A stretch of DNA of 64,000 nucleotides, taken from Pseudomonadota bacterium. Its GTDB lineage: Bacteria; Pseudomonadota; Gammaproteobacteria; Burkholderiales; Rhodocyclaceae. The stretch covers positions 1-64,000 of the forward strand of contig JAGTRV010000006.1 of assembly GCA_018262245.1 (NCBI GenBank). Direction: 5' to 3'. The position numbers and the translations under genes were made by a program. Below, piece by piece: positions 1 through 64,000 of this stretch. Every line of letters starts with the position of its first letter. Positions within the stretch are counted from its first letter, which is position 1. The notes beneath the pieces are model-generated. The model had not been told where the DNA came from, did no database searches, and saw nothing but the letters and a program-made list of their open reading frames with translations.

Positions 1-2601
1 ATTGACCGCAGTATAGGTGCCGCTATGGCAGGTCGAACATTGCGCCGCCGTACCGCTGTGGTTCATCGCCGCCGGCTTGAACGCCACATAGTTGCCATGA
101 CAGCTGTCGCACTGCGCCGTCGTCGGAATATGCGAGGTCGGCTTGCCCAGTGCTGTCGATCCGTTGTGGCAGGTCGAACAGGAACCTGTCGCGGTCGCAC
201 TGTGTATGAATTTCGCCCCCGTCCAGGAGGTATAGCCCCCGGTATGACAGGTATCGCACTGCATGTTGGTCAGGACATGGGTCGTCGGCTTGGCCAAGGC
301 ATTGGCAAACAGGTAGCCCCCCCCGTGGCAGAGCGAGCAGTTACCCGGAGCGATCGGCCCCGTCGTACCGGTATGGCTCATCGTCGCCGGGCGGAAAGCA
401 TTGAAATTGCCGTGGCAGGTATCGCACTGCGCAGTCGTCGGGATGTGTGTCGTCGGCTTGCCCAAGGCCGTCGTGCCATTGTGGCAGGTCGAGCAGTTGC
501 CGGCGGCAGCGGGGCTGGCACTAGCATGGTTGAATACCTTGGTTGCCCAGCTGGCGGTCGAGGTGTGGCAGCTGTCGCACTGCGCCGTGGTGGAAACGTG
601 GCTGGCCGGCTTGATCTGCGCGTTAATCGCCACATACGCGCCACCATGACAGGTTGAGCAGGTTCCGGAATTAACCGTTGCCGCCGGCCCGGTCGTACCG
701 GTGTGATTCATCCGGGTTGGCGCAAAAGCGGTGAAATTGGTGTGGCACACGTCGCAGGCGGCGGTCGTCGGCAAGTGCGTTGCCGGCTTGCCGAGCGCAT
801 GGGTGCCATCGTGACAGCTGGTGGCGCAGGTGCCGCTACCGACCACCACGCCGGTATGCGAAAACGTCGTCGGTTTCCAGGCCGTCGTTCCGTGACAGGC
901 ATCGCAAGCCTGGGTGCCGGTTGGAATATGCGAAATCGGTCTGGCCTGCGCATTGACCGCCAGGTAGGCGCCACCATGGCAGGTAGCGCAGTTTCCGGCG
1001 GCGACCGGTCCGCTGGTACCCGCATGGCTCATGCTGGCCGGGGCGAATACCGAGAAACCAGTGTGGCAGGTCGAACATTGCGCCGTGGTCGGAATATGCG
1101 TTGTCGGCTTGGTCAGGGCATTGGCGTAAACATAAGCCCCACCGTGACACGAACGGCAATCCGTCAGGCCTGTGTGATCCATGGCCGCCGGACGGAATGA
1201 GGTGGTGTTCTTATGACAACTGGAGCATTGCGCCGTGGTCGGAATGTGGGTCGTCGGCATGCCCACGGCCGGGTTGTTGTTATGACAGCTCGAACAGTTG
1301 GTATCGGTGACCGCGTGATTCCAGGTCGCCGTCGCCCAGGTGCTGGTCGAACCGTGGCAGGTGTCGCACTGTGCGACGGTTGAACTGTGTGTAGCCGACT
1401 TGGTCTGGGCATTACTCGAAATGTACGTACCGCTGTGGCAAGTCGCGCAGTTTCCGGAGGCTGCCGGCCCCGTTGCGCCGGCGTGATTCATGCGCGCCGG
1501 GGCAAAAGCGCTAAAGCTGGTATGGCAGACGTCACACGAAGCGGTCGTTGGAATGTGAGCAGCGAATGCCTGCTTGCCCACCGCCGTGGTTCCATTGTGA
1601 CAGGTAGCGCAACGACCAGCCGCGGCCGGCGAGACGGTCGTGTGGTCAAACTTGGCGCCGAGCCAGGTAACGGTGGATTGATGGCAACCATCGCACTGGG
1701 CGCTCGTCGATACGTGAGTAGCCGGCTTGGCCAACGCGTTGACGGCGGTGTAACCGCCACTGTGGCAACTCGAACAGGCACCGCTTGTTCCCGAATGATC
1801 CATCCGCGCGCCAGCAAAGGACATGGTACTGGTATGACAGGTATCGCACTGCGCGGTGGTCGGAACATGACTCCTCGACTTGCCCACCGCACGCGAACCG
1901 TTGTGACAATCGGAACAGCGCCCGGTGACCGGCGGGCTTGCCACATGATCGAACACACTGGCAAACCAGGTGCTCGTTGAGGGGTGGCACTGGTCGCACT
2001 GTGCTGTCGTGGCGACGTGATTGGGCCCCTTGGTCTGCGCATTGGCAGAAACGAATGCCCCGTTGTGACACGAATTACACTGTCCGGCAGTACCGGCATG
2101 GTTCATGGCGGCGGGAGAAAACGCCGTCACGCTGGTGTGGCAACTGTTGCATGCCGCGTTGGTTGGCAGGTGAGTCACCGGCTTGGCGAGGCTGTTCGCC
2201 TCCGTGAAAATGCCGTTGTGGCAGCTGCTACAGGCGATCGTACTGACCACGTTATGGTCCATCCGCGCCGGCTGCCAGGCTATCGTGCCATGGCAGCTGT
2301 CGCAGGTCGCCGCAGCCGTCGGAATGTGCTTCAGCGACTTTCCTGGCGCACGCGTGCCGGCACCGGCATGACAAGTCGAACACACCTTCGGCGTTCCACG
2401 GAAAGTACCTGCGGTATGACACGACTCGCAGGGCACCATCTTGTGTGCGTTATCGAGAATGAAGCCCGTCTTCGCATGTTCGAAGACAAGACTCGGCACC
2501 GCCCCGCCCGATTCCGCCTGGCCAATAGCCTCACCCCACGCCCCCAACAGGAGCATGGCTAGCGGAACAAAAATCATCAGGAGGCGGCGCAGAAGATTCA
2601 T
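1..2601 (-). CDS. Giant multiheme c-type cytochrome, 3' truncated by window edge
   Basis: Reverse strand from ATG at 2601-2599 (MNLLRRLLMIFVPLAMLLLGAWGEAIGQAESGG..., signal-peptide-like). It stays open to position 1, so it is missing from the ORF track: any in-frame stop below about 2420 would have produced a listed ORF ending at 2601. I count about 31 in-frame CXXCH motifs plus one CX3CH, spaced roughly every 70-95 bp. Confidence 0.93.
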   Translation of the reverse strand, partial: MNLLRRLLMIFVPLAMLLLGAWGEAIGQAESGGAVPSLVFEHAKTGFILDNAHKMVPCESCHTAGTFRGTPKVCSTCHAGAGTRAPGKSLKHIPTAAATCDSCHGTIAWQPARMDHNVVSTIACSSCHNGIFTEANSLAKPVTHLPTNAACNSCHTSVTAFSPAAMNHAGTAGQCNSCHNGAFVSANAQTKGPNHVATTAQCDQCHPSTSTWFASVFDHVASPPVTGRCSDCHNGSRAVGKSRSHVPTTAQCDTCHTSTMSFAGARMDHSGTSGACSSCHSGGYTAVNALAKPATHVSTSAQCDGCHQSTVTWLGAKFDHTTVSPAAAGRCATCHNGTTAVGKQAFAAHIPTTASCDVCHTSFSAFAPARMNHAGATGPAASGNCATCHSGTYISSNAQTKSATHSSTVAQCDTCHGSTSTWATATWNHAVTDTNCSSCHNNNPAVGMPTTHIPTTAQCSSCHKNTTSFRPAAMDHTGLTDCRSCHGGAYVYANALTKPTTHIPTTAQCSTCHTGFSVFAPASMSHAGTSGPVAAGNCATCHGGAYLAVNAQARPISHIPTGTQACDACHGTTAWKPTTFSHTGVVVGSGTCATSCHDGTHALGKPATHLPTTAACDVCHTNFTAFAPTRMNHTGTTGPAATVNSGTCSTCHGGAYVAINAQIKPASHVSTTAQCDSCHTSTASWATKVFNHASASPAAAGNCSTCHNGTTALGKPTTHIPTTAQCDTCHGNFNAFRPATMSHTGTTGPIAPGNCSLCHGGGYLFANALAKPTTHVLTNMQCDTCHTGGYTSWTGAKFIHSATATGSCSTCHNGSTALGKPTSHIPTTAQCDSCHGNYVAFKPAAMNHSGTAAQCSTCHSGTYTAVN

Positions 2602-2683
2602 TCAATCACCTCTCAAGCCAGCGGAAACGAAAAAAACAGTCATCGTTAAATCCATGCAGCGGCATTGGCCACCCATTTAGCAA

Positions 2684-2720
2684 AATCAATTTTGTGGGAA
2701 ATTATCACACAAAATTGATT
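2684..2720 (-). terminator. Hairpin just downstream of the 24-heme cytochrome gene (possible terminator or processing signal)
   Basis: Perfect 13-bp inverted repeat AATCAATTTTGTG / CACAAAATTGATT with an 11-nt loop, directly after the stop of 2725..4560. AT-rich with no clear U tract. Confidence 0.5.
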
Positions 2721-2724
2721 CCAC

Positions 2725-4560
2725 CTATCGTTTGACATATTTCCAGTTCGACGAGACATGGCAGGTCTCGCACTGGATGCCGAAAGCGCCGTTATGAACG
2801 TCCTCGCGTCCATGACAACTGAAGCAGGACATCGAGGGCTTCACCGACTTCGTCTTCGACTCCCTGTGACAGTCCCTGCACTCGACCTTGGCATGCCCGC
2901 CATCGAGCTTGAAGCGCGTGATCGAATGGTCGAAATCCCAGGACTTCCAGGTGCCGGTGGTGTGACAGGTCTCGCATTCCCTGCCGTAGCCGCCCTTGTG
3001 CTTGTCGTCCTTTTCGTGACAGCCGTAGCAGGTCAGCGGCGCATCCCTGAACGCTGGCGTCAGGTGGCATTTCTTGCACTCGACCTTGGCATGGCTGGCG
3101 GTCAGCGGGAAACGTGACTTGTTGTGATCGAAAGGCACGTCCTTCCATTGCCGTTCGTCGTGGCAGCTCGCGCACTTTTCACCAAGCTGGCCTTTGTGCT
3201 TGTCGTCCTTCTTGTGACAGGCAATGCAGGTTTGCTCCAGCTTGAGCTTGCTGTAGATCGGCCCTTTTTCCGGCAGATGGCAGGCATCACACTTGGTTTC
3301 GCGGTGCTTGCCCTTGAGCAGATACTTGGTTTCCTTGTCGTGGTTGAAAATGCTGCTCTTCCACTCCTTGGCCGTGTGGCAGGTGCCGCACTTGTCCCCG
3401 TAGCGCCCCTTGTGCCCCTTTTCGTCATCGTTCTTGCGATGGCAGGCCACACACTCCATTTCCAGCTTCAACTTGGCATTGGGACCACTGACGCCGCCCT
3501 TGTGGCAGGTGTCGCACTTGGCGTCCTTGTGCTTGTCGCGGAGCGGAAACTTGGTGTCGTCGTGATCGAAGTTCGAGTTCTTCCAGCCACGCTCGTTGTG
3601 GCAGCTCTCGCACTTTTCGCCCAGATTGCCGCGGTGGCCTTTGTCCTGATCGTCCTTCTTGTGGCAGGCGATGCACTTGGTCGGCAGTTTCTGCTGCTGA
3701 TAGAGCAAACCCCTTTCCGGCAGGTGGCAGGTGTTGCACTTGGCCTGGCGATGCTTGCCCTTCAGGGCGTAATGGGTGTCGTGATCATGATCGAAATCGA
3801 TTTCCTTCCAGCCCTTGTCGTTGTGACAGGACTCGCACTTGGTGCCGTAACGGCCCTTGTGCCCTTTTTCCTGATCGATCTTCTTGTGGCAGCCGTTACA
3901 GGTTAGCGGCGTCTGCTGGTAAGTCTTGTCGGCGTGGCACTCCTTGCACTTGACGTCGGCATGCTTGCCACCGATCAGCGAGAACTTGGTTTTTTCGTGG
4001 TCGAAACGGGTTTCCGTCCACTTCTTCTCGTTATGGCAGGTCTCGCACTTGGTCCCGAGATGCCCTTTGTGCCCTTTTTCCTGGTCGTCCTTCTTGTGGC
4101 AGTCGTTGCACAACTTGGGCGCCTGGCGGTACTTCAGCTTGGCCTGGTGGCAACTCTCGCACTTGCTTTCCTTGTGCGCGCCGAGCAGCTTGAAATCGGT
4201 CCGGGCGTGATCGAATTTTTTCTTGTCGAGCGGCGCGATATTGGCATTCCGCCCCTTGTGGTCGGTATGGCAATTGCGGCAATTATTGTCGTCCAGACGG
4301 CCATGCAGGCGCGACTTGGTGCGAATGTCGGCCGCCACGTCCTTGTGGCAATCGAGGCAAAGCTTGGTCTGGGCCGCCTTGTCGAAACGCTGATGACATT
4401 GCTTGCACTCCTGCTCGTACTTGGCGTGGCCCGAAATAAGCTCACCGGGCATCAGGACCTTTTCGATCGTTTGTGCCGCAGCTGCACCGGCAAACACCAG
4501 TGCAGCGCAAAGAATCAGATACCTGATGAACTGATCAATACATGTGGACCGCAATGACAT
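2725..4560 (-). CDS. 24-heme c-type cytochrome (cytochrome c3/c7-like repeats)
   Basis: Start trimmed to MSLRSTCIDQFIRYLILCAALVFAGAAAAQT (signal peptide). The first 119 codons of the track ORF overlap the upstream gene. 24 CXXCH motifs in repeated modules such as HKGHLGTKCETCHNEKKW...FDHEKTKFSL..GKHADVKCKECH. Confidence 0.92.
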   Translation of the reverse strand: MSLRSTCIDQFIRYLILCAALVFAGAAAAQTIEKVLMPGELISGHAKYEQECKQCHQRFDKAAQTKLCLDCHKDVAADIRTKSRLHGRLDDNNCRNCHTDHKGRNANIAPLDKKKFDHARTDFKLLGAHKESKCESCHQAKLKYRQAPKLCNDCHKKDDQEKGHKGHLGTKCETCHNEKKWTETRFDHEKTKFSLIGGKHADVKCKECHADKTYQQTPLTCNGCHKKIDQEKGHKGRYGTKCESCHNDKGWKEIDFDHDHDTHYALKGKHRQAKCNTCHLPERGLLYQQQKLPTKCIACHKKDDQDKGHRGNLGEKCESCHNERGWKNSNFDHDDTKFPLRDKHKDAKCDTCHKGGVSGPNAKLKLEMECVACHRKNDDEKGHKGRYGDKCGTCHTAKEWKSSIFNHDKETKYLLKGKHRETKCDACHLPEKGPIYSKLKLEQTCIACHKKDDKHKGQLGEKCASCHDERQWKDVPFDHNKSRFPLTASHAKVECKKCHLTPAFRDAPLTCYGCHEKDDKHKGGYGRECETCHTTGTWKSWDFDHSITRFKLDGGHAKVECRDCHRESKTKSVKPSMSCFSCHGREDVHNGAFGIQCETCHVSSNWKYVKR

Positions 4561-5446
4561 GCACGACTCCACTGAAAACCAACAGGTAAAGAAAAGGAAC
4601 GTGGACGACGTGCCAATAGGAAAAGAGCTTTTCCCAAACGCTGAGTTGGGATGCCTTGACCACCGAATCGAGATAGCGGTCGATGCGTTCGCGCGCCGAC
4701 TGGTAGCTCGCCACGAAGGCCTGGCGATCCCCGCCCTGCTTGCGCCACTGGCGACGCAGAACGCTCTTCGCATCATCGCGAACGGTCCGCGCCAGGCGGC
4801 GACTCCGCCAGCGCAGGGTGATGAAGCGCCATGCCCGGGCGCCCAGACCACCTTGCTTGTCGAAGGCGGCATCCTGGAAGGCACGCAACCGTGGCTCGAT
4901 ATCGGGGCGCAAGGCAAAAATGCTGCCCATCGTGTCCGCGCTGGCCTTCAGGTCGGCCGAAACATCCGCCAGTGTCAAATGCTGGCCGTAAAGCCCGCGA
5001 TGGATATGGCGATAGATGAAGCGCCCGACCACCCCGCTCAAGGCGACCAGCAACATGGCGTACAGCGCCATGGCGCCATTCAGTGAACCGGTGCGAAAGG
5101 TCGAGTGAAACAAGACCAGCAATGGCCCCGTAATCCCGGCGATCATGTGAAACTTGAACCAGCCCTCCATGCTCCCCACGCGATCAAGCCAGGCAATACG
5201 CTTGCGCAAGGGATAAAGCAAAAGGCTCAGCATCAACAAACCGCCCACCAAACCGAGGTTATAGCCGAAGTCCGAACCGGCGTCGTAGAGCCCCCCGGTC
5301 CGAACCAGCCACGCCAGGAACAAAACCAACGCAACCAGCACAGAAATAGAACTCCGCCAGGCACCGCGAAATACCTTTTCGCTGGGGGTCTTGGCTTCAC
5401 CCTCCATCGAAATCACTGTCATCGGGCCAAGCGAACTTGCTGTCAT
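4535..5446 (-). CDS. Membrane b-type cytochrome-like / ferric-reductase-like protein
   Basis: 303 aa, several hydrophobic segments and paired His (KFHMIAG..LFHSTF, RHIHRG, YWHVVH..VVHVIAVH). Its 3' end overlaps the start of the 24-heme cytochrome gene. Confidence 0.7.
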   Translation of the reverse strand: MTASSLGPMTVISMEGEAKTPSEKVFRGAWRSSISVLVALVLFLAWLVRTGGLYDAGSDFGYNLGLVGGLLMLSLLLYPLRKRIAWLDRVGSMEGWFKFHMIAGITGPLLVLFHSTFRTGSLNGAMALYAMLLVALSGVVGRFIYRHIHRGLYGQHLTLADVSADLKASADTMGSIFALRPDIEPRLRAFQDAAFDKQGGLGARAWRFITLRWRSRRLARTVRDDAKSVLRRQWRKQGGDRQAFVASYQSARERIDRYLDSVVKASQLSVWEKLFSYWHVVHVPFLYLLVFSGVVHVIAVHMY

Positions 5447-5608
5447 AGACTCGTACTATCCGGCTCGCATGGAGCCAAGTTTTGGTATCCCGCTGAAAAC
5501 AAGAGTTCTTTCAGCAACGACGCTGCGCGGGGTAAAATTTCACACAGATCAAAGAATACCAAAAAAATAATTCATTCAGGTACACAACATCAAGGTGAGC
5601 AAGGCCAC

Positions 5609-6574
5609 ATGAGCGACAAATCGAAGCAACCCGATCGATCGCTGCACCGTCCCGAAACCAGAGGCGCCCTCGGCGCCTTGCTGGGCTTTTTCGTCATCGC
5701 CGGCGCCGAATGTCAGCGGCTATGGCCGACCGGAACCAGCCTGATCTACCTCGCCATCTGCGCTCCGCTGCTGGCGATCTGGACAGCGCATCTGACCGGC
5801 TGGAAAGCGGCGCGCAACATGGCCGGAATGGCAATCGACCTGTCGATCTACACCCTCCTTGTCGCCAGCCTCGGGGCGCAATTCGGCTTCAGTCCGAACC
5901 CGAGTGGCACCCTGGCCTCGACGCTCCTCTTCTGGTCACCACTCATTGCGGCTTGGTGGGCCTGGCGATACCGCGCTTTCTCGATCAAGCTCTCGCTCAT
6001 ACTGGGGGTGTTCTTCGTCGTGCTGACCTGGCAGTTCGCAGATCAGCACCAACGTGTCCACGAGCACCTGATTCTCGCCTTGTGCCTGGTTTTCCTGATT
6101 CGCAAAATTGCCCGCCCGGCACCGAGCCCAAACTGGAGCTTTGATGCCCAGACCGGGCTCCCCTCACCGGAATGCTTCGAGGCGGAACTTGCCCACGTCG
6201 CAGCCATTTCCGACCGTTATCAGTTTCCGATGAGTCTGATCGGATGTCGTCTTCCGGCGGGTATTGGTGAGCAGATCACTGAACAGGCCGGTCGTTACGC
6301 AGTCGCCATCAGCGACCGCCTGCGCACGTCGGACACCGCCTGCCGATGGGACGAAACGACCTTCATGCTTCTGCTGCCGAACACCACGGAAATCCAGGCC
6401 GAGGCGGTCGCCCGGAGCATAATGGCGGCCACCGGAACGCCAAATATTGGAGAAGGCGCCCCTCTGGCTCCGGTCATCAGCATCATCCAGCACGCCGGCG
6501 GCGAAGATCCGATGAGCACGCTGACCGCACTTGAGCGCAAGCTATCGACCTTATCGGCATCATGTCCGACCTGA
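5609..6574 (+). CDS. Membrane protein with degenerate GGDEF-like domain
   Basis: Start trimmed to MSDKSKQPDRSLHRPE. N-terminal hydrophobic helices, then DAQTGLPSPECFEAEL... with RWDET at the GGDEF signature position. Confidence 0.65.
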   Translation: MSDKSKQPDRSLHRPETRGALGALLGFFVIAGAECQRLWPTGTSLIYLAICAPLLAIWTAHLTGWKAARNMAGMAIDLSIYTLLVASLGAQFGFSPNPSGTLASTLLFWSPLIAAWWAWRYRAFSIKLSLILGVFFVVLTWQFADQHQRVHEHLILALCLVFLIRKIARPAPSPNWSFDAQTGLPSPECFEAELAHVAAISDRYQFPMSLIGCRLPAGIGEQITEQAGRYAVAISDRLRTSDTACRWDETTFMLLLPNTTEIQAEAVARSIMAATGTPNIGEGAPLAPVISIIQHAGGEDPMSTLTALERKLSTLSASCPT

Positions 6575-7857
6575 TTTTTTACCTCGTCCCCGTCTTGTTG
6601 ATCCTGATTCCAGGCGTACTGCATGTCCGCGCCAAACAAAAGGATTCCGAAGTCCATCACGCCGTCCTCAAGGAAGCACAGGACTCCGGGCTGACCGAAC
6701 CGCCATCGCTCCACCCGGTGGTGGACCTCTCGATCTGCATGGGCTCCGGTGCCTGCGCTCGCGCCTGCCCCGAAAAAGCGCTGGGCGTCATCAAGGGAAA
6801 AGGCGTCCTGATCAATCCGTCGCATTGCATTGGCCATGGCGCCTGCGCCCCGGCCTGCCCGGTCGGTGCGATCAAACTGGTTTTCGGCACAGCCAAGCGC
6901 GGCATGGATATTCCGCAGGTCAATCCCGAATTCGAAACGAACGTTCCGGGCATTTTCATCGCAGGTGAACTGGGTGGCATGGGCCTAATCCGCAACGCCA
7001 TCCGCCAGGGAACCCAGGCCATCCGGACCATCGTGACCCGGCCGCGCAACCAGGCCGACTACGATGTACTTATCGTCGGCGCCGGTCCGGCCGGCATCGC
7101 CGCCTCGCTGGCAGCCAAGGAAGCCGGGCTGAAATACATCACCGTCGAGCAGGAGGATTCCCTGGGCGGAACGACCTATCACTATCCACGCAACAAACTG
7201 GTCATGACCGCCCCGATGAATCTGCCACTGATCGGCGAAATCAAGGTTCGCGAGATCAGCAAGGAAGAGCTGATGGAAATCTGGACCGGCGTTCTCGATA
7301 AAGCCACCCCCAATATCCGGTTCAGCGAGCGCATGGAGCAAATTACGCCGGAGGCAGAACGTTTTAGCGTGCGCACCAATAAAGCCACCTACAGCACGGC
7401 CAGCATTCTTCTCGCCATGGGCCGACGCGGCACGCCGCGCAAACTCGGCGCCAGGGGCGAGGAACACCCCAAGGTGGTCTATCGGCTGATCGAGTCGGAG
7501 CAGTATCGCGGCAAACACATTCTGGTGGTCGGCGGAGGCGACAGTGCGCTGGAAGCGGCGCTCGACATCAGCAACGAACCGGGCACGACCGTCACGCTGA
7601 GCTATCGCGGCAAGGCTTTCGATCGCGTCAAGCCGAAGAACCGCACGCGACTGGCCGAAGCCATTGCGGACGGACGCATCGAGCAGATCCTGGAGAGCAC
7701 GGTAGAGGAAATCCACCCTGAATCCGTCACCCTCAAGCTTGGGGAGACAACGATCGAGCGTCGCAACGAAGGGATCATCGTCTGCGCAGGCGGCGAACTG
7801 CCGACGCCGATGCTGAAGAAAATCGGCATCCAGGTCGATACGCGCCACGGCGAGTAA
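6562..7857 (+). CDS. 2x[4Fe-4S] ferredoxin-domain FAD/NAD(P)-binding oxidoreductase
   Basis: CMGSGACARACP and CIGHGACAPACP ferredoxin motifs, then VLIVGAGPAGIAASLAA and VVGGGDSALEAAL dinucleotide-binding motifs. Confidence 0.85.
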   Translation: MSDLIFYLVPVLLILIPGVLHVRAKQKDSEVHHAVLKEAQDSGLTEPPSLHPVVDLSICMGSGACARACPEKALGVIKGKGVLINPSHCIGHGACAPACPVGAIKLVFGTAKRGMDIPQVNPEFETNVPGIFIAGELGGMGLIRNAIRQGTQAIRTIVTRPRNQADYDVLIVGAGPAGIAASLAAKEAGLKYITVEQEDSLGGTTYHYPRNKLVMTAPMNLPLIGEIKVREISKEELMEIWTGVLDKATPNIRFSERMEQITPEAERFSVRTNKATYSTASILLAMGRRGTPRKLGARGEEHPKVVYRLIESEQYRGKHILVVGGGDSALEAALDISNEPGTTVTLSYRGKAFDRVKPKNRTRLAEAIADGRIEQILESTVEEIHPESVTLKLGETTIERRNEGIIVCAGGELPTPMLKKIGIQVDTRHGE

Positions 7858-7983
7858 TCACCCCTTCAAAAAACCTGGCACGCGCTCGCTTCTATTTACC
7901 TCGGCCCCAATAAGAGGGAAAATATTCCACGGACAATCCAAAGCCCTCATGGACCGCCAGCCGAAGCCGAGGAGCAGGAGAAA

Positions 7984-8238
7984 ATGGCAACCACCGCTGT
8001 ACTGCCTCCCTTTCCGGAGGACTGGATGCAAACCTTGGCCGAGAAGCAAAGGCAAGGGCGTAGAATACTGCCTGAATGCCAACCGCCATATCTGACCATG
8101 GATGGACCGATTCTGGTTGATCGACGTTCTCACCAGGACCGGCGCAAGCAGTCTGCCCCCGCCCCTTCTGCCAGCACGAACCTTCCGGACGATTCGGTGT
8201 CTCCTCTAGCCATTGTCCACACAAGCATATCCCGATGA
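7984..8238 (+). CDS. Small hypothetical protein, 84 aa
   Basis: Strong RBS-like AGGAG upstream (gaggagcaggagaaaATG). Its stop overlaps the next start. Confidence 0.5.
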   Translation: MATTAVLPPFPEDWMQTLAEKQRQGRRILPECQPPYLTMDGPILVDRRSHQDRRKQSAPAPSASTNLPDDSVSPLAIVHTSISR

Positions 8239-9080
8239 CTGAATCACCGTTGCGATCGGTATTACTCTCAGCAATGCACCGCGTGCTGGCACCGGTTGTG
8301 CGCGTCATGCTGGCGCATGAAATCACACTGCCGATGGCCATCGAACTGTTGAAGCGCGTTTTCGTCGAAGTGGCCGAACGTGACTTCAAACTCGACAACA
8401 AGGCATCAACCGACAGCCGGATCAACCTGATTACCGGTGTGCACCGCAAAGACGTGAAACGCTTGCGTGAACTGCCGGGTCTCGAAGCCAACCTGCCGCC
8501 AAAAGTATCACTCAGTTCGCAAATCGTTGCCGCCTGGCTGACCGGCCGGCAATGGGTCGATGCCGACAACCAGCCACGACCGCTCTCCCGACTCGGCGGA
8601 AACCATGGCACAGCCTCTTTCGAAGCGCTCGTTGCCAGCATCAGCCAGGACATTCGCCCGCGATCGGTGCTCGATGAATGGCTGCGCCTCGGGGTCGTCA
8701 CCATCAACGAAGCGGATGAGGTCGTGCTCGTCAGCAACGCCTTCATTCCCAAAGACGGCCTGAAAGAAAAACTGGCCTACTACGGCCACAACCTTGGCGA
8801 CCATGCTGCCGCTGCGGCGGATAACGTACTCGCTCAAAACAGCCCATGGTTCGAACGCAGCGTGCACCACGATGGCCTGAGCGAGGAACAGGTCGAGCGA
8901 CTCCGCGGTCGCGCCTCGGAACTCGGCATGCAGGTCCTTACCACCCTCCATACGATGGCCGAGCAGGATCATGCGCTTGACGAAAACAAAGCGCCAGGCA
9001 GCACGGGACAATCCAAACGATTCACTTGTGGTGTCTATTTTTACAGCACCGACGACCAAAACGTAACGCCTGAAAAATGA
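8235..9080 (+). CDS. DUF6502-like protein
   Basis: 281 aa, MTESPLRSVLLSAMHRVLAPVVRVMLAHEITLPMAIELLKRVFVEVA. Overlapping starts and stops with both neighbours suggest an operon. Confidence 0.7.
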   Translation: MTESPLRSVLLSAMHRVLAPVVRVMLAHEITLPMAIELLKRVFVEVAERDFKLDNKASTDSRINLITGVHRKDVKRLRELPGLEANLPPKVSLSSQIVAAWLTGRQWVDADNQPRPLSRLGGNHGTASFEALVASISQDIRPRSVLDEWLRLGVVTINEADEVVLVSNAFIPKDGLKEKLAYYGHNLGDHAAAAADNVLAQNSPWFERSVHHDGLSEEQVERLRGRASELGMQVLTTLHTMAEQDHALDENKAPGSTGQSKRFTCGVYFYSTDDQNVTPEK

Positions 9081-10432
9081 CACGACTGCTGCTTTCGCTC
9101 CTCATCGCCGCCCTTCCTTTTACCGCGCAGGCCAACCCCTTTTGCGTCGACCCGGAGCAACCGGGCAACAACCATCTGGCGAGAAGCGGCATTGGCGGGA
9201 TCGGCGGCACCGGTGCACCAGCCCAGTCACGCCAGGCAAAAAACGGCGAATCCTCAACCGGCAGCGGAGGCATTGGTGGAACCGGTTCGCCGGCCGTCGG
9301 TGGTGGCATCGGGGGAACCGGCATGCCTGTCGCCGATGGATCGACTGTCGGCATCGTCGGGGTCATCAGCGGCTTCGCGTCGGTTTGCGTCAATGGTCTC
9401 GAAGTTCATTTTGAACAAGGCGTTCCGGTCAGCGAAAACGGTGAAACATCGGGCTCCGACAAGCTCGCTGTCGGCCAGGTCGTCTCCATTGAGGCAGCCA
9501 GTTCAGCCAAGGGGCTGCAAGCCAGAAACATCATGGTCCTGAACGCGCTGGAAGGCCCGATCACCCACCTGCCTCGCGGCGGCAAGGCAATCCAGGTCCT
9601 CGGCCAAACCGTGGCAATCAACCCCGGCACCCGAATCGGCGGACCGGGCCTGGCCGTTGGCCAGATGGTCAAGGTCAGCGGCTTGAGCGGTGCGAACGGC
9701 GCGCTGTTTGCGACGCGGATTCAGGCAGCCCCCGGCTTGAAGCATGCCAGCGTGCTGGGCCCCGTCGTTCAGTCCAAGATCCATGGCGTTACCCTGAGTG
9801 CGCCGCTGGCATCAAACTCGGCACTGGTCAAAGGCAAATGGACGGGCAGCGAACTGGTGCCAACGACGGTGGCGGCGGATCCGACCTATCGTTTCAAAGG
9901 CACGGCCAGCCGAATTCTGCTGGAAGGTCTGGTTCAGGGATCGAATGGCCGAGGCGCAATTCGATCGGGCGACCTTGATTTCTCGGTCACGACAGTTCAA
10001 GCAAAATCCCTGCAATTGAATCAGCGCATCTTTGTCGATTTGCAGGTTGGCAAGAATGGACACCTCGAGGTTGATCATCTTGAGGTGGCAAATGTCGAGG
10101 GGCGTAAAGCGTTGGATAGCGCCCGCGTTGATTCTCGCAACAGCACGATGTCCTCTCGGGAAATTGCCAATCTCGGAACCTTGACTGAAAAGATCGAGAA
10201 GGCTGAGAGGGTTGAGCCGATCGAGAAGGTTGAGAAAGTCGAGAAGGTTGAGAAAGTCGAGAGGGTTGAGCCGGTCGAGAAGGTCGAGAAGGTCGAGAAG
10301 GTCGAGAAGGTCGAGAAGGTCGAGAAGGTCGAGAAGGTCGAGAAGGTCGAGAAGGTCGAGAAAGTCGAGAAAGTCGAGAAGGTCGAGAAGGTCGAGAAGC
10401 CTTCACGAATCGAGCGCCCGGAGAGGCACTAG
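9077..10432 (+). CDS. Secreted DUF5666-like protein with C-terminal VEK repeat
   Basis: Signal peptide, IGGIGGTG repeats, repeated beta-type modules (GPITHLPRGGKAIQVLGQTVAINPGTRI), then a low-complexity (VEK)n tail. Confidence 0.7.
   Translation: MTRLLLSLLIAALPFTAQANPFCVDPEQPGNNHLARSGIGGIGGTGAPAQSRQAKNGESSTGSGGIGGTGSPAVGGGIGGTGMPVADGSTVGIVGVISGFASVCVNGLEVHFEQGVPVSENGETSGSDKLAVGQVVSIEAASSAKGLQARNIMVLNALEGPITHLPRGGKAIQVLGQTVAINPGTRIGGPGLAVGQMVKVSGLSGANGALFATRIQAAPGLKHASVLGPVVQSKIHGVTLSAPLASNSALVKGKWTGSELVPTTVAADPTYRFKGTASRILLEGLVQGSNGRGAIRSGDLDFSVTTVQAKSLQLNQRIFVDLQVGKNGHLEVDHLEVANVEGRKALDSARVDSRNSTMSSREIANLGTLTEKIEKAERVEPIEKVEKVEKVEKVERVEPVEKVEKVEKVEKVEKVEKVEKVEKVEKVEKVEKVEKVEKVEKPSRIERPERH
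10274..10399 (+). repeat. 9-bp coding tandem repeat (GTCGAGAAR), 14 copies
   Basis: 14 consecutive GTC GAG AAG/AAA units encoding (VEK)14. More degenerate copies lie upstream from about 10200. Confidence 0.95.
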
Positions 10433-10450
10433 TTCATCACGCGCTTACCC

Positions 10451-11275
10451 ATGATGAAGCACGCTGCATGGTTTGTCCGGGTTAAAATTCGTCGACACAA
10501 AAATTCCAAGCGCATTTTGAAAATCAAATTACCTCTTCTTCTCTGCCTGCTCCCCGCACTCAACGCCCACGCGGATGAGGCTTTCACATTCAGCTCCGGT
10601 GTCGACTACTCGACCGGCAAATATGGTGCTGCCGATAAAACCGAGACCCTGAGCATTCCTCTGAGCGCGAAATACGAGTTTTCCGACTGGACACTGCGCG
10701 CAACAATTCCGTACATAGAGTCCACGGGGCCATCCAGCGTATCGGGGAGTGGTGCAGACCGAATCACCCTGAATAACGGGCAAGGTTCTCGCCATAAAGC
10801 GACCGGATTTGGCGATTTCGTAGTCGCCGCCAGCAATAGTGTTTTGGCCAGCGGGCCATGGCTAATCGATGTTGGCGCAAAAGTGAAATTTGCGACTGCG
10901 GACAAAAATGAAGGGCTGGGTACCGGAGAAAATGACTACTCCATTCAAACCGAGATCTATCGGACATTAGATCGCCATACGGTCTTTGGCACCCTGGGAT
11001 ACAAAAAAATGGGGGATCCAGAGGGATTAAACCTGAAGAATCCCTGGTTCACATCGGCCGGGTGGTCGTTTCGAGCTGCTCAGCCAACAGCCGTCGGCCT
11101 CAGCTACGACTATCGTCAAAAAATAACCGAGAACGGCGCCCCTCTCCGTGAAGTGACTGGCTTTGTCACGCACAAACTGGACCAACATTGGAAGATTCAA
11201 GCTTACGCGGTCACCGGTTTCTCAAAAGCGAGTCCAGATCTTGGGGCCGGAATTTTCGTCTTTTATTTGCATTAA
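10451..11275 (+). CDS. Outer-membrane beta-barrel / transporter-like protein
   Basis: 274 aa with alternating beta-strand pattern (FTFSSGVDYSTGKYG..., SIPLSAKYEFSDWTLRATIPYI..., YDYRQKI) and a terminal aromatic-rich strand. Confidence 0.6.
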   Translation: MMKHAAWFVRVKIRRHKNSKRILKIKLPLLLCLLPALNAHADEAFTFSSGVDYSTGKYGAADKTETLSIPLSAKYEFSDWTLRATIPYIESTGPSSVSGSGADRITLNNGQGSRHKATGFGDFVVAASNSVLASGPWLIDVGAKVKFATADKNEGLGTGENDYSIQTEIYRTLDRHTVFGTLGYKKMGDPEGLNLKNPWFTSAGWSFRAAQPTAVGLSYDYRQKITENGAPLREVTGFVTHKLDQHWKIQAYAVTGFSKASPDLGAGIFVFYLH

Positions 11276-11286
11276 CAAACACGAGC

Positions 11287-11808
11287 CTACCGCGCACCCA
11301 ACCGGAAAGCCTGGGTAATCAGATTTGTTGCCTCCGGGCTATCCCAGTTGCGTGAGCCATAAATCCTCTTGATCACCCGCCCATCTGCATCAACCAAAAC
11401 GGTCAACGGCAATCGATCAGCGCGCAGAATTTTTTCCAGTACCAGATTTCGATCTATGTAATTCCGAAAAGTAATTCCGGCGCGCTTCAGGTAGGCGAGG
11501 GCCGCCGAACGATCATCATCGGTGGAGATGCCAATGATATTGATCTGCTTTCCGTCATAGCGCTTGGCCAACCTCTCCAGCGACCCCATTTCCTCTCGGC
11601 AAGGCCCACACCAGCTCGCCCAGACATTAATCAGCAATGGCTTGCCGCGAAATTGGGCGAGTTTTCCCGCGCCACTGGCCAAGTCGTTTAATGCGGCATC
11701 CGCCAACTGTTCGTCAATGACCTGCACTGAAGCATTCGCAGAATAGGCATTCTCAAAGAACACCAGCCCGGCAATACACATTAGAAATACCCGGAACATC
11801 TTGATCAT
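11287..11808 (-). CDS. TlpA/ResA-like thioredoxin-fold protein
   Basis: Redox motif NVWASWCGPCREE after a signal peptide. Start set to MIKMFRVFLMCIAGLVFF. Confidence 0.85.
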   Translation of the reverse strand: MIKMFRVFLMCIAGLVFFENAYSANASVQVIDEQLADAALNDLASGAGKLAQFRGKPLLINVWASWCGPCREEMGSLERLAKRYDGKQINIIGISTDDDRSAALAYLKRAGITFRNYIDRNLVLEKILRADRLPLTVLVDADGRVIKRIYGSRNWDSPEATNLITQAFRLGAR

Positions 11809-11986
11809 CAGCGCCCCCCCCAATACCTTCATTCGGCTGAATTTTAATCGATGCCGAACAGTTCCCCTTTCAATTGCCGGTCAGAAAAACACTTTCCCCA
11901 AGTGCACGGGTGCGACCAAACTGCCCGGCAGGCAAGGATTTCCGGGTGGATTTTCCGGGATAATTTGCCCATCTGCTATCACTGGC

Positions 11987-13063
11987 CTAGCTGAGTCGCC
12001 TTAGCGCCGCCTCGACCAGCCCGCCCATTTCGGAAGTGGAAACCAAACGGTCACCGGCCTGGAAAATATCCCTGGTCCGCGCGCCATTCGTCAATACCGT
12101 CTGGACCGCTGATTCGATCGCATCGGCCATGTCCGGCCGGCCCAAGCTATAGCGGAACATCATCGCTGCCGACAGAATCATGCCCAAGGGATTGGCAACT
12201 CCCTGCCCTGCAATGTCCGGCGCTGAACCATGGCAAGGCTCATACATCCCTTTGTCCTCGACATTGAGCGAGGCCGAAGGCAGCATGCCGATCGAACCGG
12301 TCAGCATCGCCGCTTCGTCCGAGAGAATGTCACCGAACATGTTGCCGGTGAGCAGGACATCAAACTGTTTCGGGTTCTTGACCAGTTGCATGGCCGCGTT
12401 GTCGACCAGCATGTGATCGAGAGTGACATCCGGGAAACGTTCGCCGACCTTGGTCACCACGTCGCGCCAGAGCTGCATGCACTCCAGCACATTCATCTTG
12501 TCGACGGACATCACCTTGCCACTCCGTTGGCGGGCAATCCTGAACGCCATTTCGGCGATCAGTGCGATCTCGGATTCGGAGTACTCCATGGTGTTGTAAC
12601 CGACGCGTTCGAACCCGGAGGTCCGTATCCCGCGCGGCTGGCCAAAATAGATATCGCCCGTCAGTTCCCGGACGATCATCATGTCGAGTCCGCTGACCAC
12701 CTCCGGGCGCAGCGTCGAGGCATTGGCCAGTTCCGGATAGACCTTGATCGGACGCAGATTGGCATTGAGCCCGAGATATTTCCTGATCCCCAGCAAACCG
12801 CGCTCGGGGCGCGACTCGGCCGGCAGTTTGTCCCACTTCGGGCCGCCGACGGCACCGAGCAGGATGGCATCGGCTTCGTCAGCCAGCCTCAAGGTTTCGA
12901 CCGGCAAGGGGCGCCCCGTCTGATCGTAGGCGGCGCCACCCAACAGCCCGTACTCATATTCGATTTTCAGGCCATGGATATCCTTCAGGGCATCGATCAC
13001 CCTGACGGCCTCGGCACAAATTTCGACACCGATGCCGTCCCCGGGAATTACACAGATTTTCAT
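11987..13063 (-). CDS. leuB: 3-isopropylmalate dehydrogenase
   Basis: [101 protein letters not shown]. Confidence 0.93.
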
Positions 13064-13078
13064 TTCACAACTCACAGC

Positions 13079-13105
13079 AAAAAAACGGGGGGCCTGAAGC
13101 CCCCC
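13079..13105 (-). terminator. Rho-independent terminator of the DUF1329 gene/operon
   Basis: Minus strand GGGGGGC-TTCAG-GCCCCCC followed by GTTTTTTT. Confidence 0.88.
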
Positions 13106-13183
13106 TAAGGTTGGAGGAGAGTCGAACGCAGAACGACTCTCAACCGCAGAGACACCCGTTATCGGGGTACAGGACTATCTGGA

Positions 13184-14500
13184 TCAGTCACCGCCGCGCA
13201 GGTTCTGCACCTGGAAGAGTCCCGGCGGATTCTTCTTCGGATCGACCTGGCCCTTGAACTGACCGGTGGTGCAGTGCTTGGACTGCAGGTCGACCATGGA
13301 GAAGGCGTCATCGATACCGATACCAGCCCCCTTGTTGACCGGCAGGTGATGATCGGGGTGCGACTTGCCGACCATGAAGACCTTCCACAACTCGCCCTTG
13401 CGGTCGTAGATTTCGTTGGCACCGTTCAGGTTCTGCAACTGGACGTCCATGTAGAAGACGCGCTTGCTGACCGGATGGTTGGTATTGACCGGCGCCGCTT
13501 CGAGCACATAGACCTTGCGCAGCTGCCAGGTGCCTTCGGAGAAGCACTTGCCCTGACCGCCCATGTCGACATACTTGTAGCCATCGGCTTCAGCGGGCAT
13601 GTCGGTCGCCAACTTCAGCTCGTCGTGATTCCACATGGGCAACAGGACGTTCTTGGTGCCCTTGTAGGTCCACTTCATGTCGGAGACTCGGCCGTTGTAG
13701 CCCTCGAAGTCTTCGATCATCAGGTCGGAGCCGAGGAAGGCATCGGTCACCTGGCCCTGGGCCAGGCGGCGGACACGGCGCTGGAAGCCGAGGTAGAGGT
13801 AGGCATCGTCCAGCTTGGCATCATCCTCGAAGCGCTGGATCAGCAACTGGGTGTTCTTCAGGTCGCTGGGCTCGTGGGCCTTGGTGTAGATGGCGCGGAA
13901 AATGCCCGACGGGTTCGGCGTGAATTCCGGAATCGGCGCATCCTTGGTCCGGTGCATGAAGTTCAGGAAGTGGAAGTCCCACTTGATGGTCTTTTCCACC
14001 TGCCCGGTCTGCATGTTGCGGTACTTCCAGTAGAACGGCGAAATGACCGCGCCGTCGCCCCAGTTAACACCGTACTTGTAGTTCCAGGCCAGCTTCTCGC
14101 CAGCGCGTGCATCCTTGGCATCAGGCTCCTCCGGGAACGGGCGGCCGGCGACATAGCCGGTGATCATGTCACCCGGCTTGGCACCCAGCTTGGTCTTGTT
14201 CAGGTTGGCCTTGGTCGCGTCGGTGTAGTTCTTGTTGATGGCGAACTGCGTCGTGGCGCCGACCTTCATTTCAAACAGGCCATCCTTGATCAGCTTGTAC
14301 ACACCGGCGCCCAGCACATCCTTGAACTGGTCGGCGTTGGCCTTGTTGATCACGGTTCCGGCGGTCAGCCCCGGAAAGCTCGGCATGCCGGCCTTGTACG
14401 GGTTGAACGAGTTGTCGACATCCGCTTCGGTCGCGGCTTGCGCCACGCCCATCACACCGGCCGCCATCAGCGGCAGCATGGCAATCAAATGCTTTTTCAT
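13184..14500 (-). CDS. DUF1329 family protein
   Basis: 438 aa with signal peptide. Sequence (VYVLEA, RVFYMDVQL, DAFLGSDLMIEDFEGYNGRV) and its position next to the DUF1302 gene fit this family. Confidence 0.85.
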   Translation of the reverse strand: MKKHLIAMLPLMAAGVMGVAQAATEADVDNSFNPYKAGMPSFPGLTAGTVINKANADQFKDVLGAGVYKLIKDGLFEMKVGATTQFAINKNYTDATKANLNKTKLGAKPGDMITGYVAGRPFPEEPDAKDARAGEKLAWNYKYGVNWGDGAVISPFYWKYRNMQTGQVEKTIKWDFHFLNFMHRTKDAPIPEFTPNPSGIFRAIYTKAHEPSDLKNTQLLIQRFEDDAKLDDAYLYLGFQRRVRRLAQGQVTDAFLGSDLMIEDFEGYNGRVSDMKWTYKGTKNVLLPMWNHDELKLATDMPAEADGYKYVDMGGQGKCFSEGTWQLRKVYVLEAAPVNTNHPVSKRVFYMDVQLQNLNGANEIYDRKGELWKVFMVGKSHPDHHLPVNKGAGIGIDDAFSMVDLQSKHCTTGQFKGQVDPKKNPPGLFQVQNLRGGD

Positions 14501-14522
14501 ACTCTTTGTCTCCTCTGTTGGA

Positions 14523-16496
14523 TCAGAACTTGTAATTCAGGCGCAGGAAAATGTCGTTTTCCTTGAACGCGGCACCAATCGGGCCGGCGCGGAAGCGACC
14601 AAGGGGTTCCATGCCACCAAAACCACGCGAATAAGACGTCATCGCGTTGGCATCGCCGTTTGGCGCGGTAAATGGCGCAAACGGATTACAGGCACGGCAG
14701 TCATCGAAATTCCAGTGATCGCGCCCATCAGCCAGCTTGTAGTTGGCGCCAATGGTGATCTTCAGGTCGTTCGTGTAGTTCCACTCCACCTGCGGTGCAA
14801 TCGCCGTTGCTTTGGCGCGGAAGTCATGTGCCAGGATCAGTTGTGGGCTGACCGTACCGTTACGCAGGAAGCCCTTGATCAGCAGGGTGCCGATGAAGTT
14901 GTTTTCCCAATCCGGCATGCCGACCGGGCCGTACTGTTCCTGCTTCCACTCGTGGTTGAAGATATGCTGGTAGAACAACTGAGCCGAGATCAGGGTGGCC
15001 GAAGTTTCGCTGATGAACGGGATGAAGGTCGGACGGTCGACACCGATGACCGCACGGAAAACGTCGTTCTTGGAGTACAGCTGCTCACGCGAGGTGTTGG
15101 AGAACTCTTCACCCTGCGTATAGGCCGCTTCCATGCGAACGGCCGCACCGGCTGCCGGGATCTGGAAGTCCATCGAGCCACCAACCAGGTTGACACGTGG
15201 GAATTCCATGTCGAACGAGATCAGATACGGCCAGGCATTCTGGTATTGGCCGGTAAACGAGTTCGTTGCACGCTTCCCACCGTGCAACGACGGCAGTTGT
15301 GAACGATAGGTCAGCGCATTCAGCGAGAAGGACAGACCATCCATGGTCACACCTTCATACTTGGCACCCAGCTGGGTATTGGAGAGACTCCAGTCCGGCA
15401 GGTTCACGTCCTTCAGACCGATCTGACCAGGACCGAAGTTGGTGGCCAGCAAGGTACCCGGTCCAACGTTGGCGAAGTTGGCCACCGTACCGCCGTTGTC
15501 CCACAGGTTGGCCATGCCACGGAAGAAGCAGCCAGCATCGAGAATGACGTTTGGCGTGCCGCACTGACCGAGATTGTTCGGACGGAACTTGTCGAAGTTC
15601 CAGACGATCTGGAAGTTGCGATCCTGCATCCAGTCGCTGGCCCCCATGCGGTATTCCGCCTGGGCGATCCACATCGGGATGCGGATATCGGACAGTTCGT
15701 CGTAAATATTGTTGCGCGAGAAATCGACCGGGTTGATGACGTCGAGCACGCGGAACAGGTCGGTACGGCCCCAGACCACCTGCTGCTTACCGATCTTGAC
15801 GAAGAGATCCTTGCCGTCACCCAGGTTGAACGTCTTCTTGGCATACAGCTCGCGAATGAAGTCGAGACGGCTGTTGAATTCCGGCATTTCGAGCTCGGAC
15901 AGCTTCTTGTTTCCATAACCGCCGAAATCGCGACAGCCACGGCTGTCGATGTCGCAGGGACGTACCGGTACCGCGAAGCCAACGCCGCCGTCGGTGGCAT
16001 GCCAGCGATCACCGAGAACACGCAAGCCGCTGTTCGGATTATTGGCCCCATAGGAATCGACAAAAGCGTTACCGGCAGCCCCGGGGTAACCCAAGCCTGA
16101 AACCAGCGTATGGGTTACGGGACCAGCACCCCAAGGGCTGGTCACCAAACCGGCTGGCGTTGTCGACTGCGTCGTGATCGACCCACCCGCATCCTTGCCG
16201 TATTCGCTGCTGTTCATGCGATAAACGCCATCCCAGCTACCGCGCAGGATGCTGTGGATACCCCAGCCATCGCCGACCTTCTTGTCGAGTTCGGCCTGCA
16301 TGGTGTTGCGGAACTTGGCCAGACCGGTGTGCTCGCGCCTGACGGTGTGGTTTTCGTAAGTCAGATCGACCTGCCAGGGCGAGGATTCCTCGCCCATTGA
16401 AGGAAGTTCGTTGCCCCACGCCTGCGTTGCGAAGGAGGCGGTGAGCGCCACCGCCAGCAGCGACAGGCGCCTTCCCGTATTCAAGTTTGTCTCCAT
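14523..16496 (-). CDS. DUF1302 family outer-membrane protein
   Basis: 657 aa: LFVKIGKQQVVWGRTDLFRVLDVINPVDFSRN, GSMDFQIPAAGAAVRMEAAYTQGEEF, terminal FLRLNYKF. Confidence 0.87.
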   Translation of the reverse strand: METNLNTGRRLSLLAVALTASFATQAWGNELPSMGEESSPWQVDLTYENHTVRREHTGLAKFRNTMQAELDKKVGDGWGIHSILRGSWDGVYRMNSSEYGKDAGGSITTQSTTPAGLVTSPWGAGPVTHTLVSGLGYPGAAGNAFVDSYGANNPNSGLRVLGDRWHATDGGVGFAVPVRPCDIDSRGCRDFGGYGNKKLSELEMPEFNSRLDFIRELYAKKTFNLGDGKDLFVKIGKQQVVWGRTDLFRVLDVINPVDFSRNNIYDELSDIRIPMWIAQAEYRMGASDWMQDRNFQIVWNFDKFRPNNLGQCGTPNVILDAGCFFRGMANLWDNGGTVANFANVGPGTLLATNFGPGQIGLKDVNLPDWSLSNTQLGAKYEGVTMDGLSFSLNALTYRSQLPSLHGGKRATNSFTGQYQNAWPYLISFDMEFPRVNLVGGSMDFQIPAAGAAVRMEAAYTQGEEFSNTSREQLYSKNDVFRAVIGVDRPTFIPFISETSATLISAQLFYQHIFNHEWKQEQYGPVGMPDWENNFIGTLLIKGFLRNGTVSPQLILAHDFRAKATAIAPQVEWNYTNDLKITIGANYKLADGRDHWNFDDCRACNPFAPFTAPNGDANAMTSYSRGFGGMEPLGRFRAGPIGAAFKENDIFLRLNYKF

Positions 16497-16562
16497 GGAT
16501 CTTAACCCCCAATGGTTGTTAGAAAAGTGCTTGCTGTTCCCCCCGGTCGAGCCGGAGTGTTG

Positions 16563-18953
16563 TTAATCGTTTTCCAGCACACCGTCTTCGTCGTAATGAA
16601 CTGCCGTCACAAACTTGGGTTTGAAGACGACGCACCACGACGGCACGATCAGCACAGCGGCGATCGCATTGACGATGAGCATGAAAGAAAGAAGGATTGC
16701 CGCGTCTGACTGGAAGCGCAGGTCGGACATGAAGATCCACATCACGACGCCGGCAATCAGCGTCACGGCGGTGAAACTGACGGCATAACCCGTCGTTGCC
16801 ACGGCAGTAATGGCTGCCTTTTTCATGTCGCGCAGATGGGCATACTCTTCACGGATGCGGTCCATGAAATAGACCGCGTAGTCGATACCGACCCCGACGC
16901 CGACCGCGATGACCGGCACGGTGTTCACGTTGATGCCGATGTTCAGGGCGCCCATGTAGGCATAGGTCATCAGGGTCGAGAACAGCATCGGCAGGATCAT
17001 CAGCCAGCCGGCGTGCAGCGAGCTGTAATAGATCATGACGATCAGGAAGGCGAGGATCATGACGGCCGGGATGATGATCATGTGGTCGGTATGCAGCGCC
17101 TGGTTACCGGCAGCAGTGACGCCGATGATGCCGCCACCCAGTTCGATGTGCAGACCGGGAACGTCCTTCTCGATCAGCTTGATGCCCTCTTCGGCCAGCG
17201 CCACGATGCGGTTGATCGTGTCGGCCTGATGGTCCTTGTAATAGAACACCATGTCGGCTTCGTTCTCGTCCGGCGTAATGAATTCCTTCAGGGCGCCGGG
17301 AATCGGGCTGGAGGCCATGTAGGCGAACATCAGACCGCCGATTTCGTCGGCACTGTCCGGCAACTGCATCCAGCGCGGATCGTCGTTGTGGGTCAGCTTG
17401 TTGACCACACGGACCACACCGGGCAAGGCCTTGGTGCCGCCCAGTTGCGGATCAGACAGCATGTGCGCCTGGAAGCGTTCGATGGCGGCCATGACATCCG
17501 GGCGCTTGATGCCACCCTTGTCGTCGGTACGGGCCACGACGTGCAGTTCCTCGGACCCCGGGAAGCGGGTGTTGATCGCCTTGGTCGACACGTTGTAGTC
17601 GTGGTCGCGATGGAGCAGCGGCGAGCCCGGCTCGGATTCGCCGAGCTGCACCTTGCCGACCAGATAGGTGCCGCCGATGGCGCCGATCAGGGTCAGAATC
17701 AGGATGGAACGCGCCCCGCCGTCGGTACCACCGGTCAGCGCCATGGCCTTGGCCAGGAAGTTGCGCACGCCTTCGTTGCCGTTCTCGTGCTTCTTCGGCG
17801 CCGGCAGGACAGTCAGGGCCAGCGGCACCATGAAGTGCACCGTGAAGATCACCGAGAAGCCCCAGAAACCAGCCGCCATACCAAGCTTGTGGTTGAACGG
17901 CGCAGCACCAAGGACGAGGACGGCAATGCCGACCGCATCGACGATGATGGCCAGCGAGCCGGGGCGGAACAAGGCATCGAGTGCATTGCGCGCGGCCTTC
18001 TTGCCATCATGGACGATGGCCAGTTCTTCGTAATAGCGCACCACCAGCTGGACACCGTGCGAGGTGGCCCGCGCCGCGATCAGGAAGGGAATCGGCAGCG
18101 ACAACGGTTCCAGATTGATGCCCATCGCCGCCATGAAGCCGAGGCCCCAGATCGACGACAGCGCAATGCCGAGCAGCGGCAGCGCGATGCCGTAGAAGCG
18201 GCGGAAATAGACAATGAGCAGCGTCGCCAGCAGGGCCAGCGTCCAGGCCATGATCTCGACGATCTGGTTCAGGTAGGTGTAGACCCAGCCCGTCAATACC
18301 GGATTACCGGTGACGTAGAGGTGATGACCCGGCTTGGCCAGCGTCTTGCGCACTTCCTGCAGGGCGGCGAAGGTGGTCGGATAATCGATGTCGCCTTCGT
18401 TGAGCTGCGCCTTGATCAGCGCTGCCTTCATGTCCGGCGAGACGAGCAGGCCGTAGATGGTCGGGTTGGCGATGACGTCCTTCTTCAACTGCTCCAGCTC
18501 GGCAACCGTGCGGGTCGGCTTCAGGGGATCGTAATAGGACTCGGAGGCGAAACCGCCCTGGTCATCGAGGAAGACCTTGCGCGCCGTGCGGTGCGTCAGG
18601 CTGTTGACCAGGTTGTGATTGACGCCGGGCAGGTTATCGATGCCCTGTGTGGCCTCGTGGATCAGCTTCAGCGTTTCATCGTTGAAGATGGTGCCCTGCT
18701 CGACTTCGACCGACATGACGATCATGTTGGCGCCGCCGAAGTTCTCCTTCAGGCGGTTGTAGACCTTGATGTAGCCGTGGTTCTGCGGCAGCAGGTCGGA
18801 GAAGTCGGTGAAGATGCGCAGCTTGGGCAGCGCGATACCGAACATGATCGTCACGGCCAGAACCAGCGCCAGCACGATCTTCGGGTTACGGAAAATCCAT
18901 TCCTCGCCCTGATGCAGGCGATGGGTGATGGAATGACGGATTTGGCTCACCAT
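16563..18953 (-). CDS. RND/MMPL-family transporter
   Basis: 796 aa with two sets of TM clusters and GVGVGIDYAVYFMDRIREEY. Confidence 0.88.
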   Translation of the reverse strand: MVSQIRHSITHRLHQGEEWIFRNPKIVLALVLAVTIMFGIALPKLRIFTDFSDLLPQNHGYIKVYNRLKENFGGANMIVMSVEVEQGTIFNDETLKLIHEATQGIDNLPGVNHNLVNSLTHRTARKVFLDDQGGFASESYYDPLKPTRTVAELEQLKKDVIANPTIYGLLVSPDMKAALIKAQLNEGDIDYPTTFAALQEVRKTLAKPGHHLYVTGNPVLTGWVYTYLNQIVEIMAWTLALLATLLIVYFRRFYGIALPLLGIALSSIWGLGFMAAMGINLEPLSLPIPFLIAARATSHGVQLVVRYYEELAIVHDGKKAARNALDALFRPGSLAIIVDAVGIAVLVLGAAPFNHKLGMAAGFWGFSVIFTVHFMVPLALTVLPAPKKHENGNEGVRNFLAKAMALTGGTDGGARSILILTLIGAIGGTYLVGKVQLGESEPGSPLLHRDHDYNVSTKAINTRFPGSEELHVVARTDDKGGIKRPDVMAAIERFQAHMLSDPQLGGTKALPGVVRVVNKLTHNDDPRWMQLPDSADEIGGLMFAYMASSPIPGALKEFITPDENEADMVFYYKDHQADTINRIVALAEEGIKLIEKDVPGLHIELGGGIIGVTAAGNQALHTDHMIIIPAVMILAFLIVMIYYSSLHAGWLMILPMLFSTLMTYAYMGALNIGINVNTVPVIAVGVGVGIDYAVYFMDRIREEYAHLRDMKKAAITAVATTGYAVSFTAVTLIAGVVMWIFMSDLRFQSDAAILLSFMLIVNAIAAVLIVPSWCVVFKPKFVTAVHYDEDGVLEND

Positions 18954-18973
18954 GGTGTTGCTCGCTCCCTGGT

Positions 18974-19939
18974 CTATTTGTTATTGGCTGTGCCGACGGC
19001 ACGCAGCAGGCCACCGGGGCCGCCGATGACGATCGCCGCCTGGCCCGGCAGGGAGGCACCGCCGCCGAGGAACATCGGCAGCGGATCCGGATAAGGCACA
19101 TTGCGCCAGCTGTCGCCTTCGAGGCGGGCAATGACACCGCCGTTGCCGACGGCGAAAGGAGCACCGTCGTGCATGAACAGGCGGTTCAGGGAAGCCTGGG
19201 TGGCATTGACCTGTTTCTGCCAGGTCTGGCCGCCATCGCGGGTATGCAGCATCTGGCCGGCAATCCCGCTGACCCAGCCTTCGCGGGCATCGCGGAACAG
19301 CGCCGCGTAGGGATAGAAGTCGCCCGGAATCTTCGGCCCCTTCTTCCAGGTCGCACCGCCATCGTCGGACATCACCGTCAGGCCAAACTCGCCGAGTGCC
19401 ACCGCCTGCTTGTCGCTGACGAACTGGATGGTGGTGATCTGGGTGTCCTCGCCGAGGTCGGTGACCTGCCAGGTCCTGCCCCGGTCGGCACTGCCGGCGA
19501 TCACGGCATTGGTGCCAGCCACCCACCAGCCACCCTGCGGGCTGCAGGTCACGGCCAACGGCGTGCGCGGCTGCTCGAGCTTGGCCGATTGCCAGTTCTT
19601 GCCTTCGGCATCGGCCGACCACACCTTGTGATAATGGTCGATCGCAACAAAAGTCTTGTCAGCGCAAACCGCAATATCGACCAGCGAAGTCTGGCCGAGG
19701 GCCTGACGCTGCCAGCTTGCGCCCTTGTCGTTCGAAACCAGCGCGACACCGCTCTGGGTGCCGACGACGATAACCTTGTCATTGCTGGCAATGGCCTGGC
19801 TGACGTCGTAACGATGCACCGAGCGCTGACGCTCGGTGGCGATACCGGACATGTCCGGGGCTTGCGTGCAGGCCGACAGCAATGCGCCGGCCACCGCTAT
19901 GCCCAGCGGCAATTGTCGGGTGGCAAATATCCGCCCCAT
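18974..19939 (-). CDS. YCF48/photosystem-II-stability-like beta-propeller protein
   Basis: 321 aa lipoprotein-like N-terminus (LSACTQAP) and BNR-like repeats (SADRGRTWQVTDLG, SDDGGATWKKGP, TRDGGQTWQKQV). Confidence 0.82.
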   Translation of the reverse strand: MGRIFATRQLPLGIAVAGALLSACTQAPDMSGIATERQRSVHRYDVSQAIASNDKVIVVGTQSGVALVSNDKGASWQRQALGQTSLVDIAVCADKTFVAIDHYHKVWSADAEGKNWQSAKLEQPRTPLAVTCSPQGGWWVAGTNAVIAGSADRGRTWQVTDLGEDTQITTIQFVSDKQAVALGEFGLTVMSDDGGATWKKGPKIPGDFYPYAALFRDAREGWVSGIAGQMLHTRDGGQTWQKQVNATQASLNRLFMHDGAPFAVGNGGVIARLEGDSWRNVPYPDPLPMFLGGGASLPGQAAIVIGGPGGLLRAVGTANNK

Positions 19940-20070
19940 AAAACCTCCTCCTTACCGGGCGACCGTTGTTGCGGCACACCCTTGATTTGCTCCGGCTTCC
20001 GCTTTTTCCGGGATTTATTGACATCCCGTGAATTGCAGAAAATCTCGATATTTTTTATTGATTCAATAAT

Positions 20071-20133
20071 GGCCGACACCGGCCAATACCGTCCAATACC
20101 ATTTAGTCGTTTTTCTGATACCTGCCGGGTATC
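20071..20133 (-). promoter_or_regulatory. Candidate operator/promoter region of the YCF48-RND-DUF1302-DUF1329 operon
   Basis: Three tandem 10-mers GGCCGACACC GGCCAATACC GTCCAATACC at 20071-20100, then inverted repeat GATACC-TGCCG-GGTATC at 20117-20133, in a non-coding gap. Confidence 0.5.
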
Positions 20134-20188
20134 GGCCCGGCGCCGCCTGACGGGCCGGGGCTTGCACCCCGCCCGCCATGTCGAATGA

Positions 20189-20380
20189 CTAGCGCCCCAA
20201 GTCCTTTGCGGTCTTGCCGCCGATACCCCACTGGGCCTTGGGTACGTCCTGGATCCAGACCCGGGTGTTCTCCAGCGGAGCACCCAGCGCCTCGGACATG
20301 GCTGCGCTGACCTTTTCGATCAACAGCTTCTTTTGCTCGTCGGTCCGGCCTTCAATCAGGTAGATTTGTGCGAATGGCAT
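20189..20380 (-). CDS. dmpI: 4-oxalocrotonate tautomerase
   Basis: 63 aa beginning MPFAQIYLIEGRTDEQKKLLIEKVSAAMSEALGAPLENTRVWI, with Pro after the initiator Met. Confidence 0.9.
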   Translation of the reverse strand: MPFAQIYLIEGRTDEQKKLLIEKVSAAMSEALGAPLENTRVWIQDVPKAQWGIGGKTAKDLGR

Positions 20381-20396
20381 GTTTCCTCCGGCTTTC

Positions 20397-21185
20397 TCAG
20401 GCGAACTTGACGCTGGTGCTACCCAGCGACTGGATGCGCAGATTGACGTGATCACCTGCACTGACAGCAACTGCCTCGGTGACGCCGCCGGAAAGAATCA
20501 TCGTGCCGGCTGGAATCTCTTCGCCACGGGCGCCAAGATGGTTGGCCAGCATGGCGATGGCTGCCGCCGGATGGCCGAGTACGGCAGCGCCGGCGCCGAT
20601 GGCAACGGGTTCGCCGTTCTTTTCCATGACCACGCCCAGGGTACGCAGATCGAGACCGGCCACCGGCGTCATCTGGCCACCGAGCACGAAGCGCGAGGAC
20701 GAGCAGTTGTCGGCAATGACGCTCTTCAGGTCGAACTTGAAATCGCGGTAGCGCGAATCGATGATCTCGATGCCGGGCATGATGAAATCAGTCGCGGCCA
20801 GCACGGCACCGATATGACAGCCCGGGCCTTTCAGCGCCTTTTTCAGCACAAAGACGATTTCCGGCTCGACCTTCGGGTGGATCAGTTCCTTGATCTTGAT
20901 TTCACCGCCATCGGCGACACTGAAGTAATCGACAAGGAAGCCGAAACACGGGGTTTCGACGCCCATCTGCTTCATCTTGGCATGCGAAGTCAGGCCGGCT
21001 TTCAGGCCAACGACGCGATTGCCGCGGGCCAGTTTGCGGCGCAGAATTTCGTTCTGGATGGCGTAGGCGTCATCCCAGTCCATCTCGGGATGGGCGTCGG
21101 TGATCTTGACCACATCATGGGCTTGCAGCTCGGCGTTTTCGAGCAACTCGGCCAGTTGGCCGATGGTTTGTTGATTCAGTTTCAT
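20397..21185 (-). CDS. dmpH: 4-oxalocrotonate decarboxylase
   Basis: 262 aa hydratase/decarboxylase family ([37 protein letters not shown]), in meta-operon context. Confidence 0.88.
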
Positions 21186-22213
21186 TTCAGCAATCCCCGT
21201 TCGCGTGCCATCGTGATGGCGGTATCTTCAATCATGTCTTCCTGCCCGCCGACCATGCCGCGCCGGCCCAGCTCGACCAGGATGTCGCGGGCCGGCACGC
21301 CGTACTTGGCCGAAGCACGCTTGGCAAACAGCAGGAAGGAGCCATAGACGCCGGCATAACCGAGCGTCAGCGCATCGCGGTCGATGCGGATCGGGAAGTC
21401 CATCATCGGCACGACCAGGTCTTCGGCGACGTCGGTGATCTTGGCGACATCCACCCCGGTCTCGATGCCCATCAGGCTGCACACGGCAATCAGCACTTCC
21501 ATCGGCGTGTTGCCGGCCCCGGCACCCAGACCCGCAGCCGCGGCGTCGATGCGGTTGGCCCCGACTTCGATGGCAGCGATCGAGTTGGCGACGCCCATGG
21601 CCAGGTTGTGGTGGCCATGGAAACCAAGTTCGGTTTCCGGCTTCAGCGCGGCACGCACGGCAGACAGGCGTTCCTTGACGCCTTCCGGCAGCAGGTGGCC
21701 GGCCGAGTCGGTGACGTAGATACAGTTGGCCCCGTAGGACTCCATCAGTTTGGCTTGCTTGACCAGGCCTTCGGCACTGTTCATGTGGGCCATCATCAGG
21801 AAACCGACGGTGTCCATGTCCAGCTTGCGGGCCATGGTGATGTGTTGTTCGGAGACGTCAGCCTCAGTACAGTGGGTGGCGACCCGGATGGTATTGACGC
21901 CGAGGTCACGCGCCATCTTCAGGTGATCGACAGTCCCGATACCCGGCAGCAGCAGGGCGGAGACCTTGGCGTTCTTCATCTTCGGGATGACGGCGCCGAG
22001 ATACTCTTCATCGGTATGGGCCGGGAAGCCGTAGTTGACCGAGGAACCACCGAGGCCATCGCCGTGGGTGACTTCGATCAGCGGCACGCCGGCGGCGTCG
22101 AGGCCGGTGGCGATGGCGGTCATCTGGTCGAGGGTCATCAGGTGACGCTTGGGATGCATGCCGTCACGCAGGGTCATGTCGTGGACGGTGACTTTTTTGC
22201 CTTTGAGGGTCAT
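21182..22213 (-). CDS. dmpG: 4-hydroxy-2-oxovalerate aldolase
   Basis: 343 aa ([59 protein letters not shown]). Confidence 0.95.
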
Positions 22214-22233
22214 TTGTCTTTTCTCCTTATTCC

Positions 22234-23148
22234 TTAGGCGTGCACCGGCTCAAGCTTGAGCGTGCCCTTGATCATTTCTTCGGCGAACATTTCGGCGGTG
22301 CGGGCACCGGCGGCGGTCATGATGTCGAGGTTGCCGGCGTAGGTCGGCAGGAAGTCGCCGAGACCGGTGACTTCCATGTAGACGGAGACGCGGTTGCCGT
22401 CGAAGACCGGGCCGTTGACCAGGCGGTAGCCCGGCACGTACTTCTGGACTTCCTTGATCATGGCGTGGATGGATTCGGTGATCTTTTCCTGGTCCGGTGC
22501 GGTTTCGGTCAGGCAGTGCACGGTGTCGCGCATGACGAGCGGCGGTTCGGCCGGGTTGATGATGATGATGGCCTTGCCCTTCTTGGCGCCGCCAACCTTT
22601 TCGACGGCACCAGCGGTGGTGCGGGTGAATTCGTCGATGTTCTTGCGGGTGCCGGGGCCGGCGCTCTTCGAAGACACCGTGGCGACGATTTCGCCGTAGG
22701 CGACCGGCTGGACGCGGGAAACGGCAGCGACCATCGGAATGGTGGCCTGGCCACCGCAGGTGACCATGTTGACGTTCATCTCACGGCGACCAACGTGTTC
22801 CTTCAGATTGACCGGCGGCACGCAGAACGGGCCGATGGCGGCGGGGGTCAGGTCGATCATCAGGACGCCGAGGGCATTCAGCTTGCGGCTGTTCTCGGCA
22901 TGGACGTAGGCCGAGGTGGCATCGAAGGCGATCTGAACATTGTCTTCAAGGACGTGGGGCAGGAAACCATCGACCCCGGTGGCGCAGGTCTTCAGGCCCA
23001 TATCGGCGGCACGCTTGAGGCCTTCGGATTCAGGATCGATGCCGATCATCCAGACCGGTTCAAGGAAGGGACTGCGCTTCAGCTTGTAGAGCAGGTCGGT
23101 GCCGATATTGCCCGGGCCAATCAGGGCGCATTTGATTTTTTGGGTCAT
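22234..23148 (-). CDS. dmpF: Acetaldehyde dehydrogenase (acylating)
   Basis: Start trimmed to [23 protein letters not shown]. Has [20 protein letters not shown]. Confidence 0.95.
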
Positions 23149-23173
23149 CAATATTTTCCTTATTGATCGTTGT

Positions 23174-23968
23174 TCAGCAAATGGTGGAAACGATGCCGCC
23201 CTCGACGCGCAGCGCGGCACCGGTCGTCGCAGCCGCTCTCGCGCTGCAGACGTAGGCGACCAGCGCAGCCACTTCGGCCGGATCGATCATGCGTTTGATA
23301 ATTGAGGTCGGGCGCCCTTCGGCGAAGAAACGGCGTTCCATTTCATCGAGGCTGATGCCGGACTCGGCGGCCAGCTTGCCGAAGAATTCGCCAACACCTT
23401 CCGAGCGCGTCGGGCCGGGCAGCACGGCATTGACCGTGACACCGGTGCCGGCGCAGCTCTGGGCCAGACCGCGCGACACGGCGAGCTGGGCCGACTTGGT
23501 CATGCCGTAATGGACCATCTCGCCCGGCGTGTTGATGCCGGATTCGCTGGAGATGAACACGATACGTCCCCAGTTGGCCGCCTTCATGGCCGGCAGGTAA
23601 TGACGGGCCAGACGGACGCCGCTCATCACGTTGACGTCGAAAAAGCGCTGCCATTCGCTGTCAGGGATGGCGTCGAAGGGCACCGGATCGAAGATGCCGA
23701 GGTTGTTGACCAGAATGTCGGCCTGCGGACAGGCGTCGAACAGGAACTGGCAACCTTCCGCCGTGGACAAATCAGCCACCACGCCCTGTACGTCGGCGCC
23801 AGCCACCAGCGAACGCAGGCGGCCAAGCGCCGCATCGACACTTTTCTGGCTGCGACCGTTGATCACCACCCGGGCGCCTTCGCGAGCCAGCTCGGTGGCG
23901 ATGGCAAAGCCGATGCCGACGGTCGATCCGGAAACTACCGCAGTCTTCGATTTGATCTGGAAGTCCAT
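23174..23968 (-). CDS. Short-chain dehydrogenase/reductase
   Basis: 264 aa from [24 protein letters not shown]. Canonical YGMTK catalytic motif. Confidence 0.88.
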
Positions 23969-23982
23969 GTCAGGCTGCCGGC

Positions 23983-24765
23983 TTAGACGAAACGGACCGA
24001 ACAACCGCCGATGCCGCCGATGGTCATGCGCAGGTTGTCGCCCTTGACCACCGGAACCATGGCGCCCATCGCACCGGACAGCACGATATCGCCGGCCTTC
24101 AGGGTGATGCCCAGCTTGCCCAGCGTGTTGGCCAGCCAGACCATGGCATTGACCGGGTGGCCCATCGTCGCGGCGCCAGCGCCGGTGACGACAATCTCGC
24201 CGTTCTTCTCGAGGACCATGCCGCACAGGCCAAGGTCGACATTGCTGATATCGACCAGTTGGTCGCCAAGCACGAAGACGCCGCAGGAAGCGTTGTCGGC
24301 CACGGTGTCCTGGATCTTGATCTTCCAGTCGGTAATACGCGAATCGACGATCTCGAAACAGGCCATGACGCCTTCGGTCGCCGCCAGCACATCGGCCGCC
24401 GTCACGCCCGGCCCTTTCAGATCCTTCTTGAGCAGGAAGGCAATTTCGCCCTCGGCTTTCGGCTGGATCAGCGAGCTCATCTCGATGGATTCGCCTTCGT
24501 TGTAGACCATGCCGTCGAGCAGGTAGCCGAAGTCCGGCTGATGCACGCCGAGCAGGTTCATGACCGGCTTGCTGGTGACGCCGATCTTCTTGCCGATGAC
24601 GCGTTCGCCCTTGGCCAGGCGGCGCGACAGCATCTGCTGCTGGATATGGTAGGCGTCCTCGATGGTGATGTCGAAGCCACGCGAAGTCAGCGGGCTGACC
24701 GTCTTGCCGGCAACCAGCGCTTCGTAGAGCTCGTCGCCGAGTTGGGTGATTTGCGATTGTTCCAT
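23983..24765 (-). CDS. dmpE: 2-oxopent-4-enoate hydratase
   Basis: Start trimmed to MEQSQITQLGDELYEAL. Has GKKIGVTSKPVMNLLGVHQPDFGYLLDGM. Confidence 0.92.
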   Translation of the reverse strand: MEQSQITQLGDELYEALVAGKTVSPLTSRGFDITIEDAYHIQQQMLSRRLAKGERVIGKKIGVTSKPVMNLLGVHQPDFGYLLDGMVYNEGESIEMSSLIQPKAEGEIAFLLKKDLKGPGVTAADVLAATEGVMACFEIVDSRITDWKIKIQDTVADNASCGVFVLGDQLVDISNVDLGLCGMVLEKNGEIVVTGAGAATMGHPVNAMVWLANTLGKLGITLKAGDIVLSGAMGAMVPVVKGDNLRMTIGGIGGCSVRFV

Positions 24766-24787
24766 GATGGTTTCTCGTGCTCTTTCG

Positions 24788-25612
24788 TTATGCGGCCAGG
24801 AAATTGCTGACCAGCTGGTTGAAGTCGCGGTTGTGTTCAATCTGGACCCAGTGCCCGCAGCGCCCGAAAACATGCAGTTGCGAGTCGTCGATCCAGTGGT
24901 TCAGGGTCAAGGAATTGCTCAGCGGAATCACCCGGTCGTCACGACCATGGATGACCAGCGTCTTGTGCCTGAGCGCCCGGATATCGGCCTCGGCACTGGC
25001 CATCGCATCGACCCAGCGCTGGCGCGGGGCCGGGAACATGGCCGAAAACGATTCCTGAAAACCGGGCCGGATGCTGGCCTGATAACGCAGTTCGGCCAGC
25101 TCGTCGGTGACCAGACTGCGGTCGTAGGCAAAGATATCGAGCAGGCCACGCATGGCTTGCAATGACGGCTCATAGCCCCACGCCGCATCGAGTTCCGGCG
25201 TCAGTTCGAACGGCACGCCGACGCTGCCCATCAATACCAGCCGACGCACGCGCTGCGGGTGGCGGATGGCCAGCGCCAGTGCAATGGCGCCACCGAAGGA
25301 GTTGCCGATCAGGTCGGTCTGTTCGATGCCCAGTGCGTCAAGCAGACCGACTGCCTGATTGACCCAGCCATCGACACCGTATTCGATATCGGCCGGCCGC
25401 TCGGTATAGCCGAAGCCAACCATGTCCGGCGCGATGGCGCGGCAGGTCTTGGCCAGCTCCGGCAGAACCAGACGCCAGTTGGCCCATGCCGTCACCCCCG
25501 GGCCGGAGCCGTGGATGAGCAGCACCGGGGCCCCGCTACCGAGATCGTGATAGTTGGTTTCGATGCCGCCAGCGACGATGCGCTGGCCGATTTCAGGAGA
25601 GTTTGCCGACAT
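24788..25612 (-). CDS. dmpD: 2-hydroxymuconate-semialdehyde hydrolase (alpha/beta hydrolase)
   Basis: VLLIHGSGPGVTAWANWR, nucleophile elbow GNSFGG, GRDDRVIPL, FGRCGHWVQIEH. Confidence 0.93.
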   Translation of the reverse strand: MSANSPEIGQRIVAGGIETNYHDLGSGAPVLLIHGSGPGVTAWANWRLVLPELAKTCRAIAPDMVGFGYTERPADIEYGVDGWVNQAVGLLDALGIEQTDLIGNSFGGAIALALAIRHPQRVRRLVLMGSVGVPFELTPELDAAWGYEPSLQAMRGLLDIFAYDRSLVTDELAELRYQASIRPGFQESFSAMFPAPRQRWVDAMASAEADIRALRHKTLVIHGRDDRVIPLSNSLTLNHWIDDSQLHVFGRCGHWVQIEHNRDFNQLVSNFLAA

Positions 25613-25624
25613 GTTCGGATCGCC

Positions 25625-27079
25625 TTACAGCTTGATGCAGACGTTCTTGAGTTCGGTATAGAACTCAAGCGAATGCACGCCACCCTCGCGGCCGATACCG
25701 GACTGCTTGGCGCCACCGAACGGCGTGCGCAAGTCGCGCAGGAACCAGCTGTTCACCCAGACCAGGCCGGCTTCGATACGACCAGCAACGCGGTGAGCGC
25801 GATTGACGTCCTGCGTAAAGACCGAGGCGGCCAGACCGTAGGTCGTGTTGTTGGCGCGCTTGATCACTTCATCTTCGCTGTCGAACGGCATCACGGTCGT
25901 GCAAGGTCCGAAGATCTCTTCACGAACCACAGCGGCGTTGTCGTCGAGACCGGTCCAGATGGTCGGCTGCACCCAGGCACCGTTGGCCAGCTCGCCCGGC
26001 ATGTCGGGGATGCCACCACCGGTGACCACCGTGGCGCCCTCCTCGACGGCCTTCTTGTAATAGGACAAGACCTTGTTGCGGTGTTCCTGGCTGACCAATG
26101 GCCCCATGTTGGCGCTCGGGTCGCTCGGCACGCCGAGTTTGAGCTTTTCGGCACCGGCCTTCAGGGCTGCCACGAAGGTCTCGAAGAACGGGCGCTCGAC
26201 ATAGACACGCTCGGTGCCCAGGCAGACCTGGCCACAGTTCGAGAAGCAGGAGCGCAGCGTGGCTTCGATCGCGACATCCAGATTGGCGTCGGCAAAAACG
26301 ATGGCCGGGTTCTTGCCGCCCATTTCCAGCGATACCGGGCGGGCACCGTCGGCAGCGGCCTTCATGATCGCAGCACCGGTACGGGTCTCGCCAGTAAAGG
26401 TGATCGCATTCACATTCTGGTTGGTGGTCAGGAATTCGCCGGCCGAATTCGGCCCGAAACCATGCACGACGTTGTAGACGCCCTTCGGCACGCCGCAGGC
26501 ATTCATCACTTCGCCGAGCAGGGTGGCCGTCGACGGTGTTTCTTCCGACGGTTTGACGACGACCGTGTTGCCGCAGGCCAGCGCCGGACCAACCTTCCAG
26601 GTCATCAGCAGCAGCGGCAGGTTCCACGGGCAGACCACACCGACCACGCCCACCGGGCGACGGATCGCGTAGTTCAGCGCGCCCTTGCCATCCGGCGTCG
26701 CCATTTCGAAGAACTCGGTCGGCGCGTTCTTGATCACGTCGGCGAAAATCTTGAAATTGGCTGCGCCGCGCGGGATGTCGATGTGAGAAGCCAAGCTCTT
26801 CGGCTTGCCGGTATCGGCACATTCGGCTTCGAGGAATTCGTCGAAGCGACGGGTAATCTCGTCGGCCACCTTGTTCAGGATATCGGTGCGCTCGACCACG
26901 GTCATCTTGCCCCACGGGCCTTCCAGCGCATCGTGCGCTGCCTTGACCGCGGCATCAACCTCGGCCTTGCCGGCTTCATGCACCATGCCGATCAGCGAGT
27001 TGTCGAGCGGCGTCCGCTTCTCGAACTGCTTCCCTGTAGCAACGAACTCGCCGTTAATAAAATTCAGGATCTGTTTCAT
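25625..27079 (-). CDS. dmpC: 2-hydroxymuconic semialdehyde dehydrogenase
   Basis: Start trimmed to MKQILNFINGEFVATGKQF. ALDH motifs SLEMGGKNPAIVFAD and NCGQVCLGTERVYVE. Confidence 0.95.
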   Translation of the reverse strand: MKQILNFINGEFVATGKQFEKRTPLDNSLIGMVHEAGKAEVDAAVKAAHDALEGPWGKMTVVERTDILNKVADEITRRFDEFLEAECADTGKPKSLASHIDIPRGAANFKIFADVIKNAPTEFFEMATPDGKGALNYAIRRPVGVVGVVCPWNLPLLLMTWKVGPALACGNTVVVKPSEETPSTATLLGEVMNACGVPKGVYNVVHGFGPNSAGEFLTTNQNVNAITFTGETRTGAAIMKAAADGARPVSLEMGGKNPAIVFADANLDVAIEATLRSCFSNCGQVCLGTERVYVERPFFETFVAALKAGAEKLKLGVPSDPSANMGPLVSQEHRNKVLSYYKKAVEEGATVVTGGGIPDMPGELANGAWVQPTIWTGLDDNAAVVREEIFGPCTTVMPFDSEDEVIKRANNTTYGLAASVFTQDVNRAHRVAGRIEAGLVWVNSWFLRDLRTPFGGAKQSGIGREGGVHSLEFYTELKNVCIKL

Positions 27080-27101
27080 TCTGTCCTCTGTGGTTTTGTT
27101 G

Positions 27102-27530
27102 TCAGGCCAGCCCGATGGCCGCCAGCCCAGCCTTGGCACACTCTTCGTCCTCGGACTCCGAGGCGCCGGAAACACCGATACCGCCGATCCACTCGCTGCC
27201 CTCGCCGGGCACCGGCAGGCCACCGCCGAAAACGATCAGGCGCGGCTGGTTGGAGAAGCCGAACTTCATCCCGTCGTCGTGGCCAATCGCCCCCATCCAG
27301 GCCTTGGTCGGGAAGCCGAAGCTGGCCGCGGTGTAGGCTTTGTCGATGGCGATATTGATCGAGTGGATGAAGGCCCCCGGCTGGCGCAGGAAGGCCATCA
27401 GGTTGCCGCCGCGGTCGACGACCGCGACGTTGATCTTCCAGCCCTTGGCCGCCGCGAAAGCAACCGCCGCCGCACAAGCTGCGGAGGCTGCCTCGGCAGT
27501 GATCCCCGGCGTGCTGACGGCGACTTGCAT
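27102..27530 (-). CDS. GlcG/HbpS-like protein
   Basis: 142 aa: VAVVDRGGNLMAFLRQPGAFIHSINIAIDKAYTAASFGFPT...GGGLPV..GEWIGGIGVSGA-type sequence. Confidence 0.82.
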   Translation of the reverse strand: MQVAVSTPGITAEAASAACAAAVAFAAAKGWKINVAVVDRGGNLMAFLRQPGAFIHSINIAIDKAYTAASFGFPTKAWMGAIGHDDGMKFGFSNQPRLIVFGGGLPVPGEGSEWIGGIGVSGASESEDEECAKAGLAAIGLA

Positions 27531-28456
27531 CAGGTCACCACCGTCAGGAAGCGATCGTTCAGCTTGCGGTCGTGATAGAACACGGCCGCACCGACTTCAT
27601 CCATCGTCCACTTCGTCGGCTTCTGATCCGGGTAGGCATAGTTACCGCCGCAGAAGGTTTCGAAGCGATTGCCGTTCGGGTCGAAGGCGTAGATGGTCGT
27701 GCCGCGGGTCACGCCATGGCGCGTCGGGCCGATGTCGATCGAAACGCGGTTCATCGACATCAAGTCTGCGGCGCGCAATACCTGCTCCCAGGTTTCGAGC
27801 AGGAAGGAAACGTGGTGCAGCTTGCCCGGTTCCGGATGACGGACGAAGGCGATGTCATGGGCCTTGGTCGAGCACGACAGCCAGATCGCCAGATCCTGGT
27901 TGTCGTCGAGCGCGATGTGCTCGACCAGGAAGAAGCCGAGCACGTCCTGGAAGATGGCCTGGGCCTTTTCGATGTCCGGCCCGTAGAGCAGGCAGTGGTC
28001 GAGGCGGATCGGGGCGATGCCCTTTTCGGCCGAGGCGCACCAGGCTTCCGGATTGAGTTCGCCCATGTCGTTGCCGATGGCGGTCTTTTGCGAATACAGC
28101 TCGATGTCGTGGCCAGTCGGCAGCGTGAAACGCACGCGCTCGCCGGTTTCCAGCAATTCGCCGGCCGGAATGCGCTTGGTGGCGACGCCGTAGGCGTTCA
28201 GATCCTTTTCCAGCTTGGCCAGCGTGGCATCGCTATCGACCTTGAAGGCGAAGAAGTCGATGCCGGCGCTATCGGCCTGGCGCAGGATCACGCTGTTGTG
28301 ATCGCGCTCTTCCCAAGTCTTGAAATAAACGCGGCCCTGGGCATCGCGACCGGTTTCGATCAAGCCCAACACCTTTGAATAGAAATCAACGCTTTCTGCC
28401 ATGTCGAGCACCCGCATCTGAATGTGCCCGGGACGAAGTACGCCTGTCATTGCCAT
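27530..28456 (-). CDS. dmpB: Catechol 2,3-dioxygenase (extradiol)
   Basis: Start trimmed to MAMTGVLRPGHIQMRVLDM. Extradiol motifs IRLDHCLLYGPDI, GKLHHVSFLLETWE, GNRFETFCGGNY. Confidence 0.96.
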   Translation of the reverse strand: MAMTGVLRPGHIQMRVLDMAESVDFYSKVLGLIETGRDAQGRVYFKTWEERDHNSVILRQADSAGIDFFAFKVDSDATLAKLEKDLNAYGVATKRIPAGELLETGERVRFTLPTGHDIELYSQKTAIGNDMGELNPEAWCASAEKGIAPIRLDHCLLYGPDIEKAQAIFQDVLGFFLVEHIALDDNQDLAIWLSCSTKAHDIAFVRHPEPGKLHHVSFLLETWEQVLRAADLMSMNRVSIDIGPTRHGVTRGTTIYAFDPNGNRFETFCGGNYAYPDQKPTKWTMDEVGAAVFYHDRKLNDRFLTVVT

Positions 28457-28533
28457 TTGTCTGCTCCTCTTTTTTAGATTTGATAACTGCACAAAATCCA
28501 TGCAATCGATTTAACGCAACGATATTTACAACC

Positions 28534-28564
28534 AATCTCGATGTCAATATGTTTTCTCGAGATT
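28534..28564. promoter_or_regulatory. Inverted repeat overlapping the likely dmpB promoter (candidate GntR operator)
   Basis: AATCTCGA-N15-TCGAGATT perfect 8-bp arms. A minus-strand -35-like TTGACA (28547-28542) lies between the arms. Confidence 0.55.
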
Positions 28565-28638
28565 TTTAAATACACCCGACAATTGCTGTTATCGGGTTAA
28601 AATTTTCCTGTCCGTTTCCTGTCAGCTATTCAAATACC

Positions 28639-29346
28639 ATGAACAACAATGTCGTCGCCGAAGGCCTGGCCGAACCCAAGACCCTGGTCGAATCCGCCTA
28701 TCGCGCCCTGCGCCGGGACATCATCGAAGGCAACCTCGCCCCCGGTGAAAAGCTCCGCGTCGAGCACCTCAAGGACAACTACGGGGTCGGCGCCGGCACA
28801 CTGCGTGAGGCGCTTTCCCTGCTCATCTCCGACGCCCTGGTTGTCAGCCAGGGCCAGCGCGGTTTCCGCGTCGCCCCGGTCTCGCTGGCCGACTTCGAAG
28901 ACATTGCCCAGACCCGCGTGATGCTCGAATGCGAGGCCCTGCGCCAGTCGATCGCGATGGGCGACGATGCCTGGGAAGCCGACCTCGTTGCTGCCTTTCA
29001 CCGCCTGGCCAAGGCCGAGGAAAAGCGGATCGGCAGCGAAGCCCGCGAGGAATGGGAAGAGCGCAACCGGATCTTTCACGAAGTCCTGATCGCGGCCTGC
29101 CCCTCCCGCTGGCTCAAACATTTCCTGTCCATCCTCTATTTCCAGGCCGAACGCTATCGGCGCCTGTCGCTCTACCTGCAACCGATTCCGCGCGATATTC
29201 ATGTCGAACATGAGGCCTTGCTCCACGCCGCCATCAACCGCGAGGCGGACAAGGCTGCAGCCATCCTGTCCGAGCACATCCTGCTGACTTTCCGCTCGGT
29301 ACAGGCCATTCCGGCTGAACAACTGAACGCCAAACTGCGGGCATGA
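28639..29346 (+). CDS. GntR/FadR-family (FCD) transcriptional regulator
   Basis: AYRALRRDIIEGNLAPGEKLRVEHLKDNYGVGAGTLREALSLLISDALV wHTH domain plus a helical C-terminal domain. Confidence 0.9.
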   Translation: MNNNVVAEGLAEPKTLVESAYRALRRDIIEGNLAPGEKLRVEHLKDNYGVGAGTLREALSLLISDALVVSQGQRGFRVAPVSLADFEDIAQTRVMLECEALRQSIAMGDDAWEADLVAAFHRLAKAEEKRIGSEAREEWEERNRIFHEVLIAACPSRWLKHFLSILYFQAERYRRLSLYLQPIPRDIHVEHEALLHAAINREADKAAAILSEHILLTFRSVQAIPAEQLNAKLRA

Positions 29347-29358
29347 CCGTTTCGGCCG

Positions 29359-29697
29359 CTACGCTGCGGCCGCCACCGCCTGTGTCGCCGACGTCCGGCA
29401 GACGTTTTTCGCCATCTTGCCGAGCACCCGCAGGGTAATGTCACTGGCCGGCTTTACACGGCAGGCCAGCACCCGGCCTGCCGCCTCGTCCTCGACACTG
29501 ACGTAATCGCGACTCATCACCCGTTTGACGTAGTCGCCCGAGGTGATTTCCACCTTGCACACGCCGCACCCGCCCCCCCGGCAACCGACCGGAATGCCCT
29601 TCTTGCCAAGGCGCTCCATGCCCACCAGCAAGGATTCGTTGGGTGAGCAACGAAAGGTCTCGCCGGTTTCCTCGATCAGCACGTTGAAATAGATCAT
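29359..29697 (-). CDS. dmpQ: 2Fe-2S plant-type ferredoxin (meta-pathway, dmpQ-like)
   Basis: Start trimmed to MIYFNVLIEETGETFRC. CRGGGCGVCKVEITSGDYVKR...LAC. Confidence 0.85.
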   Translation of the reverse strand: MIYFNVLIEETGETFRCSPNESLLVGMERLGKKGIPVGCRGGGCGVCKVEITSGDYVKRVMSRDYVSVEDEAAGRVLACRVKPASDITLRVLGKMAKNVCRTSATQAVAAAA

Positions 29698-29714
29698 GGC
29701 TGCTCCGTCGATGG

Positions 29715-30776
29715 TCAGATGTTCTTGAACAGCGGGCTTTTCAGTTGTTGCGAGGCATCGGCCGCGGAGAAGAATTTCTCCATGTAGATGTCCCGCTCGA
29801 ACAGCCGGCCCTGGATCAAGGTCGTGATGCAGGCTTCGATCATGGCTGGTGGCCCGCACAGGTAAGCCTTGTGGCCACGGAAGTCATTATCGAAATGCGC
29901 CTTGGCCGCCTCGTGCACAAAGCCGCGCGAGCCCGACCAATCGGAGCCAGCCGGTTCATCGGACAGCGATGGTACGTAGTTGAAGTTCGGGTATTTCGCG
30001 GCGAGCTCCCGGAACTCGGCGTCGTAATACAACTCGGCGCGGCTGCGCTGGCCATAAACGAGGGTGATTGGCAGGGAGCAGCCTTCGCTGAGCAGGTCCT
30101 CGATCATCGATTTCGGACTGGACAGACCGGAACCGCCTGCCATGAAGATCAACGGGACATTGGCCGACTTCTTGACGAAGAAACGACCATAGGGACCGGT
30201 GAATTTCAGCCGGTCTCCGACGGCCAACTGCTCGTGCAGCCAGGTGGTGACCTGACCGCCCGGCACAATGCGCACGTTCAGCTCGACGATGTCGCCGGTC
30301 TGCGGCGAATTGGCCAGCGAGAAGGCGCGCGTCTGGCCACCCAGGGCATCGACTTCCAGATTGACGTACTGGCCGGCCTGGAACTTCATCGGCCGGTCCA
30401 GCTTGAGCCAGATGCCCTTGATGGTCGGCGTCAGGGTTTCGATACGGACCACCTCGCCGCTGTAATCCTTGACCGGCAGGTTTTCGGAATCGGGATCGTC
30501 CTCGATCTCGGCTTCGATCACCACGTCGGATTCGAGACGGGCACAGCAGGCCAGGCATTTACCTTCCTCACGCTCGAAATCCATCAACGCGAAGGTCGAC
30601 GCCTCGCCCTGATCGACTTCGCCATCCGTGACCTGCACCTTGCAGGTCGCGCACAGGCCGTGACAGCAGGCGTGCGGCAGGTAGATGCCGGCGCGCAGCG
30701 CAGCGTCGAGAATGGTCTGCCCATCCTCAACCTCGATGGTCTGGCCGAGCGGTTCAATGGTCAGTTCGTAAGCCAT
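29715..30776 (-). CDS. dmpP: Phenol hydroxylase reductase component
   Basis: 353 aa: N-terminal 2Fe-2S (CCHGLCATCKVQV), then FAD/NAD domains (RAFSLANSP, FMAGGSGLSSPKSMI). Confidence 0.95.
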   Translation of the reverse strand: MAYELTIEPLGQTIEVEDGQTILDAALRAGIYLPHACCHGLCATCKVQVTDGEVDQGEASTFALMDFEREEGKCLACCARLESDVVIEAEIEDDPDSENLPVKDYSGEVVRIETLTPTIKGIWLKLDRPMKFQAGQYVNLEVDALGGQTRAFSLANSPQTGDIVELNVRIVPGGQVTTWLHEQLAVGDRLKFTGPYGRFFVKKSANVPLIFMAGGSGLSSPKSMIEDLLSEGCSLPITLVYGQRSRAELYYDAEFRELAAKYPNFNYVPSLSDEPAGSDWSGSRGFVHEAAKAHFDNDFRGHKAYLCGPPAMIEACITTLIQGRLFERDIYMEKFFSAADASQQLKSPLFKNI

Positions 30777-30788
30777 GACGCCCCCGGC

Positions 30789-31145
30789 TCAGAAACAGGT
30801 GCCGTTGCCGTTCAGGCCCGGGGTTTGCAAGCGCAGCGCATCCTTGTGCTTGATACCCTGCTCGGCAAGCGTCTTGTTGAAATCCGGCTGGAACGGCTGG
30901 CCGGACTTGAGCCAGACGGCCTTGCTGAAGTCGACCTTGGCCCAGTCGGCGTGACGGCCGTAAGCAAACGTCAGGTTCTTCTCGACCAGATCGGAAAACT
31001 TGGTATTCGGCGACACCGAAAAAGCGAGCGGCGCAACAAACAGAAAATGGTCATCCCAACCAACGAAGAGCAGTTGGTTACCATGAAATTTGTCCTGAGT
31101 ATCGGCGGCAGGATATTGATAATCGTAGAGGGCTGTGACAGCCAT
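30789..31145 (-). CDS. dmpO: Phenol hydroxylase component P4
   Basis: 118 aa, AVTALYDYQYPAADTQDKFHGNQLLFVGWDDHFLFVAPLAF, in dmpNO-P order. Confidence 0.93.
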   Translation of the reverse strand: MAVTALYDYQYPAADTQDKFHGNQLLFVGWDDHFLFVAPLAFSVSPNTKFSDLVEKNLTFAYGRHADWAKVDFSKAVWLKSGQPFQPDFNKTLAEQGIKHKDALRLQTPGLNGNGTCF

Positions 31146-31203
31146 GTTTGTCTCCTAAATTTTTGTCCGGAGGGCAAAGCTGCCCTCCGTTGATACTGAT
31201 TGA

Positions 31204-32757
31204 TCAGGTGTTCTGGGTTGCCGCGCCACGCCAAGCAGCAAAGTTCGCCTGGTCGCTGGAGCCTTCGTAATCGCCGGTGTCCTTGGCATCGATGTGGCAC
31301 CATTCGAGATACTTGGCCACCGGATTGAATCCTTCGGCCGTCGGATCGGTACCCTCCGGCCAGCAATTGCCCTGATAAAGCTGATATACCGGCAACCAGG
31401 CCTGGATGTACTTCTCCGGCTCGTCGTCGAAGATGTGCTTACAGCCGTCCGAGCAGGTGTGGTACTTCTCACCTTGGAACTCCGACTCGCGATAGCAGAT
31501 CTTGGTCGGGTCGTCCGGCTCGGTAAAGAGCATCGGAATCTGGCAGACCTGGCACAGCATGGGCAGCGTATTGGCGAAGAAGCGCTCGCCCTTGTCGGCG
31601 CGTTCGCGCAGCTCGTCGAAACGCGGACGGTAGTACTTGTCGAAAGTGTTCGGGTATTTCGCCGACAACCAGTCCATCTCCTCGGCATCGGGCAGCCAGG
31701 TGTGCAGGCCCATCGCATGCGAGTGGGTGCACAAGGTCAGCCACAGCTGGTGCGACTGATGCTCCTTGTCGACCGTGCATTGGGCGATGCAGTCCGGGAC
31801 CTTGATGCCGTACTTGGCCAGGTCGTTGAACAGCGCGCCGCCGTTCTGCTCGAAGTAGATTTCCCAGGCTTCCTTCCAGCTCATCACGCGCTTCGGCAGC
31901 ATGTAGTCCATCATCGTGGAGACCAGGCTCAGCACGCGGATACCGCGCCAGGCCCACTTGTCGATCCACTTCTGGACGATGGGCAGGTTGTCCGGGTCCT
32001 GTTCGAGCATGAACTTGATGCACTCGAGGCCCAGCGTCATGTGGCGGGCTTCGTCGGACTGGGCCGAGAAACCGAAGGTCACCGTCGCCATGTCGCCGTT
32101 GTAGGCAGCACCGGACATGAAGGGCACGAACAACAGGTTGGTCAGCACGTATTCGAAGGAGAAGCCGATGGCGATCATCCATTCGAAGGGGCCGGCGCTG
32201 AAGGCGTCGTCGAAGAAGGACTTGGGCACCGACAGGTACCAGAGGCGTTCGATCTGGTGGCTTGCGCCGGCATGGAAGCCTTCGTAGAACTTGTTGTAGT
32301 TCGACAGGGCGTGGATCTGGGTCTGGGCATGACGCACTTCGTCGATCGACTGCATCAGGCAGGCAACGCGGGGGCCAACGCCGGGGAAATTACGGCCGGC
32401 TGCAGCGAAACCACGGTGGGCCATATACTCCAGCGGCGAAATGCCGGTCAGGAACAGTTTGACGGCACTCAGATAGCGCGCATCGGTAATCCCGAGGTGG
32501 CCGTTGTTCTGGGCGAAGGCGTCGAGCACGGCGTACAGCTTGCGCTCCTTTTCAGCCTGGTATTTCCAGTAGGCATCCATGGTCAGGCGGAAGGGGTCTT
32601 CCCACTTGTCCCAGTCGTGCACCTTGATGCCCTCGAAGGTGGCTTGCGGAAATACCTTGTCCTTCGGCTGGTAGGTGGTTTCCCAATCCAGGCCGCGTGT
32701 CATGTGGGCGTACTTTTCCTTCAGGCCCAGCTTTTTCTTGTTGGCTTTCATGTCCAT
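31204..32757 (-). CDS. dmpN: Phenol hydroxylase large (oxygenase alpha) subunit
   Basis: 517 aa diiron monooxygenase alpha subunit (IDEVRHAQTQ and SDEARHMTLGLE EXXH motifs). Confidence 0.97.
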   Translation of the reverse strand: MDMKANKKKLGLKEKYAHMTRGLDWETTYQPKDKVFPQATFEGIKVHDWDKWEDPFRLTMDAYWKYQAEKERKLYAVLDAFAQNNGHLGITDARYLSAVKLFLTGISPLEYMAHRGFAAAGRNFPGVGPRVACLMQSIDEVRHAQTQIHALSNYNKFYEGFHAGASHQIERLWYLSVPKSFFDDAFSAGPFEWMIAIGFSFEYVLTNLLFVPFMSGAAYNGDMATVTFGFSAQSDEARHMTLGLECIKFMLEQDPDNLPIVQKWIDKWAWRGIRVLSLVSTMMDYMLPKRVMSWKEAWEIYFEQNGGALFNDLAKYGIKVPDCIAQCTVDKEHQSHQLWLTLCTHSHAMGLHTWLPDAEEMDWLSAKYPNTFDKYYRPRFDELRERADKGERFFANTLPMLCQVCQIPMLFTEPDDPTKICYRESEFQGEKYHTCSDGCKHIFDDEPEKYIQAWLPVYQLYQGNCWPEGTDPTAEGFNPVAKYLEWCHIDAKDTGDYEGSSDQANFAAWRGAATQNT

Positions 32758-32771
32758 GAGAGTCTCCTTGC

Positions 32772-33041
32772 TCAGTTTTTCCAGGCCAGCGTCAGCTGGT
32801 CATCGTCCTCGTCCAGATAACCGGAGAGTGTGATCAGGTTGACCTGCAGCTCCTGCAGGTCGAAATCGCGGCCAATGCGTTCCTCAATGGATTCGCGCTT
32901 GATGACCAGGCTGCCTTCGGCATTGATCTTGACCATGGCCGGCTGCTCGTCGAGCACGGCATGCGGGTTGTCGGCGAGGATCGATTCGACGATCGGACGG
33001 GTGTCCTCGTTGGTTTGAAAAGCGATGAATACGGTAGACAT
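32772..33041 (-). CDS. dmpM: Phenol hydroxylase activator protein
   Basis: 89 aa, MSTVFIAFQTNEDTRPIVESILADNPHAVLDEQPAMVKINAEGSLVIKRE. Confidence 0.95.
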   Translation of the reverse strand: MSTVFIAFQTNEDTRPIVESILADNPHAVLDEQPAMVKINAEGSLVIKRESIEERIGRDFDLQELQVNLITLSGYLDEDDDQLTLAWKN

Positions 33042-33049
33042 GGATACTC

Positions 33050-34039
33050 CTACACAGCCAGGCCAAGCTTGGCGCAGCGGGCATTGAATTCGGACGTGAG
33101 TTCGGCCAGCAGATCGTCGGCCTTGTCGCCGAAGGCACGCTTGGCGATCGGGGCCAGGGCCTTGAGCGTGGCGGCGCGGTACTGCTCAACCCATTCGCTC
33201 AGTTGAGCCTTGTTCTCGGGCGATTCGGCAGCGGCGACCTTGATCTGGGCATCCACCCACTTGGCGGTTTCAGTGGACCATTCGGCCATGAAGCGCGTCA
33301 TCATCGAGATCGCCGTACCCCCGTTGGCCGAGAACTCGGCATCCAGATAGTCGTAGAGCATCGGGTTGAGCAGGCCTTCGAGCACCAGGTTCTGGGCGAC
33401 GAAGATTTCAAACCAGTCCTGCAGGACCAGCAGGTTCTCGACATGCTGGCGCATCGGTTGCCAGGTGGCGCCGGACATCCAGGCTTCCTTGGCGGCATCG
33501 AGGGCGTCCGGGCCGTCGAGCACGAGACCGATGCGGGTCAGGTACTGGGCGACGCCGAGGTGGTCCATGGCGTGATAGAGGCAAGGCTGGGTGATGACCG
33601 TACCGTAGCCATAGGCCGCGATATAGGAATTACCCATGTTGCCGCCCCACTCGACATGGCGCATCGGCACCAGCACATCGAGCGCGGTCTGCTTCAGGTC
33701 GGCCGGGATCAGTTCGGCCAGGCCGCGGTCCTCGATCATCTCGAAGCTCGACTCGGTGGCATCCTGCTGCCGGGCACGAGCGATCGTGTAGGCACCGTAG
33801 TAGAACTGGCGCGGATCCTTCAGCGCATACCAGTCCTTCATCTGGATCTTGGTGCGTTTCTTGTCGAACAGCACATGGTCGGCATCCCAGCTCGGCCGGT
33901 AATGGAAGATGTGTTCCTGCTGGATGTTGTAGCTGCCTTCCTGATAACGGCTGGCCGGCTTGTCGCCGAAGCGCTCGACCAGGTGATCGAAGGTATGGCG
34001 CAAAGGCTTGATTGCCACGGTACGCAGATCAATCTGCAT
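33050..34039 (-). CDS. dmpL: Phenol hydroxylase beta subunit
   Basis: 329 aa, MQIDLRTVAIKPLRHTFDHLVERFGDKPASRYQEGSYNIQ, in cluster position. Confidence 0.95.
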   Translation of the reverse strand: MQIDLRTVAIKPLRHTFDHLVERFGDKPASRYQEGSYNIQQEHIFHYRPSWDADHVLFDKKRTKIQMKDWYALKDPRQFYYGAYTIARARQQDATESSFEMIEDRGLAELIPADLKQTALDVLVPMRHVEWGGNMGNSYIAAYGYGTVITQPCLYHAMDHLGVAQYLTRIGLVLDGPDALDAAKEAWMSGATWQPMRQHVENLLVLQDWFEIFVAQNLVLEGLLNPMLYDYLDAEFSANGGTAISMMTRFMAEWSTETAKWVDAQIKVAAAESPENKAQLSEWVEQYRAATLKALAPIAKRAFGDKADDLLAELTSEFNARCAKLGLAV

Positions 34040-34080
34040 GTAGGTCTCCTCTCGTTATTCCCGCTGGCGGGATGGTGTGT

Positions 34081-34350
34081 TCAGACTGCGTCTTCAAAAC
34101 CCTGGCGCGAGGCATCGTTCAACCGGGAAACCCAGTCGCCCTGATCCGAAGTTGCCGGATCGAGCACAATGACTTCGTTGGCCAGACAAAACTCGTGGAA
34201 AGCGGGTTCCGGCAACATCAGCTCGACAGCCAGTTCCGGATCGCCGATCGAAAACTCGAATTCGATGAAGCCATTCGGACGACGCTTGCAGATGCGAACG
34301 TAACGACGCCCTGCATCAAACGTGCTGCCTTGCCTCTCTTCTTGCCCCAT
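34081..34350 (-). CDS. dmpK: Phenol hydroxylase auxiliary/assembly protein
   Basis: Start trimmed to MGQEERQGSTFDAGRRYVRICKRRPNGFIEFEF with an AGGAGAG RBS. Confidence 0.9.
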   Translation of the reverse strand: MGQEERQGSTFDAGRRYVRICKRRPNGFIEFEFSIGDPELAVELMLPEPAFHEFCLANEVIVLDPATSDQGDWVSRLNDASRQGFEDAV

Positions 34351-34401
34351 CGCTTCTCTCCTGAAAACTGCGCAGCGCATCTCGCTACAGGGCTTCTCTT
34401 A

Positions 34402-34417
34402 ATCAAGGAGCGTGCCA
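34402..34417 (-). promoter_or_regulatory. Candidate sigma54 (-24/-12) promoter for dmpK
   Basis: Minus strand TGGCACGCTCCTTGAT, a near match to TGGCAC-N5-TTGCA, about 50 bp upstream of the dmpK start. Confidence 0.75.
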
Positions 34418-34513
34418 CTTTGATAAGCATCTGTTTTTATTGAGATCACAAAAATACGACGCTTGTTTTGCTGCAGTGCATGATTACGATCCGATGAATT
34501 GATTTCGTTCTGG

Positions 34514-34529
34514 TTAATCAAATGATCAA
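34514..34529. promoter_or_regulatory. Candidate DmpR/XylR-type UAS
   Basis: TTAATCAAATGATCAA matches the palindromic UAS-like TTGATCAATTGATCAA at 14 of 16 positions, about 100 bp upstream of the -24 element. Confidence 0.55.
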
Positions 34530-34787
34530 CTCCCGGGCGCAGCTACTGCATACGTACGGAGTGCAGTCCGGGCAGCCGGTGAACCACCCCGGGCATCAGC
34601 AAAAAGTGAACGTCGGCGGGGACTGCACGCACGAGCAATAACCCACAGAAAAGAGAAACCGTGGAATAATCTCGAGAAAAAATATCATCTACCGGAGCAG
34701 ACCATTCCGCGGTAAACCGGCAGGCGTTAACACCAGAAATAGCCGGATTGCCCCCAGCGAAGGGGTTAGCGGTGACAGAGAGACAAG

Positions 34788-36464
34788 ATGACCACCATTC
34801 AGTACCCCGAGTCGAATGACCTGCGCAATCTGGTCAAGTTTTGCGAAAAGGATGGAACGATCTGGCTGGCCGAGAACCGCATGGTCCTCATGCATACCTC
34901 GGCACTCGGCGCCTTGCGCCGCGAACTGGTCGGCTCGGTTGGCAAGGAACACGCCCGCCGCCTGCTGACCCGCATGGGCTACGCCGCCGGTGTCTGCGAT
35001 GCCGAACTGGCCAAGCGCATCCGCGGCAACCTGTCGATGCAGGACGCCTTCTTCACCGGCCCGCAACTGCACATGCTCGAAGGCATCGTGCGCGTCACCC
35101 CGGTGCACATGAACCTCGATTTCGACAAGGGCACCTTCTCCGGCGAGTTCCTGTGGGAGAACTCCTGGGAGCAGGACATCCACCTGCGCGAACTGGGCCA
35201 GTCCGACGAGCCCGTCTGCTGGTCGCAGATCGGCTATGCCTCGGGCTACACCTCGGCCTTCATGGGGCGTTTCATCCTGTTCAAGGAAATTGAATGCGTG
35301 GCCTGCGGCCACAACAACTGCCGCATCGTCGGCAAGCCGCTGGAAGAATGGGAAGACGCCGAGCAGCACGCCAGCTATTTCGAATCCGATTCGATGCTCA
35401 ACCATCTGCTGGAACTGCGCCACCAGGTCGACTACCTGCGCACCACCATTTCGCAGCAGACCCAGACGCCCCAGCTGGTGGGCAATTCCAAGGGCTTCCA
35501 GCATGCCTATGACCTCGTCACCCGCGCCTCGGGTACCCAGGTCACCGTGCTGCTGCTCGGTGAAACCGGCGTCGGCAAGGAACGCTTCGCCCGCACACTT
35601 CACCAAATGAGCAACCGCAAGCAGGGGCCGTTCGTCGCGGTCAATTGCGCGGCCATGCCCAATGACCTGATCGAATCCGAATTGTTCGGCGTCGAGAAAG
35701 GCGCTTTCACCGGCGCCCATACCTCGCGCATGGGCAAGTTCGAGCGGGCGGACGGTGGCACCCTGTTCCTCGACGAGATCGGCGAACTGCCGCTCGCCGC
35801 CCAGGCCAAGCTGCTGCGCGTGCTGCAGGAAGGCGAGATCGAACGCCTGGGCGACGACCGGGTACGCAAACTGAACATCCGCCTCGTCGCTGCCACCAAC
35901 GTCGACCTGCAGGCCGCCGTCAAGGCCGGGCGTTTCCGCTCCGATCTCTTTTACCGGCTGAGTGTCTATCCGATCCAGATCCCGCCGCTGCGTGAACGTA
36001 TCGCCGACATCCCGCTGCTGATCGAAGCCATGCTCGCCCGCTTCAGCACGCTCTATGAAAAGAAGCTGCTCGGCGTCAGCGACAAGGCGATGCAGGCCAT
36101 CAAGCGCTATCAGTGGCCGGGCAATGTGCGCGAACTGGAAAACATGATCGAGCGCGGCATGATCCTCGCCCCCAACGGCGGCTGGATCGAACAGGAACAC
36201 CTGTTCGCCAATGTCGCCGAAAGCGATTTCAGCGAAGCGCAGATCACCCAGACCGGCAGTCTGGAGCGAAAACAGGAACCCGGTGCCCCGGATAGCCTGA
36301 TCGAAGCCATTTTCAGCAGCGGCATTGGTTTCGAGGAACTGGGAAACCAGCTGATCAACGAGGCCGTCAAACGCGCTGACGGCAACCTGGCCGGCGCGGC
36401 CCGAACGCTAGGCATCACCCGGCCGCAACTGCAATATCGCCTGAAAAAGAAGGATGGCGTCTGA
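34788..36464 (+). CDS. dmpR: Sigma54-dependent aromatic-responsive activator (DmpR/PoxR/XylR family)
   Basis: 558 aa: N-terminal XylR_N/V4R sensor ([20 protein letters not shown]), AAA+ with [15 protein letters not shown] and GAFTGAH, C-terminal Fis-type HTH. Confidence 0.92.
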
Positions 36465-36477
36465 CGGAGCGGCAGAC

Positions 36478-37380
36478 ATGGAATTCAGGCAACTCAAATA
36501 CTTCATCGCCGTCGCCGAGGAACTCAACATCGGTCGCGCCGCGACCCGCCTGCACATTTCGCAGCCGCCGCTGACCCGGCAAATCCAGCAGCTCGAGGAA
36601 GAATTCGGCACCCAGCTTTTCCTGCGCACGGCGCGCGGCGTCGAACTGACCCAGGCCGGCGAAATGCTGCTGCGCGATGCCCGCAACATCCGCGACCTGA
36701 TGCAGCAGGCGCTCGAGCGCGTCCGCGAGGCCGGCCAGGGCAAGCGCGGCAAGATGGACATTGGCATTTTCGGCTCGGGCATCCTCGACGTCATTCCAAA
36801 AGTCCTGCACGCCTTCCGCGCCAGCCACCCGGACGTGCAGATCGCCCTGCACCAGATGAGCAAGAAAGAGCAGATCGAAGCCCTGCGCCAGCACCGCATC
36901 ATGGCCGGCTTCAACCGCATGCTGGCGCCCTTGCCCGACATTTCGTCGGAGCCGGTCATGCTCGAAAGCATCGTGGTTGCCGTCAACGAAAAGCATCCCC
37001 TGGCGGCCAAGGCGGCCATCCTGCTCAAGGAACTGGCCGGCCAGCCGCTGATCCTCTTCCCCAGCGGCGCGCGCCCCAGCTTCATCGACAAGGTGTGGTC
37101 GCTGTGTGCCAACGAAGGCTTCGAACCCAACGTCGCCCAGGAAGTCGGCGATGCCCCGACCAGTGTCGCCCTGGTCGCCGCCGGCTTCGGCCTCAGCCTG
37201 GTTCCCGAAGCCGCCACCAGCCTGAGCGTTCCCGGCGTCGTCTACCGCCGCCTGGCCAACGCCCCGGAGGCCGTCGTCGATCTCAGCTGCATCTACCGCA
37301 CGGATGAAACTTCACCGATTTTGCGTGCGTTTTTGCAGACGATACGGGAGTTCAGGGCGAAGAACGAGGGGCGGCACTGA
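36478..37380 (+). CDS. LysR-family regulator
   Basis: Start trimmed to MEFRQLKYFIAVAEELNIGRAATRLHISQPPLTRQIQQLEEEFGTQLF. Confidence 0.93.
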   Translation: MEFRQLKYFIAVAEELNIGRAATRLHISQPPLTRQIQQLEEEFGTQLFLRTARGVELTQAGEMLLRDARNIRDLMQQALERVREAGQGKRGKMDIGIFGSGILDVIPKVLHAFRASHPDVQIALHQMSKKEQIEALRQHRIMAGFNRMLAPLPDISSEPVMLESIVVAVNEKHPLAAKAAILLKELAGQPLILFPSGARPSFIDKVWSLCANEGFEPNVAQEVGDAPTSVALVAAGFGLSLVPEAATSLSVPGVVYRRLANAPEAVVDLSCIYRTDETSPILRAFLQTIREFRAKNEGRH

Positions 37381-37565
37381 GCAATGTGACCGAAAGCGGT
37401 GTTTGTTGAGCCCCTGATCAACCATCACAGGAATTCATAACGCGCGGCCAACCGGGGTCAGCAATCGGTTAGATCCTGCTCCCCACGGCAAGCGTGCCAA
37501 ACGATGTTTGGCCTGTCGCTTCGGTCACCAGTATTTCCACAAATACAGTTGTTACAATCCAAGGC

Positions 37566-39737
37566 ATGACCTGGCCAAAAACAGCAAAGCCCTCTGATGC
37601 TTCCCCAATCGACCCGGCCAGGGTATCGCTTAAAATCGTCAGTATTTATGCGCTCGTCGCCAGTCTCTGGATATTGGCCACCGACAGAATCGTTGCCTGG
37701 CAATTCAACGATGTGACACAGCTCACTCTGGCAAGCATCGTGAAGGGGCTGTTGTTCATTGCATTAACGTCGATACTTCTTCAAAGCCTGATTCGTTCGC
37801 TACTCGAGAAAGCTCAGAGCGCAACTTCACGAGAACGACAGATTTCCCATGAGCAGCAAGTCATCCTTGATAGCGCTCTGGTCGGAATCGTCAAGGTGAG
37901 ACAGCGAACCTTTCTCTGGGTCAATCACACCTTCGAGAAGATTACCGGCTATGAGGCCGACGAACTGCTCGGAATGCCAACGTCGCAGCTCTATTTTGAC
38001 CAGGACGAATACCAGGCGATTGCTGCCAAAGCGGGCCCAGCGATGCTTGATCAGGGCAGTTTTCGTGGCGAGTGCCGATTGTTACGCAAGAACGGCGAGG
38101 TTATCTGGGTTGAGTTTTCAAGTGCATTTCTCGACGTACAAACCGGTGATTCGATCGGCACCTTTTCTGACATTACCGAGCGCAAGCAAAAAGAGACGGA
38201 ACTTCTTGAAAAAAAGCGCCAACTGGCACTTGTAATTGCCGGTTCTGATCAAGGTTTCTGGGATTGGCAACTGGACTCCAATACCTTTACGGTCAGCCCG
38301 CGATTTGAAACGATGCTCGGCTATGAGCCAGGCGAGATGACATTGGCGCCCGAACAATGGGGCAAATATGTCAACGAGGAAGACCTGATCAAGGCACATG
38401 CATCAGTACAAAGCCACTTGGCGGGAAAGTCCAAAAACCACGAAGTCCCGTTGAGAATGGCCGGCACCCATACGGACATCACAGAGCGCAAACGCCTGGA
38501 ATCCGAAGTCAGCGCCTACAGTGATCACCTTGAGCATCTGGTCGATAGCCGGACCCAGGAATTGGCAAAGGCCAAGGCTGTCGCTGAGGCAGGCAGTCGA
38601 GCCAAGAGTATCTTCCTGGCCAATATGAGCCACGAACTGCGCACGCCGATGAACGCGATCATCGGAATGACAGGCATAGTGCTGCGCCAGGCCCAAAATC
38701 CGAAAATCAAGGATCAGATGGGCAAAATTGATCGAGCCGCCAAGCATTTGCTCAGCGTTATCAATGACGTTCTGGATCTTTCGAAGATTGAGGCTGAACG
38801 TCTAAGCCTGGAGCAAAACGACTTGTTGCTCGGTGACGTGATGGCGAGCCTTTTGAGCCTTGTAGAGCACAGCGCCATCGAGAAAGGCGTGCAATTACAG
38901 ATAGAACTGCCGCCAGCGCTGAGCAAACTCCCCCTGCAGGGGGATGCCATGCGCCTGAACCAGATCCTGCTCAACCTGACGGGAAATGCGCTCAAGTTCA
39001 CCGAAAAGGGAAGTATCACGCTGCGCGTGATGCCAATAGAAGAAAACTCAAGCGATGTTTTACTACGCTTCGAAGTTCAGGACACGGGCATTGGCATTTC
39101 TGCGGAGGACCTGAAACGACTCTTCACCGCCTTTGAACAAGCCGACAGTTCAAAGACCCGAAAATATGGTGGCACGGGATTGGGGTTGGCGATCAGCAAG
39201 CAACTTGCATTACTGATGGGCGGAGACATTGGCGTTGAGAGTTTGCCTGAGGCAGGAAGCACCTTCTGGTTCACCGCCCGCTTCGGCAAGTCAAAAAACT
39301 CACCCGGACCAAGCCCCTTATTAACGGGCGACTCCCCTGAAACCAGAATCAAGACCCAGTTTGCTGGAGCCAGGATTTTGCTGGCCGAAGATGAGCCCAT
39401 AAATCAGGAGGTTTCACGGGAGTTGTTGGAGGAGGCAGGACTTCAGGTCGATATTGCTGTGGATGGTGAAGAAGCACTCTTGATGGTCAAGCATGAGTCC
39501 TACGACCTGATTTTGATGGACATCCAGATGCCAAAACTGAACGGCATAGATGCCACACGCGCTATTCGAACCTTGCCAGGTCGTAAAGAGGTACCCATAT
39601 TGGCCATGACCGCGAATGCTTTCGATGAGGATCGGCAGGCGTGTATTGAGGCGGGAATGAACGATCACATCGGTAAGCCAGTTGATCCAAATGTACTGTT
39701 CGAAACCTTGCTCAAATGGTTGGTGAAAACCAGATAG
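37566..39737 (+). CDS. PAS-containing hybrid sensor histidine kinase
   Basis: PAS/PAC segments, MSHELRTPMNAIIGM H-box, GTGLGLAISKQL HATPase, C-terminal receiver (LILMDIQMPKLNG). Confidence 0.92.
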   Translation: MTWPKTAKPSDASPIDPARVSLKIVSIYALVASLWILATDRIVAWQFNDVTQLTLASIVKGLLFIALTSILLQSLIRSLLEKAQSATSRERQISHEQQVILDSALVGIVKVRQRTFLWVNHTFEKITGYEADELLGMPTSQLYFDQDEYQAIAAKAGPAMLDQGSFRGECRLLRKNGEVIWVEFSSAFLDVQTGDSIGTFSDITERKQKETELLEKKRQLALVIAGSDQGFWDWQLDSNTFTVSPRFETMLGYEPGEMTLAPEQWGKYVNEEDLIKAHASVQSHLAGKSKNHEVPLRMAGTHTDITERKRLESEVSAYSDHLEHLVDSRTQELAKAKAVAEAGSRAKSIFLANMSHELRTPMNAIIGMTGIVLRQAQNPKIKDQMGKIDRAAKHLLSVINDVLDLSKIEAERLSLEQNDLLLGDVMASLLSLVEHSAIEKGVQLQIELPPALSKLPLQGDAMRLNQILLNLTGNALKFTEKGSITLRVMPIEENSSDVLLRFEVQDTGIGISAEDLKRLFTAFEQADSSKTRKYGGTGLGLAISKQLALLMGGDIGVESLPEAGSTFWFTARFGKSKNSPGPSPLLTGDSPETRIKTQFAGARILLAEDEPINQEVSRELLEEAGLQVDIAVDGEEALLMVKHESYDLILMDIQMPKLNGIDATRAIRTLPGRKEVPILAMTANAFDEDRQACIEAGMNDHIGKPVDPNVLFETLLKWLVKTR

Positions 39738-39761
39738 CGCTTTTGCTGGCCAGTGGCGGCG

Positions 39762-39782
39762 GCTGATCGGCCTGCGATCAGC
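39762..39782. terminator. Hairpin between convergent genes, terminator-like
   Basis: GCTGATCG-GCCTG-CGATCAGC perfect 8-bp stem. No clear U tract. Confidence 0.4.
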
Positions 39783-39877
39783 GAACCACCAGCCAGGGAC
39801 GCCCCTCTGCATCGCCTTCGGTCACCTGAGCATTTTGGCGGCATGAGCTCAGAAGGCTGGCAGCGGCTGATGATCAG

Positions 39878-42085
39878 TCAACCGTATCGGTGGATCAGCC
39901 AGGCCTCGAGTTCTGCCGTCGGCAACGGGCGAGCAAACAGAAATCCCTGCAACACGTCGCAGCCAATATCCGCCAGGAACTGCTGCTGCGCTTCGGTTTC
40001 GACGCCTTCGGCAACGACCGACAAGCCGAGCCGACGGGCCAGGGTGACCACAGCGCTGGCCACCGCTGCGTCGCTTTCCGATTCCGGCAGGTGCCGGACA
40101 AAACTGCGGTCCAGTTTGAGGACATTGAGCGGCAGGGTACGCAGCATGGCGAGTGACGAATGGCCAGTGCCGAAATCGTCCATGGCGACCTGGATGCCCC
40201 GGTCGCGCAGGCGTTGCAGGACTTCTACGGCGCCTTCCGGGTGGGCCATCGCGGCAGACTCGGTAATCTCCAGTTCGATCCACTCGTTGGCAGCGCCAGC
40301 CGCGCTCATAATGCGCTCCAGGCGGTCGGCCAGGTCCGTGGCGTGAAACTGGCGGGGCGACAGGTTGACCGCCATGCGCGGTACCGCGATGCCTTGCTGG
40401 CGCCACGCGACGATCTGGCGCGCCGCTTCGGCCAACGCCCATTCACCGAGTTCGGTGATGATGCCGGCCTCTTCGGCCAGCGGGATGAATTCGACCGGCG
40501 AAACCAGCCCGCGTTCCGGATGGCGCCAGCGCAGCAGCGCTTCGACGCCGGCCAGACGGCCGTCAGCGGAGCGGATCTGCGGCTGGTAAAAAAGTTCGAG
40601 CTGATGGCGAGCCACGGCGCGGCGTAAATCGCTTTCCAGCGCCAGGCGCTGGCTGGCCCGCCGGTTCATCGCTTCGTCGTAGAAGCGGAAGGTATTGCGC
40701 CCGGCTGCCTTGGCGGCATACATCGCCGCATCGGCATTGCGCAGCAGGCTTTCGATATCGTTGCCATCGTCGGGATAGAGCGCCAGCCCAAGACTGGCGG
40801 CAACGTCGATATCGCGGCCACCGGCATGCACCGGCGGCGCCAGTGCGGCGAGGATTCGGCCGGCGATGCCGCCAGCCGCCTCGGCGTTACCCATCCCTTC
40901 GAGCAGCATCACGAACTCGTCGCCGGCTAGCCGGGCCAGGGTGTCGGCGCCGCGGCAGACCGCCCCCAGGCGCTTGGCGACTTCGATCAGGACGGCATCG
41001 CCGGCGGCATGGCCGAGGCTGTCGTTGACCAGCTTGAAACGGTCCAGGTCAATGAAACAGATGGCGAAGCCGTTGCCGCGGTCAGCCCGGGCCAGGGCCT
41101 GGTGCAGCCGGTCGTCGAACAGGCTGCGATTGGGCAGGTTGGTCAATGAGTCGTGGTTGGCCAGGAAGGCAAGCTGGCCCTCGGCCTCCTTTCTGGCAGT
41201 GACATCATTGAGGACGCCGACGTAATGCGAAACGCTGTTCGCATCGCCGCGCACCGGCGACAGGAACAGTTCGATCCACTGCTGCGAACCGTCGCCGCGC
41301 TGGCGCGACAGGGTCGTGTAGCCGTCACGGCCTTCGGCAATGGCGCTGCGGATGACCGCGAAGCCGTCGTCGTCCCCGGTGCACAGGCAGGGCTGGCCGA
41401 GCACCTTGTCGCGTGGCGTGCCGAGGATCTGCGAGAAGGCGGCGTTGATGTAGATCAGCCGGCAGTCGTCGGGAGCGGCGGCGGCAATGAAGATGCCGTT
41501 GACGCTGGATTCGATGGCCCGGTCGCGCAGGGCGATGGCGCGTTTGTCGGCGTGGATGTAGGTGTCGAGAGTCAGCCCGAGATCGAGCATGACGACCTTG
41601 AGCAGCGCATCGAAAGTCGGGACGAAAGTGGCGAACTCCTCGCCACTGGCCGCCCAGGTCGCCTGCAGCATGTCGGAAAGATACCTGCGGAAGGCACCGA
41701 CATACCATTTGGGGGTCAGGCCGATGCGGGCATGGGTCATGCCGACGCGTAAACGGCCGTCGACGTAGGCATCGCCGTAATCGCCATCGGTCAGGCTGGC
41801 AAAGTATCGGCCATGGGCAGCCTTCAGCCGGGCAACGGTGGCCTCGTCGGGAAGCAGGGCAGCCAGTTCCGGCAGCTGGCGCAGGTATTCGTAGAAGCCG
41901 TCGGCAAAACCGTTATGGGCCGCCGCCAGCTTGCCGCGGATGCTGCGCAAGCGTTCGGCATCGGCGTCGGTCAGCTCCAGAAAGGCCTTGCGCGCCTCGA
42001 TCTCGGCAGCATCGATACCCATTTCGGCGGCAATGTCGTCCACTGCACTGGCCATCAGCGTTTGCGTTTCCTGTCGGCAATTCAT
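39878..42085 (-). CDS. Globin-coupled sensor GGDEF-EAL protein
   Basis: N-terminal protoglobin-like domain ([24 protein letters not shown]), PAS, GGDEF ([13 protein letters not shown]), EAL ([14 protein letters not shown]). Confidence 0.85.
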
Positions 42086-43194
42086 GGCGCGACCACACGC
42101 CCCGGGCCTTGGGCCAGGATGCGCTCCATGCCGGCCATGACCGTCAGGTTGGCTTCTTCCATTCGGGTCAGGGCGGCAAGGGCACCGGTAAAGTCGCCGC
42201 TGCGGTAGCGCTCGACGGCCTGTCGGGCCTGGTCATGCACTGCCTTGTGCGGCGCTTCCATTTCGCGGTAGCCGGGCAGGCGTGAAAACTCGGCCCGGCC
42301 TTCGCCCTCGTAATACCATTGGCCAAGACGGCATTCGGTTTCGTCCGGCAGATCGGCCGGCTTCAGATCGGACAAGCCGAGCATCACCTTGTACACCTCG
42401 AGCTTCAGGGTCAGCTCCTCGATATTGGCCAGTTCGGCGTTGGCCAGCCGCGACGACGAAGCGATGCTGTCCTGCATGTGCTGGGACAGGCCGAGCAGGC
42501 GCTGCATGCTGCGCATGGCCGATTCGCTTTCGGCGCTCTGGCTGGCGGCACTACCCGCCCCGATGTCCATGATCGCCTTGGCCTGGCCGGTTTCCTGCTG
42601 GATGCCGGCAACCAGCCCACCGATTTCCGTGGTTGCCTTGGCGGTTCGCTCGGCCAGTTTGCGCACTTCGTCGGCGACCACGGCAAAACCGCGTCCCGCT
42701 TCGCCGGCCCGCGCCGCCTCGATGGCGGCGTTCAGTGCCAGCAGGTTGGTCTGTTCGGCAATTTCCTTGATCAGCTGGACGATGCCGCCGATTTCTCCGG
42801 CCCGCTTTGAAAGGTCTTCAACACTGTCGCCGGCGGCGCTGATGCGCTCGAACATGGCATGCAGGTTGGTGGCGATTTTCTCGAAGGCCGAGCGATTGGA
42901 GTCGGACTCGGTGGCCGCCGTCAGCGCCTTGGCGGAATCCTCGTTCAACTGGCTGGACAGCCCGGAAAACGACAGGCGGATGCCGGCGAGGGATTCGCCG
43001 AAGCGGGGAATGTTGCCGAGCACGCCATCGAGCAGCGCCTGGCGTTTGCGCAGTTCATGCTGCTCATTCTCCGACTGGGCGAGGCGGGCCTGGGTGTCCG
43101 CCAGTTCCGCCTGCAGCGCCGCCGAACGTGCCTGCAGGGCGGCATTGTCGGCCTGCGCCGCGGCCAGCTGGCGTTTGGTTTGGCTTCCGAACAT
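42082..43194 (-). CDS. Soluble methyl-accepting chemotaxis protein with C-terminal CZB zinc-binding domain
   Basis: MCP hairpin [40 protein letters not shown], and [12 protein letters not shown]...H...HKAVHD. No TM segments evident. Confidence 0.87.
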
Positions 43195-43225
43195 GGGCTT
43201 GTCCTTTTCTCTGGAGGGTCAATAG

Positions 43226-43242
43226 TTGAGTAATTTACTTGG
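43226..43242. promoter_or_regulatory. TTGAGTA-type operator-like site A upstream of the CZB-MCP gene
   Basis: TAGTTGAGTAATTTACTTGGG. Shares the TAGTTGASTA core with two sites near 53.5-53.65 kb. Confidence 0.5.
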
Positions 43243-43280
43243 GTATTTACACGGCGCCCATGACAAGAATCAAATTATAC

Positions 43281-43592
43281 TTATTTCAGCGACAGCACCC
43301 AGGCGGCCAGACGCTTGGCTTCGTCTTCGGTCACATTGTTCGGCGGCATGGGGATTTCGCCCCAGGAGCCCTTGCCACCAGCCTTGATCTTGGCGGCCAG
43401 CCTGGCCGGGGCAGCCTTGTCGTCCTTGTACTTGGCGGCGACTTCCTTGTAACCAGGGCCGACCAGCTTCTTGTCGACCGTATGGCAAGACAGGCAGTTC
43501 TTGGATTTGGCCAGCGGCAGTTCGTCGGCGGCATGGGCTTGGCCAAGCGTCACCAGGGCGGCGGCAATCAGGGCGGCATTGAGGATTTTCAT
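43281..43592 (-). CDS. Cytochrome c551/c552-type monoheme cytochrome
   Basis: Start trimmed to MKILNAALIAAALVTLGQAHA. CLSCHTVDKKLVGPGYKEVAAKYK and MPPN...AWVLSLK. Confidence 0.93.
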   Translation of the reverse strand: MKILNAALIAAALVTLGQAHAADELPLAKSKNCLSCHTVDKKLVGPGYKEVAAKYKDDKAAPARLAAKIKAGGKGSWGEIPMPPNNVTEDEAKRLAAWVLSLK

Positions 43593-43675
43593 GGTGCACT
43601 CCGTTTCGTTACGTTGAGGGAAAAATGGATCGAGCCAGGCTCGGGGTTGCGGGTCCTGTCTTTGTCGACAGTGAC

Positions 43676-44206
43676 CTACATCTTTTCGTCGTGGCTGGTG
43701 CCGCCGCTCAGGTCGACCATGTCGATGCTGACCTGGGCAAAAGGCAACACCTTGCCCCCGTACTGTTCGGCAAACTTGCGGGCATCGGCCTCGCGGGCAA
43801 AGGATGGAACAGTCGGTCCCATCGAACCGCGGCGCGGGCTGCCAACGACATAGAAGGCAGTTTTGGCATCGATCCATTGGCCTTCGGGCCGGGTCCAGTC
43901 GGCCTTGCCCATATCCTGGGTGTAGACGGCGACGACACGCTTCTTCTGTTCCGGACGCAGCAGGATGGAGAACATCTCGCGGGTGTCGCAGAAGAAATCC
44001 GGTTCGCCCTGATCGTAATGAATCTGCGCCTTGGGGCCGGGGAAATCGAGCAGGATCATGCCGTCCAGCGAGCAGGAAGTATCGGCGGCGATTTCGCGGG
44101 CTTGTGCCGGCTTGGCCGGCTCGCCGCAGGCCGTCAGCAGCAGCGCACCGAGCAGGAGGGGCAGGAGTCGGATTGCGGTCTGCCGACTGGTATTGCGTTG
44201 TTTCAT
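43676..44206 (-). CDS. nosL: Copper chaperone lipoprotein for nitrous-oxide reductase
   Basis: 176 aa, LLTACGEPAKP lipobox, DGMILLDFPGPKAQI. Downstream of nosY. Confidence 0.88.
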   Translation of the reverse strand: MKQRNTSRQTAIRLLPLLLGALLLTACGEPAKPAQAREIAADTSCSLDGMILLDFPGPKAQIHYDQGEPDFFCDTREMFSILLRPEQKKRVVAVYTQDMGKADWTRPEGQWIDAKTAFYVVGSPRRGSMGPTVPSFAREADARKFAEQYGGKVLPFAQVSIDMVDLSGGTSHDEKM

Positions 44207-45024
44207 TTGAACCTCCAGGCCGCCACACCGAGTGGGGCAATGATCCAGAACACCATGGCGCTGCCGAGCAGCCAGGGGTTGGCCAGGGTTTCGGGGAAGA
44301 CCGTGGCCAGGCCGTAGAGGCGCTGGACGTCTTCGAAACCGAAAATGTTGAGAATGCGGAAAATGTCGGCCGGGTTCAGCATCAGCAACACCGGGAAGAA
44401 ATTCAGGTTCAGCTTGCCCTCGCTGATCACCAGCAGGCCGAGCAGCAGCAGGTCATAGACCAGTACGTAGAAGAACCACAGGGCGATGGCGATGCCGCTC
44501 GCCCGCATGCGGTCTTCGGCCAGCACCGAGACCATGACCGCCAGGCTCAGGAAACACAGGCTCAACAGGAAGGCGCTGAGCACGAAGCCGCCGTAATGAA
44601 ACAGCGCGGCGCTGCCCAACTGGTAGAACAGCAGCAGGCCGGCCAGCCCGAAACCGGCAACGGTGGCGACACCGAGGGCGCCGGCCAGGCCGGTGAATTT
44701 GCCGAGCAGTACTTCGAAGCGGGTAATCGGCATCGACAGCAGCAAGTCGAGCGAGCCGCGTTCGCGCTCGGCGACGATGGCATCGTAGCCGAGGATCAAG
44801 GCAATCAGGGGCACCAGGTAAATGACCAGACTGACCAGGCTGGCGATCGTGACGTCGATGCTGCGCCAGCCGACCGCGCCCTGCTGGGCGGCACCGAAAT
44901 AGGCAATGACCAGCGCGAACACCGTGAATACGGCGGCGACGGCGAGCACCCAGCGGTTGCGCAGGCGATCGCGGAACTCCTTGCCGGCGATGACGCCGAT
45001 CTGGCCGAATTCGATGGCGCTCAT
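44203..45024 (-). CDS. nosY: ABC transporter permease
   Basis: Start trimmed to MSAIEFGQIGVIAGKEFRDRLRNRWVL. Multiple TM segments, SLDLLLSMPITRFEVLLGKFTG. Confidence 0.93.
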   Translation of the reverse strand: MSAIEFGQIGVIAGKEFRDRLRNRWVLAVAAVFTVFALVIAYFGAAQQGAVGWRSIDVTIASLVSLVIYLVPLIALILGYDAIVAERERGSLDLLLSMPITRFEVLLGKFTGLAGALGVATVAGFGLAGLLLFYQLGSAALFHYGGFVLSAFLLSLCFLSLAVMVSVLAEDRMRASGIAIALWFFYVLVYDLLLLGLLVISEGKLNLNFFPVLLMLNPADIFRILNIFGFEDVQRLYGLATVFPETLANPWLLGSAMVFWIIAPLGVAAWRFK

Positions 45025-45133
45025 GGTGCTGCTCCGAGCAGTAAGCAGGGGCCCGGGCAACGCCCGGGATGCGCACGCCCGCGAGTGGGCGGCTGGGCAA
45101 CATGTTTTTGCGGGTAAGCCTGATTGGCGGTTG

Positions 45134-46057
45134 TCATGTTGCCTCTTCCTCCGCATAGCCGAGGAAGATGTCTTCCAGGGAAGGTTCATGGACGTCGATG
45201 TCGCGAATGCTCGGGCCGGCCGCGGTCAAGGCAGCCAGCAAGGCCATTTTCTTTTGCCGAGGACAGGCGAAACGGGCGATACCGTCGATCGTTTCGACCG
45301 GACCGATGTTCAGGGAGGCGAGCGTGGTCATCAGAAGTTTGTCATCGCCGGGCCGGAAGCTGACGCGCAGCGTCAGCGGCAGATTCTGGCCCTGGCGCAG
45401 TGCATGTACGGTGCCCAGCGCCTGAATGCGGCCGTTGCGCATCAGGGCCAGGCGGTCGACGCGTTGTTGGATCTCGGCCAGGATGTGCGAGGTCAACACG
45501 ACGGTGACGCCGCCCTGGCGCAATTCGGCCAGGATGCGATAGAACTCGAGGATGCCCTGCGGATCGAGACCGTTGGTCGGCTCGTCGAGGAACAACAGGC
45601 GTGGCGAGCCGAGCAGGGCCTGGGCAAAACCGAGGCGCTGGCGCATGCCCTTCGAGTAGTTGCGCACCCGCTGCCCGGCGGCGCCGACCAGCCCGACCTT
45701 CTCGAGCAAGGCCGGGCTGGTGCTGCGATCAACGCCTTTCAGCCGGGCGAAGAAGTGCAGGGTTTCCAGGCCGGTCAGGTTGTCGTACAGGGCAAGGCTT
45801 TCCGGCAGGTAGCCGATACCGCGGCGCACGTCGCGGAAGGCGGCGCCATGGACGCTCCGGCCGCCGATTCGGATTTCGCCGCTGCTCGCCGGCAGCAGGC
45901 CGAGCATCATCTTGAACAGGGTCGTCTTGCCGGCGCCGTTGTGGCCGATCAGGCCGAACAGTTCGCCGCTGCCCACCGTCAGGTCGACGCCGTCCACGGC
46001 TTTGACCGCGCCGTAGGCCTTGTGCACGTTGCGGATTTCAATGAGCTTGTCGGTCAA
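45134..46057 (-). CDS. nosF: ABC transporter ATP-binding protein
   Basis: GHNGAGKTTLFKMMLGLL Walker A, YSKGMRQRLGFAQALLGSPRLLFLDEPTNGLDP. Confidence 0.95.
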   Translation of the reverse strand: MTDKLIEIRNVHKAYGAVKAVDGVDLTVGSGELFGLIGHNGAGKTTLFKMMLGLLPASSGEIRIGGRSVHGAAFRDVRRGIGYLPESLALYDNLTGLETLHFFARLKGVDRSTSPALLEKVGLVGAAGQRVRNYSKGMRQRLGFAQALLGSPRLLFLDEPTNGLDPQGILEFYRILAELRQGGVTVVLTSHILAEIQQRVDRLALMRNGRIQALGTVHALRQGQNLPLTLRVSFRPGDDKLLMTTLASLNIGPVETIDGIARFACPRQKKMALLAALTAAGPSIRDIDVHEPSLEDIFLGYAEEEAT

Positions 46058-47291
46058 TCCACTGGCTCCAGTCAGGGTTCAAGGGTTGCATGCGCGGCTT
46101 TTTGTCGACGATGCTCGGGCTGCGCAGCAGCGGGAACTGGCGGGCGATCAGGCGCAGGCTGTGCACCGCCGGGCTGTTCAGCAACAACTTGACCAGCGGG
46201 TATTTCCAGGTCAGCCGGTCGACCAGGTCGTTGGCCTCGTAGGGCACGTCGCCGAAGCCGTCACCGTTGGCATCCCAGCCGGCATAGTTGCTCCAGTAAT
46301 TGCCTTTCTGCTTGCCCCAGAGTTCGTCGTGGGTCGCGACATAGCGCACCTGTTCGCGATTCTGGATGAAGTCGTTGCCGTCCACATCGTTGTGGATCGA
46401 ACCGGCCCAGACGTGGGCGCCGACCCGGTTGCCGATCACCCGGTTGCCCTTCAGCACGTTGTACTCGGCGTCATAGATGAAGAAGCCGCGACCGTTGCCG
46501 GCGACCACGTTGTTCTCAATCACCGAATCCTGGATGGTGCGCAGCATGATGCCGTGGTCGGTGTTGCCCCAGGCCCGGTTGTTGCGCACCGTCTGGCGGC
46601 GCACTTCCATCAGGGCGAGGCCGCCGCGGTTCAGGTAACTCTCGTTGTCTTCCCACAGGTTGTCGTTGGAATTCATGTAGTGCGTGCCGTAGCGCAGGTG
46701 GTGCATGCTGTTGCCGCGAAACACTGCGTGGTGCGAAACATCGACATAGATGCCGTCGCGGGCGAAGCTGATGTGGTTGCCGATGATCCGGGCGCCGGTC
46801 GTGTTGTAGAGCTGGATGCCGTTGCCGCGCCGGGCCGACGACAGATCGCGCTTGCTGGTGATCAGGTTGTTGCTGACTTCGGGGTCTTTCAGCTTTTCGA
46901 GCCAGACCCCGAACAGGTTGTAGACCAGCGCGTTGTTGCGCACGGCAATGCGGTGCGAGCCCGGCTCGACGTAGATGCCGGCATTCTGGGCGGTCAGGTC
47001 GGCACCGCTGTCGCGGACGATAAAGCCTTCGATCAGCACATCCGGCGACTTGACCCGGATCACGTCGCCGCTTTCGCCGCCGGACAGCGTCGGGCGGTCG
47101 ACGCCGATCAGGCGCAGCGGCTTGTCGATGATCAGATGCTCTTCATAGTAGCCACGCTGCACGCGCACCGTATCGCCGGCTTTGGCCGCCTGCACCGCCG
47201 CAGCGATCGAGGCGCCGGGCGCGACCTGCCATTCGGCGGCCGAGAGCGGCCAACTGATGAGCAGGAGCAGCGCGACGGCGAAGGTTTTCAT
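46038..47291 (-). CDS. nosD: Periplasmic copper-binding/maturation protein
   Basis: Parallel beta-helix repeats (VIENNVVAGNGRGFFIYDAEYNVLKGNRVIGNRVGAHVWAGS). Start trimmed to MKTFAVALLLLISWPLSA. Confidence 0.95.
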   Translation of the reverse strand: MKTFAVALLLLISWPLSAAEWQVAPGASIAAAVQAAKAGDTVRVQRGYYEEHLIIDKPLRLIGVDRPTLSGGESGDVIRVKSPDVLIEGFIVRDSGADLTAQNAGIYVEPGSHRIAVRNNALVYNLFGVWLEKLKDPEVSNNLITSKRDLSSARRGNGIQLYNTTGARIIGNHISFARDGIYVDVSHHAVFRGNSMHHLRYGTHYMNSNDNLWEDNESYLNRGGLALMEVRRQTVRNNRAWGNTDHGIMLRTIQDSVIENNVVAGNGRGFFIYDAEYNVLKGNRVIGNRVGAHVWAGSIHNDVDGNDFIQNREQVRYVATHDELWGKQKGNYWSNYAGWDANGDGFGDVPYEANDLVDRLTWKYPLVKLLLNSPAVHSLRLIARQFPLLRSPSIVDKKPRMQPLNPDWSQWIDRQAH

Positions 47292-47304
47292 GGCCGGAGC
47301 GATA

Positions 47305-49458
47305 TCAGCGAACAACCTTGATCGGAATGTAGTAGCCGTCGTCGCCGATCGGCGTCAGTGCTATCCCTGCCTTGGTCCGCCGGCGGCGCTCCTGGGAAAG
47401 TGGCGGACAGGTGTGATCGTCGTAGTAGAGGATCTGGCATTCCAGACAAAGCAGGCATTCGCGCTGGTCGATGCGGCCATCATCGGCGATGGCCAGCGAA
47501 CCGCAACCTTTCTGGCAGGCGTGGCAGGTCGTGCATTCGTCCTTGCGCTTCAGCTTGATGAAACGGAAGGTGGTCGGAATCGCCAGGCCGGCGCCGAGCG
47601 GGCACAGGTATTTGCAGAACGGCCGCTCGACGAACAGGCCGGCGACAAAGAGCAATGCCCAGTAAGTCACGAAAGGCCAGGCCCGGTGCCAGACGCCGCC
47701 GACCAGGAAGGTCGACTTGAAGGGCTCGATCTCGGCCATCTTCTCGGCGGTGCCGATGTCGTAGAAGGACACCGCAATCAGCACCACGAAAATGCCGTAC
47801 TTCAGCCAGCGCAGACGGTTGTGCCAGACCATCGGCAGGTGGAACTGGAAGCGCTTCAGTCCTAGTGCGCCGGCGATCTTGAACGACAGTTCGGACAGCG
47901 AGCCGTAGGGGCACAGCCAGCCGCAGAACAGGCCGCGGCCCCAGATGAACAGAACGGCTGCGATGAACCACCAGAAGATGAAGATCAGCGGGTCGGACAG
48001 GAACAACTCCCAGCGCCATTGATAGACCAGCGAATGCAGCCAGGTCATGACGTGGGTGATGCTCGGCTGGGCCAGACCGTAGAAGCCGACGAAGCCGATG
48101 CTGGCGGTCCACGTCAGATACTTGGGAATGCTGACCCAGCGCTTGTCCTTGCGCGTCGCCCGGCGGACCAGCTTGTCGCGCATGGCGTAGAGGCCGGCGG
48201 TGGCGGCCAGTAGCAGTACAAAAAGCGCGATTTCCAGCTTCTTGCCCCGCCATACCTGCACCCAGGTCGGGTCGGGACGCATCACGGTCGGTCGGCCGCC
48301 TTCCAGATAGCGCTCGGGCAGCCAGTATTCGCGCTCGAAATTGGCGAAGGTCTTGCTGCCGCTTTCCTTATCCACCTTGTTGGCCAGGAAAACCAGGCTC
48401 CACGGATAGGCGGCGCTGAAGCCGCCACCGCGCAGGATGAAAATCCCCGATTCCTTGTAGGCCGGGGCACCGGCGGCGGCAACGCTGTAAAGATTCTGGT
48501 AGTCGGTGTCGCGAAAAGTGTGGCTGTCCAGCTCCTGGGCAACCTGGATGCGGTCATAGATGCCGCCACGCACGAAGCCAGACCCTTTGAAGGAAGCCGT
48601 ACCATTGGCAACGATGAAAATCGCGTGTTCGTCCGGCTTCAAATCCGCCATCAGGCGCTTCCAAGCCGCTTCACCAAGGATGCTGCGGCCGACCATCGGC
48701 GCATTCAGATAGCCAAAATAAAGATCGATATACGGTTGGCCGCGGGAATCGATTCCCAACTCGTCCGGCTGGACGGTCAAGTGCTGGACGCTGCCTTCGT
48801 CGAGCAAGGTTTTCCAGTCGGCAAGACCGGACTGTGCAGTAAAGCGGGCCGCGGGTCGCGGGACCGCCTTGACGATGCCGACTTGTTTGGCGATCGCATA
48901 GGCGCTGCGCATCACCACCTGGTTTTCGGCAATCACCGTCACGGTGGCGCCGCTGATCGCATTGAGGCCAATCCGGTCGTCCCCGGCCGACGATTTGCCG
49001 ATTTCCACCTTGGCGCCAGCGAACTTGCCCACGTACTGGGCGATGAATTTGGTCAGCTCCCCCTCAGGGATGCCGACCAGCAGGATCGGCTCACTGTGCT
49101 TGAGGATGCGCACGCCACTGATGATCCCCTGCGGATACATGCCGATCAGCGTCACCACCGGCTTGCCGGAATAGGCCGGAATATCGACGATGTCGGTGGA
49201 CAGGAAGACATAGCCAAGCAACTGGCGACCCGGACCGCTGCCGCGATAGGCCTCGACATAGCTCGGCCGGCCTTTGCGCAACGAGAAGGTTTCGGCACCG
49301 GGCATCACCTCCCGGCACGGCGCGTAGGCACAAAGATCGGGATCGGTGTTCAACTGCGCCGGCAGCGGGGCATCGTAGGAACCGGCATGACCGGAGAGCG
49401 ACCAGCACAGGGTCAACAACAGGGGCAGGAGACCTGCCAGAAAACGAGGCAACTTCAT
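47305..49458 (-). CDS. nosR: Membrane FMN/Fe-S regulator of N2O reduction
   Basis: 717 aa: FMN-binding domain, TM helices, polyferredoxin motifs CGWLCPYG, CKYLCPLGAG, CTTCHACQKGC. Confidence 0.95.
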   Translation of the reverse strand: MKLPRFLAGLLPLLLTLCWSLSGHAGSYDAPLPAQLNTDPDLCAYAPCREVMPGAETFSLRKGRPSYVEAYRGSGPGRQLLGYVFLSTDIVDIPAYSGKPVVTLIGMYPQGIISGVRILKHSEPILLVGIPEGELTKFIAQYVGKFAGAKVEIGKSSAGDDRIGLNAISGATVTVIAENQVVMRSAYAIAKQVGIVKAVPRPAARFTAQSGLADWKTLLDEGSVQHLTVQPDELGIDSRGQPYIDLYFGYLNAPMVGRSILGEAAWKRLMADLKPDEHAIFIVANGTASFKGSGFVRGGIYDRIQVAQELDSHTFRDTDYQNLYSVAAAGAPAYKESGIFILRGGGFSAAYPWSLVFLANKVDKESGSKTFANFEREYWLPERYLEGGRPTVMRPDPTWVQVWRGKKLEIALFVLLLAATAGLYAMRDKLVRRATRKDKRWVSIPKYLTWTASIGFVGFYGLAQPSITHVMTWLHSLVYQWRWELFLSDPLIFIFWWFIAAVLFIWGRGLFCGWLCPYGSLSELSFKIAGALGLKRFQFHLPMVWHNRLRWLKYGIFVVLIAVSFYDIGTAEKMAEIEPFKSTFLVGGVWHRAWPFVTYWALLFVAGLFVERPFCKYLCPLGAGLAIPTTFRFIKLKRKDECTTCHACQKGCGSLAIADDGRIDQRECLLCLECQILYYDDHTCPPLSQERRRRTKAGIALTPIGDDGYYIPIKVVR

Positions 49459-49533
49459 GATTCAGCCATAGGTGAGGGGAGCAACGGGTGGGAGGGAGTC
49501 CCGCCGCCCCCCTCGGGGAGGAACTTTGGCCGA

Positions 49534-51456
49534 TCAGGCCTCGACAATCATGCGACCGCGCATTTCCAGATGGAGGGCATGGCAGAAGTGGGTGCAGTAG
49601 TACCAGAACACCCCGGGCCGTTCGACCTTGAAGGTCACCGACTTGGTTTCCTGCGGGCCGACGATCATGCAGATATCGTGGCCTTCGATGGCGAAGCCGT
49701 GGTGCAGGTCTTCCACCTTGTCGTGGTTGGTCAGGATGACAGTGACTTCGTCCCCTTTGCTGACAACGAACTCGCTGGGCGTGAAGGTCGGCGCCACCGA
49801 CATGATGCGCACCGTGACCTTGTTGCCGTTGCGCTTGATGCCGGTATCGTCAAAGCCCTTGACGTGAATCGGTGAGTCTTCCAGGGTGTAGATCTGCTTG
49901 GTCTTGATGATGTCGCGGCGAATGATGATCGCGTCGTGTGGTTCCGGATGGGCGGTGTGGTCCGCCAGCAGCACCATCTTGTCGCCGCTGATGTCGATCA
50001 GTTGTTCGGTCTCGACGTGCACCGGACCGACCGGCAGGAAACGGTCTTTCGAGAACTTGTTGCCGGACATGAAATAGACGCCATCGGCTTCCTTGGTCTC
50101 GCCCATCGAGGCATAGCTGTGGCCCGGCTGGTAATGAACGTCGATCCGGTCAAGCACGACCTTGACCTGTTTGTCGCCCTTGTACTGGGCAATGGCCGCG
50201 GCGACATTCCATTTCACGACCTGGCTGTCGAGGAATAGCGAGGTATAGGCATTGCCCTTGTTGTCGAAGCCGGTATGCAAGGGGCCAAGGCCGATTTCCG
50301 GTTCGCCGACGACGCAGTCCTGAGTGTCCTTGATTTCGCCGTCGAACCACTTCAGGACCAGCGCATGCTCGATCACGGTGGCGGTCGGCGACAGCTTGCC
50401 GGCGCAGACGTAGTACTTGCCGTCCGGCGAAATATTGACGCCGTGCGGGTTCTTGGGCACAGGAACGTAACAGGTCAGGGCCGTCTTCGGATCCTTGTTG
50501 GCATCGCGGGTGCCATCGATGACCGGCACCTTGGATGTCCCGATCGTAAAACTCTTGCCGGCCTTGACGGCCGCTTCGATGCGCTCAACGTTGAAGAAGA
50601 TGCAGGCATCCTTCTCGGCCGACATCATGTCGGCAAAGACCAGACCGTTTTCGGTGTTGTAGCAGTTCAGGGCCGCCAGCTTGCCGTCGTAGGAGGTGGC
50701 GCAGAGGTCCATGTTGCCGTCAATCTTGACCTGCCAGCGAATTTCCATGCTTTCGGAGTCGACGCAGGTCAGCAGGCAGCCATAGCCGGCCGGGTTCTGC
50801 CAGTCCTTGGGCGTATTGGGCAGCGGCACGTGGAATTCGGCGCCACAGAATACCCGCGTGGTGTGGTTGATACTGGCATCGACCGGATCGCGTTTGTCCG
50901 GGAAAATGCCGTGGAAACCCTGAACATTGGGAATTTCGGTGATCTTGTCGGTTTCCAGATAGTCGCCGCGGATACGAGCCAGGCGATTATTGATCTTGTC
51001 GTTGATCCAGAAATACTTGCCGTCGTAGGTACCGTCAGCGTATGAACCGTGCACGTGGTGGGTGTCGCCGGTGTGGTACTTGAGGCTGCCATCGGCCTTG
51101 GTGCCGAGAATCTTCTTCGATTCGTTGGTAATGCCCCAGCCCGACATCGGGTCCATATTGAACACCGGGATACGCTTCAGCGTCCGGCCGGACGGCACGC
51201 CCATGATACGGGCTTCGCCCGAGTGGCCGCCGCTGGAAACCAGATAATAATCATCGAGTTGCCCCGGCTTCACCTCGACCTTGCTGTGGGCGTCGGCGCT
51301 GACCGGCTTGGCTGCGGATGCGGGTTGGCCCTGCTCGGCCTTGTTGCAGCCGGCCAAGCCCAGGCCGACCCCGGCCATGCCCGCGATACCGGCGGTGTTG
51401 AGGAACTTGCGGCGGTTGTTGTCTAGCGGCGTTTTGCTCTTGCTGTCTTCTGACAT
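49534..51456 (-). CDS. nosZ: Nitrous-oxide reductase
   Basis: 640 aa with Tat-type signal (NNRRKFLNTAGIAGMAGVGLG, consistent with clade I) and CuA motif GVFWYYCTHFCHALHLEMRGRMIV. Confidence 0.97.
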   Translation of the reverse strand: MSEDSKSKTPLDNNRRKFLNTAGIAGMAGVGLGLAGCNKAEQGQPASAAKPVSADAHSKVEVKPGQLDDYYLVSSGGHSGEARIMGVPSGRTLKRIPVFNMDPMSGWGITNESKKILGTKADGSLKYHTGDTHHVHGSYADGTYDGKYFWINDKINNRLARIRGDYLETDKITEIPNVQGFHGIFPDKRDPVDASINHTTRVFCGAEFHVPLPNTPKDWQNPAGYGCLLTCVDSESMEIRWQVKIDGNMDLCATSYDGKLAALNCYNTENGLVFADMMSAEKDACIFFNVERIEAAVKAGKSFTIGTSKVPVIDGTRDANKDPKTALTCYVPVPKNPHGVNISPDGKYYVCAGKLSPTATVIEHALVLKWFDGEIKDTQDCVVGEPEIGLGPLHTGFDNKGNAYTSLFLDSQVVKWNVAAAIAQYKGDKQVKVVLDRIDVHYQPGHSYASMGETKEADGVYFMSGNKFSKDRFLPVGPVHVETEQLIDISGDKMVLLADHTAHPEPHDAIIIRRDIIKTKQIYTLEDSPIHVKGFDDTGIKRNGNKVTVRIMSVAPTFTPSEFVVSKGDEVTVILTNHDKVEDLHHGFAIEGHDICMIVGPQETKSVTFKVERPGVFWYYCTHFCHALHLEMRGRMIVEA

Positions 51457-51592
51457 TCGGTGCTCCGTGGTGGATTCATCAGTGTTTCGATGATCTACGC
51501 CGGGCCGATTGTTGTATGTCGGATAAGTCCCACAAGGCGCTGCTGATTTCTTGATTCAGCGCGTTTCTTGAAGTTAGATCAAAAAGTTCGAC

Positions 51593-52234
51593 TCAGAGCG
51601 TGGTCAGACCGTGCAGCAGCGCGAACCTGACCAAACCCGGCAGATCGCCGATGCCGAGTTTCTGCATCATGCGGCTGCGATAGGTGTCCACCGTTTTCGG
51701 CGAGATATTGAGCTGGTGGGCGATGTCGATACCCGAACGGCCTTCGACCAGCAATTGCAGGATTTCCCGCTCGCGCTGGCTGAGGGACTCCAGCGGGCTT
51801 TCCACGGCGCGTTTCCGTACATAGTCGTCAACCACCGATTCGGTGATCATCTGGCTCAAGTAGCGCCGCCCGCTATGCACCATGCGTACGGCATCGACCA
51901 CTTCATTGCCGGCCGATTCCTTGCGCAGATAACCCTGGGCCCCCGCCTGGAGTGCCCGGAAAACGTGTTCGACGGTAGAGTGCATCGACAGCATGACAAT
52001 CTTTGCTGTCTCCTGCTTCTCCATGATCTGGGCAGTGGCCTCGATGCCGTTCAGAAGCGGCATGGCAAGGTCCATCAGCACGACGTCCGGTTTCAAGCGA
52101 ATAGCGGCCTCGACTGCCTCGCGGCCATCAGCCACTTCACCGATGACGCGAATGTCCGACTGGTTTTCAAGCAGCAGGCGTAAACCGTCGCGAACCACGG
52201 CGTGGTCGTCGGCGATCAGAACGGTAATGGTCAT
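51593..52234 (-). CDS. NarL/FixJ-family response regulator
   Basis: Start trimmed to MTITVLIADDHAVVRDGLRLLLE. LuxR-type HTH LSQREREILQLLVEGRSGIDIAHQLNISPKTVDTYRSRMMQKL. Confidence 0.93.
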   Translation of the reverse strand: MTITVLIADDHAVVRDGLRLLLENQSDIRVIGEVADGREAVEAAIRLKPDVVLMDLAMPLLNGIEATAQIMEKQETAKIVMLSMHSTVEHVFRALQAGAQGYLRKESAGNEVVDAVRMVHSGRRYLSQMITESVVDDYVRKRAVESPLESLSQREREILQLLVEGRSGIDIAHQLNISPKTVDTYRSRMMQKLGIGDLPGLVRFALLHGLTTL

Positions 52235-53430
52235 GCGGCCTCCGGATGGCTGGTTGGAATCGTTACGACAACGCTGCTGCCACGGTCGTCGCCGGGGGTG
52301 ATGCGCATCACACCGCCAATCGTGCGTGCCCGTTCGGCCATGATGGCCAGCCCCCAACCGCTGCCTGCCGCTGGCTGGAGCAGCCGCGCCGGTGCGATGC
52401 CGATACCGTTGTCGCAGACCTTCAGCTCGATGCCTGTCGATGCCCGGGTCAGGGAAACGGAGACTTCGGTGGCGTGGGCATGTTTGGCAACGTTGATCAA
52501 CGCTTCCTGAGCAATGCGAAATAGCGTGGTCTCGACTTTGCCCGGCAAGCGGGAAAGATTGTCGCTGGCGGCATACCGAAAAGAAATGCCGGTACGCCCG
52601 GAAAACTCCTCACCATGCCAGCGCAGCGCGGTATTCAGTCCATACTGTTCCAGCAGCGCAGGATGCAATTCCTCCATGACGCCGCGCACAGTCTCTGTCG
52701 TTTGCGCCACCAAGACCAGGGCATCTCTGATTCGGCCCTGGGCAGCAGGCAGCACCGCCGATGGCAATTGATCGGAAAGCAAGGATAGGTGGAGATTCAG
52801 GCTCATGTTCAATGCTGAAAGATTCTGCCCGATACGGTCATGTAACTCGGTGGCCAAGGCTTTGCGCTCGGCATCCTGGACGGTCACCAGCTGCTTGCTC
52901 AGTGCCTCGAGGCGCTGAGTGTAGTCAATGATTGTTGCTTCCGCTTCCTTCCGCTCGGCAACTTCGATTTGCAGTTTCTCGTTGGCTGCCCGCAGGGCGA
53001 TGGTGCGCTCCTCAACCTGTCTTTCAAGCTCCCTGCTATTTTCGAGCCGACCTGCTTCGAGGGTTCGGCGTACCCATTCCAAACCAAGGGCAACCCATAT
53101 CAGCAGCGAAATGGCCAGACGATTGGCCTGTCCATACCAGGCAACCCCTTCGCTCGGATGCAGCAGCACTTTGACGCCCGCCAGCACTGGCCCGAGTATG
53201 GCAATCGACACCAGCACCTGGTTTTTTGCGCCGACGCCAATCGCGAACAAAGCCACCAGCAGGTAAAGAAATGGCACCGCCAGGCCCAGGGGGGTATGCA
53301 AGTCGAGGGCGAAGATCAAGGCCATTGAGATGGCGATCACCAGGTTGATCAGCGCGTGGGTCCAGTGGCGTGGCATCGGCGTTAAACGAAACAAACCAGC
53401 ATTGTTTTGGGGTTCCCTGTCACTGTTCAT
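52231..53430 (-). CDS. NarX/DegS-type sensor histidine kinase (HisKA_3)
   Basis: ALATELHDRIGQNLSALNMSL H-box, GSGWGLAIMAERARTIGG. Overlaps the response regulator by 4 bp. The ORF-track start at 53550 is a TTG, so I prefer ATG at 53430. Confidence 0.88.
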   Translation of the reverse strand: MNSDREPQNNAGLFRLTPMPRHWTHALINLVIAISMALIFALDLHTPLGLAVPFLYLLVALFAIGVGAKNQVLVSIAILGPVLAGVKVLLHPSEGVAWYGQANRLAISLLIWVALGLEWVRRTLEAGRLENSRELERQVEERTIALRAANEKLQIEVAERKEAEATIIDYTQRLEALSKQLVTVQDAERKALATELHDRIGQNLSALNMSLNLHLSLLSDQLPSAVLPAAQGRIRDALVLVAQTTETVRGVMEELHPALLEQYGLNTALRWHGEEFSGRTGISFRYAASDNLSRLPGKVETTLFRIAQEALINVAKHAHATEVSVSLTRASTGIELKVCDNGIGIAPARLLQPAAGSGWGLAIMAERARTIGGVMRITPGDDRGSSVVVTIPTSHPEAA

Positions 53431-53533
53431 TGGCACGTGGTTGCTCGCCAGCTTGTCATGCAGCACCTGAAGGAGCGGCACGTCGGTTGGCTTTGGGCAA
53501 ACCAAAGGGGACTGCAAACGACCATGACAATAG

Positions 53534-53550
53534 TTGAGTATTTTGATCAA
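53534..53550. promoter_or_regulatory. TTGAGTA-type operator-like site B
   Basis: TTGAGTATTTTGATCAA, preceded by TAG; intergenic. Confidence 0.5.
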
Positions 53551-53594
53551 GTATATTCAGTATAGCAGCAAGCGTCGACGTGATCATCGGCGCT

Positions 53595-53616
53595 GATTTG
53601 TGATGGAGATCAAATC
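53595..53616. promoter_or_regulatory. CRP/FNR-family-like palindrome
   Basis: GATTTGTGATGGAGATCAAATC resembles the CRP core TGTGAT-N3-GATCANA, about 80 bp upstream of the DUF3079-like gene. Confidence 0.4.
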
Positions 53617-53629
53617 CGCGCCGTAGAAG

Positions 53630-53646
53630 CTGAGTAATATAGTCAA
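53630..53646. promoter_or_regulatory. TTGASTA-type operator-like site C
   Basis: CTGAGTAATATAGTCAA (reverse TAGTTGACTATATTACTCAG); intergenic, about 50 bp upstream of 53694. Confidence 0.5.
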
Positions 53647-53693
53647 CTAATATCCGGCTGAAACCTGGCTGGAATCATGGCGAGGTCGCGAAA

Positions 53694-53936
53694 ATGAGCA
53701 GCAAGCCGGGATTTTTCAAATCAGCCGAAATGGCCAAAAAGTTTCCCCTGAATCCGAAACATCCGGAGCGAACCTGTTGGGGCTGCGATAAATACTGCTC
53801 AGTGAATTCCCTGCAATGCGGCAATGGCTCTGGCCGTACCCAGCATCCCGCCGAAATGCTCGGCGAGGACTGGTACCAGTGGGGCGACTGGGGCATCGTT
53901 GCCGACGATTCGCCGGCCGATGAAAAGGCGGATTGA
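53694..53936 (+). CDS. DUF3079-like small Cys-containing protein
   Basis: 80 aa, KKFPLNPKHPERTCWGCDKYCSVNSLQCGNGSGRTQHPAEMLGEDWYQWG. Confidence 0.75.
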   Translation: MSSKPGFFKSAEMAKKFPLNPKHPERTCWGCDKYCSVNSLQCGNGSGRTQHPAEMLGEDWYQWGDWGIVADDSPADEKAD

Positions 53937-53939
53937 GCG

Positions 53940-54131
53940 ATGGCCGGTTCCTGGGGTTGCCCGCATGAATTGAACGGCGTGTGCCAGAAGGTGAACAAGC
54001 TTCCGTGCGACCCGGGAATGAAAGGCTGCGTGCTGCATGGCAGATATGTGTTCGCGAATGCCGAGAAAAATGAGCGCCTGCGCGAAAAACAGGCACGGCA
54101 ATCAAAAATCGATGGAGCGGATCATGAATGA
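53940..54131 (+). CDS. Small four-Cys hypothetical protein, 63 aa
   Basis: Starts 3 bp after the upstream stop: MAGSWGCPHELNGVCQKVNKLPCDPGMKGCVLHGRYVF. Overlaps the following gene. Confidence 0.65.
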   Translation: MAGSWGCPHELNGVCQKVNKLPCDPGMKGCVLHGRYVFANAEKNERLREKQARQSKIDGADHE

Positions 54132-54555
54132 AGACTCGCGACAAGTTTCCCCGCTGGCCGAGCTGATACTCGAACAAACCGCCGACGCGCTCATTTATTC
54201 CAATCGTCAGGGCGTCATCGAGCGATGGAACAAGGCAGCCACGATCCTGTTTGGCTACCAAGGTGACGAGGCCAACGGACAGAGCCTCGACTTGATTATC
54301 CCGGAGGAGCTGCGGGCCGCCCACTGGCGTGGCTTCGAAGCGGCAGTCATGCGAGGCACCACGCGCCTGCACGGCCGGCCGACGCTGACCCGGGCCAAGC
54401 ACCAATCTGGCGCCCGGCTATACGTCGAGATGAGCTTTTCGCTGGTCACCGACGAACTCGGCAAGGTCCTCGGTTCGGTCGCCATGGCCAGGGACGCGAC
54501 GGAGAGAGTGCAGCGCGAGAAGGCCACGGCGAAAGCCGGCGAGCCGACTGGCTAG
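54124..54555 (+). CDS. Single PAS-domain protein without obvious output domain
   Basis: Start trimmed to MNEDSRQVSPLAELILEQTADALIYSNRQGVIERWNKAATILFGYQGDEANGQSLDLIIPEELRAAHW. Confidence 0.82.
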   Translation: MNEDSRQVSPLAELILEQTADALIYSNRQGVIERWNKAATILFGYQGDEANGQSLDLIIPEELRAAHWRGFEAAVMRGTTRLHGRPTLTRAKHQSGARLYVEMSFSLVTDELGKVLGSVAMARDATERVQREKATAKAGEPTG

Positions 54556-54639
54556 GCCGTTACCCCGTGATCGGCGGCACGAACTTCCTCCAATAGCCAG
54601 CCAAGACATACCTTTTCCGTATCACCAAGCAATTCCAAC

Positions 54640-54654
54640 GGTATTGGACGGTAT
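54640..54654. promoter_or_regulatory. GGTATTGGACGGTAT motif upstream of second meta-cleavage cluster
   Basis: 15 bp identical, in the same orientation relative to transcription, to 20086-20100 (reverse strand) upstream of the YCF48/RND operon. Confidence 0.4.
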
Positions 54655-54738
54655 CACACGCATCACGTTTAATTGATCTGAACATCCCCGGGAGCCGTCC
54701 GACGCTTTCCCGGGACGATCAATTTCAGGTGAGTGGCG

Positions 54739-55539
54739 ATGCAAATACCCAACAACCAGTTCAAGAGCGCTCTGCGCGCCGGCCGCGACCAGATCGGGCT
54801 GTGGCTCGGCCTGGGCGAGACTTTCAGCGCCGAAATCTGCGCCGGGGCAGGTTTTGACTGGCTGCTGATCGACGCCGAACACGGCCCCAACGACCTGCGC
54901 AGCATCCTGTCGCAATTGCAGGCGCTGGCGCCCTACCCGACCCAGCCGGTGGTCCGCCCGCCACAGGGCGATCATGTGCTGATCAAGCAACTGCTGGAAA
55001 CCGGCGTCCAGACCCTGCTTATTCCGATGGTCGAATCGGCCGAACAGGCTCGCGGGCTGGTCGAGGCCATGCGCTATCCGCCGGCCGGCATTCGCGGCGT
55101 CGGCAGCGCGCTGGCCCGAGCCTCGCGCTGGGGCCGCATCGACAACTATGCCCATCTGGCCAATGACCAGATGTGCCTGCTGGTGCAGGTCGAGACGCGG
55201 GCCGGCTACGAACAACTCGACAGCATCCTGGCGGTCGACGGGGTGGATGGGGTGTTTTTCGGCTCGGCCGACCTCGCCGCTTCCTACGGCTATCTCGGCC
55301 AGTCGACGCACCCGGAAATCGTCGCCGCCATCGAGGATGGCCTGCACCGCACACGAACAGCCGGCAAGGCCGGCGGCGTGCTGTGCAGCGACCGGGAGCT
55401 CAACACCCGCTACATGGGTGCCGGCGCCAACTTTGTCGCGGTCGGCATCGATGCGCTGCTGCTCACCGCAGCGACCACGGCGCTATGCCGGAGCTACAAG
55501 CCGGAGGCATTTCCAGCCGGCATCCCCGGTTCGTATTAG
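54739..55539 (+). CDS. HpcH/HpaI-family class II aldolase
   Basis: [71 protein letters not shown]. Confidence 0.92.
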
Positions 55540-55605
55540 GCAGACAGATTCAAAAACCAAAGCCATCGACGAATGGCCCATTTGATAACCAAAGGAGTGT
55601 AGACA

Positions 55606-56541
55606 ATGGCAATGACAGGCGTTTTACGTCCCGGACACGGGGCGATCCGGGTTCTTGATCTCGAGGAGGCAGTCCACCACTACCGCGACATTCTCGGCAT
55701 GGTGGAAACCGGGCGCGATGCGCAGGGGCGGGTTTATCTGAAATGCTGGGACGAGCGCGACCACAACAGCGTCGTGCTGCGCCAGGCGGACCGCGCCGGA
55801 CTCGATTTCTTCGGCTTCAAGGTGCGCGACAAGGCAACCCTGGACAAGATGGAAGCCGATCTACGCGCCTATGGCCTGAAGACCGAGCGCATCCCGGCCG
55901 GCGAAATGCTGGAAACCGGCGAGCGCGTCCGCTTCGAAATTCCGTCCGGCCACCTGATCGAACTCTATGCCGAGAAAAAAGCGGTCGGCAACGGTCTGCA
56001 GGTACAGAACCCGGCCCCGTGGACCAAGGCATCGGAAAACGGCATCGCGCCGGTTCGCCTCGACCACTGCCTGCTCTATGGACCGAACATCGCCGAAGTG
56101 CAGAAGATTTTCACCGACGTGCTCGGTTTCTACCTGGTCGAGCGCGTGCTCGCTCCGGATAACGAAGCCAACGCCGCGATCTGGCTCTCCTGCTCGCACA
56201 AGGTGCATGACATCGCCTTCGTCGAACACCCGGAGCCGGGCAAGCTGCATCACCTGTCCTTCCTGCTCGACACCTGGGAAGAAGTGCTGCGCGCCAGCGA
56301 CATCATGTCGATGAACAACGTGCCGATCGACATCGGCCCGACCCGCCACGGCATCACCCGCGGCTGCACCATCTACGCCTTTGACCCGTCCGGCAACCGT
56401 TTCGAGACCTTCATGGGCGGCTACCAGCCCTATCCCGATTATGAGCCGACGACCTGGACTTTCGACGGCCTGGGTGCCGGCGGCGGCCTGGACTACCCGC
56501 AACGCAAGCTGCACGAAACCTTCCTCACTGTCGTGACCTGA
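55606..56541 (+). CDS. Second catechol 2,3-dioxygenase paralog
   Basis: MAMTGVLRPGHGAIRVLDLEEAVHHYRDILGMVETGRDAQGRVYLKCWDERDHNSVVLRQAD. Same extradiol motifs as 27530..28456. Confidence 0.95.
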   Translation: MAMTGVLRPGHGAIRVLDLEEAVHHYRDILGMVETGRDAQGRVYLKCWDERDHNSVVLRQADRAGLDFFGFKVRDKATLDKMEADLRAYGLKTERIPAGEMLETGERVRFEIPSGHLIELYAEKKAVGNGLQVQNPAPWTKASENGIAPVRLDHCLLYGPNIAEVQKIFTDVLGFYLVERVLAPDNEANAAIWLSCSHKVHDIAFVEHPEPGKLHHLSFLLDTWEEVLRASDIMSMNNVPIDIGPTRHGITRGCTIYAFDPSGNRFETFMGGYQPYPDYEPTTWTFDGLGAGGGLDYPQRKLHETFLTVVT

Positions 56542-56648
56542 GTTTTCTCGGCGGCCGGCCAACGCCGGTCGCCCTTTGACTTTCCACCGCAACGCGCAGT
56601 CATCGACTGGCGAAGGATGCGCACGCCTTTCATTTTCCGGAACTCGCC

Positions 56649-58118
56649 ATGAGCCAACCGCAAAAAATCCACCACTTCATCAACGGCGAATTCACCGCTT
56701 CGCCCGATGCCCGCTATTTCGACAAGCGTTCGCCGGTTGACGGCAGCGTCATCGCCCACATCGCCGAAGCCGGCCAGGCCGATGTCGATGCCGCCGTCAC
56801 CGCTGCCCGTGCTGCGCTGAAGGGTGAATGGGGCAAGCTGAGCACCGACCAGCGTGTCGACCTGCTCTATGGCGTGGCCAACGAAATCACCCGCCGCTTC
56901 GATGATTTTGTCGCCGCCGAAATGGCCGATACCGGCCAGCCGTCGCACGTCCAGACGCACGTCTTCATTCCGCGCGGTGCCGCCAACTTCAAAATTTTCG
57001 CCGACGTGATCAAGAACGTCGCCGCCGAATCCTTCCGCATGGCGACGCCGGACGGCAAGGGGGCGCTGAACTACGCCATCCGTAACCCCAAGGGCGTGAT
57101 CGGCGTCATCTCGCCGTGGAACGCCCCCTTCCTGCTCATGACCTGGAAGGTCGGCCCGGCGCTGGCCTGCGGCAACACCGTGGTGGTCAAACCCTCCGAG
57201 GAAACGCCGCTGACCGCCACGCTACTCGGCGAAGTGATGAACTCGGTCGGCATTCCCAAGGGCGTCTATAACGTGATCAACGGCTTTGGCCCCGATTCGG
57301 CCGGCGAATACCTGACCCAGCATTCGGGCGTCGATGCCATCACCTTCACCGGCGAAACCCGCACCGGCACGGCGATCATGAAGGCGGCGGCGGAAGGCAT
57401 GCGCGACGTGTCCTTCGAACTGGGCGGCAAGAATGCCGGCATCGTTTTCGCCGACTGCAATTTTGACGCGGCCGTCGAAGGCATCTTCCGTTCCGCCTTC
57501 CTGAACACCGGGCAGGTTTGCCTCGGCACCGAGCGCGTCTATGTCGAGCGCCCGATCTTCGAACGTTTCGTGCAGGCGCTGAAAGCCAAGGTCGAAGGCG
57601 TCCGCTACGGCCGCCCGGAAGACCACACCAGCACCTACGGCCCGCTGATCAGCCAGGAGCACCGCGACAAGGTGCTCTCCTATTACCGGAAGGCCATCAC
57701 CGAAGGCGCCACGCTGATCACCGGTGGTGGCGCGCCCGACATGCCGGCCGATCTGGCCGGTGGCAGCTGGGTCCAGCCAACCATCTGGACCGGCCTGCCG
57801 GAAACCGCCGCCGTGGTGCGCGAGGAAATCTTCGGCCCGTGCTGCCATATCCGCCCGTTCGACAGCGAGGACGAGGTGATCGCCCTGGCCAACGACAACG
57901 ACTACGGCCTGGCCACCACGATCTGGACCGAGAACCTGTCGCGCGCCCACCGGGTTGCCGAACGGGTCGAGGTTGGCGTCACCTGGGTGAACAGCTGGTT
58001 CCTGCGCGATCTGCGCACGCCGTTCGGCGGCTCCAAGCAATCCGGCATCGGCCGCGAAGGCGGCGTCCATTCGCTCGAGTTCTATACCGAAATCCGCAAC
58101 GTCTGCATCAAGCTATAA
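56649..58118 (+). CDS. Second 2-hydroxymuconic semialdehyde dehydrogenase paralog
   Basis: 489 aa ALDH (SFELGGKNAGIVFADCN, NTGQVCLGTERVYVERPIF). Confidence 0.94.
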   Translation: MSQPQKIHHFINGEFTASPDARYFDKRSPVDGSVIAHIAEAGQADVDAAVTAARAALKGEWGKLSTDQRVDLLYGVANEITRRFDDFVAAEMADTGQPSHVQTHVFIPRGAANFKIFADVIKNVAAESFRMATPDGKGALNYAIRNPKGVIGVISPWNAPFLLMTWKVGPALACGNTVVVKPSEETPLTATLLGEVMNSVGIPKGVYNVINGFGPDSAGEYLTQHSGVDAITFTGETRTGTAIMKAAAEGMRDVSFELGGKNAGIVFADCNFDAAVEGIFRSAFLNTGQVCLGTERVYVERPIFERFVQALKAKVEGVRYGRPEDHTSTYGPLISQEHRDKVLSYYRKAITEGATLITGGGAPDMPADLAGGSWVQPTIWTGLPETAAVVREEIFGPCCHIRPFDSEDEVIALANDNDYGLATTIWTENLSRAHRVAERVEVGVTWVNSWFLRDLRTPFGGSKQSGIGREGGVHSLEFYTEIRNVCIKL

Positions 58119-58133
58119 ACCCAAGAGGCCACC

Positions 58134-59051
58134 ATGAAAAAAATACGATGCGCTCTGATCGGCTCCGGCAACATCGGCACCGATCTGATCTACAAGATCC
58201 AGCGCTCCACTGTGCTCGAACCGGTGTGGATGGTTGGCATCGACCCCGAATCGGAAGGCCTGGCCCGCGCCCGCGAGATGGGCCTGAAAACCACCGCCGC
58301 TGGGGTCGACGGCTTGCTGCCGCACGTGCTCGACGACAACATCCAGATCGCCTTCGACGCCACCTCGGCCTACGTCCATGCCGAGAATTCACGCAAGCTG
58401 AACGCGCTGGGCGTGATGATGATCGACCTGACGCCCGCCGCCATCGGCCCACTCTGCGTGCCGCCGGTGAACCTGCGCGAGCATGCCGAGAAGGTGGAGA
58501 TGAACGTCAACATGATCTCCTGCGCCGGGCAGGCGACCATCCCCATCGTCAATGCCGTGTCGCGCGTGCAGTCCGTCGGCTATGGCGAGATCGTCGCCAG
58601 CCTGGCCTCGAAATCCATCGGCCCCGGCACCCGCGCCAATCTGGACGAATTCACCTACACCACCTCGAACGCCATTGAGATCGTCGGCGGCGCCCGCAAG
58701 GGCAAGGCGCTGGCCATCATCAACCCGGCCGAACCGCCGATGATGATGCGCAACACCATCTCCTGCCTGACCGACGAGGAGCCGGACGAGCCGCGCATCA
58801 TCGAATCGGTACTGGCGATGATCAAGGAAGTACAGAAGTACGTGCCGGGCTACCGGCTGGTCAACGGCCCTCTGTTCGACGGCAAGCGCGTCACCGTCTT
58901 CATGGAAGTGGCCGGCCTCGGCGACTACCTGCCCAAGTACGCCGGCAACCTCGACATCATGACGGCGGCCGCCACGCGCACCGCCGAAATGTTCGCCGAG
59001 GAAATCCTGGCCGGCACCATCCAGCTCAAGCCCGTGGAGGTGGCAGCATGA
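58134..59051 (+). CDS. Second acetaldehyde dehydrogenase (acylating) paralog
   Basis: [45 protein letters not shown]. Confidence 0.94.
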
Positions 59052-60127
59052 GTCAGAATGATCTCAACGTCAGCAATCTGAAAGGCCGCAAGGTCACCGT
59101 TCACGACATGTGCCTGCGCGACGGCATGCACGCCAAGCGCGAGCAGATGTCCATCGAGCAGATGGTGAAGATCGCCACCGCGCTCGATGAGGCCGGCGTG
59201 CCCTACATCCAGGTCACCCACGGCGCCGGGCTGGGCGGCAATTCGCTGCAACACGGCTTCGCGCCGCACAGCAACGAGGAATACCTGACCGCCGTATGCA
59301 GCGCGGTCAAACGCACCAAGGTCTCGGTGCTGCTGCTGCCCGGCCTCGGCACCATGCGCGAACTGCAATCGGCCTACGACTGCGGCGCGCGCAGCGTGCA
59401 CGTCGCGACTCATTGCACCGAGGCCGACACCTCGCCACAGCACATCGCCTTCGCCCGCAAGCTGGGCATGGACAGCACCGGCTTTCTGATGATGGCCCAC
59501 CTCAACACGCCGGAAGGCCTGGCCCAGCAGGGCAAGCTGATGGAATCCTACGGCGCGCAGACGGTGTACATCACCGACTCGGCCGGCTACATGCTGCCGG
59601 CCGACGTCAAGGCACGGGTCAGCGCGCTGCGCGATGTACTGAAGGCTGAAACCGAGATCGGCTTCCACGGCCACCACAACATGGGCATGGGCATCGCCAA
59701 CTCGATCGCCGCCATCGAGGCCGGGGCCAGCCGCATCGACGCTTCCGTCGGCGGGCTGGGCGCGGGGGCCGGCAACACGCCGCTCGAAGCCTTTGTCGCT
59801 GTCTGCGAGCGGATGGGCATCGAAACCGGCTGCGACCTGTTCAAGCTGATGGACATGGCCGAGGACATCATCTTCCCGCTGATGGACCACATCGTCCGCG
59901 TTGACCGCTCGTCGCTGACCCTGGGTTTTGCCGGCGTCTATTCCACCTTCCTGCTGCACGCCAACCGGGCCTCCCAGCGCTTCGGCATTCCGGCCCGCGA
60001 CATCCTGGTCGAACTCGGCCGCAAGAAGATGATCGGCGGCCAGGAAGACATGATCATCGACACCGCGATGACCATGGCCAAGGAGCGCGGCCTGCTCAAG
60101 GATGCCACCGCAGGAGTCGCACCATGA
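59048..60127 (+). CDS. Second 4-hydroxy-2-oxovalerate aldolase paralog
   Basis: [62 protein letters not shown]. Confidence 0.94.
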
Positions 60128-60888
60128 AGCCCTACGCGGATCGAGACGAGTGCGCCATTCTGGTTGGGGCCACCGGCGCCTTCGGCACTGCCATCACCCA
60201 GCGCCTGCTCGCTGCCGGGCTCGGCGTCATCGCCGTGGCCCGCTCGGCCGACAGCCTGCAGGCGATGACCGCGCAACATCCTGGCGTCCGTGCCTGCGTT
60301 GCCGACATCGCCAGCGACTCAGCCATCGCCGCCATCGCTGGCGCCATCGACAAGCCGGTCCGCATGGTCGTCCATGGCCCAGGCGTGGCCGTCGCCGGCG
60401 GCATCCTGACCGCGCCGACCGAATCGATGGTCGATGCCGTCAATATCAAGGTCGGCGGCCTGCTGCGTCTGGTCCGGGCAGCCGATGCCCGTCTTTCTGC
60501 CGGTTCGCGCATCGTCGCCATCGGCGGCCACTATGGGCTGGAGCCGACCGCCTACGCCGCGGCGGCCGGGGTCGCCAACGCCGCCATCCTCAACGTTGTC
60601 CGCCAGCTGAGCCTGGGCTACGGCCCGCGCGGCATTACCGCCCACACCATCGTGCCCGGCCCGGCCGACACCGACCGCCTGCGCCGCGTCGCCGCCACCC
60701 GCGCCGAGCAGCGCGGCTGCAGCACCGACGAGGTGCTCGATGAAATGCGCGCCGAGTCATCGCTCGGCATCCTCAGCACGCCGGACCAGATCGCCTGGGC
60801 GGTGACCCTGCTGCTCGCCCCGGAAGCCGATGCGATGACCGGCTCCAGCCTGATGCTCGACGCCGGCCGCCGGCGCGGCCTGCCCTAA
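60124..60888 (+). CDS. SDR-fold protein with atypical active site
   Basis: [21 protein letters not shown] Rossmann motif, but YAAAAG at the YxxxK position. Confidence 0.82.
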
Positions 60889-60903
60889 CCCACGGAGAAA
60901 AAA

Positions 60904-61338
60904 ATGCCTGTCGCCAACCTGCACGTCCTCACCGGCCACCCGCGCGAAAACCTCAAAAGCTGGATTCGCGAAACCTCGCATGCCCTGTCGGAAATTCTCG
61001 CCGCCCCCATGGATCGGCTCGAAGTCTGGGTCACCGAAATCGACCCTGATCTGTGGGGCATCTGTGGCGACCCCGCCAGCGAAGTGCTCGCGCACACCCC
61101 GCGGCGAGAGGCGGAAATGCCCTTCATCCGGATGATCCTGATGGAAGGCCGCACGGTCGAACAACTGCACCGCGTGATCGCCGAACTGACCGCCATCACC
61201 GCCCGCCTGATGGATGTCGATGCGGAGCGCATCCGGGTGCACATCGAACACGCCCACCCCGACCGCTGGGGCATCGGCGGTGTACCGGCCAGCATCCGTC
61301 GCGCCGCCGAACTCGCCGCGCGCCGGGAAAACGGCTGA
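60904..61338 (+). CDS. Tandem (fused) tautomerase-superfamily protein
   Basis: Two 4-OT-like halves: MPVANLHVLTGHPRENLKSWI...LEVWVTEIDPDLWGICG and MPFIRMILMEGRTVEQLHRVI...IRVHIEHAHPDRWGIGG. Confidence 0.82.
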   Translation: MPVANLHVLTGHPRENLKSWIRETSHALSEILAAPMDRLEVWVTEIDPDLWGICGDPASEVLAHTPRREAEMPFIRMILMEGRTVEQLHRVIAELTAITARLMDVDAERIRVHIEHAHPDRWGIGGVPASIRRAAELAARRENG

Positions 61339-61465
61339 TCCGCCCAGCCTGTGCGGCAAAACGAGGAAAACTAAACCAAAGTCTAATAGGCCGCTTGCCC
61401 TGCTTCATTTAGTCTCGTTTCCGGTCCCAAGGGTGCTGAGTGGAACTCGCCCATGGCCGCGCATA

Positions 61466-61491
61466 GTGCCGTCTGCAGGAAATGACGGCAC
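61466..61491. other. Inverted repeat/hairpin upstream of the chemoreceptor gene
   Basis: GTGCCGTC-TGCAGGAAAT-GACGGCAC, perfect 8-bp arms, intergenic. Confidence 0.45.
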
Positions 61492-61557
61492 AAAATTCAA
61501 CGTAATAAATAACGATTTGCTTTTCGCGCAACAGCGCGATATTCACCAAAAGGGGCA

Positions 61558-63162
61558 GTGAGATTGAACGGTATCGGCGGGCTTTTCAGCGAGGGACGCT
61601 GGTCGCTGCGGCAGCGATTTTCCCTGGCCATCGGCGTCATCATTGCGGTGGCACTGGTCACCGCCTACGGCAACCGGCTGATGGGAAAAGCCGCCACCTT
61701 CCACTTCCTGGAACGCAACCACATGGAGCTGGCGCTGCGCATCGATGCCGCACTCGGCAACGTGGAGCAGGCGGCAAAGAACGCCGCTGATACCCGGCTG
61801 GAAGATCTTGTCGGTCGCCTTCGCGATGCTCGCCTCCTGGCGGTGCGCGCCGATAACGAAGTGTTCGGCATCGAGCAACAGCTGCTGCGCTGGTTGGGAT
61901 TCGGTCCCCTGATCGATCTGCCGCAAAAGGACATTGTTGACGTCGACGGCATGCTGGCCATCATTGCCGGATCGCCGGTCCAGTCCGGCCCGGTGCCCGT
62001 CGAGCTGGCGGAAAAGCTTCGCCCGGGCATGGATGCCGTGATGCAGAACTCGCGGGCATTCGCCCCGCTCACGTCGGAAGCCGCAACCTTCATCAAGGTC
62101 TCGGTCTCCCTGCTCACCCTGTCCTGTTCCCTGCTGTTGATTCTGACCGCCGTTGCGCTGCGGCGGCGAACGCTCAAGCCGCTGGCGCTGGCCGTCACCA
62201 CGGCGCAACAGGTGGCCTCCGGCGATCTGACGGCGCAGACCGACGTGGTCGGCCAGGATGAATCCGCCAAGCTGATGCGAGCGCTCGGCCACATGAGCGA
62301 GAGCCTGTCGCTGCTGGTCAACGATGCACGGCGGGATGCCCATCTGATTGCCGAAACGGCCAGCACGGTGCGCCAGCAATCGGAAACCGGCGCCGAAAAG
62401 ATGCGTGACCAGAGCGACGATGTGGCGGCCATTTCCAGCACGATCGAGCAACTGGCAACCAGCATTGCCTCGGTTTCCGACCGGGCGAGCGAAGTCAGGG
62501 CCCTCTCAGACGAAAGCTTGCACAGCAGCAGGGATGGCTGGCGGAATATGGGACAGCTCAATGCCAATATTCAGGAAATCCAGAACGCCGTCGAGGAAAT
62601 ACGCAGCACGACCGAAGCCTTCATGCGCAATACCGGATCGATTTCGGTACTGACCCAGCAAGTGAAGGCGATTGCGGAACAAACCAATCTGCTCGCCCTG
62701 AATGCGGCCATCGAGGCTGCCCGCGCTGGTGAGTCGGGACGCGGCTTTGCCGTGGTCGCCGACGAGGTGCGCAAGCTGGCCGAGCAGTCGGGCCGCTCGG
62801 GCATGGACATCGAAAACCTGACCAAACTGCTGGCCGAGAATTCCCTGTCGGTATCGAAATCGGTCGAGCGCGGCGTCGAAACCTTGCAGCACAGCCAGGA
62901 AAACATGAGCAGGACACTGGGTGCGCTGGGCACGGCCATCGAGCGGGTCGAAGCGGCCAGCCTGGGCGTGGATGAGATCAGCCTGTCGGTCAAGGAACAG
63001 GCGTCCGCCTCCAACAACATCGCCCGCAACATGGAAAATATCGCTGCCGGCCTGGAGGCGACATCGGCCAGCCTGGGCATCAGCCTCGATGCGGCCCGGG
63101 GGCTCGATCAACTGGCCGAACGGCTCAAATCATCGGTCGGCTCGTTCAAGGTCCAGGGCTGA
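61558..63162 (+). CDS. Membrane methyl-accepting chemotaxis protein
   Basis: GTG start with AGGGG RBS, two TM segments, HAMP, signalling hairpin [44 protein letters not shown]. Confidence 0.93.
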
Positions 63163-63179
63163 CGCAAGGCCGACAAGCT

Positions 63180-63806
63180 TCATTGCGGTTTCAGGCGCTG
63201 GATGGCCAGCGCCAATTCGGCGACCGACTTGATGTGCATCTTGGCCATCACGTTGTGCCGGTGCACCTTGACGGTGCTTTCGGTCACGTCCAGATCCTGC
63301 GCGATGCATTTGTTCAGCTTGCCCTGGGCCACGGCAAACAGGATCTGCTTCTCGCGCGGCGTCAGGGTTTCGAAGCGGGCGCGCAGGTCGGCCACTTCCA
63401 TGCGCTCCTGCGAACTGGCACTGACCCGTGACAGGGCCACCGAGATGGCCTGCAACAGGTCGGTATCGTTGAACGGCTTGTTCAGGAAATCGATGGCGCC
63501 GGCTTTCATCGCCCGCACGGCCAGCGGTACGTCGCCATGGCCGGTAATGAAGATGATCGGAATTTCCCGGGCGTGTTCGGCCAGCCTTTCCTGCAGCGCC
63601 AGCCCGTCCATTTCCGGCATGCGCACATCGAGGACGATGCAGGCGAAATCGCTGAGCTTGTCCCGCGCCAGGAATTCGAGCGGGGAAGCGAAGACCTCGA
63701 CGGCCATGCCGGCCGAGCGAATCAGGCTGCTCAGGGATTCCCGGATCGAGGCATCGTCATCGACGACGTAGACGGTGGGGACGAGCGACGCAGTGTGGTT
63801 TGTCAT
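63180..63806 (-). CDS. FixJ-family response regulator
   Basis: VYVVDDDASIRESLSSLIRSAG receiver, LTPREKQILFAVAQGKLNKCIAQDLDVTESTVKVHRHNVMAKM LuxR HTH. Confidence 0.94.
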   Translation of the reverse strand: MTNHTASLVPTVYVVDDDASIRESLSSLIRSAGMAVEVFASPLEFLARDKLSDFACIVLDVRMPEMDGLALQERLAEHAREIPIIFITGHGDVPLAVRAMKAGAIDFLNKPFNDTDLLQAISVALSRVSASSQERMEVADLRARFETLTPREKQILFAVAQGKLNKCIAQDLDVTESTVKVHRHNVMAKMHIKSVAELALAIQRLKPQ

Positions 63807-64000
63807 GGTTGGACCGGAATATTGAACACGAAATGAGCGCCACCGGCGGCCTCAGGGACCAGCCGCAGGCGCCCGCCGTGGTTTTCGACGATGGATCGGC
63901 TGATGGCCAGGCCCATGCCCAGGCCACGGCTTTTGGTCGAGAACAGGGCATCGAAGATCTTCGCCGCCTTGTCGGGCGGGATGCCCGGGCCGGTATCGCT
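63803..64000 (-). CDS. Sensor histidine kinase C-terminus (5' part beyond window)
   Basis: Open-ended reverse-strand frame, not in the ORF track: SDTGPGIPPDKAAKIFDALFSTKSRGLGMGLAISRSIVENHGGRLRLVPEAAGGAHFVFNIPVQP*. Overlaps the FixJ-type gene start by 4 bp. Confidence 0.88.
   Translation of the reverse strand, partial: SDTGPGIPPDKAAKIFDALFSTKSRGLGMGLAISRSIVENHGGRLRLVPEAAGGAHFVFNIPVQP

Follow-up and report, generated by a model that had tools for sequence, protein, structure and literature searches.

A giant multihaem cytochrome gene cut by a contig end, a probable outer subunit of a porin-cytochrome complex of the PCC3 type in Azonexus

At the left edge of the stretch of DNA analysed here (64,000 nt, hereafter the window), a long reverse-strand frame is crowded with haem-binding motifs. 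This raises the questions of whether the frame is a real gene, how far it continues beyond the edge, and with which partners its product works. According to our analysis, the product is very probably the outer, extracellular subunit of an Azonexus porin-cytochrome complex of the PCC3 type, likely serving as an extracellular electron wire. This kind of system is already known, while the size of this member is extreme.

A cytochrome gene interrupted by the assembly

The frame is stop-free from the ATG at 2601 to base 1 (867 codons), and the in-frame stop codon between 1 and 2601 that the earlier note had named as evidence against its claim is absent. Its motif tally (31 CXXCH plus one CX3CH) was reproduced, and the density it gave as about one motif per 27 residues was measured at 27.1 residues per motif. 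Shuffled sequences of the same composition contained a mean of 0.35 and a maximum of 3 CXXCH. The 31 in 867 codons are thus far beyond chance and the gene is real, with cytochrome c7 and c3 repeats (Pfam) all along the window frame. A gene caller that drops partial genes would omit it, as had been foreseen. The gene consists of the following parts:

1..2601, reverse strand: N-terminal 867 codons of the giant multihaem cytochrome, cut by the contig end
2521..2601, reverse strand: predicted Sec signal sequence (residues 1-27, by eye), in which no lipobox Cys was seen
2251..2490, reverse strand: conserved head (residues 38-117), FxHxxTGFxL...CESCH...F[RK]GTPxxCxxCH
C76:12039-13094 (L023:12039-13094), reverse strand: C-terminal 351 codons, found by a search of the same genome

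The genome assembly comprises 379 contigs, and the window corresponds to C353:1-64000 of a contig of 65,152 nt. The frame does leave the window, as previously described, but the window starts at base 1 of the contig, so that the gene was cut by the assembly and not by the window alone, and the present assembly holds no sequence further left by which it could be extended. The piece on contig C76 contains 12 CXXCH and one CX4CH (13 motifs) and a stop codon, followed by an 841-residue protein. Both pieces are collinear with an intact gene in a relative of the same genus (L024, genome G011; 2284 residues, 85 motifs), the window piece aligning to residues 33-899 (70%) and the C76 piece to residues 1934-2284 (77%). 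Judged by this relative, about 1034 residues with 40 motifs lie unassembled between them. No direct overlap was found between the ends of C353 and C76, and a gap of roughly 1000 residues therefore stays. For the full protein we expect about 2250 residues and about 85 haems, an estimate taken from L024 in a genus whose other species vary in length.

Two contigs that stop inside a repeat-rich gene, with the middle absent from the assembly, might also point to a chimaeric frame or the remnant of a decaying gene. We consider this extremely unlikely, as neither piece is interrupted by a stop codon and the haem ligands are all kept. In comparison with L024, the closest full-length relative, retention is 93 of 93 for the Cys/Cys/His residues of the haem motifs and 33 of 34 for the other His, with 65% identity at other residues. 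Together with a dN/dS of about 0.08 (a rough value, as dS is near saturation), this argues for strong purifying selection on the giant cytochrome. Intact long versions are moreover present in several relatives, including the single-contig genomes L133 and L134 (63 motifs). In another one-contig genome (G035, locus L026), a frameshift, either genuine or caused by a sequencing error, separates the N-terminus (L026:8855-9319) from the rest (9175-15273). The case shows how repeat genes of this type break assemblies, here in the repeat-rich middle, and vanish from gene counts.

Repeat architecture and size range

The giant cytochrome is a chain of one-haem units of about 26-27 residues, with motifs mostly every 23-29 residues and a T+S+A+G content of 43-48%. 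Each member carries 1.00-1.13 extra His per motif, mostly seven residues ahead of the first Cys, from which we infer bis-His ligation of nearly all haems. The head is nearly invariant among 18 relatives and resembles the repeat units found in the periplasmic cytochrome (C353:3994-4221 matches with E 8e-10). At the other end, a CX4CH site is located 20-21 residues from the terminus in all nine inspected members having a C-terminus, and behind it come [KR]P[LT]G and a Trp region at the very end. A C-terminal sorting or anchor domain was considered and rejected, since none was seen and the tail consists of this conserved site. When run on the first 480 residues together with 18 relatives, AlphaFold2 gave no usable cytochrome model (pLDDT 40); residues 2-27 form a hydrophobic helix in the model of the N-terminal part. 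A profile of the cytochrome found its best matches among solved structures in extracellular cytochromes of the MtrC/MtrF/OmcA type, those to MtrC/MtrF being weak.

In 80 loci collected around the inner-membrane gene described below, the outer cytochrome spans 10 to 107 motifs. The largest is L121:3603-11946 (JAGTRU010000010.1) with 106 CXXCH and one CX4CH in one frame (2789 codons from stop to stop, 2781 from the ATG), and that of L037 has 91. The longest internal exact repeat of the L121 gene measures 68 bases, which makes a duplication created by the assembler unlikely. Published maxima that we found are 85 haem motifs for PCC3 (PMC5566968) and 86 each for an ANME-2c S-layer cytochrome (PMC9012536) and a cytochrome of Desulfuromonas acetexigens (PMC12133095); the 107 motifs of L121 exceed these, and given our partial coverage of the literature no record is claimed.

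The four-haem stretches of the window piece are all nearest to the L024 gene, in register save one. In L052, 25 of 29 such stretches are nearest to others in the same protein, as are 20 of 52 in L121, and L025 contains a 380-base exact internal repeat with copies 1050 bases apart. According to these patterns, the middle expands and is homogenised by internal recombination while head and tail stay fixed, a process that accounts for the length differences among species.

Gene partners and membership in PCC3

PCC3 was defined by its four parts and their order (He et al., 2017; PMC5566968) and later surveyed by Hoover et al. (2023; PMC10734462). The genes relevant here, on the window unless another locus is given, are:

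2725..4560, reverse strand: periplasmic multihaem cytochrome, 611 residues, 24 CXXCH, signal sequence
4535..5446, reverse strand: PCC3 inner-membrane protein, 303 residues, two WX3HX13H plus SGXXG, predicted two b haems
L023:9523-12048: porin-like protein, 841 residues, after the giant cytochrome on C76
5105..6574, forward strand: GGDEF-domain gene between the inner-membrane and flavoprotein genes, true start probably further in
6562..7857, forward strand: membrane-anchored ferredoxin-like FAD/NAD(P) oxidoreductase, two CX5CX3C[PA], proposed extra PCC3 partner
L023:8255-9472, reverse strand: CcmI/CycH-like cytochrome c maturation gene directly behind the PCC3 porin
L129:1655-2971, forward strand: second CcmI/CycH-like gene, directly behind a membrane multihaem cytochrome gene on contig C253

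The inner-membrane protein agrees with the published motif definition (He et al., 2017; PMC5566968), which comprises about 300 residues, SGXXG and two WX3HX13H, and the key residues of these motifs are invariant in seven homologues. By simple hydropathy, four of its segments exceed the threshold and the first His-motif helix falls below it, compared with five transmembrane helices in PCC3. The periplasmic cytochrome, whose start was picked by analogy with relatives, has 24 motifs next to a PCC3 median of 21. The giant cytochrome itself displays the many motifs, low residue-to-haem ratio and T/S/A/G-rich composition of PCC3 extracellular cytochromes. Beside it, as in PCC3, lies the gene of a predicted large outer-membrane beta-barrel. 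The AlphaFold2 model of this porin (pLDDT 77) has a domain of strands at its N-terminus, a helical stretch resembling TPRs and, between residues 361 and 840, about 22 long strands, and it matches outer-membrane barrels in Foldseek with modest TM-scores; a profile search against PDB sequences returned TPR-type matches only. Assignment of the porin to the MtrB_PioB family was rejected, as it has no such Pfam match. In the whole genome, which is 84% complete, a search with PF11854 (MtrB/PioB) found nothing.

The gene order, running from the inner-membrane protein through the 24-haem periplasmic cytochrome and the giant cytochrome to the porin, is that of PCC3. The four genes are split over two contigs here and contiguous in L024, L025, L026 and L027, and in intact relatives the porin gene follows directly downstream of the giant cytochrome. 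It is these neighbouring genes that place the giant cytochrome, for which the earlier note gave no system, in PCC3. The same cluster occurs in many relatives, with strong matches in 6 of 37 genomes belonging to the genus and, this genome included, in 17 of 300 sampled across the order. Such a patchy distribution is consistent with transfer and loss of the cluster.

In 68 of the 80 loci, no more than 3 kb separates the flavoprotein gene from the inner-membrane gene. The flavoprotein gene lies outside the core PCC3 parts of both main papers (PMC5566968, PMC10734462), and He et al. reported that another redox protein often accompanies related porin-less clusters (PMC5566968). Several of our loci with the flavoprotein contain an 18-21-haem cytochrome and no porin match. 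Two Fe-S motifs, each of three Cys instead of four, are present in all 67 flavoproteins checked, and a search for four-Cys [4Fe-4S] motifs in them was empty for this reason.

The GGDEF-domain gene is kept at the same place in close relatives, and in C76, L024-L027 and L121 the gene behind the porin is CcmI/CycH-like. Near the flavoprotein gene, a DUF6502 gene (8235-9080) precedes a gene (9077-10432, forward strand) whose DUF5666 product has a long EKVEKV repeat at its end; both families are also found near the flavoprotein gene in L027. Elsewhere in the window, inspection of the translations by eye revealed apparently two aromatic meta-cleavage gene sets (21182-36464 and 55606-60127) with two catechol 2,3-dioxygenase-like and two aldehyde dehydrogenase genes, accompanied by phenol hydroxylase-like subunits and a sigma-54-type regulator, and an apparent nosRZDFY nitrous oxide reductase operon (44203-51456, reverse strand).

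Proposed electron path and comparison with known systems

We posit that the most likely electron path connects the di-haem b protein of the inner membrane with the extracellular wire by way of the 24-haem periplasmic wire and the porin. The haems would all be bis-His-ligated and packed as one conducting chain that may link the cell to a mineral, an electrode, humic matter or another cell. Export, haem loading, geometry and partner contacts are deduced from sequence, and a role of PCC3 in extracellular electron exchange is likely. As to direction, electron uptake is weakly and only slightly favoured, because the genome has RuBisCO, which is no more than suggestive for the direction of flow, and because most discussion of PCC3 concerns Fe(II) oxidisers. 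Transcripts of Sideroxydans do not firmly tie PCC3 to Fe(II) oxidation. Both PCC3 clusters of Sideroxydans lithotrophicus ES-1 were down on Fe(II) (PMC8788666). In CL21, expression of the clusters did not depend on iron oxidation, and a significant rise in iron-oxidising cells was confined to one gene, that for the inner-membrane protein of copy 2 (PMC12442390).

The range from 10 to 107 haems with the same partners looks as if capacity, and not a fixed distance, had been selected, and the haem chain might then be mainly a surface capacitor that is filled and emptied between redox zones, a storage function also proposed by Hoover et al. (2023; PMC10734462). We regard storage in place of conduction as rather unlikely, given that a porin and a periplasmic wire invariably accompany the cytochrome, partners for which a pure storage function would have no use, and that regular spacing with one extra His per haem suits a chain. 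The two functions are compatible, and we retain conduction as the main reading.

A further possibility concerns the inner end of the path, which might be NAD(P)H and not the quinone pool if the flavoprotein and the di-haem b protein formed a split NAD(P)H oxidase-like unit that couples the haem wires to cytoplasmic NAD(P)(H). We hold this to be possible, if on the unlikely side. The linkage of the two genes, which extends to several porin-less loci, points in this direction, as do the N-terminal membrane helix of the flavoprotein (57 of 66 members), its two constant three-Cys motifs, the absence of a thioredoxin-reductase CXXC from its FAD/NAD(P) domain, and the resemblance of the inner-membrane protein to the membrane domains of ferric reductases and NOX (He et al., 2017; PMC5566968). 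Against it, the flavoprotein is missing from eight loci with room on both sides, the two genes are mostly divergent and not co-transcribed, and each Fe-S motif has only three Cys, NAD(P) binding and clusters both being predictions. Combining these elements, PCC3 could be a quinone-independent path in which such a unit feeds, or is fed by, far-reaching wires of 24 and up to 107 haems whose reach is set by repeat recombination; as a whole we judge this quite unlikely. The definition of PCC3 comes from comparing genomes. Among the points raised here, the conserved flavoprotein neighbour most deserves testing. Azonexus and its neighbours hold the largest versions found here and, with partners unchanged, present chains of many natural lengths, by which both conduction versus storage and the role of the flavoprotein become testable.

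The closest known counterpart of the cluster is published PCC3 (PMC5566968, PMC10734462), which has the same four components in the same order, the same inner-membrane motifs, a T/S/A/G-rich low-complexity cytochrome and, in common with the giant cytochrome, a low residue-to-haem ratio. It differs in size, with published medians of 34 and a maximum of 85 motifs against about 85 expected here and 107 in a relative; the PCC3 of Gallionellaceae has 10-35. In addition to the core definition, the cluster features the conserved flavoprotein and, near Azonexus, the CcmI-like neighbours. MtrCAB and MtoAB of Shewanella and Sideroxydans likewise combine a porin with periplasmic and extracellular multihaem cytochromes, which in those systems have ten haems each in contrast to 24 and about 85 here. 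Comparable haem numbers are known from the ANME-2c S-layer cytochrome (PMC9012536), which differs by its S-layer and pectin-lyase-like domains, and from the cytochrome of Desulfuromonas acetexigens (PMC12133095), which is described as not in a complex.
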